Part shown: piece after piece, positions 1-64,000 of the stretch
Layout: each line of letters opens with the position of its first letter
Position numbering within the stretch: the first letter of the stretch is position 1
Assembly: GCA_946886565.1 (NCBI GenBank)
Contig: CAMPIX010000013.1
Span: 1-64,000 of the forward strand
Reading direction: 5' to 3'
From: an uncultured Altererythrobacter sp.
Lineage (GTDB): Bacteria > Pseudomonadota > Alphaproteobacteria > Sphingomonadales > Sphingomonadaceae
DNA length: 64,000 bases
The notes under the pieces: model-generated
What the model saw: the letters and a program-made list of their open reading frames with translations, nothing else
Databases searched by the model: none
Told to the model about the DNA's origin: nothing
Position numbers and translations under genes: made by a program

Positions 1-309
1 CGCGGCGCCTACGGCAAGCCGTGGCTGCTCGGCCAGGTCATGCACTGGTGGCGCACAGGCGAGCGCCTCGCGAGCCCGGGCTTCGACGAGCAGTACGCCG
101 TTCTCGTCGAGCATTACCGTGCGATGCTCGAGCACTACGGCCGCGACGTCGGCACCAAGATCGCGCGCAAGCATCTCGGGTGGTACACCAAGGGCATGCA
201 CGGCTCGGCCGAGTTCCGGAACAGCGCGAACTTCATCGACGATCCGGATCAGGTGCTCGGCGAGATCGAGCGGTTCTACGAGCCGTTCCTGCGCCGCCGC
301 GCCGCGTGA
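1..309 (+). CDS. dusB: tRNA-dihydrouridine synthase DusB, C-terminal part
   Basis: This is the last 102 codons of a gene that starts before the window. It reads in frame from base 1 and begins with a GAYGKPWLL stretch, which matches the FMN-phosphate-binding end of the Dus TIM barrel, followed by the helical C-terminal domain (HLGWYTKGMHGSAEFR). Dus enzymes reduce uridine in the tRNA D-loop using FMN and NADPH. In alphaproteobacteria dusB (older name nifR3) commonly sits directly before ntrB, as it does here, and its TGA overlaps a possible GTG of ntrB. The catalytic cysteine region lies outside the window, so activity cannot be judged. The assignment to DusB rather than another Dus rests mainly on the neighbours. 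Confidence 0.88.
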   Translation, partial: RGAYGKPWLLGQVMHWWRTGERLASPGFDEQYAVLVEHYRAMLEHYGRDVGTKIARKHLGWYTKGMHGSAEFRNSANFIDDPDQVLGEIERFYEPFLRRRAA

Positions 310-323
310 GCGGAGCGGTCGCA

Positions 324-1387
324 ATGCAGATGGCGTCGCCCCACGCGGAAGCGCAGATCGCCGGGCTGATCTTCGCGGTGCTGCTGCTCGATCCCGAACT
401 CGTGGTGCGGGAGACCAATCCCGCCGCCGAGGATCTCCTGCACCGCAGCGCGCGCCGTCTGGTAGGCGCGAGCCTGCTCGAGGTGATCGAGGTCGACGAC
501 GAACGCGTCGCGCAGCGGCTCGCGGACCCGGAAGCGCGGCTCACCGTGCGCGGCATGGCGATGCGCTGCGGCGAGCGCGCGGCGCAGGTCAACGTCACCG
601 TCTCGCCGCTCGCTTCCCACCCCGGTTGGCGGGTGATGACGCTGTCCGAAGTCGGGCAGGGCGAGGTCGCCGATGCCGGGCGCGAGGAGACGACGTTGCG
701 CGCGCCCGCGATCCTTGCGCACGAGATCAAGAACCCGCTCGCCGCAATCCGCGGAGCGGGGCAGCTCGTCGCGCGTCGGCTCGACGACAAGGACAAGCCG
801 CTCGCGACGATGATCTCGGACGAGGTGGACCGGATCGCGCGGCTCGTCGACCGGATGCAGCGGCTAGGGAGCGAGCGGGTGGATCCGGTGGGGCCGACCA
901 ACCTCCACGCTGCGGTGCGCAGCGCGATCGCCACCGTCCGCGCCGTGGGGGCGCAGGGCGTGGAGCTGGTCGAGGAATTCGATCCCTCGCTGCCGCCGGT
1001 GCTCGCGAGCGGCGACGCGCTCGAACAGGTGCTGATCAACCTGATCTCGAACGCGCGCGATGCCTGCGCCCGGGCGGATGAGCCGCGCGTCGTGATCCGC
1101 ACGCGCTTCGTCAGCGGGCTCGTCTCGAACCTGACGCGCGGGCGCTCGGTACGCCTGCCGATCGAGATCGCGGTGAGCGACAACGGGCCGGGGATCGACC
1201 CGGCGCTGCGCGACCACGTGTTCGAGCCGTTCGTCACTTCCAAGGCGAGCGGGCAGGGTCTCGGGCTCGCGCTGGTGCGCAAGCTCGTGCGCGACATGAA
1301 CGGGCGGATCGGCCACCAGCGCGACGAGCGCGCGGGCCTGACCCATTTCCGCATCCACCTGCCGGTGGCGAAAGAGGGAGACGCGGC

Positions 1388-1391
<4 letters not shown>
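324..1391 (+). CDS. ntrB: nitrogen regulation sensor histidine kinase NtrB
   Basis: A 355-residue soluble two-component kinase. The N-terminal ~110 residues look like a PAS sensor domain. The H-box [11 protein letters not shown] carries the phospho-acceptor His133, followed by the N-box NLISNARDA (about 239), G1 DNGPGID (about 286) and G2 GQGLGLAL (about 310) of the ATPase domain. No membrane segment is seen, as expected for NtrB, which reads nitrogen status through PII proteins. I chose ATG 324 because GGAG lies 8 bases upstream; a GTG at 306 overlaps the dusB stop and would add six residues. The stop overlaps the ntrC start (ATGA), which implies translational coupling. Length is typical of the family. 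Confidence 0.94.
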
Positions 1392-2797
<1,406 letters not shown>

Positions 2798-2836
2798 CGC
2801 CTCGTCGAGAGAAAGCGTCGCCTCGGCGAATTCAGG

Positions 2837-2878
2837 CTTGCAAACCCGCAACAGTGCAGTTGTAAGCCTGCAACTGTG
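2837..2878. repeat. two imperfect 20-bp direct repeats, 22-bp period, between ntrC and ntrY
   Basis: Copies at 2837-2856 and 2859-2878 match at 15 of 20 positions (core TTGyAArCCyGCAAC). Their start-to-start spacing is 22 bases, about two helical turns, so both would face the same side of the DNA. The second copy also contains CAGTTG and CAACTG as an inverted pair (2857-2862, 2871-2876) and runs into the GTG start of ntrY. The pattern looks like a tandem operator or an RNA-level control element. The binding factor is unknown. Confidence 0.5.
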
Positions 2879-5107
2879 GCGGATTCGACACTCTCGCTGA
2901 CGAAGCGTAGCCCGCGCTGGTGGAGACGCTTCGTCGTGGCCTCCCGCCGCGCGAACTTTTTCCTCCTCCTGGAGATCGCTTCCGCGCTCGCGCTCGTCGC
3001 GATGGCGCTGACAACCTGGGCCACGTTCGCAAGCGCACCGCCCGACGGGCAACTCGTGCCGGCAGGCCAGGTCGCGAGCCTGCTGATCGGCACGCTGCTT
3101 CCGGGGATGGCGCTGATCGTGCTGTTCGGGCGGCGACTGGCACTACGCCGTGCGGCCGGCAGCACGGCGCGGCTGCACGTGCGACTGGTGTTCTTCTTCT
3201 CATTGGTCGCGGCGATCCCGACCTTGCTCGTGGCAGCTTTCGCGGCGGTGCTGTTCCAGTCGGGGGTCGATTTCTGGTTTTCGGACAACACGCGCGCCCT
3301 CGTCGCAAGCTCGCGCGAGCTGGAGCAGGCGTACTACGAAGAAAACGAGGTCGACCTCGCAAACCACGCGAGCGCGATGGCGGGGGACGTGCTCTACTAT
3401 GCGGAGGCGCTGGACAGTCTGAGTTCCGACGATCTCGGCAGCCGCGAGTTCGCAGAGTTCATGACCTACCAGATGGGCCCCCGCGACATCAGCGAGAGCG
3501 TCATCCTTCAGGACGTGGGGGATGGCAAACTGCGGACCGCCGCCTCGTACAACCTGACCGCCGGCAACGATCCGGCCAGCTTCGGTGCGCAGGCCTTGCG
3601 AGTGCTGCAGACGGGAGAGAACGTGTTCGTCTCGACCGACGAGTCGCGGATCGAGGCTCTGGCCCCGATCGATCGGAATTCGGGAATCTATCTCTATGTC
3701 GCGCGGAACACCGACGCGCGCGCCTACCAGCAGTTCGAGCGCGCCCGAGCGCTATCGCAGACTTATGAGGTTCTGACCCAGCGCGGCCGAGCCTTGCAGC
3801 TCCGGTTCAACCTCGCGCTGTTCTTCGTTTCGCTCGGCCTGCTCGGTTTCGCCGTGTGGTTCGCGCTGCGCTTCGCAGATCGGCAGGTCGAGCCGCTGAC
3901 CGATCTGGTCGGCGCCGCGCGGCAAGTCGGCGCAGGCAATTTCGCGCTGCGGGTGGAAGGGCGCACCGGACCCGACGAGATCGGTCTGCTCAATCGCGCG
4001 TTCAACCGCATGACGGCGCAGATCGAGCGGCAGACCGACGCGCTGGTAACCGCCAATCGTCAACTCGAGAACCGCCGCGCCTTCGTGGCGACGGTGCTCG
4101 AATCGGTCACCGCGGGGGTGATTTCGGTCGATCAGGATGGGCAAGTGCTGCTGATGAACGGCTCGGCGCAGGCGTTGCTGCTCGAGGAGGCCTCGCCCCC
4201 GCCGCTTGGGCTCACGCTCGAGCAGCTCACGCCGCCGATCGCCGCGCTGGTCAAGGGTGGAATCGACCGCGGGATCGTCAACCAGACGGTCGACGGCGAG
4301 CTGCTGACGCTCGCGGTCAAGATCGCGCACTTCTCCGAAGGGCAGGTCATCACTTTCGAGGACATCACCCGGCAGCTTCTCGACCAGCGGCAGGCCGCGT
4401 GGTCCGACGTCGCGCGGCGCATCGCGCACGAGATCAAGAACCCGCTCACGCCAATCCAGCTCGCGACCGAGCGGCTCAAGCGCCGCTATCGCTCGCAGAT
4501 CGAGAGCGATGGCGAGCTGTTCGACGAACTGACCAGCACGATCGTGCGCCAGGTCGGCGATCTGAAGAAGATGGTGGACGAATTCTCCTCCTTCGCACGA
4601 CTGCCCAAACCGGTGTTCCGCCGGGAGGACGCGCTCGATCTGGTGCGGCAAGCGCTGTTTCTGCAGGAAGTCGCGCATCCGGAGGTGGATTTCCGTTTCG
4701 CGTACGAAGGCGAGGGGCCGATCGAGCTCGCCTGCGATCGCCACCAGGTCGGTCAGGCGATGACCAACGTGCTCAAGAACGCGGTCGAGGCGGTCGAGGC
4801 GAAGGCACGCGAGTCCGAGCCGGACTTTCGCGGACGAATCGCGGTATCGATCGAACCGGGCCCGAGCGATGTCACCATCGTGGTCGAGGACAACGGGGTG
4901 GGTCTGCCGCAGGATCGCGACCGTATCGTCGAGCCCTACGTCACCACGCGCGAGAAGGGCACCGGGCTCGGGCTCGCGATCGTGAACAAGATCGTCGAGG
5001 AACACGGGGGGGAAATGGCCTTTGCCACGGCGCAGGCCGGGGGCACGAGAGTAACGCTGCGGCTCGCGCGCGAACCTGCTGCGCAGGGCAGCGAGGCCGC
5101 CGAATGA
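2876..5107 (+). CDS. ntrY: membrane sensor histidine kinase NtrY
   Basis: A 743-residue membrane kinase. Four hydrophobic helices are visible at about 27-49, 66-88, 103-125 and 311-333, with an extracytoplasmic sensor region between the third and fourth. A HAMP linker, a PAS domain, an H-box [12 protein letters not shown] with His518 and an ATPase domain (DNGVGLP, GTGLGLAI) follow. NtrY with NtrX responds to nitrogen or redox state in several alphaproteobacteria. The start is GTG 2876: the frame is open back to the ntrC stop, but no ATG or GTG and no Shine-Dalgarno sequence lies between. The start sits inside a 20-bp repeat, so initiation may be coupled or regulated. The next gene, ntrX, begins 22 bases after its stop. 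Confidence 0.92.
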   Translation: MADSTLSLTKRSPRWWRRFVVASRRANFFLLLEIASALALVAMALTTWATFASAPPDGQLVPAGQVASLLIGTLLPGMALIVLFGRRLALRRAAGSTARLHVRLVFFFSLVAAIPTLLVAAFAAVLFQSGVDFWFSDNTRALVASSRELEQAYYEENEVDLANHASAMAGDVLYYAEALDSLSSDDLGSREFAEFMTYQMGPRDISESVILQDVGDGKLRTAASYNLTAGNDPASFGAQALRVLQTGENVFVSTDESRIEALAPIDRNSGIYLYVARNTDARAYQQFERARALSQTYEVLTQRGRALQLRFNLALFFVSLGLLGFAVWFALRFADRQVEPLTDLVGAARQVGAGNFALRVEGRTGPDEIGLLNRAFNRMTAQIERQTDALVTANRQLENRRAFVATVLESVTAGVISVDQDGQVLLMNGSAQALLLEEASPPPLGLTLEQLTPPIAALVKGGIDRGIVNQTVDGELLTLAVKIAHFSEGQVITFEDITRQLLDQRQAAWSDVARRIAHEIKNPLTPIQLATERLKRRYRSQIESDGELFDELTSTIVRQVGDLKKMVDEFSSFARLPKPVFRREDALDLVRQALFLQEVAHPEVDFRFAYEGEGPIELACDRHQVGQAMTNVLKNAVEAVEAKARESEPDFRGRIAVSIEPGPSDVTIVVEDNGVGLPQDRDRIVEPYVTTREKGTGLGLAIVNKIVEEHGGEMAFATAQAGGTRVTLRLAREPAAQGSEAAE

Positions 5108-5129
5108 TGGACAACAAGGAGTTCGCCCC

Positions 5130-6515
5130 ATGGCGCTAGACATTCTCGTCGTCGATGACGAACGCGATATTCGCGAGCTCGTTTCCGGCGTCCTGAGCGA
5201 CGAGGGTTACGAGTGCCGTACCGCCGGCGACAGCAGTGCTGCGTTGAATGCGATCGACGAGCGACGGCCGAGCCTCGTGCTGCTCGACGTCTGGCTTCAC
5301 GGAAGCGCGATGGACGGGCTCGAGGTGCTCGACGAGATCAAGAAGCGCGAGCCCGAGCTGCCGGTGATCATCTTTTCCGGTCACGGCAATATCGATACTG
5401 CGGTGTCCGCGGTCGCCCGCGGCGCGATGGACTTCATCGAGAAGCCGTTCGAAGCAGGGCGACTGCTCCACCTCGTCGGCCGCGCGACCGAGACCGAGCG
5501 GCTGCGGCGCGAGAATGTCCGGCTGCGGCAGGGGCATTCGCAGGGCGAGGAGTTCACCGGCAACTCGACGGTGATCAATCAGGTGCGCGCAACGCTCAAG
5601 CGGGTCGCCAACACCGGCAGCCGGGTGCTCATCAACGGCCCGGCCGGCGCGGGCAAGGAAGTCGCCGCGCGGCTGCTGCACAGCTGGAGCGGGCGCGCAG
5701 ACGGCGCGTTCGTGATCGTCAATTCGGCGCGCATCACCCCCGAACGCTTCGAGCAGGAGCTGTTCGGCGAGGAGATCGATGGCCAGCTCGTGCGCCCGGG
5801 CCTGCTCGAGACGGCGGACGGCGGCACGCTCTATCTCGACGAAGTGGCCGACATGCCACTATCGACCCAGGCGCGGATCCTGCGCGTCCTGACCGAGCAG
5901 AGCTTCGTCCGCGTGGGCGGCAACCGCCAGATCGGCGTCGATGTGCGGGTGGTTTCCTCCACCTCGCGCGATCTGACCGAAGAAATGGAGGAGAAGCGCT
6001 TCCGCGAAGACCTGTTCTACCGGCTCAACGTGGTGCCCGTCGCGATCCCCTCGCTCGCCGAGCGGCGCGACGACATCCCGGCGCTCGCGCAGCACTTCTT
6101 CACCCGCTACGCCGCCGAACAGGGCATTCCATCGCCCGACATTTCGCAAGAGGCCATGGCAGCGCTCCAGGCATACGACTGGCCGGGCAACGTGCGCCAG
6201 TTGCGCAACGTCGTCGAAAGGACGGTGATCCTTTCCCCGCGCGAGGACATGAACGTGATCGAGACCGAAATGCTGCCGAGCGAGGTCACGGGCGGCAAGC
6301 TGGGCGCGGCGAACGGCCTGTCGACGCTGATGGGCGCACCGCTGCGCGAGGCGCGCGAAACTTTCGAGCGAGAGTATCTGAGCATCCAGATACGGCGCTT
6401 TTCGGGCAATATCTCGAAGACCGCGAGCTTTATCGGAATGGAACGCTCGGCACTGCACCGGAAGCTCAAGCTGCTCGGAATGAGCGAGCGCGGGACGGCC
6501 GAGCGGAAGGTTTAG
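5130..6515 (+). CDS. ntrX: response regulator NtrX lacking the sigma-54 contact loop
   Basis: A 461-residue NtrC-family regulator. The receiver has D9/D10 and phospho-acceptor Asp53; the AAA+ domain has GPAGAGKE at 170-177 and Walker [14 protein letters not shown] Fis-type helix-turn-helix ends the protein ([17 protein letters not shown]). Where NtrC has GAFTGA, this protein reads [11 protein letters not shown], so the loop that touches sigma-54 is missing. NtrX proteins of some other alphaproteobacteria are described as lacking this motif and acting independently of sigma-54, which I infer here. The partner kinase is the upstream NtrY. The start ATG follows an AAGGAG Shine-Dalgarno sequence. 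Confidence 0.93.
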
Positions 6516-6548
6516 ACCCGCTCCGGTCGGCGGACGCGCAATATCGAA

Positions 6549-6577
6549 TTGCCCGCGGGCACCAATCGCGGCATAAT
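6549..6577 (+). promoter_or_regulatory. sigma-70-type promoter in front of hfq
   Basis: TTGCCC at 6549-6554 and CATAAT at 6572-6577 are separated by exactly 17 bases. They match the consensus hexamers at 4/6 and 5/6 positions. They lie in the 146-base gap between ntrX and hfq, which would give hfq a leader of about 78 bases and independence from the ntr operon. Confidence 0.6.
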
Positions 6578-6661
6578 CGGTTGCCTCACCGGCGGGCGGA
6601 TTTTTCCGCTTGCCAGAATGCGGACCGCAAAGGCGGCCGCCAACAAGAAGGAAAATCTACC

Positions 6662-7222
6662 ATGCCTACCGGACAGACGCTTTCCGCGCGTCCCAAGCCG
6701 AAGCCTGCAGAGAGCGAGAAACCTCAGGCGGCGGAGGGCAAGCCCGGCCGTCAGCCGAACCTGCAGGATGCGTTTCTCAATATCCTGCGCAAGAACAAGA
6801 CCCCCGTGACCATGTTCCTGGTGAAGGGCGTCAAGCTTCAAGGCATCGTCACCTGGTTCGACAACTTCTCGATCCTGCTGCGCCGCGACGGGCAGTCGCA
6901 GCTGGTGTACAAGCACGCGATCTCGACCATCATGCCCGCGCAGCCGATGGATGCGGCCCAGTTCGCGAGCCAGGATTCGAGCAAGAAGCAGCGTCTGCTG
7001 CAGGACGTGTTCCTCTCGCGCGTGCGCGATGCCGAGGCGCAGGTCACGATGTTCCTCGTCAACGGGGTCATGCTCCAGGGCGCGATCGCGGCCTACGACC
7101 TGTTCTGCATGCTGCTCGAGCGCGAGGGCTACGTCCAGCTCGCCTACAAGCACGCGGTCTCGACGATCCAGCCGGCGACGCCGGTCGATCTGACTGACGA
7201 TTGGGAAGGCGAAGAAGACTGA
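6662..7222 (+). CDS. hfq: RNA chaperone Hfq with two tandem Sm domains
   Basis: A 186-residue protein containing two complete Hfq folds. Domain 1 spans about 33-92 ([25 protein letters not shown]); domain 2 spans about 112-171 ([25 protein letters not shown]). Ordinary Hfq has one such domain of about 65 residues and forms a hexamer, so three of these chains could close a six-fold ring. Hfq binds small RNAs and mRNAs. The N-terminal 30 residues are rich in Pro, Lys and Glu and probably disordered; the tail is acidic. AGAAGGA lies ten bases before the ATG. I recall a tandem Hfq being noted in Novosphingobium, so this may be a lineage trait. The following hflX overlaps its end. Confidence 0.95.
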
Positions 7223-8538
7223 GTTTCGACGACAACCTGCTCGGCGAAGTTTCGCGCGGGGCGCGGGCGCTCGTCGTCTGCCCGGACATTCGCGGGCAGC
7301 AGCACGACCTCGATTCCGAGGCGCGGCTCGCCGAGGCGTGCGGGCTGGCGCTGGCGATCGGGATCGTCGTCGCCGAAGGTTTCGTCCTGCCGGTGCGCCA
7401 GGTCCGGCCGGGCACGCTGTTCGGCGCGGGGCAGGTCGAGAACATCGGCGTCGCTTGCGAGCAGAACGAGGCCGAGCTGGTGGTGGTCGATGGCGCGCTG
7501 TCGCCGATCCAGCAGCGCAACCTCGAAGAGACGCTCGGACGCAAGGTGATCGACCGCACCGGGTTGATCCTCGAGATCTTCGGAGAGCGCGCGGCAACCG
7601 CCGAGGGCCGGCTTCAGGTCGAGCTTGCGCATCTCGACTACCAGCAGAGCCGCCTCGTCCGTTCGTGGACCCACCTCGAGCGCCAGCGCGGCGGCTTCGG
7701 CTTCCTCGGCGGCCCGGGCGAGACGCAGATCGAGGCCGACCGCCGGATGATCCGCCAGCGTATGGCGCGGCTGCGCAAGGAACTGGAGCAGGTGCGCAAG
7801 ACGCGTGCGCTGCATCGCGAGCGGCGGGGCAGGGCGCCGTGGCCGGTGATCGCGCTGATCGGTTACACCAATGCTGGAAAGTCTACACTTTTCAACCGTT
7901 TGACAGGCGAAGATGTGATGGCGGAGGACCTGCTGTTCGCCACACTCGATCCGACGATGCGCGCGATCCGACTACCAGGCGTCGAAAAGGCAATCCTCTC
8001 GGACACCGTGGGTTTCATTTCCGACTTGCCGACACAGCTCGTCGCGGCGTTCCGCGCGACGCTCGAGGAAGTGACAGGCGCGGACGTGATCGTGCATGTG
8101 CGTGACATGGCCAATGCCTCGGCCGGCGCGCAGAAAGCGCAGGTCCTCAAGGTGCTTGCCGAGCTCGGCATCGTCGAGGGGGAGGGGGGCGAGAGCACCA
8201 TCCCGATCGTGGAGGCCTGGAACAAGGTCGATCTGCTCGGTTCTGAAGCTCGCGAAGAGCTGCTTGAAATTGCTGGAGATAGCGCGGAGATCGCTCCGAT
8301 ATCGGCCCAAACCGGCGAAGGTGTGGACGTGCTTCTGGCTCGGCTCGACACCCTGCTCACCGCCGGAGCGAAAGTGCACGAAATCGTCGTGCCGTCGAGC
8401 GAGGGGCAGAAGATCGCTTGGCTTCACGCCCACGGGCAGGTGCTCGAGGATAGCGCGGAGGAGGGCGATGCAGGCCCGCTCCACCGCCTGACCGTGCGGC
8501 TGACGCCCAAGGAATTCGGACGCTTCGCGAGCCTTTAG
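7201..8538 (+). CDS. hflX: ribosome-associated GTPase HflX
   Basis: A 445-residue GTPase. The HflX N-terminal domain ([23 protein letters not shown]) and the glycine-rich linker [15 protein letters not shown] are present. The G domain has G1 GYTNAGKS at about 221-228, G3 DTVGF and G4 NKVD. HflX splits stalled ribosomes under stress. Start choice is uncertain: TTG 7201 overlaps the last 22 bases of hfq, while CTG 7219 overlaps its stop as CTGA; neither has a clear Shine-Dalgarno sequence and no ATG is available. Coupling to hfq translation is likely. The hfq-hflX pair is conserved across proteobacteria. Confidence 0.92.
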
Positions 8539-8555
8539 GGACGCCACACCGACCA

Positions 8556-8637
8556 GACATCCGTTCGTGGTAAGCTTGTCGAACCACGCAGGCGCAACGC
8601 CAGCGTCCTTCGACAGGCTCAAGACGAACGGATGTGG
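8556..8637. repeat. palindromic repeat element (TTCGACAGGCTCA type), copy A
   Basis: Two arms, about 8558-8587 and 8607-8637, are inverted copies carrying ATCCGTTCG and GCTTGTCGAA / TTCGACAGGCTCA cores. It fills the gap between convergent hflX and mazG, where the RNA hairpin could act as a transcription barrier for both. Related copies occur at 35838-35930 and, more distantly, 43468-43560. Confidence 0.75.
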
Positions 8638-8642
8638 TAGGG

Positions 8643-9404
8643 TTAGGGCGACCTCTCGCTGCGCTTGACCTGCTGCCAGAGGGCTTCCTGCTCGTCGAGT
8701 GAGAGATCCGCGAACTTGCCCTCGGCCAGTTCCTCCATCGCGCGGAAGCGGCGATCGAACTTTCCGTTCGCGGCGCGGAGTGCGTCTTCGGGCGCGATGC
8801 CGTAGGTACGCACGAGATTGACCGCGGCGAATAGCAGATCGCCGGCTTCAGCCGTGCGTTCCTCTGGTGCAGCGGTGGCAAGCTCGTCCATTTCTTCGAG
8901 CACCTTGGCGCGCGGCCCATCGGGATCGGGCCAGTCGAACCCAGTCCGCGCGGCGCGCTTCTGCAGCTTGTCGGCGCGCATCAGCGCGGGCAGCGCGACC
9001 GCGACGCCGTCGAGCGCGCTCTTGGCACCCTTGGCGGCACGCTCCTCGGCCTTGAGCGCTTCCCAGCGTTCCTCGCGCATGCCGCCGGGCATTTCGTCGC
9101 CGAAAATGTGCGGATGGCGCGCCTCGAGCTTGTCGGCGATCGAGTGTGCGACCGCGTCGAAATCGAACTGGCCGGCTTCCTCGGCGATGCGCGCCTGGAA
9201 CACGACCTGGAACAGCAGGTCGCCAAGCTCGTCGCGGATATCCTCGATATCGCCGCGGGCGACCGCGTCGGCGACTTCGTAGGCTTCCTCGATCGTGTGC
9301 GGCACTATCGTCTCGAAGCGCTGCGCGCGATCCCATTCGCATCCGCGTTCGGGATCGCGCAGGGTGGCCATGATGCGGAGGAGGCGGGAGAGTTGCTCGG
9401 TCAT
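8643..9404 (-). CDS. mazG: nucleoside triphosphate pyrophosphohydrolase MazG
   Basis: A 253-residue all-helical NTP pyrophosphatase with two MazG repeats. The metal-binding helix pair is seen in repeat 1 as EEAYE (from Glu39) and DELGDLLFQ (Glu59, Asp62); the repeat 2 counterpart is near EEMDELATAAPEERTAEAGDLLFAAV. MazG hydrolyses non-canonical NTPs and can affect the ppGpp response. Length matches full-length two-repeat MazG. It is separated from the upstream run by 56 bases that are strikingly AT-rich, so it may have its own promoter, and it runs convergently into hflX across a palindromic repeat. Confidence 0.93.
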   Translation of the reverse strand: MTEQLSRLLRIMATLRDPERGCEWDRAQRFETIVPHTIEEAYEVADAVARGDIEDIRDELGDLLFQVVFQARIAEEAGQFDFDAVAHSIADKLEARHPHIFGDEMPGGMREERWEALKAEERAAKGAKSALDGVAVALPALMRADKLQKRAARTGFDWPDPDGPRAKVLEEMDELATAAPEERTAEAGDLLFAAVNLVRTYGIAPEDALRAANGKFDRRFRAMEELAEGKFADLSLDEQEALWQQVKRSERSP

Positions 9405-9413
9405 ATTGGAATG

Positions 9414-9427
9414 ATAATATATATTAT
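9414..9427. promoter_or_regulatory. 14-bp AT palindrome upstream of mazG
   Basis: ATAATATATATTAT at 9414-9427 is a perfect palindrome made only of A and T. It lies in an AT-rich island (about 9405-9440) 10 bases before the mazG start. It could serve as a -10 region or as a site for a nucleoid protein or local repressor. No good -35 was found at the right distance. Confidence 0.35.
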
Positions 9428-9461
9428 GTAAAAATTACGTGTAGATGTTAGGCGAGGGCCC

Positions 9462-9632
9462 CTATCCGGCGAGATACGAGAAAGCCAGCGCCACTCCACC
9501 GAAGATCGCTATCCACACCAGCGCCATGCGGACACTCTTTTTCCAGTCCAGTCGGAACGATGCGAAGGCTGACAGAGCGAGTACGAGCCAGCCGATGAGC
9601 GCTACGATTTGGACCGTCGCCAATTCGTTCAC
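9462..9632 (-). CDS. small two-helix membrane protein (56 aa)
   Basis: A 56-residue ORF starting at GTG 9632, which overlaps the stop of the PhnP-like gene as GTGA. Two hydrophobic segments are visible at about 8-26 and 36-54, separated by a short basic stretch (RLDWKKSVR). The second segment, with its MALVWIAIFGG run, resembles the N-terminal anchor of alphaproteobacterial clan AA (retropepsin-like) aspartic proteases, but no protease domain follows before the stop. It could be an independent small membrane protein or a cut-down relative of that anchor. The strict overlap with the upstream gene is the main argument that it is translated. Confidence 0.6.
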   Translation of the reverse strand: MNELATVQIVALIGWLVLALSAFASFRLDWKKSVRMALVWIAIFGGVALAFSYLAG

Positions 9633-10396
9633 AGCACGATCTCCATGCCATCGTAGCCCACCGAAACGCCGCTCGGCACCTCGGCCGACAGCGTGGCGTA
9701 ATCCATCGACTTGTCGAGATGCGTCAGCACCGTGTGGCGTGCCTTGCAGCGATTTGCGAGTTCGAGCGCCATTTCGAGATGCGCATGAGTCGGATGTGGA
9801 TCGCGGCGAAGGCAGTCGGTGACCAACAGGTCGACATCGGCGCACAAGTCCACGGTCTGATCAAGAATCTCGCTGAAGTCAGTGACATACGCGACTGATC
9901 TTCCGTCGTTTTCAAAACGAAATCCGGTGGTTTTCGTCGGTCCGTGCGGCATCTCGCACCATTCGACCGAGAACCCGGCGCAGAGCCGGAGCCGGTCGAG
10001 CGCCTCGAGCGCGACGATCGTCGGATAGCCGTATTGCCCGGCGAAGACGTAATCGAACCGTCGCCGCAGCCGCTCGACCGTGACGCCCGAGGCATAGCCC
10101 GGGATCGGGCCGCCGCGGCCGTAGCGCAGCACCCGCAAGTCGTCGATGCCGTGGCAGTGATCGGCATGATCGTGGGTCCAGAACACCGCGTCGATCGCGT
10201 CGATCCGGTTGGCGAGGAGCTGCTGTCGCAGGTCAGTCGAGGTGTCGACCAGGATGCGCCGGCCGGCTTCGCTTTCGAGCAGGATCGAGACGCGCGTGCG
10301 GCGATTTCTCGGTTCGTTCGGGTCGCAATCGCCCCAGTCGTCGCCGATCCGCGGAACCCCGGTCGAGGTTCCCGAGCCGAGCACCACGCACTTCAC
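9629..10396 (-). CDS. PhnP-like metallo-beta-lactamase-fold phosphodiesterase
   Basis: A 255-residue metallo-beta-lactamase-fold hydrolase. The metal-binding motif THDHADH is at 74-80, preceded by the early GSGTSTGVPRIG loop and followed by YVTDFSE and a LLVTDCLR segment supplying later ligands. The GSGTSxGxP start is characteristic of the PhnP/YcbJ-type cyclic phosphodiesterases rather than beta-lactamases or glyoxalases. There is no phn operon here, so the substrate is open. It starts with GTG 10396 overlapping the tatD stop (GTGA), as part of the metG-tatD-hydrolase chain. Confidence 0.86.
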   Translation of the reverse strand: MKCVVLGSGTSTGVPRIGDDWGDCDPNEPRNRRTRVSILLESEAGRRILVDTSTDLRQQLLANRIDAIDAVFWTHDHADHCHGIDDLRVLRYGRGGPIPGYASGVTVERLRRRFDYVFAGQYGYPTIVALEALDRLRLCAGFSVEWCEMPHGPTKTTGFRFENDGRSVAYVTDFSEILDQTVDLCADVDLLVTDCLRRDPHPTHAHLEMALELANRCKARHTVLTHLDKSMDYATLSAEVPSGVSVGYDGMEIVL

Positions 10397-11169
10397 GCCG
10401 TTGCTTTCGCAAACAACCGGTGGAAGTTACGCGTCGTAGTTTCGGCCAGTTGCTCGAAGGGCTCGCCGCGCAGATCGGCGAGGAACTGCGCGGTGTTGCG
10501 CACGAACGCAGGTTCGCACGGCTTGCCGCGATGCGGCACCGGCGCGAGGAACGGGCTATCGGTTTCCACCAGCAGCCGATCGGCTGGCAATTCCTTCGCG
10601 ATTTCCTGCAGTTCGGCGGCATTCTTGAAAGTGACGATACCCGAGATCGAAATCGACAACCCAAGCTTAAGCACTTTGCGAGCGAACTCCGCCGAAGCGG
10701 TGAAGCAGTGGATCAGCGCCGGGAAGGTGCCCTTCTCCATCTCATCGGCGAGGATGGCCGCGGTGTCGTCGTCGGCCTCGCGGGTGTGGATGATGACCGG
10801 CAGGCCGGTCTTGCGCGCGACGCCGATGTGCGTGCGGAACAGCGCCTGCTGCACGCCGCGATCGGACTTGTCGTAATAGTAGTCGAGCCCGGTCTCGCCG
10901 ATTCCGATCACGCGCGGGTTGTCGGTCGCGGAGCGCAGTTCGGCGGCGCCGAGATCCTCGTGCGCGTCGGCCTCGTGCGGATGGATGCCGACACTGGCCC
11001 AAACGTCGCTTTCGCGCTCGGCTGTGCCGACCACCCGCTCCCATTCGCTGCGGCGGGTGGAAATGTTGAGAAAGCCCCCCACCCCCGCCGCGCGGGCGCG
11101 CGCGAGCACGTCGGGCTGGTTTTCGGCCAGCCCTTCGTATTCGAGGTGGCAGTGGCTGTCGATCAGCAT
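10393..11169 (-). CDS. tatD: TatD family metal-dependent DNase
   Basis: A 258-residue TIM-barrel hydrolase of the YcfH/TatD family. The opening MLIDSHCHLEYEG holds the HxH metal ligands; GIGETGLDYYY carries the conserved Glu, and VIIHTREADDD, ALIHCFTAS and LLVETDSPFLAP supply the remaining ligands. These enzymes act as 3'-5' exonucleases or deoxyribonucleases. ATG 11169 overlaps the metG stop as ATGA, and its own stop overlaps the next start. A longer open frame upstream was discarded because it lies inside metG and the family starts at MLIDSHCH. Confidence 0.93.
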   Translation of the reverse strand: MLIDSHCHLEYEGLAENQPDVLARARAAGVGGFLNISTRRSEWERVVGTAERESDVWASVGIHPHEADAHEDLGAAELRSATDNPRVIGIGETGLDYYYDKSDRGVQQALFRTHIGVARKTGLPVIIHTREADDDTAAILADEMEKGTFPALIHCFTASAEFARKVLKLGLSISISGIVTFKNAAELQEIAKELPADRLLVETDSPFLAPVPHRGKPCEPAFVRNTAQFLADLRGEPFEQLAETTTRNFHRLFAKATA

Positions 11170-12728
11170 CAGTCGGTCTCGCTCTCCGGCAGTTCGAGCC
11201 GCGGAAACACACCGACCGGCTTGTCGAGCACGAACCCGCTCTCGACCAGCGCATCGAACCACTTGCCGTTCCCGACCGCAGCATAGTCGCGCGCCTCGTC
11301 GCCGACCCCCATCTGGTCGAGCAGCGCGTCGATTGCGCTCGGCACCACAGGTCGCACCGCGATCGCGAGATCGTGCACGCAGCGCAGGAGCGTCATCAGC
11401 ACCGCCTCCATCCGCGCCGGATCGCTCTTGCGCAGCGCCCAAGGCGCCTGTTCATCGACGTACTGGTTGCACGCGAAGACCGCGCGCATCCACGCCTCAA
11501 GCCCGATCGAGAAGTTGAGCTTCCCGAATTCGCGCGGCAGGTCCTCGGCGCAGGCGGTGCGCACCGTCGCCAGCAGCTCCTTGTCCGCGGCGTCGTGCTC
11601 ACACCTGGCAAGTTTGCCGTCCATATTCTTGAAGATCATGGACAAAGTGCGCTGCGCGAGGTTGCCGAAGCTGTTCGCCAGTTCGGCATTGGCGCGGGTC
11701 ACGATCGCCTCGGGCGAATAGCTGCCGTCCTGCCCGAAGGCGATTTCGCGCAAGAAGAAATAGCGCAGCGGATCGACCCCGAACGTCTGCGCCAGAGCCA
11801 TCGGATCGGTCACGTTCCCGAGCGACTTCGATTCCTTCTGTCCGCGATTGAGCAGAAAGCCGTGACCGAACACCTGCTTGGGTAGCGGCAGCCCGGCGCT
11901 CATGAGGAAAGCGGGCCAGTAGACGGTGTGAAAACGTACGATGTCCTTGCCGATCAGGTGCAGGTCGGCGGGCCAGAACTTGCGCCACAGCTCGGTGTCG
12001 TCGGGATAGCCGAGGCCGGTGAGGTAGTTGGTCAGCGCATCGACCCAGACGTACATTACGTGGCCGTTGCTGCCCGGCACCGGCACGCCCCAGTCGAAGC
12101 TGGTGCGGCTGACCGAGAGATCCTTGAGCCCGCCCGAGACGAAGGCGACCATCTCGTTGCGGCGGCTCTCGGGCTCGCAGAAGCCGGGTGTACGCAGCAG
12201 CTTGAGCAGCGGCTCCTGGTATTTCGAGAGACGGAAGAACCAGCTTTCCTCCACCGTCCATTCGACCGGCGTGCGCTGCGGCGAGAGCTTCTCCCCGCCC
12301 TCCCCTTCCACGAGTTCCTTCTCGTCGTAATAGGCTTCGTCGCGGACCGAGTACCAGCCCTCGTAACGGTCGAGGTACAGATCGCCGCTCGCTTCCATCG
12401 CGCGCCAGATCGCCTGGCTGGCGCGGTGGTGATCGGGTTCTACGGTGCGGATATAGCGATCATACGACACATTCAGAGCGTCGGCCATCTGTCTGAAATA
12501 GCCGGACATCTCGTCCGCGAGCTCGCGTGCGGCCTTGCCCTGTTCGGCGGCCTTGCGCGCCATTTTGAGGCCGTGTTCGTCGGTCCCGGTCTGGAAGCGG
12601 ACCTCGCGCCCCATGGCGCGCTGGAAACGCGCGATCACGTCGGCGGCCACCGCCTCGTAGGCATGGCCGATATGCGGTCGACCGTTGGGATAGTTGATCG
12701 CAGTGGTGATATAGAAGGGATCAGGCAT
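11169..12728 (-). CDS. metG: methionyl-tRNA synthetase MetG
   Basis: A 519-residue class I aminoacyl-tRNA synthetase that loads methionine on tRNA. HIGH is intact at 19-22. The KMSKS loop reads KESKS at 298-302, an unusual Glu in place of Met; both catalytic lysines are kept. There is no C-terminal tRNA-binding EMAP-like domain, so it belongs to the short form common in alphaproteobacteria. It overlaps holB by eight bases and tatD by three. The holB-metG-tatD-hydrolase order is a recurrent gene cluster. Confidence 0.95.
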   Translation of the reverse strand: MPDPFYITTAINYPNGRPHIGHAYEAVAADVIARFQRAMGREVRFQTGTDEHGLKMARKAAEQGKAARELADEMSGYFRQMADALNVSYDRYIRTVEPDHHRASQAIWRAMEASGDLYLDRYEGWYSVRDEAYYDEKELVEGEGGEKLSPQRTPVEWTVEESWFFRLSKYQEPLLKLLRTPGFCEPESRRNEMVAFVSGGLKDLSVSRTSFDWGVPVPGSNGHVMYVWVDALTNYLTGLGYPDDTELWRKFWPADLHLIGKDIVRFHTVYWPAFLMSAGLPLPKQVFGHGFLLNRGQKESKSLGNVTDPMALAQTFGVDPLRYFFLREIAFGQDGSYSPEAIVTRANAELANSFGNLAQRTLSMIFKNMDGKLARCEHDAADKELLATVRTACAEDLPREFGKLNFSIGLEAWMRAVFACNQYVDEQAPWALRKSDPARMEAVLMTLLRCVHDLAIAVRPVVPSAIDALLDQMGVGDEARDYAAVGNGKWFDALVESGFVLDKPVGVFPRLELPESETD

Positions 12729-13683
12729 TGGCGCGCTCGCTAGACGCAGCAGCCGAGGCGAGCAAGGTGCCGATTTCCATCACCAGCAACCCCGGATCGA
12801 AGTTGTACGTCGGGGCCTGCCCGGCAAGCCGGGTGAGATCGGCGTGGGCGTCGACCAGTGCCCTCCAGTCGCGCCGCCCGTCCTCCGTCATCTCGGCTGC
12901 AAGCACCGAACGTGCGAGATCGAGGATCGCGGCCATACGCTCCCGATCGGGCCGCGCCCCGATTGCATCGGCGAGTTGGCTACGCAGTGCGAAATCGGAA
13001 TCCCCGCGCTGCACGATGTGCGTCATCAGAGCGTGAAGCGGCCCAAGGTCGCGTTCGACGAATTCGAGCGCGGCACCGGGCGACCCGCTCGCTGCGCGCA
13101 CAGCGGCCTCACGCGTTGCCGCGTCGGCGTCGGGCGCCTGCGCGGCCAGCCAGCGCGTCAACTCCGTCTCGGCAAGCGAGGGGAAGCGCAGTACGCGGCA
13201 GCGCGACCGGATCGTCGGCAACAGTTTCGCCGGTCGGTGCGCGACAAGCAGGAAGAATGTTCCCGCGGGCGGCTCCTCGAGGCTCTTGAGCAGAGCGTTC
13301 GAGGCTCCTTTCTCCAGGTCGTCGGCCGGGTCTACAATCACCGCGCGGCGCGAGCCGAGCGTCGGACGTGTGGTGAGCCGCTGCTGCATCGCGCGGATCT
13401 GCCCCACGGTAATGTTGCGCTTCACCTCGTAGGGCTTGCCGTCCTCGCGCTTGCGCTCTTCCTTATCGTCCTTCGGCAGATGGGTGAGCACGTGAATGTC
13501 GGGGTGCTGGCCGCGGGGTTGGGGCACGCCGGGCTCGGCGCAGAGTTCGCGCGCGGCGGCTTCGGCGAAGCTCATCTTCCCTAGCCCGCGCTTGCCCGCC
13601 AGCAGCCAGGCGTGATGCATGCGTTCCCCGCGCAACGCTTCGCGCCACTCGCGCCAGGGATCGTCGTGGCCAAGCATGGTCAT
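12721..13683 (-). CDS. holB: DNA polymerase III delta' subunit
   Basis: A 320-residue clamp-loader subunit. The N-terminal AAA+ module starts at HHAWLLAGKRGLGK, a P-loop-like sequence, and continues with the switch region NALLKSLEEPPAGTFFLLVAH and the SRC-like element TIRSRCRVLRFP. The zinc-finger cysteines of the E. coli protein are largely absent, as is common in alphaproteobacteria. It works in the replicase clamp loader with DnaX and HolA. ATG 13683 overlaps the tmk stop (ATGA). A second ATG six bases further in is an equally good start. Placement after tmk and before metG agrees with the call. Confidence 0.93.
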   Translation of the reverse strand: MTMLGHDDPWREWREALRGERMHHAWLLAGKRGLGKMSFAEAAARELCAEPGVPQPRGQHPDIHVLTHLPKDDKEERKREDGKPYEVKRNITVGQIRAMQQRLTTRPTLGSRRAVIVDPADDLEKGASNALLKSLEEPPAGTFFLLVAHRPAKLLPTIRSRCRVLRFPSLAETELTRWLAAQAPDADAATREAAVRAASGSPGAALEFVERDLGPLHALMTHIVQRGDSDFALRSQLADAIGARPDRERMAAILDLARSVLAAEMTEDGRRDWRALVDAHADLTRLAGQAPTYNFDPGLLVMEIGTLLASAAASSERANA

Positions 13684-14321
13684 GCGTGCGCTTCGCGCAA
13701 GAACGGGGCGAGCGCATCGAGCACCCTCTCATGAACCTCGCGCGGCGTGCCGTTTCCGTCGATCACCACGAAGCTCGACGGATCGGCGGTGGCGAATCGT
13801 GCAAAGGCTTCGGCCACGCGCGCGTGATAACCGGCGTTGCGTCCTCCGATCGCGTCCGAACCATCGGCATCGCGCGCGAGGAGCCTTTCGGCCGCGACTT
13901 CGGGCGCTACGCGTATCAGAAGCGTCAGATCGGGGCGCAGGCCTTCGCTCCCGATCGCGTGCAGCGCCTGCACCGCTTCATCGCCCACGCCTCCCGCACC
14001 GCCTTGATAGGCGCGGCTCGAATCGACAAAGCGGTCGCACACCACCCAACGGCCGGCGTCGAGGGCGGGATGGATGCGTCGCGCGACGTGATCGGCGCGG
14101 GCGGCAGCGAAAAGGAGCGCTTCGGCCGCCCCCCCCCACCCTTCCCCCGGCGGGTCGAGCAGCAGCGCGCGGATGGCTTCGGCGCCCGGGGTTCCGCCCG
14201 GCTCGCGGGTCAGCTCTACATCGATTCCACTCTCGGTCAGCGCCTCGGCGAGCAACCGGGCCTGGGTCGACTTGCCGGTGCCCTCCCCGCCTTCGAATGC
14301 GATGAAGCGGCCGCGCGTCAC
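13680..14321 (-). CDS. tmk: thymidylate kinase
   Basis: A 213-residue P-loop kinase that phosphorylates dTMP to dTDP. The P-loop GGEGTGKS is at 11-18, the REPGGTP substrate loop follows, and the DRF motif is in CDRFVDSSRAYQG. Lid residues are in GRNAGYHARV. GTG 14321 overlaps the dacC stop (GTGA), and the tmk stop overlaps holB, so the dacC-tmk-holB genes look translationally coupled. Length is typical of the family. Confidence 0.95.
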   Translation of the reverse strand: MTRGRFIAFEGGEGTGKSTQARLLAEALTESGIDVELTREPGGTPGAEAIRALLLDPPGEGWGGAAEALLFAAARADHVARRIHPALDAGRWVVCDRFVDSSRAYQGGAGGVGDEAVQALHAIGSEGLRPDLTLLIRVAPEVAAERLLARDADGSDAIGGRNAGYHARVAEAFARFATADPSSFVVIDGNGTPREVHERVLDALAPFLREAHA

Positions 14322-15478
14322 CGGAACAGACCCACCACGCCGTTCTTCAGCCGCTGCCAGTCGTTCGCCTTCGCCACGTCCTCGCCCGCCACCAGCGGCA
14401 CGCGCGACGTCGGCATTCCATCGACAGCGATCTCCAGTTCGGCGACGCGCTCGCCCTCCTCAAGCGGAGCCTCGAGCGGGCCATCGTAGCGGATCGTCAG
14501 CTTCGGCCGCGCGCTCGAACCTTCCCGCAGCGTCGCGCCGATCGGCCCCGCGGCGACCAGCGGCACGGTGCTGCGCGCGCCTTCCTGCACCAGCGCCTCG
14601 CCGACATAGCCGCCGCGCGGGTAGAGCTTCATGGTGTCGAACGCGTCGAAGCCCCATTCGATCATCGCGATCGAAGCGCGGTTGCGGTCGCGCGGGGTAG
14701 GCGCGGTCGCCGCCACCATCACCAGGCGGCGGCCGTCTCGCTCCGCGCTACCGAGGAAGCCGTAGCCGGCCTGATTGGTGAAGCCGGTCTTGATCCCGTC
14801 CGCGCCCTCGACTCTGCCGGTGATCGGATCGTGGTTCGCCTGCGCGATACCGCGATACTCCATCCCCTCGCGCCCGAAATAGAAATCGTAGAGCCGCGGA
14901 TGGCGAGCGATCATCTCGCGTGCGAGCAGCGCGAGGTCCGCCGCCGTCGTGAAGGTGCGCCCTTCGTCCATCCATCCGTTAGGCGTCCCGAAGTGGCTGT
15001 CGTTCATGCCGATCTCGCGCGCCTTGGCGTTCATCAGCGAGACCCAATTCTCGACCGAGCCGGCCGCACCTTCTGCCAGCACGATCGCGGCGTCGTTGGC
15101 CGAGACGCTGGTGATGCCGAGCAGCAACGTCTCGACCGTCACCGGCGCGCTCCTGTCGAGGAACATCCGCGAGCCCTTGCCGTGCCATTCGCGGTAAGCC
15201 TGCTCGCTCATCGTGTAGGATTGTCCGGGCGATAGCTTGCCCTCGTCCATCAACTCGAACGCCAGGAACGCGGTCATCACCTTGGTGATCGAAGCGGGCA
15301 TGAAGCGCCGGTCCGCCTCGCGCGCGAACAGCGTCTGGCCCGATGAAAGATCGACGAGCAGCGCGATCGGCGCGCCGGGGAACGGAACGACCTTCTCGGG
15401 GGGCGGATTGGCTCCGCCCGCAGCGGCGGCGAGCGCCATACCGGGGACGATCGGCAGATAGCGAAGTAAACGGATCAA
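14318..15478 (-). CDS. dacC: D-alanyl-D-alanine carboxypeptidase (DacC/PBP5 family)
   Basis: A 386-residue serine peptidase of the low-molecular-weight penicillin-binding proteins, trimming peptidoglycan pentapeptides in the periplasm. Catalytic motifs are SITK (Ser63, Lys66), SAN (126-128) and KTG (230-232). A PBP5-type C-terminal beta domain follows (about 290-380). The start is TTG 15478 with GGGAG seven bases upstream; the next ATG, 14 codons in, would cut the signal sequence short. The signal peptide covers about the first 23 residues. The C-terminus ends with an amphipathic segment (LKNGVVGLFR) of the membrane-attachment kind. It follows an RlpA-like gene and a lytic transglycosylase in a wall-remodelling cluster. 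Confidence 0.93.
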   Translation of the reverse strand: MIRLLRYLPIVPGMALAAAAGGANPPPEKVVPFPGAPIALLVDLSSGQTLFAREADRRFMPASITKVMTAFLAFELMDEGKLSPGQSYTMSEQAYREWHGKGSRMFLDRSAPVTVETLLLGITSVSANDAAIVLAEGAAGSVENWVSLMNAKAREIGMNDSHFGTPNGWMDEGRTFTTAADLALLAREMIARHPRLYDFYFGREGMEYRGIAQANHDPITGRVEGADGIKTGFTNQAGYGFLGSAERDGRRLVMVAATAPTPRDRNRASIAMIEWGFDAFDTMKLYPRGGYVGEALVQEGARSTVPLVAAGPIGATLREGSSARPKLTIRYDGPLEAPLEEGERVAELEIAVDGMPTSRVPLVAGEDVAKANDWQRLKNGVVGLFR

Positions 15479-15511
15479 TTGCGCTCCCGCCGCCGGGCGG
15501 GAGCCGGCGGA

Positions 15512-16516
15512 TCAACCTGCGGTGGATACTTTCGCGTCGCTATAACCGGCGGCGCGGACCTTGGCGAGCGCGGCTTCAGCCTGTCCACGGCTGGTGTAGG
15601 GGCCGGTGCGGACGCGGTAATATCGGCCTGCGCGGTCGATAAATCCGCCGAGCGCTTCGGCCGCGCGCTCGGCGTTCGCCTCGCTCGCGAAGGTCGCCGC
15701 TTGAACGACGAACTCTCCGCCTGGCGACGATGCGGTGGCAGGGTGGACCGGGCTGGAGGCTGCCGGTTGGGGTGATGCAGCCGTGCTCAGCGGTGCGAGG
15801 GCGTAATCTTCGGCCGGGGCACGCTCGGGAACCGGTGGAAGAGGAACGGACGCGATAGCCGAGGTGGCGATATCTGCTGAGGCCGGCTGCCCCGCCAACT
15901 GCACACCGGAAGGCACCGGCGCCTGGCGCGCGTCGGCGAGACTGGCCGAGCCGTCCTTGGGCAACTTGCGCCGCAACACTCCAAGCAGTGTTTCAGGCGT
16001 GTCCATGCGGAGCGGAGCGGTACGGTCGGCGCGCAGATCGGCGCGCTGTATTTCGGGCGGATTGACCCGGCGCACGCGCACCGGTGTCCCCTCGCCCGCT
16101 CCGAGCTGCGCCTGCGCGTCGGGCGACAAACCAACCACGCGCGCGTTCGTCATCGGCCCGCGCCGTTCGACCCGCGCGAGAATGGTGCGCCCGCTGTCGA
16201 GCGAAGTCACCTCGACATAGCTCGGCAGCGGCAGCGTCTTGTGCGATACGGTGACGCCCGGTCCGGCCTCGGCGTCGAGCGTCGCATAACCGACCTCGTC
16301 GTGGTTCATCGCGTCGGAGGGGGTGTATTCGACGCCATCGATCGTGAAGGGCTCGCCCAGGACCATTGGGTAATCCGCCGCAGGGCCGTTGGCCGGCAAC
16401 GCCAGCGATGCGGCCGCCGCGGGACGATCTGCGCCGCCCACCAGCCCGCAGCCGGCGAGCGCCACGCTCAGGACGAGCGCGCAGGCTCCACGAAACAGGT
16501 CACCGGACGATCTCAT
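15512..16516 (-). CDS. rlpA: RlpA-like lipoprotein with SPOR domain
   Basis: A 334-residue septal-ring lipoprotein. The signal sequence ends in a lipobox LAGC within the first 25 residues. A double-psi beta-barrel follows, with ASYY-like GVEYTPSDAMNHDEVGYAT and GRTILARVERRGPM, then a Pro/Ala-rich linker and a C-terminal SPOR domain (EFVVQAATFASEANAERAA, YYRVRTGPY) that binds denuded glycan. RlpA proteins cleave or organise such strands at division sites. I chose ATG 16516; a GTG at 16534 would add six residues. Both overlap the end of mltB. The barrel's usual Asp/His active residues are not clearly aligned, so enzymatic activity is uncertain. Confidence 0.85.
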   Translation of the reverse strand: MRSSGDLFRGACALVLSVALAGCGLVGGADRPAAAASLALPANGPAADYPMVLGEPFTIDGVEYTPSDAMNHDEVGYATLDAEAGPGVTVSHKTLPLPSYVEVTSLDSGRTILARVERRGPMTNARVVGLSPDAQAQLGAGEGTPVRVRRVNPPEIQRADLRADRTAPLRMDTPETLLGVLRRKLPKDGSASLADARQAPVPSGVQLAGQPASADIATSAIASVPLPPVPERAPAEDYALAPLSTAASPQPAASSPVHPATASSPGGEFVVQAATFASEANAERAAEALGGFIDRAGRYYRVRTGPYTSRGQAEAALAKVRAAGYSDAKVSTAG

Positions 16517-17525
16517 CTGCCAAAAGCCCCACACTCATCGCGTAGTAGTTCGAGCAGTTGTATTCGAGGATAACCCTATAATTTGCCGTTAAGAGCCAGG
16601 CCGGCGCGCCCGGTCCGTCGGGCTGGAACAGCGAGGCCATGACGTCATCGTCCAGAGGGATTTGCGGCTGCACGCCGATTTCGCGCCATTCGCCCACCGT
16701 CTTCCACTGGCTGTGCCGCTCGTGCACGCGATGGCACACCGGCGAGGTGATCTTGTTGTCGACCGCGGCCCAGTCGAACCCGCCCGGCACCGAGGCGCGC
16801 ACGCCCCACGGCTGCCCCTTCCTCCAGCCTGCGTCGCGGAAGTAGTTGGCGATCGAGGCGAGCGTGTCGGCATCGTTGCTGAAGATGTTCGCGCGTCCGT
16901 CGCCATCGCCGTCGGTCGCGAGGCGCAGGTACACGCTCGGCAGGAACTGCGGGTTGCCGAAGGCGCCCGCCCAACTCCCTTGCAATTGAGAGCGCGGATA
17001 GCCCTTGTCGGCGACCTTGAGCAGCGCGACGAACTCGCCCGAGAACAGCTCACGCCGCCGCCCTTCCCACGCGAGCGTCGCGAGGGCCTGCGCGAGATCG
17101 AACCCGCCGGTTACCGCGCCATACGCGGTCTCATGCCCCCAGATTGCGACCATGATCTCTCCAGGCACGCCGTACTCGCGCTCGAGCGCGCGGATCGTGC
17201 CGAGCGACGAGGAATAGGCGCGCCGGCCGCCATTGATCCGTGCGGCATCGACGTGTCGGTCGATGTAGGAACTCAGCGGCGGATAACCGCTGCCCGGAGA
17301 CGAGGATCCCGGCTGCCCGCGGTCGAGCTCGATCACCCGCTCGCTCGGTTCGAGCCCCTGCGTCATGCGCGAGATCGTCGCCTCGCTGACGCCTTCGGCA
17401 CGTGCCCGTGCGATCAGGAGCTGTAGATATGAGTCGAACGGCATGTCCTGCGCTGCGACGGGTGCGACGGGGGTGAACGTGGCCGCCGAAGCGAGGGCGA
17501 TGGAGAGGATGGCGCGCTTGATCAT
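16500..17525 (-). CDS. mltB: lytic murein transglycosylase B family
   Basis: A 341-residue periplasmic lytic transglycosylase of the MltB (SLT_2) family. A Sec signal peptide ends at VAAQ (about 26). The catalytic glutamate lies in IWGHETAYG as Glu132; GSWAGAFGNPQFLPSVYL and the metal-loop-like DGDGDGRANIF are family signatures. These enzymes cleave the glycan backbone with formation of 1,6-anhydro-MurNAc. The protein is not a lipoprotein, so it is probably soluble in the periplasm. It is the first gene of the run that continues through rlpA, dacC, tmk, holB, metG and tatD. Confidence 0.93.
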   Translation of the reverse strand: MIKRAILSIALASAATFTPVAPVAAQDMPFDSYLQLLIARARAEGVSEATISRMTQGLEPSERVIELDRGQPGSSSPGSGYPPLSSYIDRHVDAARINGGRRAYSSSLGTIRALEREYGVPGEIMVAIWGHETAYGAVTGGFDLAQALATLAWEGRRRELFSGEFVALLKVADKGYPRSQLQGSWAGAFGNPQFLPSVYLRLATDGDGDGRANIFSNDADTLASIANYFRDAGWRKGQPWGVRASVPGGFDWAAVDNKITSPVCHRVHERHSQWKTVGEWREIGVQPQIPLDDDVMASLFQPDGPGAPAWLLTANYRVILEYNCSNYYAMSVGLLADEIVR

Positions 17526-17646
17526 TCGTGCAATCTGGCAGGCTCAAGTTGAACCGCAAATGATTTTCGACGGTTAAAGCGCCTGCAACGCCGAGCCGAC
17601 ACGCGAATGATGACAAGCGTCCACCCAAGCGCTAGCCGGACGGAAA

Positions 17647-17736
17647 GGACAGGTGGCCGAGTGGTTTAAGGCAGCGGTCTTGAAAACCGCCGTGGGTTCA
17701 CGCCCACCGTGGGTTCGAATCCCACCCTGTCCGCCA
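17647..17736 (+). tRNA. tRNA-Ser (anticodon TGA)
   Basis: A 90-base tRNA with acceptor arms GGACAGG (17647-17653) and CCTGTCC (17726-17732), discriminator G and encoded CCA. The anticodon loop reads CTTGAAA, giving TGA for serine. A long variable arm with the GTGGG / CCCAC pairing is present, as required for class II tRNA-Ser. The T-arm contains GGTTCGAATCC. Its 3' end lies only five bases from the stop codon of the oppositely oriented CHAT gene. Confidence 0.97.
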
Positions 17737-17741
17737 GTTCC

Positions 17742-20700
17742 TCACTCGGCTTCGCGCCGTGCCGCGATTGCCCCGTCGCCGACGATGGCGAAGGCGGCCC
17801 AGTAGAATGGGTGGGAGGTTTCGGCCTGGTTCATCAGGTCGATCTGCGAGCGACGCAGCGCCTCGGCGGTTTCGACACCCCGCTCGTCGAACAGGCCGAC
17901 GATAAGCCGCTGGGTCGCGTCGTAATCGTCCGGCACGGGCCAGTGGCTCGCGAGCACCGTGCGCCCGCCAGCGCCGACGAAGGCGCGCACCAGCCCGTCG
18001 AGCGCGAATTCGCCGCCGCCGCTCAGGCCCGCTTCCTGCGTCGCGCCGACGGTCGCGCTGCCCGCGGTGTCGCACGCCGACAGAATCACCAGATTGGCAT
18101 CTATATCCATCTGGAAGATCTCCGCGAACGACAGCAGCCCGTCCGAATCGCCTGCGCCGAACGAGGTCAGGAGCGCCGGGCGCGGCGGGCAGCCGGGCTC
18201 TGGCGCGGTGACAAGTCCGTGCGTGGCGAAGTGGAGGATGCGGTATTCGTCGAGCCGGGGCATTGCGAGCAGCGCAGTATCGGTGAATTCCTGCCCGGTG
18301 AGCACGGCGGTTTCGGCTCCGCTGCTCGACAGCCGCCCGGCGACCGTGCGCAGTTCGTCCGCAGCGATCGGATTGTTCCAGATCGCCGGCGCCCAGGTAC
18401 AGTTCGTCCCGCCCGCGAGCGCCGAGCGGACGTTGCTCGGATCGGCGACCGACTCGCTGATCGGTACGTTCTGGCCGAAACCAGCATAGGCCATCGAGGC
18501 GGAGGATGTCGGTGCGTTGCGTATATCGCGGAACGCTGCGGGCGAGACGGCGGTGCTGACCTCGACCTCGCGGCCGAGCCAGGCGGTCTCGCGGAAGTCG
18601 TACGGGTCGGCGTCGGGCGATGCCTGGCGCGCGGCGTAGCGCTCGATGCTGGCGTCATCCGTCACGAGCAGATTGATCGGCAGGCGCAGCATCGCTCCGT
18701 CGGGCTCGAACACGACATGCTCGAGGCCCGGCAGGCGCTCGGCCACGGGCGCGAACAGCAAGACGTAAAGCTCGCGCGCGGCGGCGAGGTCGAACGGGAA
18801 AGTCACGATCTCACCGTTTTCGGTGACCGCGATGCTGGCGCGCAGCTTGTCGACCGTACGTTCGAGTTCCAGCGGAGTGGCATCGACCTCGTAGGCCATG
18901 GTTTCGCCCGGGGTCGCGTAGATCATGTAGGCGCTGTTCTCGAGCGTAACCAGCTTCACGTAAGCCTCGCCTTCGCGCAGCAGGCCTTGCATGTCGGCCA
19001 GATTGACACGCCGGTCGGATACCACGCGATAGCGGGGATACTCGGCAAGCTGCTGTTGCAGCTCGGCCTGTTCGACCAGCAATCCTTCGAGCAGCGTACG
19101 CTTTTCGGCGATCGCCGCGGCGACCTCGGGCGGCTGTTCGGCGGCGGACGCCTCTTCGAGCGCGAGCGAGGCGCGGGTGCGCTCGATCGCGCGCTGGATG
19201 TTGATCGTCTTGCGGAAGAGCTGCGAAGCCTCGTCGCTGCCGCCGGAAAGCTCGCGCGCCAGCACCGCTTGGGTCTGCGCGAGGCCGGGGCGAAGCAGAA
19301 GCTGGCTGGCGTCGAACATCCCCGCGGCGGCTTCGCTCGGGGTCTGGTTTTTCAGCAGAAGCTCGAAATAGGGGGCAAGCAAGGTGCGCAGCGCGGGGGC
19401 GGGACGGCCGTCGGAATCCGCGACGATCTCGTCGTAGAGTGCGATCGCCTCGGCGTCGCGACCCGCGCGTGCGAACAGGCCGGCGAGTTGTGCTCGCGCG
19501 CTCAGCAGCGCGGGCGAGCCGGGATAGACCGGCTCGAGCAGCCCTATGCTCTCGCGGTGGAGCGCTTCGGCGCCCGCGAGATTGCCGCTGCGTTCCTCGA
19601 TCTCGGCCAGCTCGCCGAGAACTTGCGCCCGCAGCCAGAGGATCGAGGCTACGCCCCCTCCGCGCACATCGGTCAGAGTCGCGCGAGCACGAGCGAGCGC
19701 CGCCGCCGCGTCGGCCTCGCGCCCTTCGAGGCGCATTGCGGTAGCGCGCAGGTAATCGGCCTGTCCGTCGAGCAATTGCGCGCGTTCGAGCGGGGTCAGA
19801 TCGTTCGACAATCCGCCAATTCCGCGATCGCCTTCGGCAGCAAGGCGCTCGGCAAGCTCGGGGCCGATTTCGAGGTTCGCGAGCCGTTCGTAAGCGGAGA
19901 AGTCGGCGGTGAGGGGCTGATCCAGAATCGCCAGCGCTTCGCCGGGATTGCGCCGGTTGAGGGCGTCGAGCGCCTCGTAGTTGCGCAGGAGTCGCTGGAG
20001 GACCGCGTCACCCTGCGCGGTGCCGCGGACTTGCCTGAAAATCTCTTCGGCCCGCGCGAAATTGCCAAGGTTGGACTGCACCAGCGCCTCGTTCAGGCGC
20101 GCCTCCGTCGCACCTTGCCCCGATAGGGCGTCGCCCGATCGCGCGAAGAATTCCGCCGCCTCGGCATATTCGCCGGCGTTGGCGCGGCGATAGGCTTCGG
20201 CCAGAACGGCGTTCTCGGAAATCGCGGCCGCCTGCGCCCGCGCGAAGGCCTGCGCGTCGGAGGCCTGGGTCAGAGGGATCTCCACGTTGCCGGCCACGAT
20301 CTGATCGGCTGCGAGCGAAGCCAGGCCCAGCCGCAAGGCATCGTCATAGGCGGCGATGCCGCTGGCGGCGTAGACCCGTCCGTTGGCCTCGCCGATGCGC
20401 AGGTTTCGCCGGATCACACTGTCGGGTTCGGTGCACTGGAGCGCCTCGGAGGACGGGAGCGCGCCGGGTGTTTCGAGGTTCTCGAGGGGGCGGCAATCGG
20501 CACCGCTGGCGGCGAAACGCTGCCAGCCATTCTCGCCATCCGACCGGCGCACGACCCACAGGGTCCCGATCGGGGCAGCTGCGTCGCGGCACACGATCGA
20601 ATAGCGGCGGTCGAACAGGCCGGCGCCGGGCTCGGGAGACATGATCTGCGCTTCGCACAAGCCGTTCGAACCGATCGGGAAACTGTCCCGCAGGCTCAGC

Positions 20701-20783
20701 GGTGTCTGCTGGGCCTGCACCGGAGCGGCCGCGGCAAAGATCGCGCAAAGCGCCAATGCTGCGAATGAAGCCTGGATGCGCAT
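17742..20783 (-). CDS. secreted CHAT-domain caspase-like protein with TPR-like repeats
   Basis: A 1013-residue protein with a Sec signal peptide ending at VQAQQ (about 26). The middle (about 190-480) is rich in Ala/Glu helical pairs such as RANAGEYAEAAEFFARSG and SNLGNFARAEEIFRQV, which read as TPR repeats. A coiled-coil-like stretch precedes the C-terminal CHAT domain (about 660-1005). The caspase-type dyad is intact: His855 in HFATHG and Cys904 in LSACDTAG. CHAT domains are cysteine peptidases of clan CD. It is the third gene after a transporter and its exoprotein; its ATG 20783 is four bases from the upstream stop and preceded by GGGGAG. A longer ORF from 20846 was rejected. I infer that it processes or senses the exoprotein; the substrate is unknown. 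Confidence 0.88.
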   Translation of the reverse strand: MRIQASFAALALCAIFAAAAPVQAQQTPLSLRDSFPIGSNGLCEAQIMSPEPGAGLFDRRYSIVCRDAAAPIGTLWVVRRSDGENGWQRFAASGADCRPLENLETPGALPSSEALQCTEPDSVIRRNLRIGEANGRVYAASGIAAYDDALRLGLASLAADQIVAGNVEIPLTQASDAQAFARAQAAAISENAVLAEAYRRANAGEYAEAAEFFARSGDALSGQGATEARLNEALVQSNLGNFARAEEIFRQVRGTAQGDAVLQRLLRNYEALDALNRRNPGEALAILDQPLTADFSAYERLANLEIGPELAERLAAEGDRGIGGLSNDLTPLERAQLLDGQADYLRATAMRLEGREADAAAALARARATLTDVRGGGVASILWLRAQVLGELAEIEERSGNLAGAEALHRESIGLLEPVYPGSPALLSARAQLAGLFARAGRDAEAIALYDEIVADSDGRPAPALRTLLAPYFELLLKNQTPSEAAAGMFDASQLLLRPGLAQTQAVLARELSGGSDEASQLFRKTINIQRAIERTRASLALEEASAAEQPPEVAAAIAEKRTLLEGLLVEQAELQQQLAEYPRYRVVSDRRVNLADMQGLLREGEAYVKLVTLENSAYMIYATPGETMAYEVDATPLELERTVDKLRASIAVTENGEIVTFPFDLAAARELYVLLFAPVAERLPGLEHVVFEPDGAMLRLPINLLVTDDASIERYAARQASPDADPYDFRETAWLGREVEVSTAVSPAAFRDIRNAPTSSASMAYAGFGQNVPISESVADPSNVRSALAGGTNCTWAPAIWNNPIAADELRTVAGRLSSSGAETAVLTGQEFTDTALLAMPRLDEYRILHFATHGLVTAPEPGCPPRPALLTSFGAGDSDGLLSFAEIFQMDIDANLVILSACDTAGSATVGATQEAGLSGGGEFALDGLVRAFVGAGGRTVLASHWPVPDDYDATQRLIVGLFDERGVETAEALRRSQIDLMNQAETSHPFYWAAFAIVGDGAIAARREAE

Positions 20784-20787
20784 CGAC

Positions 20788-23700
20788 CTACTCCCCGTTT
20801 TCGGCGTTGTTTTCATCGCCGTCTTCGTCGTCCTCGTCTTCCTCATCGCCGTCGCCCTCGAAGCCGTACAGCGAGCTGTCGCCGCCGCTCGCGACCGGAT
20901 CGTCGAGCACCGTGTCGTCCGTAAGCAGTGGAGTGCTGACGAGGCCGGGGAAGTCGGAGCCGAACTGGGAATCGGCCTCCTCCTCCGTGGCGATGACCGG
21001 ATCGGCCGCCGCAGCGAGAGGCGCTTCGATCACCGCCGGATTGTTGATCGGCGGAATCTCCTGTTCCGGCTCGGGTTCCGGCTCAGGTTCGTCGCACGTG
21101 CCGCCGCCGTTGATGAGGCAATCGTTGAACGCGCTGGCATCGCTGTATTCGGAGGCCGCCTCGCCCTCCCTCGAGAAGTCGACCGAATCGAAGAACGCCG
21201 CGCCGGTTACGAAGCTGCCGTCCGCATTCCGCTGGCGACCGTAGGCGAAGACGTCGATTGCCTCTCCGTCCGAACTTTGGCTGTCGGACACCTGGCCAAT
21301 GCGCAGACCGCCCTCGCCGACGAGGATTCCGCCCGGCTCGGCGCTGGTGCCGGTGTTGCGGACGTAGAGCGTCTCGCCGACGAGCAGGTCCATCGAGCCC
21401 GCCCTCAAATAGCCGAGCGGATCGTCGCTCCCTGCGGCAGCGCCCGACAACAGTTCGTCGCGGCCCGGGAAATCGGGATTCGCCCGGAGCTGATCGATGG
21501 TGGCCGCATCGGCGACCCATATGTTGTTCGAGAATATCTGGAGAATACCGGACGGATTACCCTGGGAATCGACCACGCCGATCCCGCCGGGCGTAACGAC
21601 CTCCAGCCGCTCGCCGGCGGCGATTTCCAGTACGTCCTGAGGTCCGGCGTCGATGTATGCCAGCACCCCTTCCACACGCGCGGTTCCTTCGGTGAACAAT
21701 CCGACTTGCGAGACGCCGTCGTCCTGACTGCCGGTGATCGTAAGATCGCGGATCAGGACGTCGGGCACGTCCCCGGAAGCGTCGCTCAAGCGAGGAGCGG
21801 AGAAAAACACGCTGTCCGCCTCGATCCGTGAGGCCTCGTCCTGAGTCAGCGTGTAGCCATCCTCTTCGGCGTCGCCGCCGAGAACTGCTGTATTGTCCGT
21901 ATCGAGCGACTGCAGCACGACCGAGAGCGCGCCGATGCGCGAACCGGACCCGATATCGAGCTCGCGCGAGGTCAGCGAAAGCGACGCGCCGCCAAAGCTG
22001 ATCAGATTGTCGTCATTGCCCGCGGTGCGGATCGCGCCGTCGGACGTGAAGGCCAGATTCGCGGTGGGTTGCTGCGGATTGGGATCGCCGACGACATTGC
22101 CGTCGAGCGCCGTGATCTCGATATCCCCCGACGACTGGACGTTTGCCGCGCCGGTGATGAAGATGTTGCCACCGATTGCGGACAGTGCGCCCGTCGCGCC
22201 GCCACCCGACGCCGTCGAGTCGATCGACAGATTGCCGATGTTCGCCACCCCGAGGCTGGTCTGGATGAGGAATCCGCCCGCCATGTTCGTGGTTGCGCCG
22301 GTGGCGCCGGTCGCGAGCGAAAGGCTGCCGGTTTCGAGCCCCGGCTCGCCCGGAACGAATGCGAGGGTCGAGAACTGCTCCTCTTCTTCGCTCGCTTCGC
22401 CGAGAAACACGACCGCGCTGCCGCCGGTTGCCGCTTCGCCGTTTTGAGCCTCGGCGGTCGCGGCAAGTGTCACACTTTCGGCCGTGATCACGGCGTCGCC
22501 CAGGATCGACAGTTCGGACGCCCCACCGGTGGCGGTTCCGCCCTGCGAAACGGCGCTGGCGACAATCTCGAGAGCGGTGAGGTTCAGCGTCGCCGCGCCC
22601 GCAAGCTCTGCCTGGGCGAAGCCACCGAGAGCCGAACCGCCCGCTGCGAGGGCGCTTATCGTCGTAGCGTCGGTCACGGTCATCGTGCCGCCGTCGACTT
22701 CGAGCTCCGCTTCGCCTGCCGAAGCGCCGCCGACCGACGCTCCACCGCCTCCGATCGCGTCGGCGTCGATCGACGTGACGACGCCGCTGTAGCTCGAGTC
22801 GTTGACCGTCAGCGTCGCGAGACCGGCCGTCGCCGCGCCGCCGCTACCGGTGGTCCCCACGCCTCCCGTGGCGCGTGCCGAAACGATCAGTTGTGCCAGA
22901 CCGGCGGCATCGGGAGCGATGTTTAGAATGCCTCCGTTGTCGACGAGCACGCGTGCGGTGCCGCCGATGGCATCGCCGCCGTTGACGCCATTGCCGCCGG
23001 TCGGCTGTCCGACGAACACATTGCTGCCCACCAGGTTCGCGGTCGCTCCGTCGACTGTCAGAGTTGCGTCGCCGCCCGTCGCGTCGCCGCCGTCGCCGGT
23101 CCCCGAGCCGTTGCCGCCGACACCGCCCGACACGCCGCCGACGAAGCTGGCGTTGAGAGTCCCGCCATTCTCTACGATCACGATCCGCTGGCCGCCCGCG
23201 GCGTTGCCGCCTGCAATGTTGGCGTCGGCATTGCTGCTCGAACCGCCCTGCGAGAACGCGCTGAACACGGTCGGACCGGTCGACAGGGTGCCGCCTGAAA
23301 CGCGCATCTGCAGAAGTCCGCCCTGCGCATCTCCTGCGGCGGTGCCGTCGGCGCTGCTGCCGCCCCCGAAGCCACGCGCAGTGAAGATGTTGAAGGACAG
23401 CGGACCCGGATCTTGCGGAAACACGACCGCGGCGCCGTCGAGCGATTCGATCGAGGACGTGCCACCCGCACCGCGACCCGCGTTGCCGCCGCCATCGATC
23501 GTGATATCGCCGCCGGTGCCGTTCGCAGCGACGATCGAGTTACGATTGAACACATCGACTGTCGAGCTGGTGACGTTGTCGAGAACGGTAATCGTGGTTT
23601 CGGTTCCCGATGCCGAAACGAGCGCATTGCCGCCCAGGCCGTCGCCGGCAGCCGATCCGCTGCCGCCCTTGGCGCCAGCGCTGACCTGTGCGCTTTGAAG

Positions 23701-26622
23701 CTGCACCGCAGCGCCCCCTTGCGCGACGAGTGCGGCAGTGCCGCCGGTCGCCGCACCGGCCGACGCGCCGAGCTCGGTTACGTCACCCCCGCGCGCATTG
23801 GCTTCTAGTGTCGCGAGCCCTCCACTGGTAAAGTTGCCGCCGTTGACCGTCAGGCGAGACGTGCCACTGGTCGCCGCACCGCCGAGTTGTCCCCCGGCCC
23901 CTCCCGATGCGAACGATGACACTGTGAGCGCATCGGTTATGCCGATCGCGCCGCCATCGACGTCGAGGGTCGCCTCGCCGCCGATTGCGGCGCCTCCCGA
24001 ACCCGCAGTTCCGGTGCCGAGACCGCCGAAGGCATCGACAGTGCCGGTAAGCGCGGCGAGCCCGACGTCGGCGCCGCCCGCTTCGACCCTGAACACGCCT
24101 CCATTCGCCGCTCCGGCGAGATTTCCCGCACCGCCGCCAGCATTCGCCGTCAGCAGGACCGCCCCGGCTGTCACTTGAGAATTGAGACGCGCGGTGAGGA
24201 AAGTCGCACCGCCGGTGCCAGCGCCCCCATTGCCATCGAGATCTTCGGTCGTGCCGCCCGATCCGCCGGCGCCCCCGATACCATCCGATGCCGCGGCGAC
24301 GTTGCCGAACGATGCGCTGCCAAGCCCGACCGAACCATCGCCCCCGGCAAAATAGGTTCCGACCTGAGTGGTGCCGCCCGATCCCGTACCGCCATCTCCG
24401 CCAGCCTGACCTAGCCCGCCATTGCCGCCCTGACCGCCGATACCGAATGAAGCGAGCGAAAGATTGCCCAGGATCAGCCTGCCACGATCAGCCCCAGCGA
24501 GAACGAAGGCCCCACCGGTCTCGCCATCGAACAGACCGCCGGCGCCGCCGCCGCCTCTGCCGGCCGCAATCGAGCCATCCCCGTCGCCGCCGACGCCGCC
24601 GACGCCGGAATTGTCGAGATTGACGCTACCCGCGGCGAGCGTGGCGGCTTCGGTGAGGCTCCCATCGGCCTGTACGAAAGCCAGCCCGCCGGTGGCATCG
24701 CCGCCGTCGCCGCCCACGCCGAGGTCCGAATTCCCTCCCGTCGCAGAGGCGAGCGCCGTTATGGTGCCGGTTATCGAAATATCGCCTGCGATCGCTACAA
24801 CGCCCGCCTGCCCGCCTGTCGCGTCGCCGCCGCCCTGGCCGTTGCCGCCGATGGCGAGGGCAGACACCAGTACGTCGCCACCGACGGACGCCGCCCCGCC
24901 ATCGAAAACCGCGATGCGCGCAATGCCGCCGAATGCGTTGGCGCCCGATTGGGTACTGAACGGATCGAGGTTGTCGCCTCCGACCGCGCTGGCGTCGAGA
25001 TAGGCGGATCCGCCTATCTCGACGAGCGAGCCTGCGCCGACGAAAATCTCGGACATCCCGCCGATCGATTCCACCGATCCGCCACTCGAGAACGGTTGGC
25101 CGAAGCTGAGCACGTCCGCCGTACCGCCGATCGTTACCCTACCGCCGTTCAACGCGCCGATCTGCGCGAGCCCACCCGTGACTGTGGTCGGCGACGCCTC
25201 CGGCACGACGATGTTCGTTGCCGCATCCACGAGGGCGGAACCGCCGATATCGATCGTACCGCCGTCGGTATAGATGATCGCCGTACCGCCGATCGTGGCC
25301 CCAGTCTGTATGACCGAACCGTCTTCCAGGGTCACGTTTCCGGTGATGTCGACCGACGACCCGGCAAAGGCTTCCAGCCGGACGTTGCCCCCTGTCGATA
25401 CCCCGTTCGCGAAGGTGTCTCTCGCCGCCATGTCGAGGTCGCCGGCGACATTCGCGCTGAAACCGTTGAACGCCTGAAACAGAACCTGCTCGTTGGCGCG
25501 CAGGATTGCGCCATCGGCGATCGACACGTCGCCCGCTTGCGCGCTTACAAACAGATTGCGGGTGGCGTCTGCATTGAGCGACGAATTCAGCGCGGCATTG
25601 TCGATCACGATGTCGGCGGGCACCGAACTGCCGAAGGCCTCGATCGTGCGGCCGAACACGTTCCGGCCGGCCGACAGGATGATGTCGCCGTTGTCCATTC
25701 CCACGGTTTGCGCCGTGGCGAAGCCGAGATTGCCGCCGAGCAACATCTGGATCGGCGTCTGGTTCGGCGTCGCGACGACGTAGATCACATGGTTGTCGGC
25801 CGAGCCGGTGCTGGCCGGCCCGGTGGTGGTGCCGGTGTGGGTCACCGCGTCGGGCACGCTGGTGCCGACCGGCACCACGATATCGAACAGCCCGTTCGAG
25901 AAAGTCATGCTGACCTGCTCGCCCGCGACGTAGGCGGTTGCGCCGTTGACGGTCGAGGTTCCGCCCATGTCGATGAAAGGCGCCACGACGGCGAAGAAGC
26001 TGCCTTCCTGCGCGGCGAGGATTTGTGCGCCGGGCTGGATGGTGACACCGGTGGTCTGCCCGCTCGTCCCGAACAGGTCCAGCGCGCCACCGGCGGCGAA
26101 CTCGACGAAGCTGGCGAGATCGGGATCGAGCGTGGTGAGCAACAGATTGCCGACGTCGAACGCGGCAGTCGGCCCGACAAGGATACCGGTCGGCGAATAG
26201 AACGCGATCGAACCGCCGGGCGAAAAGCCGCCGCTCGCGTTCTGCAGGCGCGTGATGACCGTGCCATCGAACACGGTAACGTCGCCATTGGGCGACGGCA
26301 GGATCCGATTGAGCACGACGAACCCTCCGGCGCCGGGCAGATCCTGATAAGTGGCGGTGTTGCCCGCGGGCAGGAACGTGAGCGCCTCGCCCTGCTGCCC
26401 GAGGATGGGCTGCCAGTCGATCACTGCCGTATCGGTCTGCACGGTGATCGTGTCCTGCCCGATCACCGTGCGGTCGATGTTGGCGCTGCCATCGACCACA
26501 GTGGGTGTGGCGTTGAATGCCTGTGCGGCTGCGGGTTGCGGAGTCAGCGCGAGCGCCGCGGCCATGGCGGCGCAAGCGGTTCCCTGGAGCAGCTTGGTGC
26601 GGTTCGGGTTGCGGGCGACCAT
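20788..26622 (-). CDS. filamentous-hemagglutinin-like two-partner-secretion exoprotein (TpsA)
   Basis: A 1944-residue exported protein. A signal peptide ending near AAAQA is followed by a TPS/haemagglutination-activity domain (about 30-260) with LNRILPSPNGDVTVFDGTV and FYSPTGILVG, the counterparts of the NPNG-type motifs. The body (about 400-1500) is a very long Gly/Ala/Thr-rich beta-helix-like region with recurring GGxATGG and VxxGG units. A later region (about 1500-1850) is less repetitive, and the last ~25 residues are almost entirely Asp, Glu and Asn. ATG 26622 is preceded by GGAGG at seven bases and lies one base after the transporter stop. It is probably threaded through that transporter to the surface. 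The adhesin role is inferred; no toxin domain is visible. Confidence 0.88.
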   Translation of the reverse strand: MVARNPNRTKLLQGTACAAMAAALALTPQPAAAQAFNATPTVVDGSANIDRTVIGQDTITVQTDTAVIDWQPILGQQGEALTFLPAGNTATYQDLPGAGGFVVLNRILPSPNGDVTVFDGTVITRLQNASGGFSPGGSIAFYSPTGILVGPTAAFDVGNLLLTTLDPDLASFVEFAAGGALDLFGTSGQTTGVTIQPGAQILAAQEGSFFAVVAPFIDMGGTSTVNGATAYVAGEQVSMTFSNGLFDIVVPVGTSVPDAVTHTGTTTGPASTGSADNHVIYVVATPNQTPIQMLLGGNLGFATAQTVGMDNGDIILSAGRNVFGRTIEAFGSSVPADIVIDNAALNSSLNADATRNLFVSAQAGDVSIADGAILRANEQVLFQAFNGFSANVAGDLDMAARDTFANGVSTGGNVRLEAFAGSSVDITGNVTLEDGSVIQTGATIGGTAIIYTDGGTIDIGGSALVDAATNIVVPEASPTTVTGGLAQIGALNGGRVTIGGTADVLSFGQPFSSGGSVESIGGMSEIFVGAGSLVEIGGSAYLDASAVGGDNLDPFSTQSGANAFGGIARIAVFDGGAASVGGDVLVSALAIGGNGQGGGDATGGQAGVVAIAGDISITGTITALASATGGNSDLGVGGDGGDATGGLAFVQADGSLTEAATLAAGSVNLDNSGVGGVGGDGDGSIAAGRGGGGAGGLFDGETGGAFVLAGADRGRLILGNLSLASFGIGGQGGNGGLGQAGGDGGTGSGGTTQVGTYFAGGDGSVGLGSASFGNVAAASDGIGGAGGSGGTTEDLDGNGGAGTGGATFLTARLNSQVTAGAVLLTANAGGGAGNLAGAANGGVFRVEAGGADVGLAALTGTVDAFGGLGTGTAGSGGAAIGGEATLDVDGGAIGITDALTVSSFASGGAGGQLGGAATSGTSRLTVNGGNFTSGGLATLEANARGGDVTELGASAGAATGGTAALVAQGGAAVQLQSAQVSAGAKGGSGSAAGDGLGGNALVSASGTETTITVLDNVTSSTVDVFNRNSIVAANGTGGDITIDGGGNAGRGAGGTSSIESLDGAAVVFPQDPGPLSFNIFTARGFGGGSSADGTAAGDAQGGLLQMRVSGGTLSTGPTVFSAFSQGGSSSNADANIAGGNAAGGQRIVIVENGGTLNASFVGGVSGGVGGNGSGTGDGGDATGGDATLTVDGATANLVGSNVFVGQPTGGNGVNGGDAIGGTARVLVDNGGILNIAPDAAGLAQLIVSARATGGVGTTGSGGAATAGLATLTVNDSSYSGVVTSIDADAIGGGGASVGGASAGEAELEVDGGTMTVTDATTISALAAGGSALGGFAQAELAGAATLNLTALEIVASAVSQGGTATGGASELSILGDAVITAESVTLAATAEAQNGEAATGGSAVVFLGEASEEEEQFSTLAFVPGEPGLETGSLSLATGATGATTNMAGGFLIQTSLGVANIGNLSIDSTASGGGATGALSAIGGNIFITGAANVQSSGDIEITALDGNVVGDPNPQQPTANLAFTSDGAIRTAGNDDNLISFGGASLSLTSRELDIGSGSRIGALSVVLQSLDTDNTAVLGGDAEEDGYTLTQDEASRIEADSVFFSAPRLSDASGDVPDVLIRDLTITGSQDDGVSQVGLFTEGTARVEGVLAYIDAGPQDVLEIAAGERLEVVTPGGIGVVDSQGNPSGILQIFSNNIWVADAATIDQLRANPDFPGRDELLSGAAAGSDDPLGYLRAGSMDLLVGETLYVRNTGTSAEPGGILVGEGGLRIGQVSDSQSSDGEAIDVFAYGRQRNADGSFVTGAAFFDSVDFSREGEAASEYSDASAFNDCLINGGGTCDEPEPEPEPEQEIPPINNPAVIEAPLAAAADPVIATEEEADSQFGSDFPGLVSTPLLTDDTVLDDPVASGGDSSLYGFEGDGDEEDEDDEDGDENNAENGE

Positions 26623-26623
26623 G

Positions 26624-28462
26624 TCAGTACCTCCAGGGAAGCAGGCGGGTGGTGATCGAGAACAGCACGCGGACGTCGCCGCGCGAGCCTTGGAAATCGG
26701 TCGTTTCGAGCGGGATCGCGAGCGAGAGGTCGGCCTGCATCCGCGCGCCCCAGGCGGCGCGCACGCCCGCGCCGGCGGACCACAGCTTGTCCGGATTGAG
26801 CGGCCGCCGGCTCGGATCCTCGTTCCACGCCCAGGCGGCGTCGGTGAAGACGTAGGGCTGGAGCGCAAACGAGTCGGCTGTCTTGGGCGCGAGCGTACCG
26901 TAACGCATCTCGAGCGAGAGCCCGACGCCGCTGTCCCCGATCACGATGCCCGGGTCGTAGCCCCGCCCGATCGAATAGTTGCCCGCCGCGAACTCCTCGA
27001 ACGCGGGCAGCGGATCGTCGGTGAACTGGCCGTCCGCGCGCAGGACGAAGGCGATGTCCGGCACCGGGCGATACTCGCCCAGCGCGTCGAAGCGGATCGA
27101 AAGCGGCGTAGGATCGGCTTCGATCCGGCTCGGCGGGATCGCCGCGCCGGTGATGCACGCGAGCGGGGACGGGCGGCAGTCGGGGCTCGAATCGAACACG
27201 TCGAGTCCCTGGCGGACCTCGACCGAGCCGCCGAGCCTGCTTCGCGGCTCGAACTGCGTATATCCGCCGAGCCGGGACACACTGTCGCGGTCGATCCATT
27301 CGCCACCAATCCGCGCAAACACCGTGCGCACGCGGTCGCGGGTAAGCTCGATCGAGTTCACCTCGACATCCTGATCGACGTAATCGAACCCGAGATTGCC
27401 GAGGATCGTGGCCTCGCGCGAACGGCGCAGGGGATAGCTCGCGATCAGGTTGGCGAACAGCGTTTCCGACTCGAGATCGAAGTTCGCGATGCCGAGGTCG
27501 GGCTCGGTCCAGCTATAGGTGAACTGACCGCCGATCTTGAGTCCTTCGGAGCCCACGCGGAACTCGTGGCCGAGCTGGACCGTCTGCTGCTCGTCGAAGT
27601 CCGCAGTGGAGAACAGCGCGAGCGAGGTGCGGTCGCCGGTTCCGATCAGGTCGTAGACTTCAGCGCGCAGAAGGCCGCCGACCCGGCCAATCGCCTTCGA
27701 GCCGAAGTTCTGCACGTTGAAGTCGATCGCTCCGCGCCGGCGCACGACGGCGATTTCCCCCACCAGATCGCCGGGCGCACCGCCCGCGGCGGGGCGCAGC
27801 GAGAGACGCACGTCCACGCCCGGCAAGTCATCCGCAAGCAACAGATAGCGCTCGGCCTCGTAGGTGTTGAACACGGGCTGCCCGACCAGATTCTCGAGAT
27901 AGCCGGCGACCAGCTGTTCGGATGGGCCGGCTTCGCCGCGCACGCGCAGCGCGGTCAGCCGACCGAACACGATCCGCAGTTCGGCCTCGCCGTTGCTGAG
28001 GCGTTGCTCGGGAATTTCGACCGTGGCGAGATAGCCCGCCTGCTGGAGGATCGAGGCGGCCTGTGCGCGAATGTCGCACAGTACCGAGATCGGCAGATCG
28101 CGGCCCAGATACTCGTCGTAGGCCGGCGCGAGCGAGACGCCGGGAGCGGCTTCTGCACCCGTGAAGCGCACCGAGTTCAGGGTCACGCGGATGGACTGGT
28201 AATCCGGGCGGTCGAGCGCGCAAGGAAGCCGCTCCATCTCCCCATCGATGGTGAGCGTGACGCCTTCGCGATCGAGCTGGCGCGCTTCTGGCGGCAGCAG
28301 TTCCTCGCGCGTAGGGGGGGACACTTGCGGCGCAGTCTGCGCCGATACCGACGTCGCCAGGCCGGCGCCTGCCAGAATTGCCGACGCCGTCGACGCGAAC
28401 AGCAAACGACGAACCGCGCCGGCACCGGCGCACGACGACAGGCTGCTATGGTTGCGCACCAC
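26624..28462 (-). CDS. FhaC/ShlB-family outer-membrane transporter (TpsB)
   Basis: A 612-residue outer-membrane protein. A signal peptide ends at SVSAQ (about 42). Two POTRA domains follow: about 90-162 (LNSVRFTGAEA, ASILQQAGYLATVEIPEQ) and about 162-243. The rest (about 245-612) is a 16-strand-type barrel with IDFNVQNFGSKAIGR, YSIGRGYDPG and VFTDAAWAWN, which match the ShlB/FhaC signature regions, and it ends in an aromatic residue (LLPWRY). It exports the exoprotein encoded one base downstream. I chose GTG 28462 with GGGGGA six bases upstream; a longer frame to 28516 gives a poor signal peptide. It heads the transporter-exoprotein-CHAT operon. Confidence 0.92.
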   Translation of the reverse strand: MVRNHSSLSSCAGAGAVRRLLFASTASAILAGAGLATSVSAQTAPQVSPPTREELLPPEARQLDREGVTLTIDGEMERLPCALDRPDYQSIRVTLNSVRFTGAEAAPGVSLAPAYDEYLGRDLPISVLCDIRAQAASILQQAGYLATVEIPEQRLSNGEAELRIVFGRLTALRVRGEAGPSEQLVAGYLENLVGQPVFNTYEAERYLLLADDLPGVDVRLSLRPAAGGAPGDLVGEIAVVRRRGAIDFNVQNFGSKAIGRVGGLLRAEVYDLIGTGDRTSLALFSTADFDEQQTVQLGHEFRVGSEGLKIGGQFTYSWTEPDLGIANFDLESETLFANLIASYPLRRSREATILGNLGFDYVDQDVEVNSIELTRDRVRTVFARIGGEWIDRDSVSRLGGYTQFEPRSRLGGSVEVRQGLDVFDSSPDCRPSPLACITGAAIPPSRIEADPTPLSIRFDALGEYRPVPDIAFVLRADGQFTDDPLPAFEEFAAGNYSIGRGYDPGIVIGDSGVGLSLEMRYGTLAPKTADSFALQPYVFTDAAWAWNEDPSRRPLNPDKLWSAGAGVRAAWGARMQADLSLAIPLETTDFQGSRGDVRVLFSITTRLLPWRY

Positions 28463-28465
28463 TGA

Positions 28466-28690
28466 TTTCCCCCTTCGACACCGCCCATGCCCAGGGCGAT
28501 TCCCCTTCCGGAACACCGGAATTCGTATTCGATTTTCTCAGAGGGTGGGTGTGATCGATGTCACAACCAAATTGCACGAGCGCCCCTCGGACGACCCTGA
28601 CTTATTGTTTGCGCGGATGATACGACGCGCGGGGCATTAATCAAGCGGCTAAACTTGTTTGGGTTTTGCAGCGAAACCCGAGCATGCGGC
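28466..28690. other. intergenic region upstream of the two-partner operon
   Basis: Apart from the CRP-type site and the transporter ribosome-binding site, this gap holds a 6-bp inverted repeat GGGTTT / AAACCC at 28661-28666 and 28674-28679. That repeat could form an RNA hairpin after the small ORF but lacks a T-run. No further gene is visible. Confidence 0.5.
28550..28565. promoter_or_regulatory. perfect CRP-type operator (TGTGA-N6-TCACA)
   Basis: TGTGATCGATGTCACA at 28550-28565 matches the CRP consensus half-sites TGTGA and TCACA with the correct six-base spacer. Its centre is about 95 bases upstream of the transporter GTG. A weak -10-like GAATACGAAT at about 28521-28530 would place the site near -41, a class II activator position. 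A CRP/FNR-family protein is the likely ligand. Confidence 0.65.
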
Positions 28691-28834
28691 TCAGCACGGC
28701 TGGAGGCATTTGTCCCGTGCGGGCGACGCCTGCTTACGTCGGCGGTCGGCATGGTCTTCCTCGATCCCGCCGGTACGATCGGCCTCGGCCAGATCGTCGT
28801 CGCCTTGGGGGTCGTCGTCGATCTCGTATTCCAT
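28691..28834 (-). CDS. small acidic hypothetical protein (47 aa)
   Basis: A 47-residue ORF beginning MEYEIDDDPQGDDDLAEADR. The first 20 residues are strongly acidic, the remainder is charged and ends in LQPC. The ATG at 28834 is preceded by AAGGAG at eight bases, one of the best ribosome-binding sites in the window, and this is the main reason to believe it. It lies between the sulfotransferase and the two-partner operon, oriented like both. I recognise no family. It may be a regulator, a small chaperone or antitoxin-like partner; there is no evidence for any of these. Confidence 0.5.
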   Translation of the reverse strand: MEYEIDDDPQGDDDLAEADRTGGIEEDHADRRRKQASPARDKCLQPC

Positions 28835-28925
28835 CGCGTTGCTCCTTCGATGGAGAAACGCACGAGACGGCAAATCGGCGATGGGACGGTCCGACGAATC
28901 CGGCGAAATCGTCGCCGAGCCGCGT

Positions 28926-29654
28926 TCAGGCCTGCAGCGCGTGACGGCGAAGTGCCTCGTAGTCCTCACGGCAAGCCTCCACCACCTCGCGGTAGGCCCC
29001 CTCGAGCCGGGGTGGCGGGCCCGGCAGCGCACCGAAGCCGGTCGAGGCGTTTACCTTGTCGTACCAGTGCGCGCCCCACACGCCGTCCTCCGGATGCGGC
29101 CCGCGCTCCCAGCGCAGCATTGCCGGGTCCCAGTCGATTCCCAGCGCGGCGCACAAGCGGGTGAGCACGGCCGCAGGATCGGCGAGGATATCGTCGGAGT
29201 CCACGACCGGGGGCGTGCGCCCCGAACGTTCGGTTTCGTGCTCGAAATAGTCGCGCAGTTGCGCAAAGCCGAGCATTTCGGGACGGCGCAATTCGTTCTT
29301 CGCCGCGTAGCTCGCCACCACGCGTTCGGGCGCGCGGATGAGGAAGGCGTGGCGGTGGCCGGGCATGTCGGCGATGCGGACCGGGCCGACCATATGGTGC
29401 GGCATGTGCTTCTGATACCAGACCGGCTCGCCGCCGGGCGCTTCGCCCGACTGTGTTGCGAGCACCGAGCGCCAGCCGCAATCCATATCCGCGATCGTCT
29501 CGGCCGCCATCGGATGCGGTTCGCCGGTCTCCTTCAGGAACGCGCCGTAGAACGGCTCGTCGGACACCGCACAATCGCTCCGTGCGCCGAAACTCCGCAT
29601 CATCGCGGTCGAGATGTTGCGCGGGCCCGACCACATGGCGATGCGGATCGTCAC
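28926..29654 (-). CDS. sulfotransferase family protein
   Basis: A 242-residue protein with the nucleotide-fold opening IRIAMWSGPRNISTAMMRSF, matching the 5'-phosphosulfate-binding P-loop-like motif of PAPS-dependent sulfotransferases. AFLIRAPERVVASY resembles the 3'-phosphate-binding RxPxxxxxSY segment. The probable substrate is a small molecule; it cannot be named from sequence. GTG 29654 overlaps the stop of the aminotransferase gene (GTGA), so the two are probably co-translated and may act on the same compound. No signal peptide is present. Confidence 0.82.
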   Translation of the reverse strand: MTIRIAMWSGPRNISTAMMRSFGARSDCAVSDEPFYGAFLKETGEPHPMAAETIADMDCGWRSVLATQSGEAPGGEPVWYQKHMPHHMVGPVRIADMPGHRHAFLIRAPERVVASYAAKNELRRPEMLGFAQLRDYFEHETERSGRTPPVVDSDDILADPAAVLTRLCAALGIDWDPAMLRWERGPHPEDGVWGAHWYDKVNASTGFGALPGPPPRLEGAYREVVEACREDYEALRRHALQA

Positions 29655-30577
29655 GGCCGCGCCCTCCCCTTCACGTCGTCGGCAAGCCGTTCGAGATAGA
29701 GGCCCTGCAACCGCTCGACCATCGGCCCGCGTTCGGTGCCGAGCACCCGCCCATCGACCGAACCGACCGGCGCGACCCCGGCGAAAGTGCCGGTGGTGAA
29801 GGCCTCGTCCGCGCCATAGACGTGGGTGAGCGAGAAGTTGCGCTCGAATACCGAGATGCCCGCCGCGCGCGCGACCTCGATCACCACGCCGCGGGTGATC
29901 CCGTCGAGGCAATAATCGCCGCTCGAGGTCCAGATCGCGCCGTCCCTGACGATGAAGAAGTGGGTCGAATTGCAGGTCGCGACGAAGCCGTGCGGGTCGA
30001 GCATCAACCCCTCGTCCGCTCCGGCCTGCGCCGCCTGGATGCAGGCGGTGATGCAGTTCAGCTTCGAATGCGAGTTGAGCATCGGGTCCTGTACGTCGGG
30101 ATAGCCGCGGCGGACGTGGACAGTGAACAGGCTCAGCATCCGCGTTGCGGTCTCGGGCGCGGGTTCCTTCCATTCGGGGATGATGACGATCGTCGCCGGG
30201 GTCACCACCACGCGCGGGTCCTGATAGGGCGTCGAGCGCACCCCGCGCGTCACCATCAGGCGGATGTGGACGCCGTCTCCGGTCATGCCGTTCGCGTCGA
30301 GCACCGCGTAGAGCCGCCGTTCCAGTTCCTCCCGCGAAATGCCGATATCCATGAGGATCGCCTTCGCGCCGCGCCACAGCCGGTCGAGGTGGCGGTCGAG
30401 GAAGGCGAGCCGCCCGTGGTGCAGCCGGATCCCCTCCCACACCCCGTCGCCGAGCATGAAGCCGCTGTCGAACACGCTGACTTTCGCCTCGGCGCGCGGA
30501 AAGTGCTCGCCGTTGACGTCGATCAGGATCGCTTCGTTGCGCGGGTCCGGAACGTAGTTGTGCGTGCCCTTGGCCAT
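29651..30577 (-). CDS. class IV aminotransferase (branched-chain / D-amino acid type)
   Basis: A 308-residue PLP enzyme of fold type IV. FDSGFMLGDGVWEGIRL is the characteristic N-terminal segment, Lys172 in NSHSKLNCI is the PLP-binding lysine, and GITRGVVIEVARAAGI and EAFTTGTFAGVAPV complete the cofactor pocket. The family contains branched-chain aminotransferases, D-amino-acid aminotransferases and aminodeoxychorismate lyase. I favour a branched-chain-like activity because of length and the SKLN sequence, but cannot separate them safely. Four bases separate it from the KefB gene upstream, and the sulfotransferase overlaps it downstream. Confidence 0.85.
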   Translation of the reverse strand: MAKGTHNYVPDPRNEAILIDVNGEHFPRAEAKVSVFDSGFMLGDGVWEGIRLHHGRLAFLDRHLDRLWRGAKAILMDIGISREELERRLYAVLDANGMTGDGVHIRLMVTRGVRSTPYQDPRVVVTPATIVIIPEWKEPAPETATRMLSLFTVHVRRGYPDVQDPMLNSHSKLNCITACIQAAQAGADEGLMLDPHGFVATCNSTHFFIVRDGAIWTSSGDYCLDGITRGVVIEVARAAGISVFERNFSLTHVYGADEAFTTGTFAGVAPVGSVDGRVLGTERGPMVERLQGLYLERLADDVKGRARP

Positions 30578-30581
30578 CGGT

Positions 30582-32438
30582 TCAGCGTCCCCTTCCGACG
30601 ATGTCGTCCATCATCTCGCGCAGCTTCGGGTCCCATTCCGCCCGCAGTTCCCTGATCTTGGCGAGCAGTGGCTCGTTCTCGTAGGCGGGAATGTCGAGCC
30701 GATAGAGATCGGCGACCTCGCGCATCGAGGTGCGATCGCGCTCCTCGAAGGCATCGGCCATCGCGATCGCGGCCTGCCGGTCGGCGCCAAGCGCCTCGTA
30801 GGCCGAGCGGCCCATGCGCAGTGCCGCGTCGTAGGTTTCGCGGATCACGTCGCGGCAGCCCATCGCCCAGAGGTGATAGACGTGGTCACGGTCGATCGCG
30901 CGCGCGATGACGTGCAGGTTGGGGAAGTTCTGGATCGCGTAGCGGACCAGCTTGTCGATCTGCTCGCGTTCGTCGAGCGCCACGATCAGCAGCTTCGCCC
31001 GCGCGATCCCGGCGGAGGCGAGCAAGTCAGGTCGGGTGGCATCGCCGAAGTAGCTCTTCACGCCGAACTTCGCGAGATGCTCGAGATGGGTCGAATCGTA
31101 GTCGATTACCGTCGCGCGATGCCCGGCGGCGTCGAGCATGCGGTCGACGATCCCGCCCACGCGCCCGCGCCCGGCGATGATGATCGGGTTGTCCTCGTCG
31201 ATCGTATCCGCCTCGCGCTCCTCGCCGCGGCAATAGGCGACCGCGATGAGCTTGTCGTAGGCGATGAACAGCAGCGGGGTGACGAGCATCGTCAGCGCCA
31301 CGATCAGCAGCAACAGGTCCGCCGTCTCGCCGTCGAGCACGAAGTTGGCGAGTGCGAAGGCGATCAGCACGAAGGCGAACTCGCCTGCCTGGGCGAGGCT
31401 AAGCGAGAACAGCCAGCTCGCCTGCCGCCGGATGCCGGCGATCCGCGCGATCGCGGCGAGCACCAGCACCTTCACCGCGATCACCACCGCGGCCCAGAAC
31501 AGCACGGTGCTCCAGTTTGCGATCGCCAGCGCGAAGTCGATCCCCGCGCCCACGGTGATGAAGAACAGCCCGAGCAGCAGCCCCTTGAACGGCTCGATAT
31601 CGCTTTCGAGCTCGTGCCGGTATTCGCTGTTGGCGAGCACCACGCCGGCGAGGAACGTGCCGAGCGCGGGCGACAGGCCGACGACCGTCATCAACAGCGC
31701 GATCCCGATCACGAACACCAACGCGGCGGCGGTGAACAGCTCGCGCAGATGCGCGCCCGCGATGTAGCGGAACACCGGGCGGGTGAGGTAGGCGCCGATC
31801 AGCACCACCGCTGCGACCGCCGCGAGCGTCGTCAGCGCGGAGAGCCAGACCGGCATTCCTTCAGTGAGATCGAACCCGCCGTGCCCGTGACCGCCCTCGG
31901 CCACTGCCGCGCCCGCCGCCAGCTCCGGCAGTGCGAGGAACGGCAGGATCGCGAGCATCGGGATCACCGCGACGTCCTGGAACAGCAGCACCGAGAAGCT
32001 CGCTTCCCCCCCCTCGCTCTTGAGCAGGCCCTTCTCGGTCAGCGTCTGGACGATGATCGCGGTCGAGGAGAGCGCGAGGATCATCCCGATCGCGAGTGCG
32101 GTGCGCCATTGCTCGCCCGCGAGGTACATTGCGCCCGCCAGCACGAGCGAGGTCGCCACCACCTGTCCGCCGCCGAGCCCGATCAGCCGCCGGCGCATCT
32201 CCCACAGCTTCTTCGGCTCGACCTCCAGCCCGACGATGAACAGCATCATCACCACGCCGAATTCGGCGAAGACCTGCAAGCCTTCGACATCGACCCGGAG
32301 CGCGGCGAGCACCGGCGCGAGCGCCATGCCCGCGAGCAGATAGCCGAGCACCGAGCCCAACCCGAAGCGCGTCGCCAGCGGAACCGCGAGCACGCCCGCC
32401 ATCATGATGACGAAGGCGAGGATCAGGAAATCGGTCAT
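30582..32438 (-). CDS. KefB/KefC-type cation:proton antiporter with RCK domain
   Basis: A 618-residue membrane protein of the CPA2 family. About twelve hydrophobic helices fill residues 1-385. They include the antiporter core (FGVVMMLFIVGLEVEPKKLW, LALSSTAIIVQTL and LLFQDVAVIPML). A cytoplasmic RCK/TrkA-N domain follows with the NAD-binding GRGRVGGIVDRML. A short His/Gly-rich loop GGHGHGG sits between two helices. Such proteins exchange K+ or Na+ for H+, often in response to stress or glutathione adducts. The 618-residue length and RCK domain support KefB/KefC; glutathione gating is not proven. It lies 24 bases downstream of lpdA. Confidence 0.88.
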   Translation of the reverse strand: MTDFLILAFVIMMAGVLAVPLATRFGLGSVLGYLLAGMALAPVLAALRVDVEGLQVFAEFGVVMMLFIVGLEVEPKKLWEMRRRLIGLGGGQVVATSLVLAGAMYLAGEQWRTALAIGMILALSSTAIIVQTLTEKGLLKSEGGEASFSVLLFQDVAVIPMLAILPFLALPELAAGAAVAEGGHGHGGFDLTEGMPVWLSALTTLAAVAAVVLIGAYLTRPVFRYIAGAHLRELFTAAALVFVIGIALLMTVVGLSPALGTFLAGVVLANSEYRHELESDIEPFKGLLLGLFFITVGAGIDFALAIANWSTVLFWAAVVIAVKVLVLAAIARIAGIRRQASWLFSLSLAQAGEFAFVLIAFALANFVLDGETADLLLLIVALTMLVTPLLFIAYDKLIAVAYCRGEEREADTIDEDNPIIIAGRGRVGGIVDRMLDAAGHRATVIDYDSTHLEHLAKFGVKSYFGDATRPDLLASAGIARAKLLIVALDEREQIDKLVRYAIQNFPNLHVIARAIDRDHVYHLWAMGCRDVIRETYDAALRMGRSAYEALGADRQAAIAMADAFEERDRTSMREVADLYRLDIPAYENEPLLAKIRELRAEWDPKLREMMDDIVGRGR

Positions 32439-32462
32439 CTCGCCCTCCCCTGCCAGGCGGCG

Positions 32463-33872
32463 CTAGATATGCAGCGCGCGCCCGTATGCCGCGAGCACGC
32501 TTTCGTGCATCATCTCCGAAAGCGTCGGGTGGGGGAAGACGGTCTGCATCAGCTCGGCCTCGGTGGTCTCGAGCTGCTTGCCGACGGTGTAGCCCTGGAT
32601 CAGTTCGGTCACCTCGGCGCCGATCATGTGCGCGCCCAGCAGCTCACCGGTCTTCGCGTCGAACACGGTCTTGATGAAGCCCTCGGCCTCGCCCAGCGCA
32701 ATCGCCTTGCCGTTGCCGATGAAGGGGAAGGTGCCGGCCTTAACCTCATGGCCCGCTTCCTTCGCCTTCGCCTCGGTCATGCCGACGCTGGCGACCTGCG
32801 GGTGGCAATAGGTGCAGCCGGGGATGTTGTTGCGGTCGAGCGCGTGCGGGTGGACATCCTTGTTGCCCAGTTCCTGCGCGATCGCCTCGGCCGCGGTGAC
32901 GCCCTCGTGGCTCGCCTTGTGCGCCAGCCACGGGCCCGGCGTGCAGTCGCCGATCGCCCACAGGCCCTTCGACTTGGTGCGGCCGTAGGGGTCGATCTGG
33001 ATGAAGCCCTTGTCCATCTCGGCGAGCTTCTCCAGCCCGACGTTCTCGGTGTTCGGCACGATCCCGACCGCCACGATGCAGTGGGTGAAGCCGGTTTCGG
33101 CAACCTTGCCCTTGGAGTCCTTGATCTTGGCCTTCACCCCGCTGCCGGAGACCTTGATGTCCTCCACGCCCGCACCGGTCATGATCGTCATGCCCTGTTT
33201 GGTCAGCGACTTCTCGAGGAAGGCGGAGACGTCCTTGTCCTCCACCGGCACGATCCGGTCGAGCATCTCGACCACGGTAACTTCGGCGCCCATGTCGTTG
33301 TAGAAGCTGGCGAACTCGATCCCGATCGCGCCGCTGCCGATCACCAGCAGCTTCTTCGGCATCTCCGGCGGGGTCATCGCGTGGCGATAGGTCCATACGC
33401 GCTTGCCGTCGGCCTTGGCGAAGGGCAGGTCGCGCGCCCGCGCGCCGATAGCGACGATGACGTGCTTCGCTTCGAGCTTCTCCTCACCCTTCTCGCCTTT
33501 CACGGTCAGCGAGGTGGGGCCGGTCAGCACCCCTTCCCCCATGTGCACGGCAATCTTGTTCTTCTTCATCAGGTGCGTGACGCCTTGGTTGAGCTGCTTC
33601 GCCACCCCCCGGCTGCGCTTCACGACGGCTTCAAGATCGGCCTCTATCCCCTTGGCGACCAAGCCATAATCCTTGGCGTGCTGCATGTAGTGGAAGATCT
33701 CCGCCGAGCGCAGCAGCGCCTTGGTCGGGATGCAGCCCCAGTTGAGGCAGATGCCGCCGAGGTTCTCGCGCTCGACGATCGCGGTCTTGAGGCCCAGCTG
33801 CGCGCAGCGGATCGCCGCGACATAGCCGCCAGGGCCCGAACCGAGCACGATAACGTCGTATTTGTCAGCCAT
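32463..33872 (-). CDS. lpdA: dihydrolipoyl dehydrogenase (E3)
   Basis: A 469-residue flavoprotein disulfide reductase that reoxidises the lipoyl groups of 2-oxoacid dehydrogenases. The FAD-binding GSGPGGYVAA opens the protein, the redox-active cysteines are Cys42 and Cys47 in GGICLNWGCIPTK, the NAD-binding GSGAIGIEFASF is at about 183, and the C-terminal catalytic pair His448/Glu453 is in FPHPTLSEMM. It is encoded in the same direction as pdhC, 1.04 kb downstream, so it most likely serves the pyruvate dehydrogenase complex. The upstream region carries a 21-bp tandem repeat that may influence its expression. Confidence 0.96.
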   Translation of the reverse strand: MADKYDVIVLGSGPGGYVAAIRCAQLGLKTAIVERENLGGICLNWGCIPTKALLRSAEIFHYMQHAKDYGLVAKGIEADLEAVVKRSRGVAKQLNQGVTHLMKKNKIAVHMGEGVLTGPTSLTVKGEKGEEKLEAKHVIVAIGARARDLPFAKADGKRVWTYRHAMTPPEMPKKLLVIGSGAIGIEFASFYNDMGAEVTVVEMLDRIVPVEDKDVSAFLEKSLTKQGMTIMTGAGVEDIKVSGSGVKAKIKDSKGKVAETGFTHCIVAVGIVPNTENVGLEKLAEMDKGFIQIDPYGRTKSKGLWAIGDCTPGPWLAHKASHEGVTAAEAIAQELGNKDVHPHALDRNNIPGCTYCHPQVASVGMTEAKAKEAGHEVKAGTFPFIGNGKAIALGEAEGFIKTVFDAKTGELLGAHMIGAEVTELIQGYTVGKQLETTEAELMQTVFPHPTLSEMMHESVLAAYGRALHI

Positions 33873-33943
33873 GATTCGTCCTGTTTCGATCCTGCTCCGG
33901 CCCCAGACATGGACCGGTTGTTACACTGTCTAAGAGGAAAAAG

Positions 33944-34047
33944 GTCGCCTTGTGCGAGGAAGCGTCGCCTTGCCGGCGAAACGTGTCGCCTTGGGCGGTC
34001 CGGGCGTCGCCTTGGGCGCACCAGGCGTCGCCTTGCGCGGAGCTGCC
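33944..34047. repeat. five-copy 21-bp tandem repeat upstream of lpdA
   Basis: The octamer TCGCCTTG recurs at starts 33944, 33964, 33985, 34006 and 34027 as GTCGCCTTG, with periods 20, 21, 21 and 21. The rest of each unit is GC-rich and variable. On the lpdA strand the unit is CAAGGCGAC. Most copies include a GGCGACGCC-like short palindrome. A 21-base period is two helical turns and also seven codons. It lies in the 251-base gap between the thioesterase and lpdA and might be a cluster of protein-binding sites, a structured leader or a decayed coding repeat. Confidence 0.8.
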
Positions 34048-34123
34048 GTGCGGGTTTGCGGCGAGGGTCGGTCGAGCTTGCATCGCGCCGATATGGCACG
34101 GATGCTTGCCTGTAGGACAGCGC

Positions 34124-34504
34124 TCATGCTTCGTTCCTCGCCACTGCCCGCGGCCGGTTTTCCTCGTCGAGCAACACGAACTTGAACGTGCCGCTCGCCA
34201 CCTTGACCGTCGCTTCGCCGTTGCGCTCGCGCGCGATGCCTTCGGCGGCGATCGTCAGCGAGGTGGTGCCGGTGGCGGCGACCTCGCAATAGACCGACAG
34301 CTCGTCGCCCACCGCCATCGCGCCGGGAAAGGCGAAGTCGCTCGCGGAGACGACCACCGCCTTGCCCCGCCCCACCCGGCTCGCGAGCGCGCCCGCGCCC
34401 AATGCCATCTGGCTCATCAGCCAGCCGCCGAACACGCCGCCGTAGGGGTTGGTGTCCGCCGGCATCGCGGTGACGCGGATCATCGGGTCGTGCGGTGCGG
34501 TCAC
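34124..34504 (-). CDS. YciA-like hotdog acyl-CoA thioesterase
   Basis: A 126-residue hotdog-fold protein. TNPYGGVFGGWLMSQMALGAG matches the active-site region of YciA/acyl-CoA hydrolases (residues ~15-34), followed by VVSASDFAFPGAMAVGDEL and the strand-rich end. These enzymes hydrolyse short or medium acyl-CoA. GTG 34504 is four bases after the upstream stop and is used as the start; ATG 34483 is possible and would remove seven residues. It lies between pdhC and lpdA, so it may relieve excess acetyl- or acyl-CoA produced by that complex, which is inference. Confidence 0.82.
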   Translation of the reverse strand: MTAPHDPMIRVTAMPADTNPYGGVFGGWLMSQMALGAGALASRVGRGKAVVVSASDFAFPGAMAVGDELSVYCEVAATGTTSLTIAAEGIARERNGEATVKVASGTFKFVLLDEENRPRAVARNEA

Positions 34505-34508
34505 GAGG

Positions 34509-34910
34509 TCAGCCCGCGACCAGATGCAGGTTGTCGGCGAGCACCCAGCCGTGGCTGCACGGTCCGTCGTAGGGGCGGCTTTCGGCGATCGGGATGCTGA
34601 CGCGGCAATCGCCGAGTTGCTGGAATTCACCCGAGGGATAGACGATGCCTTGCCACTCACCCTCGGCCTCGCACAGCCAGACCAGCGTGCGATGCGGCAG
34701 GGTATCGGTCTCGAGCGCTTCGGCGTCGGGCCGCTCACGCACCGGTTCGTTCTCTTCGTAAGTCGCAATTCGCGCGATCCCGCCGCAGGCGTCCATCGCC
34801 GGACCTTCGAGCCCGATCATCGGAACGCGCACTTCGCTTTCGGGCGCGACGTCGGGCGCGGGCGGGCCGAAGGTCTGGAGGGACAACAGAATGGCGGGAA
34901 GCAGGCTCAC
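34509..34910 (-). CDS. small secreted hypothetical protein, SH3-like
   Basis: A 133-residue protein with a short N-terminal hydrophobic segment (SLLPAILLSL) that looks like a Sec signal. The mature part holds four cysteines (DACGG, WLCEAEGEW, GDCRV, GPCSHGW), enough for two disulfides, and the pattern VRERPDAEALETDTL ... TLVWLCEAEGEWQGIVYP resembles a bacterial SH3-type beta barrel. No function can be named. It starts one base after the pdhC stop and ends four bases before the thioesterase, so it belongs to that operon. It may bind cell-wall peptide, as other bacterial SH3 domains do; that is a guess. Confidence 0.6.
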   Translation of the reverse strand: MSLLPAILLSLQTFGPPAPDVAPESEVRVPMIGLEGPAMDACGGIARIATYEENEPVRERPDAEALETDTLPHRTLVWLCEAEGEWQGIVYPSGEFQQLGDCRVSIPIAESRPYDGPCSHGWVLADNLHLVAG

Positions 34911-34911
34911 G

Positions 34912-36255
34912 TCAGACGAGCAGCCCCATCGGGTTCTCCACCAGTTGGCGGAAGGCGTCCATCAGTTGCGCGCCGTCGACGCCGTCGATTGCGCGGTGGT
35001 CGAAGCTGCCGGTGGCGCTCATCACGGTGGCGACGGCGAGCGCGCCGTCGATCACGTGCGGCCGCTTCTCGCCCGCGCCGACCGCCATGATCATCGCCTG
35101 CGGCGGGTTGATCACCGCATCGAACTGCTTGGTGCCGAACATGCCGAGGTTCGAGAGGCTGGCGGTGCCGCCCTGATACTCGTGCGGCTGGAGCTTGCCG
35201 TCCTTGGCCTTGCCCGCGAGCTCCTTCATCTCGGTGCTGATCTGCGCGAGGCCCTTGCGGCCCGCGTCGCGGATGATCGGGGTGATGAGGCCCGAGGGCG
35301 CAGCGACCGCGACCGAGATGTCCTCGCGCGAATACTGGAACAGCGCGTCGCCCTGGAAGCTGACGTTGCACTGCGGCACGCGCTGGAGCGCGCGGGCAAG
35401 CGCCTTGATCAAGAGGTCGTTGACCGAAAGCTTCACGCCATCCGCCTCGAGGCTCGCGTTGAGCTCGCCGCGCAGCTTGAGCAGCGCATCGAGCCGCACG
35501 TCGACGGTGAGGTAGATGTGCGGGATCGTCTGCTTGGCTTCGGTGAGGCGGCGCGCGATGACCTTGCGCACATTGTTGAGCTTCTGCGCTTCGTAGGGCG
35601 CGTCGAGATCGCCGCCGGCCTGCGCGGGCTTCGCTGCCGGAGCCGCGGCGGTAGGCGCGCCTTCCTTGGCCGGGGCCTTGCCGGGCTCGGCGCCCTCGAC
35701 GTCGGCCTTGACGATGCGCCCGTTGGGGCCACTGCCCTTGATCGTGGACAGGTCGAGCCCCTTCTGCCCGGCGATGCGCTTGGCCAAGGGGCTCGCGATC
35801 ACGCGGTCGCCCGAAGGTTTTGACACACCCTCTCCACCCGCTCGTGCTGAGCTTGTCGAAGCACCGCTCTTTTCCTCGGGCGTTTCGCTTGAAGACGAGG
35901 ACGGGCCTTCGACAGGCTCAGGGCGAGCGGATTTTTGAGGTTTCTCGTCAGCTTCCGTCGCTTTCGGCGCCGCTTGATCGGAATCCGCCTCGGCCACCTC
36001 CTCCACATCCTCGTCCTCGCCCGCGAGCGTGGCGATCACGGTGCCGACTTTCACGCCCTCGGTGCCCTCGGGCACCTCGATCTTCACGATCGTGCCTTCG
36101 TCGACCGCCTCGAACTCCATCGTCGCCTTGTCGGTCTCGATCTCGGCCATGATATCGCCCGAGCTCACTTGATCGCCTTCCTTCACCAGCCATTTGGCGA
36201 GCGTGCCCTCCTCCATCGTGGGCGAAAGGGCGGGCATCTTGATCGGCGTGGGCAT
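34912..36255 (-). CDS. pdhC: pyruvate dehydrogenase E2, dihydrolipoyl acetyltransferase
   Basis: A 447-residue E2 of a 2-oxoacid dehydrogenase complex. The N-terminal lipoyl domain carries Lys43 in ETDKAT. A flexible linker of about 85-148 contains an unusual Ser-rich segment (about 109-142) encoded by a palindromic repeat. The peripheral subunit-binding domain is about 152-186 ([20 protein letters not shown]), and the catalytic domain ends with the HRxxDG motif (His420, Asp424). The first residues [17 protein letters not shown] are typical of PdhC rather than SucB. I chose ATG 36255 with GAGGAC upstream; a longer frame lacks homology. The E1 genes are not in the window. Confidence 0.95.
35838..35930. 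repeat. palindromic repeat element copy B, inside pdhC
   Basis: Arms at 35838-35861 and 35906-35930 are inverted copies with CCGCTCG, GCTTGTCGAAG and CTTCGACAGGCTCAGG elements. It is read through in frame by pdhC and encodes the RPEPVEG ... STSSARAGG stretch of the interdomain linker. It belongs to the same family as the element at 8556-8637. Confidence 0.8.
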
Positions 36256-36367
36256 GTTTACGTCGGGTCCTCGCGAGTTTCGCCCCGCTCTGGCCAATTT
36301 GGCGCGTACGGGCAAGGTCCTTGCGCGGAATACGTTTTCATCGGATACCGCGCGCGGAGGGAATGCA

Positions 36368-36820
36368 ATGCGGGTCTATCTCGTGATCATGGACGAGACC
36401 GAGGAAGCGCGCAAAGCGCTGCGCTTCGCCGCGCGCCGTGCGGCTGCGACCGGTGGCTCGGTGCATATCCTTGCGCTGGTCCAGCCGCAGAGCTTCAACG
36501 CGTTCGGCGGGGTGCAGGCGACGATCGAGCAGGAAGCACGGGACCGCGCCGAGGTGATGGCCAGCAGCGCGGCGGGCAACCTCTATTCCGAAAGCGGCAA
36601 GATGCCGACCATCGCGGTGCGGCTCGGTGAAGGGCAGGCGGTGATCAAGGAATACCTCGCCGAGCATGCCGAGGTCGCGGCGCTGGTGCTCGGCTCGGCG
36701 GTCGAGGGCGGGCCCGGGCCGCTGGTGACGCATTTCTCCGCGCACGCCGGCTCGCTGCCCTGCCCTCTCTTCATCATCCCCGGCGGACTGAGCACCGAGG
36801 ATATCGACCAGTTGAGCTAG
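36368..36820 (+). CDS. universal stress protein (UspA family)
   Basis: A 150-residue single-domain Usp. The opening [25 protein letters not shown] and the ending region [36 protein letters not shown] match the ATP-binding Usp fold, the latter corresponding to the GxxGxxGxxxS nucleotide loop in degenerate form. These proteins modulate survival under starvation or oxidative stress. ATG 36368 is preceded by GGAGGG at seven bases. It is divergent from pdhC across 112 bases that include an 11-bp palindrome GCCAA-T-TTGGC at 36293-36303. Its stop overlaps the stop of the convergent membrane protein gene (CTAG). Confidence 0.86.
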
Positions 36821-37206
36821 GCCGCCGCGGGTCGCCCGCCCAGCGCCTTCCACGCGCGAAATTCGAGGATCGCGAACAGCTCGACCGCGGCCGCCTGCGC
36901 GATGACGACCGCGTGGCCGAGCGCGGTCAGCGTGTCGAAGTGGACCAGCCACACCGCCAGGCTGGCGAGCACCCAGCCCGAGTTGCCGATCGCCACCAGC
37001 AAGAGCAACGTCCGCACCGGGCGCAGCGCGAGGAACGCGAGCGTAGCCGCGACGGGCAGGCAGATCCATCCCGCCGCGGCGACGATCGCGTCCGGCAGGC
37101 CGAGCAGGCCGCCGACGGCCGCGGTGGCGCCGGCGCAGAGCGCGAAGAACAGCGCGCAGCTCGCGGCATCGAGGACGAGCACTTGAGTGAGGGTGACGTT
37201 ACGCAT
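36817..37206 (-). CDS. four-helix integral membrane protein of unknown function
   Basis: A 129-residue hydrophobic protein with four clear membrane helices at about 8-34, 38-62, 66-90 and 94-118 and short loops. No catalytic motif is seen. The ATG 37206 is preceded by AAGGAG. It is transcribed divergently from an HTH regulator over 108 bases that contain an inverted repeat, a layout typical of a regulator controlling its neighbour. It could be a small transporter-like or stress membrane protein; I cannot name it. Its end overlaps the Usp gene by four bases. Confidence 0.75.
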   Translation of the reverse strand: MRNVTLTQVLVLDAASCALFFALCAGATAAVGGLLGLPDAIVAAAGWICLPVAATLAFLALRPVRTLLLLVAIGNSGWVLASLAVWLVHFDTLTALGHAVVIAQAAAVELFAILEFRAWKALGGRPAAA

Positions 37207-37262
37207 TGGTCTTACTCCTTGGTTGGACGAGGCTTTGCTCGCACCCGCCGCGAGGCAAGTCG

Positions 37263-37279
37263 ATTACGTCGCAGGTAAT
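37263..37279. promoter_or_regulatory. inverted repeat ATTAC-N7-GTAAT, probable operator
   Basis: ATTAC at 37263-37267 and GTAAT at 37275-37279 form a perfect dyad with a seven-base spacer. It lies in the 108-base gap between the divergent four-helix membrane protein gene and the HTH regulator gene, 35 bases before the latter. The half-site distance is 12 bases between centres, close to one helical turn, as for dimeric helix-turn-helix proteins. Confidence 0.5.
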
Positions 37280-37314
37280 GGCGTTCGCACCGCGCGCGCG
37301 GTAGGAAACAGGGC

Positions 37315-38103
37315 ATGGAACAGAGCCCTCTCGGCGCAATGCTGCGCGAATGGCGTGCGCGGCGAAAGGTGAGCCAGCTCGACCTCGCGCTCGCGAGCGA
37401 CATCTCGGCGCGCCACCTGAGCTTCATCGAGACCGGGCGCAGCGCGCCGAGCACCGCGGTGGTCGACCGGCTCGCGCACGAGCTCGAGATGCCGATGCGC
37501 GCGCACAACGCGATGCGGATCGCCGCCGGCTACGCCCCCGCGCACCGCGAGCGGCCGCTCGGCGATCCGCAGATGGCGGACGCGCGCAGCATCGTCGAAC
37601 GCGTGCTCGCCGGGCACGAGCCCTACCCCGCGATCGCGGTCGACCGCGCGTGGAACCTGGTTGCGGGCAACGCCGCGCTGCCGGTGCTGCTCGCGGGCGT
37701 GGCGCCCGAACTGCTCGAGCCGCCGGTCAACGTGCTGCGCGTGGCGCTCGACCCGCGCGGGATCGCGCCGCGGATCGCCAATTTCGGCGAATGGCGCGCG
37801 CATCTGCTTGCACGACTCGGCGCGCAGATCGACGCGAGCGGCGACCGGATGCTGATGGCGCTCGAAGAAGAACTGCGCGCGCTGCCTTCGCCACGGACGT
37901 CACGGCCGGCACCCAAGGCCAGCGGGCAGGCGATCGCGGTGCCGCTCACGCTCGACATGCCGCAGGGTCGCCTGTCGCTGATCTCGACCACCACGGTGTT
38001 CGGCACCCCGATCGACCTGACGCTGTCCGAACTGGCGATCGAGGTCTTCTTCCCCGCCGACCGCGAATCCGCCGCACTGCTGGCTTCGCTGCGCCAGCAG
38101 TAG
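37315..38103 (+). CDS. XRE-family transcriptional regulator with MmyB-like ligand domain
   Basis: A 262-residue regulator. The N-terminal Cro/C1-type helix-turn-helix (about 8-65) is LREWRARRKVSQLDLALASDISARHLSFIETGRSAPS. Residues about 100-255 match the MmyB-like ligand-binding domain (AVDRAWNLVAGNAA, DPRGIAPRIANFGEWRAHLLARL, RLSLISTTTVFGTPIDLTLSELAIEVFFP). This architecture is common in actinobacteria and proteobacteria; its ligand is thought to be lipid- or acyl-like. It diverges from a membrane protein gene that it probably controls. The ending TAG is three bases from the convergent rnr stop. Confidence 0.88.
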   Translation: MEQSPLGAMLREWRARRKVSQLDLALASDISARHLSFIETGRSAPSTAVVDRLAHELEMPMRAHNAMRIAAGYAPAHRERPLGDPQMADARSIVERVLAGHEPYPAIAVDRAWNLVAGNAALPVLLAGVAPELLEPPVNVLRVALDPRGIAPRIANFGEWRAHLLARLGAQIDASGDRMLMALEEELRALPSPRTSRPAPKASGQAIAVPLTLDMPQGRLSLISTTTVFGTPIDLTLSELAIEVFFPADRESAALLASLRQQ

Positions 38104-38106
38104 GCG

Positions 38107-40380
38107 CTAGCGCTTCTTCCCGCGCCCCTGGTGGCGGATGTTGGCGGGGCGCCCTCGCTTGCCCTGCATCGGCTTGCCCTTCCTGGCGCGCGATTGCGGG
38201 CGCTCGCCGCGCGGTTCGATCCGGTTGCCGCCATCGGGCAGCTCGAACTTGAGCGCGCCGGTGAGCGGGTTCGCCTCGCCGAGCCGCAGCTTGAGCCGGT
38301 CGCCCGGGGCGTAGCGGGTTCCGCTGTCGGAACCGACGAGCGCCTGCGCCGCCTCGTCGTAGCCGAAGTGCTCGGCGCCGAGGGTGGAGACCGGGACCAA
38401 CCCATCGCCGCCCAGCCCCATGATCGTGGCGAAGAAGCCGAACGGCTGCACCCCTGTGATGCGGGTGTCGAAGGTCTCGCCCACGCGCCCTGCGAGCCAG
38501 GCGGCGACGTAGCGATCGATCGTGTCACGCTCGGCCTCCATCGCCCGGCGTTCGGCCTGGCTGATGGCGTCGGAGACTTTGGCAAGATCCTCGCGGTCGC
38601 GGTCCGACAGGTCGGTCGTGGGCGGCAGGTCGCCCGCAGGTTTCGGTTGCTCGAGCCCGAAGGCGTCGACCAGCGCGCGGTGGACCAGCAGGTCGGCATA
38701 GCGCCGGATCGGCGAAGTGAAATGGGCGTAGGAGCCGAGAGCGAGGCCGAAGTGGCCCGCGTTCGCCGGCCCGTAGTAGGCCTGGGTCTGCGTGCGCAGC
38801 ACCGCCTCCATCACCTGCGCCTTCTCGCTCTCGTCGGTGACGTCCTTGAGCATGCGGTTGAACAGGCCGGGGGTGATGACCTGACCCAGCGCCATGCTGC
38901 GCCCGAAGGTGGCGAGATATTCCTTGAGCGCAACGAGCTTCTCGCGGCTCGGCGGCTCGTGCACGCGATAGACGACCGGCGCGGTCTTGCTCTCGAGCGC
39001 CTTGGCCGCGGCGACGTTGGCCGCGATCATGAAGTCCTCGACCACCCGGTGCGCGTCGAGCCGCTCGCGCACCGCGATCTCGGCGATCTTGCCCTGCTCG
39101 TCGAGCCTGACCTGGCGCTCGGGTAGCTCGAGCTCGAGCGGATCGCGCGCATTGCGGGCAGCGAACAGCAATTTCCACGCGCCCCAGAGGTTTTCGAGAT
39201 GTTCGGGCGCATCGCCAGCATCGATCGCGGTCTGCGCGTCCTCGTAGGCGATGTTGTGCGCGATCCGCACGATCGCGCGGGTGAAGCGCCACTTGGTCAC
39301 CTTGCCCTCGGGCGAGATGCACAGGTGGCACGCCATCGCCGCGCGGTCCTCGCCTTCTTTCAGCGAGCAGACGTCGGCGCTCAACACTTCGGGCAGCATC
39401 GGCACCACGCGGTCGGGGAAATAGACCGAGTTGCCACGTTTGCGGGCTTCACGGTCGAGTTCGCCGCCCGGGCGGACGTAGAAGCTGACGTCGGCTATCG
39501 CGACCAGCGCGCGATAGCCGCCCTCGCCATCGGGTTCGGCCCAGATCGCATCATCGTGATCGCGCGCGTCGGCAGGGTCGATCGCGACGATCGGCAGGTG
39601 GCGCAGATCTTCGCGCTTGTCTTCGCTGAGCGGGAGCTTGGCGGCGCGCTTCGCTTCCTCGATTGCCGTCTCGGGAAAGACGTGCGGGATGCCGTGCTTG
39701 GCGATGGCGATCAGCGAGAAGGCCTTGGGCGCGAGCGGATCGCCGAGCACCTCGACCACGTTCACACCGGCGCGTGGGCCGCGCCCCGCCGGTTCGGCGA
39801 GCACGAGCTGGCCCGCCTCCGCCCCGCCGAGATCGGAGATGGGCGAGGAACTGCGTACCCGCTTGTCGACCGGCGCGAGCCAGCCCTTGCCGCTCTTGTC
39901 GATCTCGACCACGCCCATCAGCCCCTCGGTGCGCGCCGGGAGCTTCTTCATCACGTGCGCCTTCCACCCGCGCCCGGCCTCTTCGGTGCGCGCGAGGATG
40001 CGATCGCCGACCTTGAGCGCGGGGTGGCGGCCCCCGCCCTTGCCGCCCTTCTTGCCTTCGATCACCCGCAGCCGCGGCGGCGGAGCACCGTCGTCGGGCT
40101 GCCAGGCGTCGGGGATCGCGAAGGGCTCGCCGTCCTCGATCTCCAGCACGCGCAGCACGGTCACCTTCGGCACCCCGCCCATGCGGTGATAGGCGGTCTT
40201 CTTGCCGTCGATCAGGCCTTCCTCGGCCATGTCCTTGAGCCGCGCCTTGAGCGCTATCTTCTCCTGCCCTTTCAAGCCGAAGGCCTTGGCGACCTCGCGC
40301 TTGCCCGCGGGCTTGTCGGAGCTCTGGATGAATTCGAGGATCTGCTCGCGCGAGGGCAAGCCGGCGTTCTTGCGGGACAT
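38107..40380 (-). CDS. rnr: ribonuclease R
   Basis: A 757-residue 3'-5' exoribonuclease of the RNB family, able to degrade structured RNA. The N-terminal winged-helix/cold-shock region (1-230), the RNB catalytic core with IDPADARDHDDAIW (four aspartates that bind Mg2+) and RSPIRRYADL-like TSPIRRYADLLVHRAL, the S1 domain (about 640-715) and a basic tail (RPQSRARKGKPMQGKRGRP) are in the expected order. Length is normal. It overlaps nothing; its stop is three bases from the XRE gene. Confidence 0.94.
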   Translation of the reverse strand: MSRKNAGLPSREQILEFIQSSDKPAGKREVAKAFGLKGQEKIALKARLKDMAEEGLIDGKKTAYHRMGGVPKVTVLRVLEIEDGEPFAIPDAWQPDDGAPPPRLRVIEGKKGGKGGGRHPALKVGDRILARTEEAGRGWKAHVMKKLPARTEGLMGVVEIDKSGKGWLAPVDKRVRSSSPISDLGGAEAGQLVLAEPAGRGPRAGVNVVEVLGDPLAPKAFSLIAIAKHGIPHVFPETAIEEAKRAAKLPLSEDKREDLRHLPIVAIDPADARDHDDAIWAEPDGEGGYRALVAIADVSFYVRPGGELDREARKRGNSVYFPDRVVPMLPEVLSADVCSLKEGEDRAAMACHLCISPEGKVTKWRFTRAIVRIAHNIAYEDAQTAIDAGDAPEHLENLWGAWKLLFAARNARDPLELELPERQVRLDEQGKIAEIAVRERLDAHRVVEDFMIAANVAAAKALESKTAPVVYRVHEPPSREKLVALKEYLATFGRSMALGQVITPGLFNRMLKDVTDESEKAQVMEAVLRTQTQAYYGPANAGHFGLALGSYAHFTSPIRRYADLLVHRALVDAFGLEQPKPAGDLPPTTDLSDRDREDLAKVSDAISQAERRAMEAERDTIDRYVAAWLAGRVGETFDTRITGVQPFGFFATIMGLGGDGLVPVSTLGAEHFGYDEAAQALVGSDSGTRYAPGDRLKLRLGEANPLTGALKFELPDGGNRIEPRGERPQSRARKGKPMQGKRGRPANIRHQGRGKKR

Positions 40381-40402
40381 GCCGCGCTATATGGGGGCGC
40401 GG

Positions 40403-41749
40403 CTAGTCGCTGTCACCCGTTTGCGCAGCCACCGGCATGAAACCGCCCGCGGGCACGGCGCTGGCGATAGGGCTCATCGTGCCGTCCGCCGCGCGCGAAC
40501 TCACCCCGAAGATCCAGTCGTCGCCGCGCACCCCCTCGAGCTTGGCGCTGGTCGCAACGACGTTCTCGATCATCGGCTCGTCGCGCCAGTAGGGCTCGTC
40601 GGTCCGGCGGTGCCAGATCGTGTAGCCAACCGCGCCGGGAACCTCGTCCCAGGCCAGCTCGGTAAATGTCTGCACCGCCGCCTCGGCGCTTGGCGCCGGA
40701 GGCATCGGGGCCTGCGCCAACGCATCGAGCGCGTGGACGTTGAGCCGGGTGACCTTGGCAAGATAGGGGAAGTTCATCTCGTCGATCGTGTCGCCGTAGG
40801 TCACTCCGTCCTCGACCCGCAGGTCCTGATGCTGATGCTCGTAATCCTCGACCGCGACCGTGAAGCGGACCGCGGGGTAGCCTTTCTCGAGGTGGGGTAT
40901 CTGATCGCCGCCGCGGCCCATGCGATCGGTGCGCCAGATCTGCCGCACGTCGAGCCCGCCTTCGGTGCCTTCCGCCAGTTGGTCGATCCAGCGCGAGAGG
41001 TTGCGCGAAGGGCTGTCGTTCTCGCCCCCGTTGCGGCGCTGCGCGGCGCGCAGTTCCTCGGTGAGATCGGCGCGCGGGCCTTCGGAGAACACGCGCACGT
41101 GCTGATCGTCGCAGTATCCGTCCGAACCGCAGCTTCCGCCGACGATGTCGTTGTTGAGCACCGCCTTTACCGTCCAGCCGTGTTCCTCGGCATAGTCGGC
41201 CATCAACTGCCCGCCGAACAGCCCCTGCTCCTCGCCCGAGAGCAGCGCGTAGACGATCGTGGTCGGATACTCGTGCTGCGAAAGCACGCGCGCCGCCTCG
41301 ATCACCAGCGCAGTTCCCGAGGCATCGTCGTTCGCGCCCGGCGCGTCGCTGGTGAAATCCATCACGTCGGAGACGCGGCTGTCGATGTGTCCCTGCACGA
41401 TCACGACCTCGTTCGGGCGTTCGGTGCCGAGCTGGATCGCCACCGCGTTGCGCAGCCGGGTCGGCCTCGGAATTCGGCCGCCCTCGACCATCCGCTCGGG
41501 CGCGACCACGGTGAGGCAATCGCCGCAGCGGTCGGAAATCCGCTCGAATTCGGCAAGGCCCCAGTCGACCGCGGCGCCGATGCCGCGGTTCGGATTGTCC
41601 TGTTCCGACAAGGTGTGACGGGTCCCAAAGCTGACCAGCTTTTCCACGTCGGCGCGCAGGCGCTCCTGCGAAACGTCGGCGGCGGGGTGGTCCTGCGCGG
41701 CGAGCGGGGCGGCGGCGAGGATGGCGGCGAGCGGGAGGAGTTTGTGCAT
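40403..41749 (-). CDS. secreted M28-family zinc aminopeptidase
   Basis: A 448-residue exported peptidase. A Sec signal peptide ends at PLAAQ (about 19). Zn ligands of the M28 fold are seen in IVQGHIDSR, the GANDDASGTA aspartate and the SGEEQGLFGG glutamates; further ligands lie in LNNDIVGG and near the C-terminus. The last ~110 residues (FTELAWDEVPGAVGYTIWHRR) look like a fibronectin-III-type module. M28 enzymes remove N-terminal amino acids outside the cytoplasm. ATG 41749 is chosen over an upstream extension because it opens the signal peptide. Upstream lie two strong hairpins. Confidence 0.85.
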   Translation of the reverse strand: MHKLLPLAAILAAAPLAAQDHPAADVSQERLRADVEKLVSFGTRHTLSEQDNPNRGIGAAVDWGLAEFERISDRCGDCLTVVAPERMVEGGRIPRPTRLRNAVAIQLGTERPNEVVIVQGHIDSRVSDVMDFTSDAPGANDDASGTALVIEAARVLSQHEYPTTIVYALLSGEEQGLFGGQLMADYAEEHGWTVKAVLNNDIVGGSCGSDGYCDDQHVRVFSEGPRADLTEELRAAQRRNGGENDSPSRNLSRWIDQLAEGTEGGLDVRQIWRTDRMGRGGDQIPHLEKGYPAVRFTVAVEDYEHQHQDLRVEDGVTYGDTIDEMNFPYLAKVTRLNVHALDALAQAPMPPAPSAEAAVQTFTELAWDEVPGAVGYTIWHRRTDEPYWRDEPMIENVVATSAKLEGVRGDDWIFGVSSRAADGTMSPIASAVPAGGFMPVAAQTGDSD

Positions 41750-41800
41750 GGGGCGCACTCTTGCGTCCAAACGCCCCGAATACAAGGCCCTACCAAGCGC

Positions 41801-41880
41801 GAGTCCCAGCGAAGGCTGGGACTCAGGCCGTCAAAGGACGACCGGGCGGCCCGAGGCCCCTGCCTTCGCAGGGGCCTCGG
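41801..41880. repeat. pair of perfect hairpins between proS and the M28 gene
   Basis: GAGTCCCAG (41801-41809) pairs with CTGGGACTC (41816-41824), a 9-bp stem. CCGAGGCCCCTGC (41851-41863) pairs with GCAGGGGCCTCGG (41868-41880), a 13-bp stem with a four-base loop. The second directly follows the end of proS on its strand and could block or terminate transcription, though no T-run follows. The core CCTGC-CTTC-GCAGG resembles other dispersed palindromes of these genomes. Confidence 0.7.
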
Positions 41881-41886
41881 GGATTG

Positions 41887-43428
41887 TCAGTACGCCCTGC
41901 CCACCAGCACCCGCTCGACCGCCGGCTCGCCGGTGAACAGGCACGAACCATCCGCCGCCGCCGCGCCGATCGGCACGTTGCGCACGGTCAGCTTGAGCGC
42001 CTTCAACTCCTCGATCACCTTCTCCAGCGCCGGGCCGCTGGGCTTGCTCCACTGCACCTCGACCCAGCCCGGGTAGCGGCCGTTCGAGGCGAAAAAATCT
42101 TTCAGCGCGCCCATCGTCTCGATGCCGCGGGTGATGTTGGCTTCGCGACGCTCCTGCGCCTGGGCGAACAGCGCCTGCTGTATATCCTCGAGCATCGCCG
42201 GAATCGTCTGCCCGGCCTCGTCGCGCGCGGGCGTCTGGAAGGCGGGCTTGCCGTTCTCGCCCCACAGCCGGTCGCGGCGCAGCAGGCTGACGACGCCGCT
42301 GTCCATGTCCCGCCCCCCGACCTCGACGATCAACGGCGCGCCCTTGCGGACCCAGTCCCAGCGCTTGGCCGCGGCCTTGCCGGGCTTGTCGTCGAGCAGC
42401 ACGCGCACCGGCTCGCCGAGCGTCGACTGCGCAGCCAGCGCGGCGCGCAGGCCGTCGCAATATTCGAGCAGCGCGGCGTCGCCATCGTCCTCGCGCAGCA
42501 TCGGCAGGATCACGACCTGCCACGGCGCGAGCCGGGGCGGAACGCGAAGCCCGTCGTCGTCGCCGTGGGTCATTATCATGCCGCCGACGAGCCGGGTCGA
42601 GACGCCCCAGCTGGTGGTGTGGCACAGCTGCTGCGAGCCCTCGCGGTCCTGATAGCGAATGCCCGCGGCTTCGGCGAAATTGGTGCCGAGATAGTGGCTG
42701 GTGCCCGCCTGGAGCGCCTTACCGTCCTGCATCATCGCCTCGATCGACCAGGTTTCGACCGCGCCGGGGAAGCGCTCGTGCTCGGGCTTCTCGCCGGCGA
42801 TGACCGGCATCGCGATGTCCTCTTCGGCGCAGGCGCGATAGACCTCGAGCATGCGCAGCGTATGTTCCTTCGCGTCGGTCTCGTTCTCGTGCGCGGTATG
42901 GCCTTCCTGCCACAGGAATTCGCTCGTGCGCAGGAACATGCGGGTGCGCATTTCCCAACGCACGACGTTGGCCCACTGGTTGAGCTTCAGCGGCAGGTCG
43001 CGCCACGACTGCACCCAGCGCGCCATCGCGTCGCCGATGATCGTTTCGGAGGTCGGGCGCACGACCAGCGGCTCTTCCAGCTTCGCCTCGGGGTCCGGCT
43101 TCAGGCCGCCCTCCCCGTCCGCAATCAGGCGGTGGTGGGTGACGACCGCCATTTCCTTGGCGAATCCTTCGACATGGTCGGCCTCGCGCTCGAAGTTGGA
43201 GAGCGGGATGAAGATCGGGAAATAGACGTTGTCGTGCCCGGTGGCCTTGATCCGCGCGTCGAGCATGCGCTGGATGCGTTCCCAGATCCCGTAGCCCCAC
43301 GGCTTGATGACCATGCACCCGCGCACGCCCGATTCCTCGGCCATGTCGGCGGCGGAGACGACCTCCTGATACCACTGCGCGAAATCGTCGGCGCGCCGGG
43401 TGTTGAGCGCATGGCGGATGTTGGACAC
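41887..43428 (-). CDS. proS: prolyl-tRNA synthetase
   Basis: A 513-residue class II synthetase lacking the bacterial editing insertion, so of the eukaryote/archaeal-like type found in many alphaproteobacteria. The class II motifs are recognisable in FPIFIPLSNFERE, motif 2 RWEMRTRMFLRTSEFLWQEGHTAH and motif 3-like LVGGMIMTHGDDDGLRVP. It charges tRNA-Pro. Start is GTG 43428 with GAGGAC upstream. The C-terminal anticodon-binding domain lies at about 290-400, and the last ~100 residues form the extra domain of this class. It lies between phaR and the M28 gene. Confidence 0.93.
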   Translation of the reverse strand: MSNIRHALNTRRADDFAQWYQEVVSAADMAEESGVRGCMVIKPWGYGIWERIQRMLDARIKATGHDNVYFPIFIPLSNFEREADHVEGFAKEMAVVTHHRLIADGEGGLKPDPEAKLEEPLVVRPTSETIIGDAMARWVQSWRDLPLKLNQWANVVRWEMRTRMFLRTSEFLWQEGHTAHENETDAKEHTLRMLEVYRACAEEDIAMPVIAGEKPEHERFPGAVETWSIEAMMQDGKALQAGTSHYLGTNFAEAAGIRYQDREGSQQLCHTTSWGVSTRLVGGMIMTHGDDDGLRVPPRLAPWQVVILPMLREDDGDAALLEYCDGLRAALAAQSTLGEPVRVLLDDKPGKAAAKRWDWVRKGAPLIVEVGGRDMDSGVVSLLRRDRLWGENGKPAFQTPARDEAGQTIPAMLEDIQQALFAQAQERREANITRGIETMGALKDFFASNGRYPGWVEVQWSKPSGPALEKVIEELKALKLTVRNVPIGAAAADGSCLFTGEPAVERVLVGRAY

Positions 43429-43467
43429 CTGAGTTCGTCCTCGATTAGCGAATCTGAGCCGCGCCCC

Positions 43468-43560
43468 TACCCGTTCGTGTCGAGCGAAGTCGAGACACGT
43501 TGTGCGGGCGGCAACGTATCTCGACTGCGCGCTGCGCGCTCCGCTCGATACGAACGGGGT
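43468..43560. repeat. palindromic repeat element, copy C between proS and phaR
   Basis: Long arms at about 43468-43500 and 43514-43560 are inverted: CCCGTTCGTGTCGAGCG pairs with CGCTCGATACGAACGGG and CGAGACACGT with ACGTATCTCG. It fills most of the gap between proS and phaR. It is a longer relative of the elements at 8556 and 35838, sharing CCGTTCG ends but with a different internal core. Confidence 0.75.
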
Positions 43561-43561
43561 G

Positions 43562-44119
43562 CTAGTTGTCGAGCTCGTCCAGCTTTTTCTGCATCTTCGC
43601 CATCTGCTCGCGCAGGGCGGCGATCTCGGCTTCCTGTGTAGACTCGCGCGGCGGGGCGCCCTGCTTCGCGCCCGGGATGAACGCCTCGGTCGCGGCGCGC
43701 ATCATCGCCATGTTGGTCTCGGCGATCTTGGCGAAGGGGTTGTTGCCCATCCCCTCGCGAAACGCCTCCTGCAACTTGGACTGGTTCTTGCGGAAGTTCG
43801 CCATGCTCGCTTCGAGATAGCTCGGCATCATCGCCTGCATCGAGTTGCCGTACATCGAGATCAGATCGCGCAGGAAACTGACCGGCAGCATCTGCTCACC
43901 GCCGCTCGATTCCTCTTCCATGATGATCTGGGTCAGGATGGCGTGGGTGATGTCGTCGCCCGTCTTGGCGTCGACAACCTGAAACTGCACGTCCTCACGG
44001 GTCATCTTCGCAAGGTCATCGAGCGTGATGTAGCTCGAGGTGCCGGTGTTGTAGAGCCGCCGGTTGGCGTACTTCTTGATGATGATCGGATCGCCCGCCT
44101 TGGTCTGGTTCCTGGCCAT
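43562..44119 (-). CDS. phaR: polyhydroxyalkanoate synthesis repressor PhaR
   Basis: A 185-residue regulator. The N-terminal DNA-binding domain has IIKKYANRRLYNTGTSSYITLDDLAKM (PHB/PHA accumulation regulator), followed by the PHB_acc domain and a C-terminal coiled coil (EAEIAALREQMAKMQKKLDELD). PhaR binds both DNA and PHA granules, repressing phasin genes and often itself. ATG 44119 is chosen because homology begins at MARNQTKAGDPIIIKKYANRRL; a longer frame exists. A CTGC-N4-GCAG site lies 28 bases upstream of this ATG. No pha biosynthetic genes are in the window. Confidence 0.92.
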   Translation of the reverse strand: MARNQTKAGDPIIIKKYANRRLYNTGTSSYITLDDLAKMTREDVQFQVVDAKTGDDITHAILTQIIMEEESSGGEQMLPVSFLRDLISMYGNSMQAMMPSYLEASMANFRKNQSKLQEAFREGMGNNPFAKIAETNMAMMRAATEAFIPGAKQGAPPRESTQEAEIAALREQMAKMQKKLDELDN

Positions 44120-44146
44120 CGTATGTCCCGAAATGCTGCGCTCTTG

Positions 44147-44158
44147 CTGCATTAGCAG
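44147..44158. promoter_or_regulatory. TGC-rich site upstream of phaR, probable autoregulatory operator
   Basis: CTGC (44147-44150), a four-base spacer ATTA and GCAG (44155-44158) form a dyad, followed by a second TGC-rich stretch at about 44159-44176. PhaR proteins of other bacteria are described as binding paired TGC-rich sequences of the CTGC-N3/4-GCAG kind, so self-regulation is likely. Confidence 0.55.
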
Positions 44159-44201
44159 GTGCAGCATGTGCAGCGCAACATGACGTGCCCGTAACGCGGC
44201 G

Positions 44202-45242
44202 CTATCTGCGAAACCGCCGCCCCAGCGTGGTGAGCAGTTCGTATTGCGAGAGCCCGCTCGTCTGGGAAATCCGGGGGAGATCGAATGGCACGTCGAGCCA
44301 GTCGCCCTCGCGCACCTCGGGCGCTTCGCGCAGATCGACTACGATCATGTCCATCGACACTTTCCCGAGCAGAGGAAGCCGCGCCTCGCCGAAGCGCAAT
44401 TCGCCGCCCGGCCCCCGGCTGCGCAGGAACCCGTCGGCATAGCCGAGCGAGACGATACCTGCGCGCATCGGCTCGCGGGCGGTGAACGTCGCGTTATAGC
44501 CGACGCTGTCGCCGGGCGCGAGCTGCCGCACCTGGATCAGCGCGGCCTGCGGGAACGCGACCTGGCGGATTTCACCCGCCAGTTCGCCGCGCGGCACGCC
44601 GCCGTAGAGCGCGAGGCCGGGCCGCGTAAGGTCGAACGCGAAGTCCGGCCCGAGCGCGATGCCCGCGCTGTTGGCGAGGCTGCGGCGGCGCGCGGGGATC
44701 GCGTCGCAGACGTGCCGGAAGCGTTCGAGCTGCTTGGAGTTGAGCGCACTGTCCTCGTCCGCCGAAGCGAGGTGCGACATGAGCACGTCGATATCGAGCG
44801 CGGCGATCGCGGGGTCGCCGATATCGGCGAGCGGCACGCCGAGCCGGTTGATCCCGGTATCGACCATCAGGTCGCAGCGCCCGCCGCCGCCTTCGCCCCA
44901 CAGGCACGCCTGCGTCACGCTGTTGATCACCGGCTTGACGCCCATCGCGCGGGCATAGGCGGCGTCCTGCGCGTGGATCGGACCATGCAGGACCGAAAGC
45001 TGCGCAGGATCGACATGGCGGACGACGTCTGCGACCTCGCTCCAGTGCGCGACGAAGAAATCGCGCGCTCCCGCGTCGCGCAGAACGGGAACCGCCTTGT
45101 CGACGCCGAGCCCATAGGCGTCGGCCTTCACCGCCGCGCCCGCGCGCGCCGTGCCCGACATCGCGTCGAGCACGCGCCAGTTCGCGGCGAGCGCGTGTTC
45201 GTCCAGTCTCAGCCGCAGTGTCGGCGGCGGTAGCTCAGGCAT
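44202..45242 (-). CDS. alr: alanine racemase
   Basis: A 346-residue PLP enzyme interconverting L- and D-alanine for cell-wall synthesis. Lys39 in AVKADAYGLG binds PLP; RxGxxLYG-like RPGLALYGG, the catalytic tyrosine region SVGYNATF and the second-domain MDMIVVDL are present. Residues 1-230 form the TIM barrel and the rest the beta domain. ATG 45242 overlaps the transporter stop by eight bases; a longer frame upstream lies inside the transporter and was rejected. The whole protein is slightly short for Alr but complete. Confidence 0.94.
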   Translation of the reverse strand: MPELPPPTLRLRLDEHALAANWRVLDAMSGTARAGAAVKADAYGLGVDKAVPVLRDAGARDFFVAHWSEVADVVRHVDPAQLSVLHGPIHAQDAAYARAMGVKPVINSVTQACLWGEGGGGRCDLMVDTGINRLGVPLADIGDPAIAALDIDVLMSHLASADEDSALNSKQLERFRHVCDAIPARRRSLANSAGIALGPDFAFDLTRPGLALYGGVPRGELAGEIRQVAFPQAALIQVRQLAPGDSVGYNATFTAREPMRAGIVSLGYADGFLRSRGPGGELRFGEARLPLLGKVSMDMIVVDLREAPEVREGDWLDVPFDLPRISQTSGLSQYELLTTLGRRFRR

Positions 45243-46869
45243 CGTCTTGAAAGTCTCTCGGCGGTCCGTCTGGAATGCCCCACCATGCGACCACGACCCC
45301 GAACGCGACCACTGCCCAAGTGTACCACAGCCCGGCATAAACGTCGCCGGTGCGCGCCACGATGATCCCCGAAATCAGCGGCAGGAACCCGCCGAGATAA
45401 CCCGCGCCGATATGGTAGGGGATCGACATCGAGGAATAGCGTATCTGCGGCGGAAACATCTCGGCCAGCAGCGCCGCGACCGAGCCGTAGGTCAGCGCCG
45501 ACAGCCCGCCCAGGCACAGCAGCAGCGCAACGATCCCGATGACGTTGATCAGCGGCGGCGACTGGCGCGCGAAATCGAAGCCGCGCGCTTCGAGCGCCGT
45601 CAGCAATCCGTCGCGCCGCGCCGCACCGTCCTCCATCCACACGCGGGGAAGCGCCACGCGCTCGCCTCCGACTGTTAGCGCCAAGGCCTCGGCCTGTTGC
45701 ACGGTATAGCTCACCCCGTTCGCGGTCAGCGTCTCGAGCAGCTTGCCGCAATCGCTCTGTTCGCGGTCGAACAGTTCGGCGAAGGGATCGGTGGTGCACC
45801 GCGCGCCGGACACCACCACCGGGTTCGCGGCGGAGGCTTCGGCGAGCCCCGGATTGGCGAGCTTGCCCATCCCCCAGAAGATCGGGAACAGCAGCAGCAG
45901 CGTCAGCAGCGCGCCCACGATGATCGGCTTCTTGCGCCCGACCCGGTCGGACCAGCGGCCGACCACGAGATAGAACCCCATCGCGATCAGCCCGGCGGCG
46001 AACAGGATCAGCTCGACCAGTTGCTCGTCCATCCGCATCGGCCCGCGCAGGAACGACAGGCCGGAGAAGAACGCGGTGTACCAGATCGTCGTCAGCACGC
46101 CGGTGATCCCGAACAGCGCGACGAAGATGCGCTTCTTGTTGCCGGGATAGCTGAAGCTCTCTGCAAAGGGATTGGCGGCGGTCTTCCCCTCCGCCTTCAT
46201 CGCCTGGAACACCGGGCTCTCGTCGAGCTTGAGGCGCATCCACAGCGAAATCGCGAGCAGCACGATCGAGAGCAGGAACGGCAGGCGCCAGCCCCAGGCT
46301 GCAAATTCCTCCGCGGGGATCATCAGGCGGCAGGTCAGCACCACCGCGATCGAGAGCACGAACCCGCCGACCACACTCGCCTGGATATAGCTGGTGTAGT
46401 AGCCGCGCTTCTCGGGCGGTGCGTGCTCGGCGACGTAGATCGCTGCGCCGCCGTATTCGCCGCCGAGCGCGAGACCCTGAAGAATGCGGAACCCGATCAC
46501 GATGACCGGCGCCGCGATGCCGATGCTCGCCGCGCTGGGGATCATCCCGACGCCCGCGGTGGCGACGCCCATCAGGGTCACAGTGACGAGGAAGGTGTAC
46601 TTGCGCCCCAGCCGGTCACCCAGAAAGCCGAACAGGATCGCACCCAGCGGCCGGAACCCGAAGCCGACCGCGAATCCGGCCCAGACGAGCAGAATCTGCA
46701 GCGTCTCGTTCCCGCTCGGGAAGAACGCCGCGCCGATCAGCCCGGCGAGCGTGCCGTAGATGAAGAAATCGTACCACTCGAAGATCGTGCCGGCGGAAGA
46801 CGCCGCGATCACGAGCCGGATTTCCTTGTCGGTCGGTTCGCGTTGCGCCGCCGCTGCCTTCTCAACCAT
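45235..46869 (-). CDS. MHS-family (ProP-like) major facilitator transporter with a periplasmic insert
   Basis: A 544-residue transporter with twelve helices. The MHS signatures EWYDFFIYG, GFGFRPLGAILFG followed by GDRLGRK, and FRILQGLALGGEYGGA are clear. Family members carry proline/betaine, dicarboxylates or similar metabolites with H+. Unusually, residues about 336-438 form an insert between helices 9 and 10, which should face the periplasm; it contains Cys358 and Cys374. Without it the length would be the normal ~440. The substrate cannot be given. It is followed by alr with an eight-base overlap. Confidence 0.88.
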   Translation of the reverse strand: MVEKAAAAQREPTDKEIRLVIAASSAGTIFEWYDFFIYGTLAGLIGAAFFPSGNETLQILLVWAGFAVGFGFRPLGAILFGFLGDRLGRKYTFLVTVTLMGVATAGVGMIPSAASIGIAAPVIVIGFRILQGLALGGEYGGAAIYVAEHAPPEKRGYYTSYIQASVVGGFVLSIAVVLTCRLMIPAEEFAAWGWRLPFLLSIVLLAISLWMRLKLDESPVFQAMKAEGKTAANPFAESFSYPGNKKRIFVALFGITGVLTTIWYTAFFSGLSFLRGPMRMDEQLVELILFAAGLIAMGFYLVVGRWSDRVGRKKPIIVGALLTLLLLFPIFWGMGKLANPGLAEASAANPVVVSGARCTTDPFAELFDREQSDCGKLLETLTANGVSYTVQQAEALALTVGGERVALPRVWMEDGAARRDGLLTALEARGFDFARQSPPLINVIGIVALLLCLGGLSALTYGSVAALLAEMFPPQIRYSSMSIPYHIGAGYLGGFLPLISGIIVARTGDVYAGLWYTWAVVAFGVVVAWWGIPDGPPRDFQDDA

Positions 46870-46901
46870 CCGGCTTCCCCATCTCCCAGGTGCGGGACGA
46901 C

Positions 46902-47339
46902 TTAGCCAGACTGCGTTTCCTTGGAAAGCGCCGCGCGCGCGGCTCTCCACGGCAGCAGGATCGCGCCGTGCCGGCCCGGGCGGGATTGCGCCGCGGCGAT
47001 CGCCTCGATCCCGGGCCAGTCGGGCAGCGAACCGCCGCCAAGCCAGTCGGAAACCTCGCACTCGGCCCGCTCGATTTCGGCGGATGACTTGCCCGGCGCG
47101 CCGCGCGCGAAAATCGCCGCAGCCGCCTGGCCGACGGCGCAGGCCGACACCCGCAAACCAACCGTGTCGATCGCCCCGCCGGACGACAGTGCGAGATCGA
47201 GCGCGATCGTGCTGCCGCACGTGCGCGAAACCGCCTCGCCGCTCGTCGTCGGGCGATTGAGCGGCGGATAGTCCGCCAGCACGACCGCCAAGGCGAGCAT
47301 TTCGGCGGTGTAGAGCGGCGATGCCTCGCGTTCGGCCAC
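46902..47339 (-). CDS. IscU/NifU-like iron-sulfur cluster scaffold
   Basis: A 145-residue protein of the NifU N-terminal fold. The three cluster-binding cysteines appear in RTCGST (Cys41), SACAVGQ (Cys67) and AECEVSDW (Cys94), with the spacing of IscU-type scaffolds. GTG 47339 shares a base with the cvpA stop (TAGTG), so it is translationally coupled to cvpA. No other suf or isc genes are nearby; it may be a specialised scaffold. A longer frame inside cvpA was discarded. The C-terminal part is shorter and less conserved. Confidence 0.82.
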   Translation of the reverse strand: MAEREASPLYTAEMLALAVVLADYPPLNRPTTSGEAVSRTCGSTIALDLALSSGGAIDTVGLRVSACAVGQAAAAIFARGAPGKSSAEIERAECEVSDWLGGGSLPDWPGIEAIAAAQSRPGRHGAILLPWRAARAALSKETQSG

Positions 47340-47860
47340 TATTCGCCTTCGGCCGCGCTCTCTTCGCGGAGCGCGGCGCGGCGCGCGTGTATCATCTCGA
47401 CCAGCGCGTCGCTGCTGGCGTTGACCACCGGATAGGTCCGCGCGGTGGTGATCCACGCGGGGCGCCCGGCCACGCCCCAGATCGTGTCGTAGCCTAGCAC
47501 CAGCAGCGAGAACGCCAGCACCACGATGATCGCCCCCTTGATCGCGCCGAAGCCGAACCCGAGCACGCGGTCGATCGGCCCGAGCATCGAGACGCGAGAC
47601 GCCTGCCCCATCCGGCCCGCGATCAGCTTCATCGCGGCATAGGGGATCAGCAGCAGGAGAGTGAACGCGAAGACCGCCGCCCCGGTCGGGCTGCCGAGGT
47701 AGGGTTCAATCGCGGCAGTGAGCGGCGTGTGCAGCGCGCGGATCGCGAACAACGCCAGGATCCACGCGGCGAGCGACAGCACTTCCTGCACGAAACCGCG
47801 CATGAAGCCGCCGACCGATGCCACGCCGACGATGATGAGAACGATAAGATCGAACGCCAT
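47339..47860 (-). CDS. cvpA: CvpA family inner-membrane protein
   Basis: A 173-residue membrane protein with four helices: FDLIVLIIVGVASVGGFMRGF, a region around VLSLAAWILALFA, AAVFAFTLLLLIPYAAMKLI and GAIKGAIIVVLAFSLLVLGY. The GxxRGFxxE/QEVxxL pattern near residue 20-30 and LGFGFGAIKGAI are typical of CvpA, linked to colicin V production and envelope integrity. The tail is charged. It lies between the scaffold gene and radA in one direction, a common order in alphaproteobacteria (radA-cvpA). Confidence 0.92.
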   Translation of the reverse strand: MAFDLIVLIIVGVASVGGFMRGFVQEVLSLAAWILALFAIRALHTPLTAAIEPYLGSPTGAAVFAFTLLLLIPYAAMKLIAGRMGQASRVSMLGPIDRVLGFGFGAIKGAIIVVLAFSLLVLGYDTIWGVAGRPAWITTARTYPVVNASSDALVEMIHARRAALREESAAEGE

Positions 47861-47873
47861 ATGCCGCGCAGAA

Positions 47874-49250
47874 TTAGGAGCCGCCCATTACCCGGTCAAC
47901 GAGATTGGCGAGCTGCTTGACGGCGCGGTAGTTAAAGCCGCCTGAATGGCCATTCCCGCCGTTGTCGTCCTCGGGGCCGAAGCCGCTGTCGAACCCGAGC
48001 TTGGCGGATTCGCGCAGACGCAGCGAGGAATGCGCCACCGGGCGGACTTCGCCGGCGAGCGAGACTTCGCCGAACCACACGCTCTTGCCCGGCAGCGGCC
48101 GGTCGGCGAGCGCCGAGACCAGCGCGGCGGCGACCGCAAGATCGGCCGCCGGATCGGTCAGCCGATAGCCGCCCGCGACGTTGAGATAGACCTCGGCCGA
48201 ACTGAAATTGAGCCCGCAGCGCGCCTCGAGCACCGCGAGCAGCATCGCCATGCGCCCGTTGTCCCACCCCACCACCGCGCGCCGCGGGGTCGCGCCGCTC
48301 TGCAACCGCACGATCAGCGCCTGAACCTCGACCAGCACCGGGCGCGTACCCTCGAGCGCGGGGAACACCGCGCTGCCCGCGAGCGGCTCGTCGCGCCCCG
48401 ACAGGAACAGCATCGAGGGGTTGGCTACTTCCTCCAGCCCCTGCCCCGCCATCGCGAACACGCCGATCTCGTCGACCGGCCCGAAGCGGTTCTTGAGGCT
48501 GCGCAGGATGCGGTACTGGTGGCTGCGTTCGCCCTCGAAGCTCATCACCACGTCGACCATGTGTTCGAGCACGCGCGGGCCGGCGATCGAGCCGTCCTTG
48601 GTGACATGGCCGACCAGGACCAGCGCCACGCCGTTCTCCTTGGCGTAGCGGATCAGCTCGAACGCGCAGCCGCGCACCTGGCTGACGGTGCCGGGTGCGC
48701 CCTCGATCGTGTCCGAATGCATCGTCTGGATCGAATCGATCACCAGCAGCGCGGGCGGCGCCATGCCGCCGAGCGTGGTCAGGATGTCCCGCACCGAGGT
48801 CGCCGCGGCGAGCCGGATCGGCGCATCGGCCAGCCCGAGCCGCGACGCGCGCAGGCGCACCTGCCCCGCCGCTTCCTCGCCGCTGACGTAGACCGCATCG
48901 CCGCCGGCCTTCGCGACTTTCGCCGCGGCCTGAAGCAGCAAAGTGGACTTGCCGATGCCCGGATCGCCGCCCATCAGGATCGCCGAACCGGGCACCAGCC
49001 CGCCGCCCAGCGCGCGGTCGAACTCGGCCAAGCCAGTGGTGCGCCGTTCCAGCGCCTCGCCCGGCGTGTCGAGTGGTTCGAACACGACCTGCCGCCCGCC
49101 GCTCGAAAGGTCGTGCTTCTGCGAGAACACCGTCGCCGGAGCGTCTTCGGCGAGCGTGTTCCACTCCGCGCAGTCGGGGCATTGCCCCTGCCAACGGTGC
49201 GAAACGGACCCGCATGCCTGACAGACGTAGCGCTTCTTGGACTTGGCCAT
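47874..49250 (-). CDS. radA: DNA repair protein RadA
   Basis: A 458-residue RecA-like ATPase that helps branch migration in recombination. The N-terminal zinc finger has Cys10, Cys13, Cys24 and Cys27. Walker A GGDPGIGKST is about 94-103; the RadA KNRFG motif is in LKNRFGPVDEIGVF; the C-terminal Lon-like domain follows (about 285-458). ATG 49250 opens MAKSKKRYVCQACG, the canonical start; an extended frame was rejected. A perfect LexA-type box lies 17 bases upstream, suggesting SOS control. The gene diverges from a patatin-like gene. Confidence 0.95.
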   Translation of the reverse strand: MAKSKKRYVCQACGSVSHRWQGQCPDCAEWNTLAEDAPATVFSQKHDLSSGGRQVVFEPLDTPGEALERRTTGLAEFDRALGGGLVPGSAILMGGDPGIGKSTLLLQAAAKVAKAGGDAVYVSGEEAAGQVRLRASRLGLADAPIRLAAATSVRDILTTLGGMAPPALLVIDSIQTMHSDTIEGAPGTVSQVRGCAFELIRYAKENGVALVLVGHVTKDGSIAGPRVLEHMVDVVMSFEGERSHQYRILRSLKNRFGPVDEIGVFAMAGQGLEEVANPSMLFLSGRDEPLAGSAVFPALEGTRPVLVEVQALIVRLQSGATPRRAVVGWDNGRMAMLLAVLEARCGLNFSSAEVYLNVAGGYRLTDPAADLAVAAALVSALADRPLPGKSVWFGEVSLAGEVRPVAHSSLRLRESAKLGFDSGFGPEDDNGGNGHSGGFNYRAVKQLANLVDRVMGGS

Positions 49251-49266
49251 CCCCCGCCGATAAACG

Positions 49267-49281
49267 GAACATTTATGGAAC
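49267..49281. promoter_or_regulatory. alphaproteobacterial LexA (SOS) box upstream of radA
   Basis: GAAC-ATTTATG-GAAC at 49267-49281 is, on the radA strand, GTTC-CATAAAT-GTTC, a perfect match to the direct-repeat SOS box GTTC-N7-GTTC with a typical AT-rich spacer. It lies 17 bases before the radA ATG and 41 bases before the divergent patatin gene. Confidence 0.7.
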
Positions 49282-49321
49282 GCAATTGCCAAGGCGGCGA
49301 TAGCTCGGCACAAGGCGCGCG

Positions 49322-51631
49322 ATGCGGCAGAAGGAACTGAGGATCGCGCTCGTCTGCTATGGCGGGGTCAGCCTGGCCGTATACATGCACGGCGTGACCA
49401 AGGAGATCTGGAAGCTCGCCAGCGCCAGCCGCGCGTTTCACGCAGGCGATCCCCCGGCCGACGGGGTGCAGGGCGTCTATCGCGAGCTGCTCGAGACGAT
49501 CCAGGCGCAGCACGCGCTCCGGCTGCGGGTGTTGCCCGACATTCTCAGCGGGGCGAGCGCGGGCGGAATCAACGCGGTATTTCTTGCGCAGGCGATCCAT
49601 TCGGGCCAGTCGCTCGAGCCGCTGACGGAGCTGTGGCTGACCACAGCAGACGTCGAGCGGTTGACCGACCCCGAGGCCGAACCCGTCTGGCGCTTCGCCA
49701 AGTATTGGGCGCAGCCGATCGCCTGGTGGCTGCTCAAACGCCCGGGCAATGCGGTGTCCGAAAGCGTCGCGCCCGAAACGCAGGCCGAGGTGCGGCGCAA
49801 GGTTTCGGCGTTCATTCGCGGCCGCTGGTTCGAGCCGCCCTTCTCCGGCATCGGCTTCTCGCGCCTGCTTTACGACGCGCTGGCGGCGATGGCGGATGCG
49901 CCCTGCGGCAAACCGCTGCTGCCGCCCGGGCACCCGATCGACCTGATGGTGACGGCGACCGACTTTCGCGGACACATGGAACTGCTTCGGCTCAACAGCC
50001 CGCCGGTGGTGGAGGAGAGCGAGCACCGCCTGCCGGTCGGCTTCCGCGCGCGCACGCCTGCGTTGCAGGGCGATGGCCTGGCCGATCCGCTCGAACTCAC
50101 TTTCGCCGCGCGCGCCACTGCGAGCTTTCCCGGCGCATTCCCCCCGCTGCGGCTCGACGAGATCGATCTGCTCGCGCGCGAACGCAAAGCGGCGTGGGCC
50201 ACGCGGCAGACCTTCCTCGACCGCGTGATGCCGGTGAACATGCGGCAGGGTACGGCCGAGGCGATTTCGCTGATCGACGGCTCGGTGCTGGTCAACAAGC
50301 CGTTCGAAGGCGCGATGAAGGCGCTGCGCGGGCGCCCCGCCCAGCGCGAGGTGGATCGGCGCTTCGTCTACATCGATCCCCGGCCGGACCGAAGCGGATC
50401 GATCCGCGAGCAGGCCGGCGAGCCGGTCGGGTTCTTCGGCGCAATCTTTGGTTCGCTCTCGACGATCCCGCGCGAGCAGCCCATTCGGGACAATCTCGAA
50501 GTGCTCGAGCGGCAGTCGCACGAAGCGGAGCGGCTCAGCCGGATGATCGCCGCGCTACGCCCCGACGTCGAGGCGGCGGTCGAAAAGCTGTTCGGGATGA
50601 CTTTCTTCCTCGACAGCCCGACGCCGCGGCGGCTCCATGCCTGGCGCGCCAAGGCGCAGCAGGCGGCGGCCGAGCGCGCCGGATACGCATTCCAATCCTA
50701 CGCGCAGGCCAAATTCACGGGGATCGTCGAGAGCCTCGCCGAGCTGGTTTTCGACGCCGCGCCGGAACTCAAGCTGCCCGATGCGCGCCCCGTTGCGGCG
50801 CGGCTGCGTGCGGCCCTGGGCGAGCGCGGGCTGGATAGCCTCTCGGCCCCGTCGGGCGGCGCGAAGGAGGAGGCGATCGCTTTCTTCCGCGCGCACGATG
50901 TGAGCTTTCGGGTGCGCCGCTTGCGGCTTCTGGCGCGCCGTCTGTCGCGCGAATGGGACGCCGATCCCGAAATCCCCGACGCCGCGGTCGAGAGTGCGCG
51001 CGAAGCGATCTACGAGATCCTCGCGCTCTATTTCACGCGCGAGGCCGGCGAACAACTGGGCGACGATTTTGCGGCGCTCGCAGCGAAAGCGCTCGAAGAC
51101 CCGGCCGCGGTCCTGGACGCCCTTGCGGCGCGGCGGCTGCTGCCCGAAGTCGACGAGTTGGCCGAACAGATGCTCGCCGAGGCGCTCGAGCGGATGCCGA
51201 AGAACCTGCGGCGGCTCATGTTGCTGACCTACCTCGGCTTCCCGTTTTACGACGTCGCCACGCTGCCTCTGATGCGCGACGAAGCACTGACCGAGTTCGA
51301 CCCGATCAAGGTGGACCGCATCAGCCCCGACGACGCGCGCTCGATCCGCGAAGGCGGTACGCGCGCCACGCTGCGCGGAATCGAATTCTACAACTTCGGC
51401 GCTTTCTTCAGCCGCGCTTACCGCGAGAACGACTATCTGTGGGGCCGCCTGCACGGCGCCGAGCGGATGATCGACCTCGTGTGCTCGACGATCGAGGGGG
51501 CGCCGGCATTCGATCCGGCCGAGTTCAAGCGGCGCATCTTCCTCGCGGTGCTGGATGAGGAGGAAAGCCGCCTGCGCGCCGATCCGGCGATGCTGGAGCG
51601 GATACGCAGCGAGATTCTGCGCACCGAATAA
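49322..51631 (+). CDS. patatin-like phospholipase family protein
   Basis: A 769-residue protein. The patatin domain occupies about 1-340: the oxyanion loop CYGGVSLAVYMHG, the nucleophile Ser79 in GASAGG, and the catalytic Asp319 in LIDGS. The C-terminal 400 residues are helical and carry a conserved extension found in this long-form family (DUF3376-like). These are Ser-Asp dyad lipid acyl hydrolases. No signal peptide or membrane helix is seen, so it is probably cytoplasmic or peripheral. It lies divergently from radA, with the LexA box between them. Confidence 0.87.
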   Translation: MRQKELRIALVCYGGVSLAVYMHGVTKEIWKLASASRAFHAGDPPADGVQGVYRELLETIQAQHALRLRVLPDILSGASAGGINAVFLAQAIHSGQSLEPLTELWLTTADVERLTDPEAEPVWRFAKYWAQPIAWWLLKRPGNAVSESVAPETQAEVRRKVSAFIRGRWFEPPFSGIGFSRLLYDALAAMADAPCGKPLLPPGHPIDLMVTATDFRGHMELLRLNSPPVVEESEHRLPVGFRARTPALQGDGLADPLELTFAARATASFPGAFPPLRLDEIDLLARERKAAWATRQTFLDRVMPVNMRQGTAEAISLIDGSVLVNKPFEGAMKALRGRPAQREVDRRFVYIDPRPDRSGSIREQAGEPVGFFGAIFGSLSTIPREQPIRDNLEVLERQSHEAERLSRMIAALRPDVEAAVEKLFGMTFFLDSPTPRRLHAWRAKAQQAAAERAGYAFQSYAQAKFTGIVESLAELVFDAAPELKLPDARPVAARLRAALGERGLDSLSAPSGGAKEEAIAFFRAHDVSFRVRRLRLLARRLSREWDADPEIPDAAVESAREAIYEILALYFTREAGEQLGDDFAALAAKALEDPAAVLDALAARRLLPEVDELAEQMLAEALERMPKNLRRLMLLTYLGFPFYDVATLPLMRDEALTEFDPIKVDRISPDDARSIREGGTRATLRGIEFYNFGAFFSRAYRENDYLWGRLHGAERMIDLVCSTIEGAPAFDPAEFKRRIFLAVLDEEESRLRADPAMLERIRSEILRTE

Positions 51632-51641
51632 CGAAACGCCC

Positions 51642-52112
51642 TTAGCGCGAGAGTTCGGCCACCAGTGCGCGGGCCGCGGTCGTCACGTCGTCCCAGGTAT
51701 ATTCGAACAGCTCCTCCCCGCCGTGATACGGATCGCTGACGCTTGCGCCCTCGCGACCCGGAACGAGGTCGAGCAAGAGCGACATTCTGGCCGGCGCGCC
51801 CGCCGGCGCCATCGCGCGCAGGTTGGCGAGGTTCTGATCGTCCATCGCGAAGATATGGGTGAAGCGCGTGAAATCCTCGGTCACGACCTGCCGCGCGCGC
51901 AAGCTCGCGATCTCCACACCGGCGGTGCGCGCGACTTCCTGCGCGCGGGGATCGGGGGGACGGCCCACATGCCAGTCACCGGTGCCCGCCGAATCAATCT
52001 CGACCCTCAGCCCGGCGCGTTCCGCTTCCGCTCGAAAAGCCGCTTCGGCCAGCGGCGAACGGCAGATGTTGCCGAGGCAGACGAACAGGACCGCGGGCGG
52101 CCGTTCGCTCAC
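51642..52112 (-). CDS. low-molecular-weight protein-tyrosine phosphatase
   Basis: A 156-residue cysteine phosphatase. The P-loop VCLGNICRS carries Cys12 and Arg18 (CX5R), and the general acid Asp is in VSDPYHGG. Bacterial members dephosphorylate tyrosine kinases of polysaccharide export or arginine-phosphorylated proteins. GTG 52112 overlaps the dnaJ stop (GTGA), so the two genes are coupled, a common pairing in sphingomonads. A longer antisense frame through dnaJ was ignored. Confidence 0.9.
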   Translation of the reverse strand: MSERPPAVLFVCLGNICRSPLAEAAFRAEAERAGLRVEIDSAGTGDWHVGRPPDPRAQEVARTAGVEIASLRARQVVTEDFTRFTHIFAMDDQNLANLRAMAPAGAPARMSLLLDLVPGREGASVSDPYHGGEELFEYTWDDVTTAARALVAELSR

Positions 52113-53227
52113 CCGCCGAACGCGTCCTTCAGCTTTTCGAAGAAGCCGCGGCTCTCCGGGCATTCGTCGCCGGTTTCGGTCTCGCGGAACTGTTCGAGGA
52201 TGGCTTTCTGCTCCTTGGACAGCTTCGTCGGCGTTTCGACCGCGATCTCGACCACCAGGTCGCCGCGTCCACGCCCCTGCAGCACGGGCATCCCTGCGCC
52301 TCGCACGCGTAGCTGCTTGCCCGACTGGATACCGGAGGGAATGTCGACCGTGTTGGCATCTCCGCCAAGGTCCGGAATCTCGACCTTGCCGCCGAGGGCC
52401 GCGGTGGTGAAGCTCACCGGGACGCGGCTGAGCAGCGTGGTGCCCTCGCGCTGGAACACCGGGTGCGGGCGGACGTGGACGAAGATGTAGAGGTCGCCCG
52501 GCGGCGCACCGCGCGGCCCCGCCTCGCCCTTGCCCGAAAGGCGGATGCGCGTGCCGGTATCGACGCCCGGCGGAATCTCGACGTCGATCGTCTGCGGGCG
52601 ATCCACTCGCCCTTCGCCGCCGCAATCGCGGCACGGGCTGACCAGCACCTCGCCCCGCCCGTGGCAATTGGGGCACGGGCGCTCGACCACGAAGAAGCCC
52701 TGCTTCGCGCGCACCTTGCCGTAGCCATTGCACAGGTTGCAGCCGCGCGTGCTCGTGCCCGGGGTCGCGCCCGAGCCGTGGCAGGTCTCGCAATTCTGCG
52801 AGACTTCGATCTCGATCTGGCTGGTCTTGCCGTGGAACGCCTCTTCGAGCCCGATCTCCATGTCGTAGCGCAAGTCGGCCCCGCGGCGCGGCTGCTGCCG
52901 TCCGCCTCCACCGAAGGCGCTACCGAAGATGGTCTCGAAAATGTCGCCGATGTCGGCGAAATCCGCGCCGGGATGCCCGCCGCCGCCCATGCCCTGCTGG
53001 AACGCGGCATGGCCGTAGCGGTCGTAAGCGGCGCGCTTCTGCGGATCCTTGAGACAGTCGTAGGCGACGCTGATCGCCTTGAACCTGGCCTCGTTCTCCT
53101 TGCAGCCTTGATTGCGGTCGGGGTGATACTTCATCGCCAACTTGCGGTAGGCGGACTTGATCGTCGCCCCATCCGCATCGCGGGCGACCCCGAGCAGCTC
53201 GTAGAAATCGGTTTCCATGGCAGACAC
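52109..53227 (-). CDS. dnaJ: chaperone DnaJ
   Basis: A 372-residue Hsp40 co-chaperone. The J domain has the HPD triad in MKYHPDRNQ, a Gly/Phe-rich region follows, and four zinc repeats CETCHGSG, CNLCNGYG, CPNCHGRG and CRDCGGEG lie at about 140-210, then the client-binding domain. It stimulates DnaK. I use GTG 53227 because GGAGGGGG lies eight bases upstream; ATG three codons later lacks a ribosome-binding site. The gap to dnaK contains a palindromic element. Its end overlaps the phosphatase gene. Confidence 0.95.
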   Translation of the reverse strand: MSAMETDFYELLGVARDADGATIKSAYRKLAMKYHPDRNQGCKENEARFKAISVAYDCLKDPQKRAAYDRYGHAAFQQGMGGGGHPGADFADIGDIFETIFGSAFGGGGRQQPRRGADLRYDMEIGLEEAFHGKTSQIEIEVSQNCETCHGSGATPGTSTRGCNLCNGYGKVRAKQGFFVVERPCPNCHGRGEVLVSPCRDCGGEGRVDRPQTIDVEIPPGVDTGTRIRLSGKGEAGPRGAPPGDLYIFVHVRPHPVFQREGTTLLSRVPVSFTTAALGGKVEIPDLGGDANTVDIPSGIQSGKQLRVRGAGMPVLQGRGRGDLVVEIAVETPTKLSKEQKAILEQFRETETGDECPESRGFFEKLKDAFGG

Positions 53228-53248
53228 TTGACTTACCCCCTCCCCTTT

Positions 53249-53333
53249 TCGTCACCCCCGCGAAGGCGGGGGTCCAGCTTGCTCGCCGCCGGGCAGAGGC
53301 AGCTGGATTCCCGCTTTCGCGGGAATGACGAAG
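53249..53333. repeat. palindromic element between dnaK and dnaJ (GTCATTCCCGCGAA type)
   Basis: Arms at 53249-53283 and 53299-53333 are inverted copies with TTCGTCA and TCCAGC parts. Within them lie two perfect hairpins: ACCCCCGC/GCGGGGGT (53254-53261, 53266-53273) and ATTCCCGC/GCGGGAAT (53307-53314, 53319-53326). The second matches the ATTCCC-N8-GGGAAT core known as dRS3 in Neisseria. It sits in the dnaK-dnaJ gap and could affect processing or termination. Confidence 0.75.
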
Positions 53334-53354
53334 GAGATTTCGACACTCGGGGGC

Positions 53355-55292
<1,938 letters not shown>

Positions 55293-55381
55293 GGTTTCCC
55301 TATTCCACTTGCTGGTTGGACGCCGCGCACTCTGCTTCCCGATAACCGGCAAAGCAGCTCGGCGGCTCGATTACGAGCGCG

Positions 55382-55409
55382 ATATAGGTGCGGTTTTGGT
55401 TGGCACAAG
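55382..55409 (-). promoter_or_regulatory. RpoH-type promoter candidate for dnaK
   Basis: On the minus strand CTTGTG (55409-55404) and CTATAT (55387-55382) are separated by 16 bases, giving CTTG-N18-CTATAT. This fits the CTTG / C-TAT pattern of alphaproteobacterial RpoH promoters and would give a leader of about 83 bases to dnaK. The same spacing is seen in front of hrcA. Confidence 0.55.
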
Positions 55410-55456
55410 GGAACCGCACCGCTAGCGTCACGACCGTTCAGAGGGGAGAAACTACC

Positions 55457-55939
55457 GTGAAATCATCCGTTCTTGCCGCCGCCTTCCTGTCCGTCGCGAC
55501 GCTGAGCCTCGCCGGATGCGGCGACGGCGCGAGCGAAGTGCCCGCCGAGGCGCCCGAAGGCGTGCCCGGCCTGACGGTCACCAACGCGCGCATGGTGCTC
55601 GCCCCGGTCGAGGGCAATCCGGCGGCGGTCTATTTCGATCTCGCCTACGATGGGGATCGCAACGTGGCGCTCAACCGTGCGCACGTGGAAGGCGCGGAAA
55701 GCGCGACGCTGCACGAATATGCAGAATGGAACCGCCAGATGCAGATGGCGGACATGCTGCCGCTGGTGCTCAAGAAAGGCGACAAGGTCGCGTTCGAGCC
55801 GGGCGGCAAGCATGTGATGGCGATGGGCGTATCGCCCGAGCTTCAGCCGGGCGGGACGACCGAAGTCACGCTGACCGTTTCGGGCGGCGACAAGACCACC
55901 TTCGAGGCCGAGATCCGCGGCCCCGGGGAAGAGCGTTGA
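55457..55939 (+). CDS. PCu(A)C periplasmic copper chaperone lipoprotein
   Basis: A 160-residue lipoprotein with lipobox LAGC at Cys21. The PCu(A)C copper motif is exact: His86-x10-Met97-x21-His119-x-Met121. These proteins carry Cu(I) to the cytochrome oxidase Cu(A) site. GTG 55457 is preceded by GAGGGGAGAA. A longer frame starts at 55388 in another context and was rejected. No senC or cox gene is nearby. The TGA overlaps the TTG start of the next gene (TTGA), implying co-translation. Confidence 0.9.
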   Translation: MKSSVLAAAFLSVATLSLAGCGDGASEVPAEAPEGVPGLTVTNARMVLAPVEGNPAAVYFDLAYDGDRNVALNRAHVEGAESATLHEYAEWNRQMQMADMLPLVLKKGDKVAFEPGGKHVMAMGVSPELQPGGTTEVTLTVSGGDKTTFEAEIRGPGEER

Positions 55940-56448
55940 GCCAAGCGGCCGCTCGCGCCGCGCCGGCATGTCCGGTCGGCGGCGAGCGGCCACTGACGCC
56001 GGGCGAGGTCGCCCTCGCCCGCAGCGTGTTCGGCGACGCGATCGACTACGCGCAGGTGACGATCCGCCGGCGCAAGTTCTTCCCCTTCCAGCCGCGCAAG
56101 GTGACCATGGCGCCGCGCGGCCACCTGCATTTCCACCCGCATGGCGAGGCCTATTGCGACGACTTCGCGCAAGTCCCGATCATCCGGCAGGGCCTCTTCA
56201 TCCACGAGATGGTGCATGTCTGGCAGAGCCAGACCAGGGGGAGCTGGTGGCTCGTCACTCACCGCATGCCCTGGGCGCGCTACGACTACAGCCTCAAGCC
56301 TGGCTGGCCGCTCGAACGCTACGGCATCGAGCAGCAGGCCGAGATCGTGAAGCACGCCTTCTGGCTGCGCAACGGCGTGCGGCTCGCGGGCGCGCCGGAT
56401 GCAAGCGCGTACGATATGCTGGTGGACTTCCCCGGCGCTATCGGTTGA
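55936..56448 (+). CDS. HExxH zincin-like protein (Vgr-related)
   Basis: A 170-residue protein with HEMVHVWQ at 90-97, an HExxH zinc motif. The surrounding ERPLTPGEVALARSVFGDAIDYAQVTI at about 17-43 recalls proteins labelled vgr-related in sphingomonads, also akin to the DUF4157 fold. No downstream third zinc ligand is certain. Start TTG 55936 overlaps the stop of the copper chaperone gene. There is no signal peptide. It may be a small metalloprotease or a degenerate zinc-binding protein; substrate unknown. Confidence 0.65.
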   Translation: MSQAAARAAPACPVGGERPLTPGEVALARSVFGDAIDYAQVTIRRRKFFPFQPRKVTMAPRGHLHFHPHGEAYCDDFAQVPIIRQGLFIHEMVHVWQSQTRGSWWLVTHRMPWARYDYSLKPGWPLERYGIEQQAEIVKHAFWLRNGVRLAGAPDASAYDMLVDFPGAIG

Positions 56449-56533
56449 TCGCTTCGTGTCCCCGGCTTGAGCGGGGAAGTATCATTTGATACCAACCGGC
56501 CAGTGTTCCGGGCGGCCCAACCCGCGCCCGGCC

Positions 56534-57706
56534 ATGAGTCACCCTATGGAGCTTCAAGACTATGGGATGTCGCGCGAGCGCGGCTTCCTTTCGCATTACG
56601 AGATCGATTCGATCACTCTTCCTGCCCAGTTCGACGCCATCGTCGAAGCCGCGGGCAACCTTTCAGGCCTGCTGACCACCGGCCGCGTGCGCCACTGGCT
56701 CGACGCGCTGCCCGACCCCGGGATCGAGGATTGGGCGAAGAACGCCCCCGAGGAGGAAGTGCGCACCGCCATGGTGCACTATTCGTTCCTCGTGCAGGCC
56801 TACGTCTGGGGCGAGGCCGAGCCGCCGGCGCACCTGCCCGCGAACCTCGCGCGCCCGATGGTGGCGATTTCCGACCGGCTTGGGCAGGCGCCGCTGTTGC
56901 CCTACTCCGGCTACGTGCTCGACAACTGGTACCGGCTCGACAAGGCGGGCCCGGTGGCGCTCGACAACATCGTGATGCACCAGAACTTTCTCGGCGGCGA
57001 CGACGAGAACTGGTTCGTGCTGGTCCACGTCGCGATCGAGGCCGAGGCGGGCGTGCTGCTCGACAACGCGGCGAAGCTGGTGACGGTGGCGAAGCAGCGC
57101 GACGAGACCCAGGCCGAGCGGCTGCTGATCGAAATGAACACCGCTTGGGAGCGGATTTACGAGCATTTCGCGCGCATGCCCGAGCGTTGCGATCCCTACA
57201 TCTATTTCAACCGCGTGCGCCCCTACATCCACGGGTGGGCCAACAACCCCGCGCTGGACGGCGGGCTGGTCTACGAGGGAATCGAGAAGTTCGGCAGCAC
57301 GCCGCAGGCGTTCCGCGGGCAGACCGGCTCGCAGTCGAGCATCGTGCCCTCGATGGACGCGCTGTTTCAGGTCGGCCATTCGGACGATCCGCTCAAGAGC
57401 TTCCTCGACGAGCTGCACCACTACCGCCCGGTGCCGCACCGCCGCTTCATCGAGGATCTCGCCGCCCAATCGACGCTGCGCGATTTCGTCACCGCGTCGG
57501 GCAACCAGCCGCTCAAGGATGCGTTCAACGCTTGCCTGGAGCAGTCCGCGCGGTTCCGCACCCGGCATCTCGAATACGCAGCGAGCTACATCAACAAGCA
57601 GATGAGCGCGAACGCCGGCAACGATCCCGACGTCGGCACCGGCGGCACGCCGTTCATGAAGTACCTCAAGAAGCATCGCGACGAGAATCGCGCGCAGACG
57701 GTCTGA
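56534..57706 (+). CDS. indoleamine 2,3-dioxygenase family heme protein
   Basis: A 390-residue protein with clear resemblance to the mammalian enzyme through its length. LPYSGYVLDNWYRLD, RPYIHGWANNPALDGGLVYEG, GSQSSIVPSMDALF, HHYRPVPHRRFIEDL, LRDFVTASGNQPLKDAFNAC and the closing GTGGTPFMKYLKKHRDE align with IDO. The proximal heme ligand is His345 in FRTRHLEYA. IDO opens the indole ring of tryptophan to N-formylkynurenine. ATG 56534 is used; TTG 56486 with GGGGAAG upstream would add 16 residues. No kyn genes are adjacent, so the downstream route is unknown. A strong hairpin follows the gene. Confidence 0.88.
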   Translation: MSHPMELQDYGMSRERGFLSHYEIDSITLPAQFDAIVEAAGNLSGLLTTGRVRHWLDALPDPGIEDWAKNAPEEEVRTAMVHYSFLVQAYVWGEAEPPAHLPANLARPMVAISDRLGQAPLLPYSGYVLDNWYRLDKAGPVALDNIVMHQNFLGGDDENWFVLVHVAIEAEAGVLLDNAAKLVTVAKQRDETQAERLLIEMNTAWERIYEHFARMPERCDPYIYFNRVRPYIHGWANNPALDGGLVYEGIEKFGSTPQAFRGQTGSQSSIVPSMDALFQVGHSDDPLKSFLDELHHYRPVPHRRFIEDLAAQSTLRDFVTASGNQPLKDAFNACLEQSARFRTRHLEYAASYINKQMSANAGNDPDVGTGGTPFMKYLKKHRDENRAQTV

Positions 57707-57730
57707 GGATAGAGCACGGTCCGATACGAA

Positions 57731-57757
57731 AAGGGCCGCCCGGGCGGGGCGGCCCTT
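57731..57757. terminator. bidirectional intrinsic terminator
   Basis: AAGGGCCGCC (57731-57740) pairs with GGCGGCCCTT (57748-57757) in a 10-bp stem with a seven-base loop. Both sides run into T-rich or TT ends (CCCTTGTT on plus, CCCTTTTCG on minus). It lies between the convergent dioxygenase and glycine-zipper lipoprotein genes. Confidence 0.8.
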
Positions 57758-57778
57758 GTTCGTTCGATCGGGACTGGA

Positions 57779-58072
57779 TCAGAAGTAGTCGCGATAACGG
57801 TCGTCGTCGCGGCAGTCGTCGTCGAGATAGCGGCCGTCGCGATCGTAGTAGCCGTCGCAGTCGCCGTCCTTGTCCTTGAAATAACCGGCAAGGCCGCCGA
57901 TCGCGGCGCCGGCAATCGCATAGGTCTCGAGATTTTCGCCGGTGATCGCGGCGGCGGCGGCGCCTGCCGCGGCGCCAAGGCCCGCACCCTCGACCGCATA
58001 GTTCTCCGCACAGGCCGAGAGGCCGAGCGACGAGGCGAGCAGAGCCGGCGCGAGCAACATTCTGGTTTTCAT
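57779..58072 (-). CDS. small glycine-zipper lipoprotein
   Basis: A 97-residue lipoprotein with lipobox LSAC (Cys21). A glycine-zipper stretch GAGLGAAAGAAAAAITGENL and AIAGAAIGGLAGYF follows, and the C-terminus is rich in Asp, Arg and Tyr (KDKDGDCDGYYDRDGRY). Such proteins insert in the outer membrane and are often induced by envelope stress. ATG 58072 has GGAGAG upstream. Only 68 bases separate it from the threonine synthase gene. Function is not assigned. Confidence 0.75.
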   Translation of the reverse strand: MKTRMLLAPALLASSLGLSACAENYAVEGAGLGAAAGAAAAAITGENLETYAIAGAAIGGLAGYFKDKDGDCDGYYDRDGRYLDDDCRDDDRYRDYF

Positions 58073-58140
58073 TGTATCTCTCCGTGAAGCAACCGTGTGG
58101 AGAATGATACGGATGAAGGCCGGGTGGCGTTCCCGGAGTC

Positions 58141-59370
58141 TCAGAGCGTTGCGAGGTCGGGCAATGCGTTCTTGTCGAGCACGCGCGAGGCATCGTCGAG
58201 CGGATACTTGAGGCCCGTGGCGCAATTGAACAGCACCGTCTCGTCCCCGTCCGCAACCCACCCGGCAGCGAGTGCCGCGCGATAGGCGGCAAGCGTCGCC
58301 GCGCCCTCGGGACACAGGAGGAGACCGTCGCGACGCGCGCAATCGTCGAGAGCGCGGACGATTTCGCCATCCTCGACCGCGATCGCGCGGCCGCCGCTCG
58401 CGCGCACGGCGCGCAGGATCAGGAAGTCGCCGACCGCCTTGGGCACGCGAATTCCCGCCGCGACCGTATGGGCGTTCTCCCACCGTTCGGCATGCTCCTC
58501 GCCTGCCTCGAACGCGCGTACGATCGGCGCGCAGCCGCTCGCCTGGACGGCGAACATCTTCGGCCGTTCGGGCCCGATCCAGCCGAGCGCCTCGAGTTCG
58601 TCGAAGGCCTTCCACATCCCGATCAGCCCTGTGCCGCCGCCGGTCGGGTAGAAGATCGCCTTGGGCAGCCGCCAGCCGAGCTGCGCGGCGAGCTCCAGCC
58701 CCATCGTCTTCTTGCCCTCGATCCGGTAGGGCTCCTTGAGCGTCGAGAAGTCGAACCACAGTCCTTCCGCCGCACCCCGCGCGACGATCGCGCCGCATTC
58801 GTCGATCAGCCCGTTCACGCGATAGACGCGCGCGCCCTGCGCGGCGATCTCGCGGACGTTGATCTCGGGCGTGTCCGACGGGCACAGCACCACCGTCTCG
58901 ATCCCGGCGCGGGTGGCGTAGGCCGCGAGCGCCGCCCCCGCGTTGCCGTTGGTCGGCATCGCGATGCGCGTCACGCCGAGCTCCTGGGCCATGGCCACCG
59001 CCATCACCAGCCCGCGCGCCTTGAAGCTGCCGGTCGGCAGGCGTCCCTCGTCCTTGACCAGCACGCGCGCACCTGCCGAGTGCGGGATCGGGATCAGCGG
59101 CGTCTCGATCTCCCCCAGGCTGACCACGCTGGCAGTGCGCCGCACGGGCAGCAGCTCGCGCCAGCGCCACAAGTCGGTCGGGCGCGCCTCGAGCGCATCG
59201 CGCGACAACGCCTCGCCCATCGCAGCGAGATCGTAGCGCACCAGCAGCGGCCGCCCCGCGTCGGACAGGCCGTGCAGCCGGTCGGCTTCGTAGCGCGCTC
59301 CGGTGAGCGAGCATTCGAGATGCGTCACGAACGTCGCGCGCTCGCCGTCGAGATTGGCGGTCGGCTCCAT
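58141..59370 (-). CDS. thrC: threonine synthase-like PLP enzyme
   Basis: A 409-residue fold-type II PLP enzyme. Lys117 in LPTGSFKARG is the cofactor lysine, the serine/asparagine loop TNGNAGAALAAYA and the glycine-rich phosphate loop PTGGGTGLIGMWKAF are present. The opening VTHLECSLTGARYEAD-RLHGL resembles the N-terminus of threonine synthases, which turn O-phosphohomoserine into threonine. Close relatives such as diaminopropionate lyase and cysteate synthase cannot be excluded. ATG 59370 overlaps the upstream DUF885 stop as ATGA. A second threonine synthase may exist elsewhere. Confidence 0.8.
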   Translation of the reverse strand: MEPTANLDGERATFVTHLECSLTGARYEADRLHGLSDAGRPLLVRYDLAAMGEALSRDALEARPTDLWRWRELLPVRRTASVVSLGEIETPLIPIPHSAGARVLVKDEGRLPTGSFKARGLVMAVAMAQELGVTRIAMPTNGNAGAALAAYATRAGIETVVLCPSDTPEINVREIAAQGARVYRVNGLIDECGAIVARGAAEGLWFDFSTLKEPYRIEGKKTMGLELAAQLGWRLPKAIFYPTGGGTGLIGMWKAFDELEALGWIGPERPKMFAVQASGCAPIVRAFEAGEEHAERWENAHTVAAGIRVPKAVGDFLILRAVRASGGRAIAVEDGEIVRALDDCARRDGLLLCPEGAATLAAYRAALAAGWVADGDETVLFNCATGLKYPLDDASRVLDKNALPDLATL

Positions 59371-61145
59371 CAATCGTACTCCACGTCCGGCAGCCCCTGC
59401 CCGCCGTCGGCGATGAACGCATCGATCCGTCGTTCGAGCACCGGCAGGGGCACCGAGCCGAGCGAAAGCACCACATCGTGGAACTTGCGAATGTCGAAAC
59501 GCTCGCCCAGCGCCTCCTCCGCCTTTGCCCGCACCCGCCGGATGGTCATCTCGCCCAGCTTGTAGGCGAGCGCCTGGCCGGGCCAGCTGATATAGCGGTC
59601 GACCTCGGTCCCGACCTCGTGCCGGGACAAGGCGGTGTGGCTGGCGAGGTAATCGATCGCCTGCTCGCGCGTCCAGCCGTAGTGGTGAATGCCGGTGTCG
59701 ATCACCAGCCGCGCGGCACGCCACATCTCGTAGCTTAGCTTGCCGAACCGCTCGTAGGGCGTGCGGTAGATGCCCATCTCACCGCCCAGGTGTTCGACAT
59801 AGAGTCCCCAGCCCTCGCCAAACCCGGAGAAATAGGTCTGCCGGCGGAAGCGCGACGCTTCCTCCTGTTCGAGCGCCACGCCCGCCTGGAAGCTGTGACC
59901 GGGAATGCACTCGTGCAGCGTCAGCGCGGGGATGTTGTAGAGCGGGCGCGAGGGCAGATCGTAGGTGTTCATCATGCACGCCTCGAGCCCGCCGCGCCCG
60001 GCGGTGTAGAACGGCGCGATCGCGTCGGGCACCGGGCGGATGGTGAAGCGGTGGCGCGGGAGGAAGCCGAAATAATCGGCGATTACCCCGTCGACCCGCT
60101 TGGCGGCATAGGCCGAAACCCCCATCAATTCGTCGGGCGCGTCGGCGACGAACTGCGGATCGGTGCGCAGGAAGACGATGAACTCGGCCAGCGTTCCCTC
60201 GAACCCGGCTTCGGCCTTCACCTTCTCCATCTCGGCGGTGATCCGCGCAACTTCGTCGAGGCCTATCCGGTGAATCTGCTCGGCAGTCAGGTCGAGCGTC
60301 GTGTATTGCTCGATCTGCTGCTGGTAATAGGCCGCGCCCTCGGGCATCTTCTCGGCCGCGAGCGTCGTGCGCGTCTGCGGCAGGTACTCGTCGCGAAAGA
60401 ACGTAAGGAGTTCGGCGTAAGCGGGCGTCACGGCTTCGGAAATCGCCACGCGCCCTTCGGCCTTGAGCCGCTCGGCCTCGGCCGCGGGAATGCGCTCGGG
60501 CATTTCGGCGAAGGCGGTCCAGAACGGGCTCCGCTCGGGATCGTCGACCACACTCGAAGCGATCGAGGCGTCGCGCCCCTCGAGGGTCACCCGCGGTACG
60601 CTGAAGCCGCGCTCGAGCCCGGCGCGCGCGTTGGCGATATGCTCGTCGAAATAGCGCGGAATGTCGCGCATCCGCGCGATGTAGCGCTCGTATTCCTCGA
60701 CCGTGGTGTAGCCGGTGCGCGGCGCGAGATAGCTCCAGAAATTGCTGTCGCTGTCGAACGGCATTTCCCATTCGCGGAATCGCGCATCGCCGATCTCGTG
60801 CTCGAGCAGGGTGCGGAACACCGCCGCATCGACTTTCGCCGAAGCGTCGAACGAGGCCTGGTCGAGCGCATCCAGCCGCTCGAGAAGGGCCTCGGCCTTC
60901 GCCGCGCGGGCGAGGTTCGCTTCGGGGGTCACCGAAGGCAGGCGATCGCCGGGAGCGGTGCTGCCGTTGCCTTCCTCGATCTGATGGTACTGGTCGAGCT
61001 GATAGTCGTAGTATTCGTCGGTCAGCGCCGACAGGCTTGCTTCGGCCTCGGTCTCCCCCGCAGCCTCCTGCGCCTGCTCATCCTGCGCCTGCAACGGCGC
61101 AACGGTGATACAGGCGGCGACTGCCGCCGAAAGCGCAAACCTCAT
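59370..61145 (-). CDS. DUF885 family secreted zinc peptidase-like protein
   Basis: A 591-residue protein with a Sec signal peptide (ends PLQAQ, about 20). The DUF885 core has HECIPGH at 411-417, an HExxxxH zinc motif, with a second glutamate site in [10 protein letters not shown] long helical bundle surrounds it. Members are dipeptidyl-peptidase- or carboxypeptidase-like enzymes of poorly known substrate. It overlaps the threonine synthase-like gene downstream and follows grpE. Cytoplasmic export is inferred from the signal peptide. Clan MA-type activity is expected. Confidence 0.82.
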
Positions 61146-61171
61146 GTCGACCCTCTCCCAATTCCTCGGTA

Positions 61172-61741
61172 TTACTTCGCGACGCTCACCATCGCCGGGC
61201 GCAGCAGGCGGTCCTTGATCATGTAGCCCGACTGGAGCTCCTGCACGATTGTACCCGGCTCCTGACCGTCACTCGCGGGCACTTCCATCATCGCCTGGTG
61301 GATGTTGGGGTCGAGCGGCATGCCGGTGGCGGCGATGCGGGTGATGCCGTGCTGGGCGAAGACCTTCTCGATCTCGCGCATGGTCGCCTCGATCCCGTCG
61401 ACGAACCGCTTGGCCTGCTCGTCCTCGCGCAGCGCGGCGGGCACGTGATCGAGCGCGCGGGCGAGGTTGTCGGCGACCGACAGAATGTCGCGCGCGAAGC
61501 CGGTGGCAGCGTAGCTGCGCGCGTCCTGCACGTCCTTCTCCAGCCGGCGACGCACGTTCTGCGTTTCGGCGCGGGCATAGAGCACATCCTGCTTCGCGGC
61601 ATCGAGGTCGGCGCGCAGCGCGGCAAGCGCATCCTCGACCCCGCCTTCGTCATCGCCACTGTCCTCGAGAAATTCCTCGGGCACGCCTTCGAGTTCCTTT
61701 TCAACGGCCTCGTCGTGCGGCCGCTTGTCGTTGTCGCTCAT
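61172..61741 (-). CDS. grpE: nucleotide exchange factor GrpE
   Basis: A 189-residue GrpE. An acidic N-terminus ([10 protein letters not shown]) precedes a long coiled coil ([32 protein letters not shown]) and the C-terminal beta domain ([42 protein letters not shown]). It releases ADP from DnaK and acts as a thermosensor. It is 12 bases downstream of hrcA in the same direction, the standard hrcA-grpE arrangement, so the two share the promoter in front of hrcA. Confidence 0.95.
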
Positions 61742-61753
61742 GATTTTTCGTAT

Positions 61754-62812
61754 CTATCCGATGAGTTTACCCAGGGATCGGGCGGTGAAGTCCACCATGG
61801 GGACGACCCGCGCGTAATTCAACCGAGTGGGACCGATCACCCCCAGCACGCCGACCACGCGCCCCTCGCGGTCGCGATAGGGCGAGGCGATGACCGAGGA
61901 TCCCGAGAGCGCGAACAGCCGGTTCTCGCTCCCGATGAAGATCCGCGTCGCCTCCGCCTCGCGCGCGCTTTCGAGCAGTTCGGCCACCGATTGCTTGTTC
62001 TCGAGGTCGTCGAGCAGCGAGCGAACGCGCTCGAGGTCGGACAGCGCGCTGTCGTCGAGCAGCCGCGCCTGTCCGCGCACGATCAGCACCGGACGCCGCG
62101 CCGCGTCTTCGCTCCACACCGCCAGTCCGCGCTCGACCAGGCTCCGGCTCGCCTCGTCGAGCTGCGAGCGGCCCGAGGCGATCTCGGCGCGCATCGCGGC
62201 CGAAGCCTCGGGCAGCGTGCGCCCCGCGAGCCGCGCGGTGATGTAGTTGCTCGCCTGCTCGAGCATTTGCGGCGAGGCTCCTTCGCCGAGCTCGATCACG
62301 CGGTTCTCCACCGCACCGTCCTCGCCAACGAGCACCGCCAGCACCCGGCCCTGCCCCAGATTGACGAGACTCAGCTGCGCGAGCCGCGGTTCGAGTCGAG
62401 GGACCATGACCATGCCCGCCGCACCAGAGATGTCCGACAGGATCGCGCTGGTCTGCTCCAGCGCCTGCTCGATCGGCCCCGGTTCGGCGAGGCGGCGCTC
62501 GATCGCCTTGCGCTCGGCATGGGTCGGCTCGGCCACCTGCATCATCCCGTCGACGAACAGGCGCAGCCCGCTCTCGGTCGGCATGCGCCCGGCGCTGGTG
62601 TGCGGCGCGGCAAGCAGCCCGAGCGATTCGAGATCGGCGAGCACCGACCGGATCGAGGCGGGCGAGAGGTTCAGCCCCGAACCGCTTTCCGTTCTGGCGC
62701 CCGCGAGCGTCTTCGAACCGACCGGCTGGCCGCTGTCGAGATAGCCCTCGACCACGAGGCGAAAGATCGCCCTGGCGCGGTCGGTCATTTCGGTGACGGG
62801 CGGTGTCGGCAT
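61754..62812 (-). CDS. hrcA: heat-inducible transcription repressor HrcA
   Basis: A 352-residue repressor with the winged-helix N-terminus ([29 protein letters not shown]) and the conserved C-terminal GAF-like domain ([27 protein letters not shown]). HrcA blocks groESL by binding the CIRCE inverted repeat; none is seen in this window, so its targets are elsewhere. The candidate heat-shock promoter ends so near the ATG 62812 that a leaderless mRNA is possible. It is divergent from rph. grpE follows. Confidence 0.94.
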
Positions 62813-62819
62813 CGTCTCA

Positions 62820-62847
62820 ATCTAGCGCGCGCCCTTGCGGGCTCAAG
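62820..62847 (-). promoter_or_regulatory. RpoH-type promoter candidate for hrcA-grpE
   Basis: On the minus strand CTTGAG (62847-62842) and CTAGAT (62825-62820) are 16 bases apart, the same geometry as at dnaK. Transcription would begin at about 62812-62814, right at the hrcA ATG. A 7-bp hairpin CTTGCGG/CCGCAAG (62834-62840, 62848-62854) overlaps the -35. Confidence 0.5.
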
Positions 62848-62893
62848 CCGCAAGCGCCTAACGCGGCGCAAACGACTCGACAAAGGAAATCCC

Positions 62894-63610
62894 ATGCGAC
62901 CTTCCGGCCGCGCGCCCGACGAGATGCGCGCCCTCACCTTCGAAACCGGCTTTACCAGGCATGCGGAAGGTTCGTGCCTCGTCAGTTTCGGCGACACCCG
63001 GGTGCTGTGCACCGCCAGCGTCGAGAAGGGCGTGCCGCCGTGGCTGCGCGGCAAGGGCGAAGGCTGGGTCACCGGCGAATACTCGATGCTTCCGCGGGCG
63101 ACCCACACGCGCGGCCAGCGCGAGGCGGCGCGCGGCAAGCAGAGCGGTAGAACGCAGGAAATTCAGCGACTTATTGGTCGTAGCTTGCGCGCGGTCGTGG
63201 ATCTCAAGAAGCTCGGTGAACGCCAGATCACGCTCGACTGCGACGTGATCCAGGCCGACGGCGGAACGCGCACCGCGGCGATCTCGGGCGCGTGGGCGGC
63301 GCTGCGGCTCGCCGTCGATGGCCTGATCGAGGGCGGCTTGCTGGTCGAAGATCCGATCACGGCGCAGGTCGCTGCGGTGAGTTGCGGCATCCATCAGGGC
63401 ACCCCGGTGCTCGATCTCGATTACGACGAGGACAGCGCGGCGGACGCCGATGCGAACTTCGTCCTCATCTCGGGCGGCCAGATCGCCGAAGTGCAGGCCA
63501 CGGCCGAAGGCGCGACCTACGACGAGGAAGGCCTGCTGCGCCTGCTCCGTCTCGCCAGGATCGGCTGCGAGCGCATCTTCGCCGCGCAGCTGGAGGCGGT
63601 GAAGAAATGA
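62894..63610 (+). CDS. rph: ribonuclease PH
   Basis: A 238-residue phosphorolytic 3' exoribonuclease that trims tRNA 3' ends. [12 protein letters not shown] opens the protein; [28 protein letters not shown] and [18 protein letters not shown] are the family hallmarks, with the phosphate-binding arginine in the RxGRxxEI-like segment. AAGGAA lies about six bases before ATG 62894. The stop overlaps rdgB (ATGA). The rph-rdgB pair divergent from hrcA-grpE is the common alphaproteobacterial order. Length is normal. Confidence 0.95.
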
Positions 63611-64000
63611 CCCGGCGGCTCGGTTCCGGGTCGCTCGTCATCGCCACGCACAATGCGGGCAAGCTGAAGGAGATCGGCGCGCTGCTCGAGCCTTACGGGA
63701 TCAAGTGCATCAGCGCCGGCTCGCTCGGCCTGCCCGAGCCGGCCGAGACCGGGCGCACCTTCGTCGAGAACGCGCTGATTAAGGCGCGGGCGGCGGCCGA
63801 GGCGGCGGGGATCGTCGCGCTCGCCGACGACAGCGGGCTGTCGGTCGCTGCGCTCGACGGGCGGCCGGGCGTCTATACCGCCGACTGGGCCGAGCGGCAG
63901 TGGTTCGAGGGCGAGCCGGGCCGCGACTGGTACATGGCGATGGGCAAGGTCGAAGGCATGCTCGCGGCGAAAGGCCCCGGCGCACCGCGCGACGCGGCGT
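63607..64000 (+). CDS. rdgB: non-canonical purine NTP pyrophosphatase RdgB, 5' part
   Basis: The first 131 codons of a HAM1/RdgB pyrophosphatase that removes ITP and XTP from nucleotide pools; the gene runs past the window end. [17 protein letters not shown] is the substrate-binding start, [42 protein letters not shown] holds the catalytic residues, including the DDSGL metal/active-site motif. ATG 63607 overlaps the rph TGA. No frame break is seen in the visible part. Confidence 0.95.

What the first reader, a model, noticed from the sequence alone, without database searches (positions are those of the whole stretch)
17742..28462. Three-gene transporter / giant exoprotein / CHAT caspase-like operon
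A ShlB-type transporter (26624-28462), a 1944-residue hemagglutinin-like exoprotein (20788-26622) and a signal-peptide-bearing CHAT protein (17742-20783) are separated by 1 and 4 bases on one strand. Seen: export signals on all three and an intact His855/Cys904 dyad. Known: CHAT proteins are clan CD peptidases, and transporter and exoprotein genes normally come in pairs. Inferred: the third gene is a dedicated exported protease that matures, releases or guards the adhesin. I know of similar gene trios annotated elsewhere but of no established mechanism.
Basis: partly seen in the sequence, partly recalled or inferred. Interest (0 to 1): 0.78.

Follow-up and report, generated by a model that had tools for sequence, protein, structure and literature searches.

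The report
Adhesin export operon with dedicated protease
These bacteria make a giant surface protein, its outer-membrane exporter and a caspase-like protease as one conserved set, and the surface protein ends in a short tag that goes with the protease, which suggests that the protease recognises the tag to process or monitor the exported protein.

Summary
The three genes are real at the stated coordinates: exporter (TpsB), 1944-aa exoprotein (TpsA) and TPR-CHAT protein, 1 and 4 bases apart. The set is conserved: of the 80 best CHAT-gene relatives, 72 have TpsA and/or TpsB beside them and 8 sit near contig ends. Two gene orders exist, one usually with a CHASE2-cyclase and a small protein inserted. 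Trios also occur elsewhere in Alphaproteobacteria and on a Nostoc plasmid. The CHAT protein looks exported (conserved N-terminal cysteines; lipobox-like ends in many distant relatives), its His/Cys dyad is essentially invariant, and its fold matches Csx29 and separase. New here: the otherwise variable exoprotein ends in a conserved tag, roughly DEPVTGAGNxxLW/Y. In 396 genomes of the order, all 101 with a confident tag have this CHAT subfamily; none of 285 without it has one. Of 21 exoproteins not beside CHAT, 20 lack it. The tag also occurs on ~110-aa secreted mini-proteins, so it is portable. Best model: a periplasmic CHAT protease recognises the exoprotein's C-terminus and processes, releases or monitors it. 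Cleavage is inferred, not shown; co-inheritance is not excluded.

The parts
26624..28462 (-). TpsB-type outer-membrane transporter (POTRA_2 + ShlB barrel), first gene
   Evidence: ORF; PF03865 E 2.8e-17 and PF08479 E 3.1e-7; TpsB trees
20788..26622 (-). TpsA-type exoprotein, 1944 aa, Gly/Ala-rich, one cysteine in the signal region and two near the C-end
   Evidence: ORF; composition and Cys positions; TPS domain by profile-profile match
21094..21120 (-). cysteine pair Cys1835/Cys1843; a C-x(5-12)-C pair lies in the last 150 aa of 44 of 58 CHAT-linked order exoproteins, 20 of 24 held-out CHAT-linked ones and 7 of 18 not beside CHAT, so it is not exclusive
20866..20904 (-). C-terminal tag, residues 1907-1919 (DDPVASGGDSSLY)
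17742..20783 (-). exported TPR-CHAT protein, 1013 aa
   Evidence: ORF; Pfam; 676 homologues at E<=0.001 among 7994 scored candidates; alignments
20289..20702 (-). N-terminal alpha/beta domain of the CHAT protein (residues 28-165) with four conserved cysteines (43, 65, 97, 117)
   Evidence: AlphaFold2 pLDDT 91.6, pTM 0.86; no Pfam match in the window's domain
19044..20255 (-). TPR-like helical repeat region (residues 177-580)
   Evidence: model; Pfam TPR matches below cut-off; kinesin light chain TPR match
17775..19001 (-). CHAT (caspase-like) domain, residues 595-1003
   Evidence: Pfam (667-1003); model; Csx29 and separase folds
18219..18221 (-). catalytic His855 codon
   Evidence: 81 of 81 close (80 loci + window) and 24 of 25 distant CHATs; the 25th row (L148) was misframed by me and shows the His motif in its own frame
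18072..18074 (-). catalytic Cys904 codon
   Evidence: 81 of 81 close and 25 of 25 distant rows; L148, misframed there, shows the Cys motif in its own frame
28550..28565 (.). CRP-type palindrome TGTGA-N6-TCACA upstream of the first gene (possible cAMP control)
   Evidence: relaxed pattern in 11 of 18 CHAT-first (class-B) operons, 0 of 44 TpsB-first relatives

Best explanation
The operon is a two-partner (type Vb) secretion system with a dedicated third component. SHOWN from sequence: TpsB, TpsA and an apparently exported TPR-CHAT protein form one conserved unit; the TpsA C-end carries a conserved tag, mostly with a cysteine pair before it; and the tag's presence tracks the CHAT gene. INFERRED: TpsB exports TpsA N-terminus first, so the C-end is the last part in the periplasm. 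There the TPR part of the periplasmic (or membrane-anchored) CHAT protein binds the tag and the CHAT domain cuts near it. The cut releases or matures the exoprotein, or clears stalled chains. In the second gene order a CHASE2-cyclase and a small exported protein probably report this event to the cell through cyclic nucleotide.
Against: No cleavage, binding or cleavage site was shown. Tag and CHAT could be co-inherited without touching: on the TpsB tree only 3 independent contrasts exist, concordant in about 1.8 of 3 with matrix labels, not significant. The tag profile was trained on CHAT-linked proteins, so its sensitivity figure is partly circular. 8 of 30 held-out CHAT-adjacent TpsA show no significant tag (L123, L124, L148, L150, L151, L154, L156, L162). 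13 of 128 CHAT places had none in reach: 5 have variants below threshold (L133, L134, L137, L139, L140), 3 show TpsB beside CHAT with no TpsA in view (L131, L135, L141), one shows neither TpsB nor TpsA (L138), the rest are cut or unclear. The cysteine pair is missing in 14 of 58 order exoproteins and present in 7 of 18 not beside CHAT. The two cyanobacterial TpsA read end in a different motif, and CHAT genes without a TPS pair exist (40 of 72 places).
Confidence: 0.55

Rival explanations
1. Surveillance and signalling rather than maturation: the CHAT protein senses an exposed (stalled or excess) TpsA tail and signals through the CHASE2-cyclase and cAMP/CRP to adjust expression; proteolysis, if any, hits a regulator, as Csx29 cuts Csx30.
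Against: Class-A operons, the window's own kind, show no cyclase between the three genes, and 0 of 44 TpsB-first relatives have the CRP-type site; the relaxed site pattern was chosen after seeing class-B sites. It does not explain why the exoprotein rather than a regulator carries the tag.
Confidence: 0.25
2. The tag is an export or anchoring element that works with TpsB, and the CHAT protein is a quality-control protease of the envelope that merely travels with the operon.
For: Tag and cysteine pair lie at the C-end where TpsA tethering elements lie in known systems (recalled for HMW1); TpsB, tag and CHAT are co-inherited over most of the TpsB tree.
Against: TpsA of seven CHAT-less exporters that nest inside the CHAT-bearing part of the TpsB tree (L171, L172, L180, L184, L186, L187, L189) show no tag although their TpsB is kin; mini-proteins with the tag have no TPS part.
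Confidence: 0.13
3. C-terminal sorting (transpeptidase) system: the CHAT protein cuts at the tag and attaches the exoprotein to the envelope, as PorU or sortase do for their substrates.
For: Short C-terminal tag shared by giant exoproteins and by unrelated mini-proteins; a cysteine peptidase with the gingipain-like fold (PorU recalled).
Against: By eye the tag is not followed by a hydrophobic helix and basic tail but by a short acidic or hydrophilic end; mostly one substrate per locus; no acceptor known.
Confidence: 0.07

Closest known systems
Two-partner secretion, type Vb (FhaB/FhaC of Bordetella with proteases DegP, CtpA and SphB1)
   Same: TpsB + TpsA pair; the C-terminal part of the exoprotein is the substrate of periplasmic proteases in FhaB (abstract of PMC8263021) and is the likely one here
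   Different: The candidate protease here is a TPR-CHAT protein encoded in the same operon with a matching C-terminal tag; the FhaB proteases are of other families (recalled)
Csx29 (TPR-CHAT) of type III-E CRISPR, Craspase
   Different: Apparently exported, extra N-terminal cysteine domain, encoded with a secretion pair; Csx29 is activated by Cas7-11 and target RNA and cuts Csx30
Separase and gingipain (clan CD peptidases)
   Different: No shared substrate or context seen
DdvA transmembrane anti-sigma factor of the Protein Data Bank (8rot, 8rw5)
   Different: Membrane signalling protein by its title; no paper on it among the 8 listed
C-terminal sorting systems (LPXTG/sortase, PEP-CTERM/exosortase, T9SS CTD/PorU; recalled)
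   Same: Short conserved C-terminal tag on exported proteins tracking one dedicated cysteine peptidase
   Different: No hydrophobic/basic tail after the tag; usually one giant substrate per locus

Membership tests
Two-partner secretion (type Vb) | TpsB with POTRA and ShlB-type barrel | tested here: met
   PF08479 and PF03865 above cut-off
Two-partner secretion (type Vb) | TpsA with N-terminal TPS domain | tested here: met
   No direct Pfam hit in P0002; N-terminal profile of the window's exoprotein and class-A relatives matches the profile of L123, L160, L161 and L163 (hhalign 99.1%) and, weaker, that of L124 and Anabaena (94.6%); L123 (59.3 bits), L124 (87.5 bits) and Anabaena (154.2 bits) pass PF05860
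Two-partner secretion (type Vb) | secretion of the TpsA by its TpsB | not testable with these tools
   needs experiment
CHAT / clan CD peptidases | CHAT domain with His and Cys in order | tested here: met
   PF12770 E 4e-53; dyad conserved in the 106 aligned CHATs, one row misframed and re-read
CHAT / clan CD peptidases | proteolytic activity | not testable with these tools
   inferred from the conserved dyad and the Csx29 fold only
Csx29 / Craspase TPR-CHAT | TPR-CHAT fold | tested here: met
Csx29 / Craspase TPR-CHAT | encoded with Cas7-11 and CRISPR | not tested
   no dedicated cas or CRISPR search was run
C-terminal sorting system (sortase, exosortase or PorU type) | shared C-terminal tag on more than one kind of exported protein, tracking one enzyme | tested here: met
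   tag in 101 of 111 CHAT-subfamily genomes and 0 of 285 others; mini-protein family, shown together with giant exoprotein and CHAT in one genome only, G323
C-terminal sorting system (sortase, exosortase or PorU type) | tag followed by transmembrane helix and basic end (sortase or exosortase type) | tested here: not met
   tails are short, acidic or hydrophilic; judged by eye
C-terminal sorting system (sortase, exosortase or PorU type) | enzyme cuts or joins at the tag | not testable with these tools
   needs experiment

The most novel reading that the evidence does not exclude
A previously undescribed protease-coupled secretion pathway: an exported TPR-CHAT cysteine protease reads a portable C-terminal tag (core E/D-P-V-T-G/S-x-G-N/D-x-x-L-W/Y) on giant two-partner-secreted proteins and on free-standing mini-proteins, processes the tagged protein at the end of its export, and in many lineages couples this to a CHASE2-cyclase so that the cell counts exported surface proteins.
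Probability: 0.35. Interest if true: 0.88.

Novelty: new variant of a known kind. Interest (0 to 1): 0.77.

Why it matters
Giant two-partner-secreted proteins are widespread, but how their last part is handled is known in detail for few systems (recalled, FhaB being the main one). Here is a co-encoded caspase-like protease with a conserved candidate recognition tag, so the question can be tested directly with one change in the tag and one in the protease. It would also suggest a role for a group of exported bacterial CHAT proteins, and a new C-terminal tag for annotation.

Tried and rejected
Apparent gene fusions: long ORFs with CHAT (L084, L085, L086, L148) were examined. L148 is an overlapping-frame artefact with the CHAT start inside; L084-L086 have no ShlB within 30 kb (ORFs). 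No TpsA-CHAT fusion was seen.

The CRP-type site looked general but is absent from 44 of 44 TpsB-first relatives. With the strict site and 1 mismatch, 6 of 16 class-B and 0 of 36 class-A loci match, against 8 of 930 random windows.

A tag-tracks-CHAT test on the TpsB tree gave too few independent contrasts for significance. In one search the tag states of distant rows were set by eye; one search repeats it with matrix labels. In one search one training row was misregistered; one search corrects it.

Selection and dropped rows: the search for related loci kept the best 80 of 517. Of 50 regions fetched around ShlB without a CHAT nearby, 21 gave a complete exoprotein; L188 proved to have a CHAT and moved to the CHAT-adjacent set; L194 is decayed; the others had no complete or clearly paired exoprotein in view. 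Two of the 21 (L112, L179) lie in genomes with the CHAT subfamily elsewhere. L155, L165 and L179 were dropped from the second tree. Lengths from ORF lists start at the first possible codon and can overstate genes.

The window's own genome is not held, so the number of CHAT genes or cyclases elsewhere in it is unknown.

Paper searches: CHAT domain with two-partner secretion, filamentous hemagglutinin, Sphingomonad, CHASE2, haemagglutin: 0 papers each; CHAT domain-containing protein with ShlB: 0; three of six related terms: 2 papers, listings only, neither on such a trio by title. The library is open-access only.
Full report
OBSERVATION. The window's minus strand carries three adjacent genes: 26624-28462 (612 aa, GTG start), 20788-26622 (1944 aa) and 17742-20783 (1013 aa), 1 and 4 bases apart. 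Pfam gives POTRA_2 and ShlB for the first and CHAT, with sub-threshold TPR, for the third; the second has no TPS match of its own. A profile of N-termini from the window's exoprotein and class-A relatives aligns with that of four more distant exoproteins (L123, L160, L161, L163; hhalign 99.1%) and less strongly with L124 and Anabaena (94.6%); L123, L124 and Anabaena pass Pfam's TPS cut-off. The first is therefore a TpsB and the second a TpsA. A tRNA-Ser gene lies at 17647-17736, next to the CHAT stop.

CONSERVATION. The CHAT protein has 676 homologues at E<=0.001 among 7994 scored candidates. A scan of one genome per species gave 517 relatives, of which the best 80 loci were kept. Of these 80, 48 read TpsB-TpsA-CHAT (class A), 8 show TpsA-CHAT with no TpsB in view, 16 read CHAT-(two genes or none)-TpsB(-TpsA) (class B), and 8 are near contig ends. 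Three of those 8 still show a tagged exoprotein tail (L019, L024, L025). In a sample of 147 genomes of the order, 45 have a CHAT (PF12770) and 54 a ShlB match at E<=0.001; 32 of 72 CHAT places have a ShlB within 30 kb, every one on the same strand, while 40 do not. The unlinked CHATs that I opened were mostly distant kinds.

WIDER SPREAD. In a class-level sample of 385 genomes, CHATs more distant than the order's own were found; the orders of these genomes are not told. Of 14 such loci fetched (L145-L158), 13 have a large Gly-rich ORF directly upstream of CHAT and 9 have a TpsB match in view; L158 is the Niveispirillum locus L124. Of 11 plasmid regions opened around CHAT hits, 5 show a TPS gene beside CHAT: Sphingobium (L121), Sphingomonas parapaucimobilis (L123), Niveispirillum (L124), one FHA-ShlB-CHAT trio in Nostoc ATCC 53789 (L199) and one FHA-CHAT pair in Anabaena cylindrica (L200). 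The other 6, including Pseudosulfitobacter and Azospirillum, show none by annotation.

SECOND GENE ORDER. In 13 of the 16 class-B loci a gap of 2.8-3.0 kb separates CHAT from TpsB; in 3 they touch. In L057 the gap holds a CHASE2 + adenylate/guanylate cyclase protein (PF05226, PF00211) and a ~270-aa exported-looking protein without Pfam match. Similar genes stand beside CHAT in L124, L149, L154 and L157, and the cyclase alone in L147. Anabaena has a CHAT-CHASE2 fusion and a DUF928 gene on the other strand next to its TpsA-CHAT pair. A CRP-type palindrome (relaxed pattern, chosen) lies upstream of 11 of 18 class-B operons against 37 of 2243 random windows. The window has an exact one at 28550-28565, the only match with up to one mismatch in 64 kb where shuffles average 0.64; 0 of 44 TpsB-first relatives have it.

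THE TAG. I noticed the tag while reading C-ends, so the first counts are after the fact. The exoprotein ORFs vary from 1236 to 3909 aa in the 58 counted, and identity to the window is 0.31-0.37 over residues 331-1650 in 15 relatives, while the residues of DDPVASGGDSSLY are 0.73-1.0 conserved, one at 0.33. A regex occurs in 56 of 64 CHAT-linked C-ends (window and contig-end fragments included), 0 of 9 exoproteins not beside CHAT, 2 of 1845 other ORFs and 7 of 1458 other 90-residue windows of the same exoproteins.

TAG ACROSS GENOMES. A 25-position profile (A3) was searched in six frames through 396 genomes of the order. At E<=1e-3, 101 genomes match; all 101 also have the CHAT subfamily (A2 at E<1e-200, 111 genomes), and none of the other 285 genomes matches (Fisher p 2.5e-83). 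At E<=0.01, 111 genomes match, 6 of them without the CHAT subfamily, all six weak hits (E 0.004-0.008) in ORFs of 42-777 aa. Of 128 CHAT places taken from the capped list, 115 have a tag on the same strand within 25 kb: 59 with the tag 36-159 bases upstream of the CHAT match and 56 with it 9.4-19.3 kb downstream. Of the 13 without, 5 have variant tags below threshold (L133, L134, L137, L139, L140), 3 show TpsB beside CHAT but no TpsA in view (L131, L135, L141), one shows only the cyclase and the small gene (L138), and the others are cut by contig or region ends or show a weak tag. The profile was trained on CHAT-linked proteins, so sensitivity is partly circular; the absence from CHAT-less genomes is not.

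HELD-OUT TEST. A 12-position matrix from 20 tags of the order was applied to the last 60 residues of exoproteins not used for training. 22 of 30 CHAT-adjacent ones score with shuffle p<=0.05, against 1 of 21 not beside CHAT (L112, chance-like); Mann-Whitney p 1.9e-8. The 8 misses are L123, L124, L148, L150, L151, L154, L156 and L162; L123, L162, L150 and L151 look like degenerate forms by eye. In the class-level loci a recurring form is G-N-E-x-L-W (L145, L146, L149, L152, L153).

CO-INHERITANCE. On a TpsB tree (midpoint root), seven exporters not beside CHAT (L171, L172, L180, L184, L186, L187, L189) nest inside the CHAT-bearing part on starred branches, and their exoproteins show no tag. Of 11 genomes with such exporters but no CHAT of the subfamily, 9 have no PF12770 match and 2 have only partial ones; one of these is a 60-residue CHAT remnant beside a truncated TpsB (L194). 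Only 3 independent contrasts exist, so this is suggestive only.

PORTABILITY. One tag hit fell in a 106-aa ORF (G323, L128:10019-10336). It reads as a signal peptide-like N-end, a Pro-rich linker and the tag. A protein search gave 14 such proteins of 104-127 aa, the query's own entry included, with E from 2.8e-62 to 1.4e-5; in all 14 the stretch IDDPVTGFGNE-x-LW is invariant apart from x = A, S or T. The query's entry is from Parasphingopyxis sp. CP4, a genus of Sphingomonadales. The protein is rare: of 94 genomes only G323 has a strong match. G323 also has the CHAT subfamily and a tagged giant exoprotein. The tag thus occurs outside a TPS protein, on something that looks Sec-exported. An orphan tagged TpsA without CHAT or TpsB 9.6 kb upstream or 2.4 kb downstream was seen in another CHAT genome (L125).

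HOW IT MAY WORK. Shown: a conserved operon, an exported-looking CHAT protein with intact dyad, and a C-terminal tag that tracks it. Inferred: TpsA leaves N-terminus first, so its end is last in the periplasm, where TPR repeats can bind the tag and CHAT can cut. This parallels FhaB, whose C-terminal prodomain is degraded in the periplasm by DegP and CtpA before SphB1 acts at the surface (PMC8263021, abstract only), and Csx29, a TPR-CHAT endopeptidase that makes one cut in Csx30 (PMC10028731, passages). The CHASE2-cyclase and CRP-type sites suggest feedback in class-B lineages. No cleavage site can be named.

NOVELTY. No paper in the held open-access library joins CHAT domain with two-partner secretion, filamentous hemagglutinin, Sphingomonad, CHASE2 or haemagglutin, nor CHAT domain-containing protein with ShlB. 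Single parts are annotated in public records. I file it as a new variant of two-partner secretion.

Noticed in passing
L128:10019-10336 and proteins P0244-P0257: Family of ~110-aa secreted-looking mini-proteins: signal peptide-like N-end, Pro-rich linker and a nearly invariant copy of the exoprotein tag; function unknown.
   Followed up: partly
window 28550-28565: Exact CRP-type palindrome upstream of the exporter gene, the only match with up to 1 mismatch in the window; TpsB-first relatives lack it, class-B operons often have a similar one.
   Followed up: partly
L199 and L200 (Nostoc and Anabaena plasmids): Two cyanobacterial TpsA proteins near CHAT share a different C-terminal motif (F-V-x-x-G-x-G-G-[IL]-P-x-S-P), perhaps a parallel tag; only two sequences seen.
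   Followed up: no
L125: Tagged 2622-aa exoprotein with no CHAT or TpsB within 9.6 kb upstream or 2.4 kb downstream, in a genome that has the CHAT operon elsewhere.
   Followed up: partly
L194: Decayed locus: a 60-residue CHAT remnant beside a truncated TpsB, no exoprotein gene seen; described only.
   Followed up: partly
L081-L083 exoprotein C-ends: In these three class-B exoproteins a second cysteine pair follows the tag at the very C-end.
   Followed up: no
window 14321-17525: Beyond the tRNA-Ser gene lie a lytic transglycosylase (SLT_2), a SPOR-domain protein and a D-Ala-D-Ala carboxypeptidase (Pfam).
   Followed up: no
window 28929-33872: Upstream of the operon: sulfotransferase, class IV aminotransferase, Na+/H+ exchanger with TrkA-N, and a pyridine nucleotide-disulphide oxidoreductase.
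   Followed up: no
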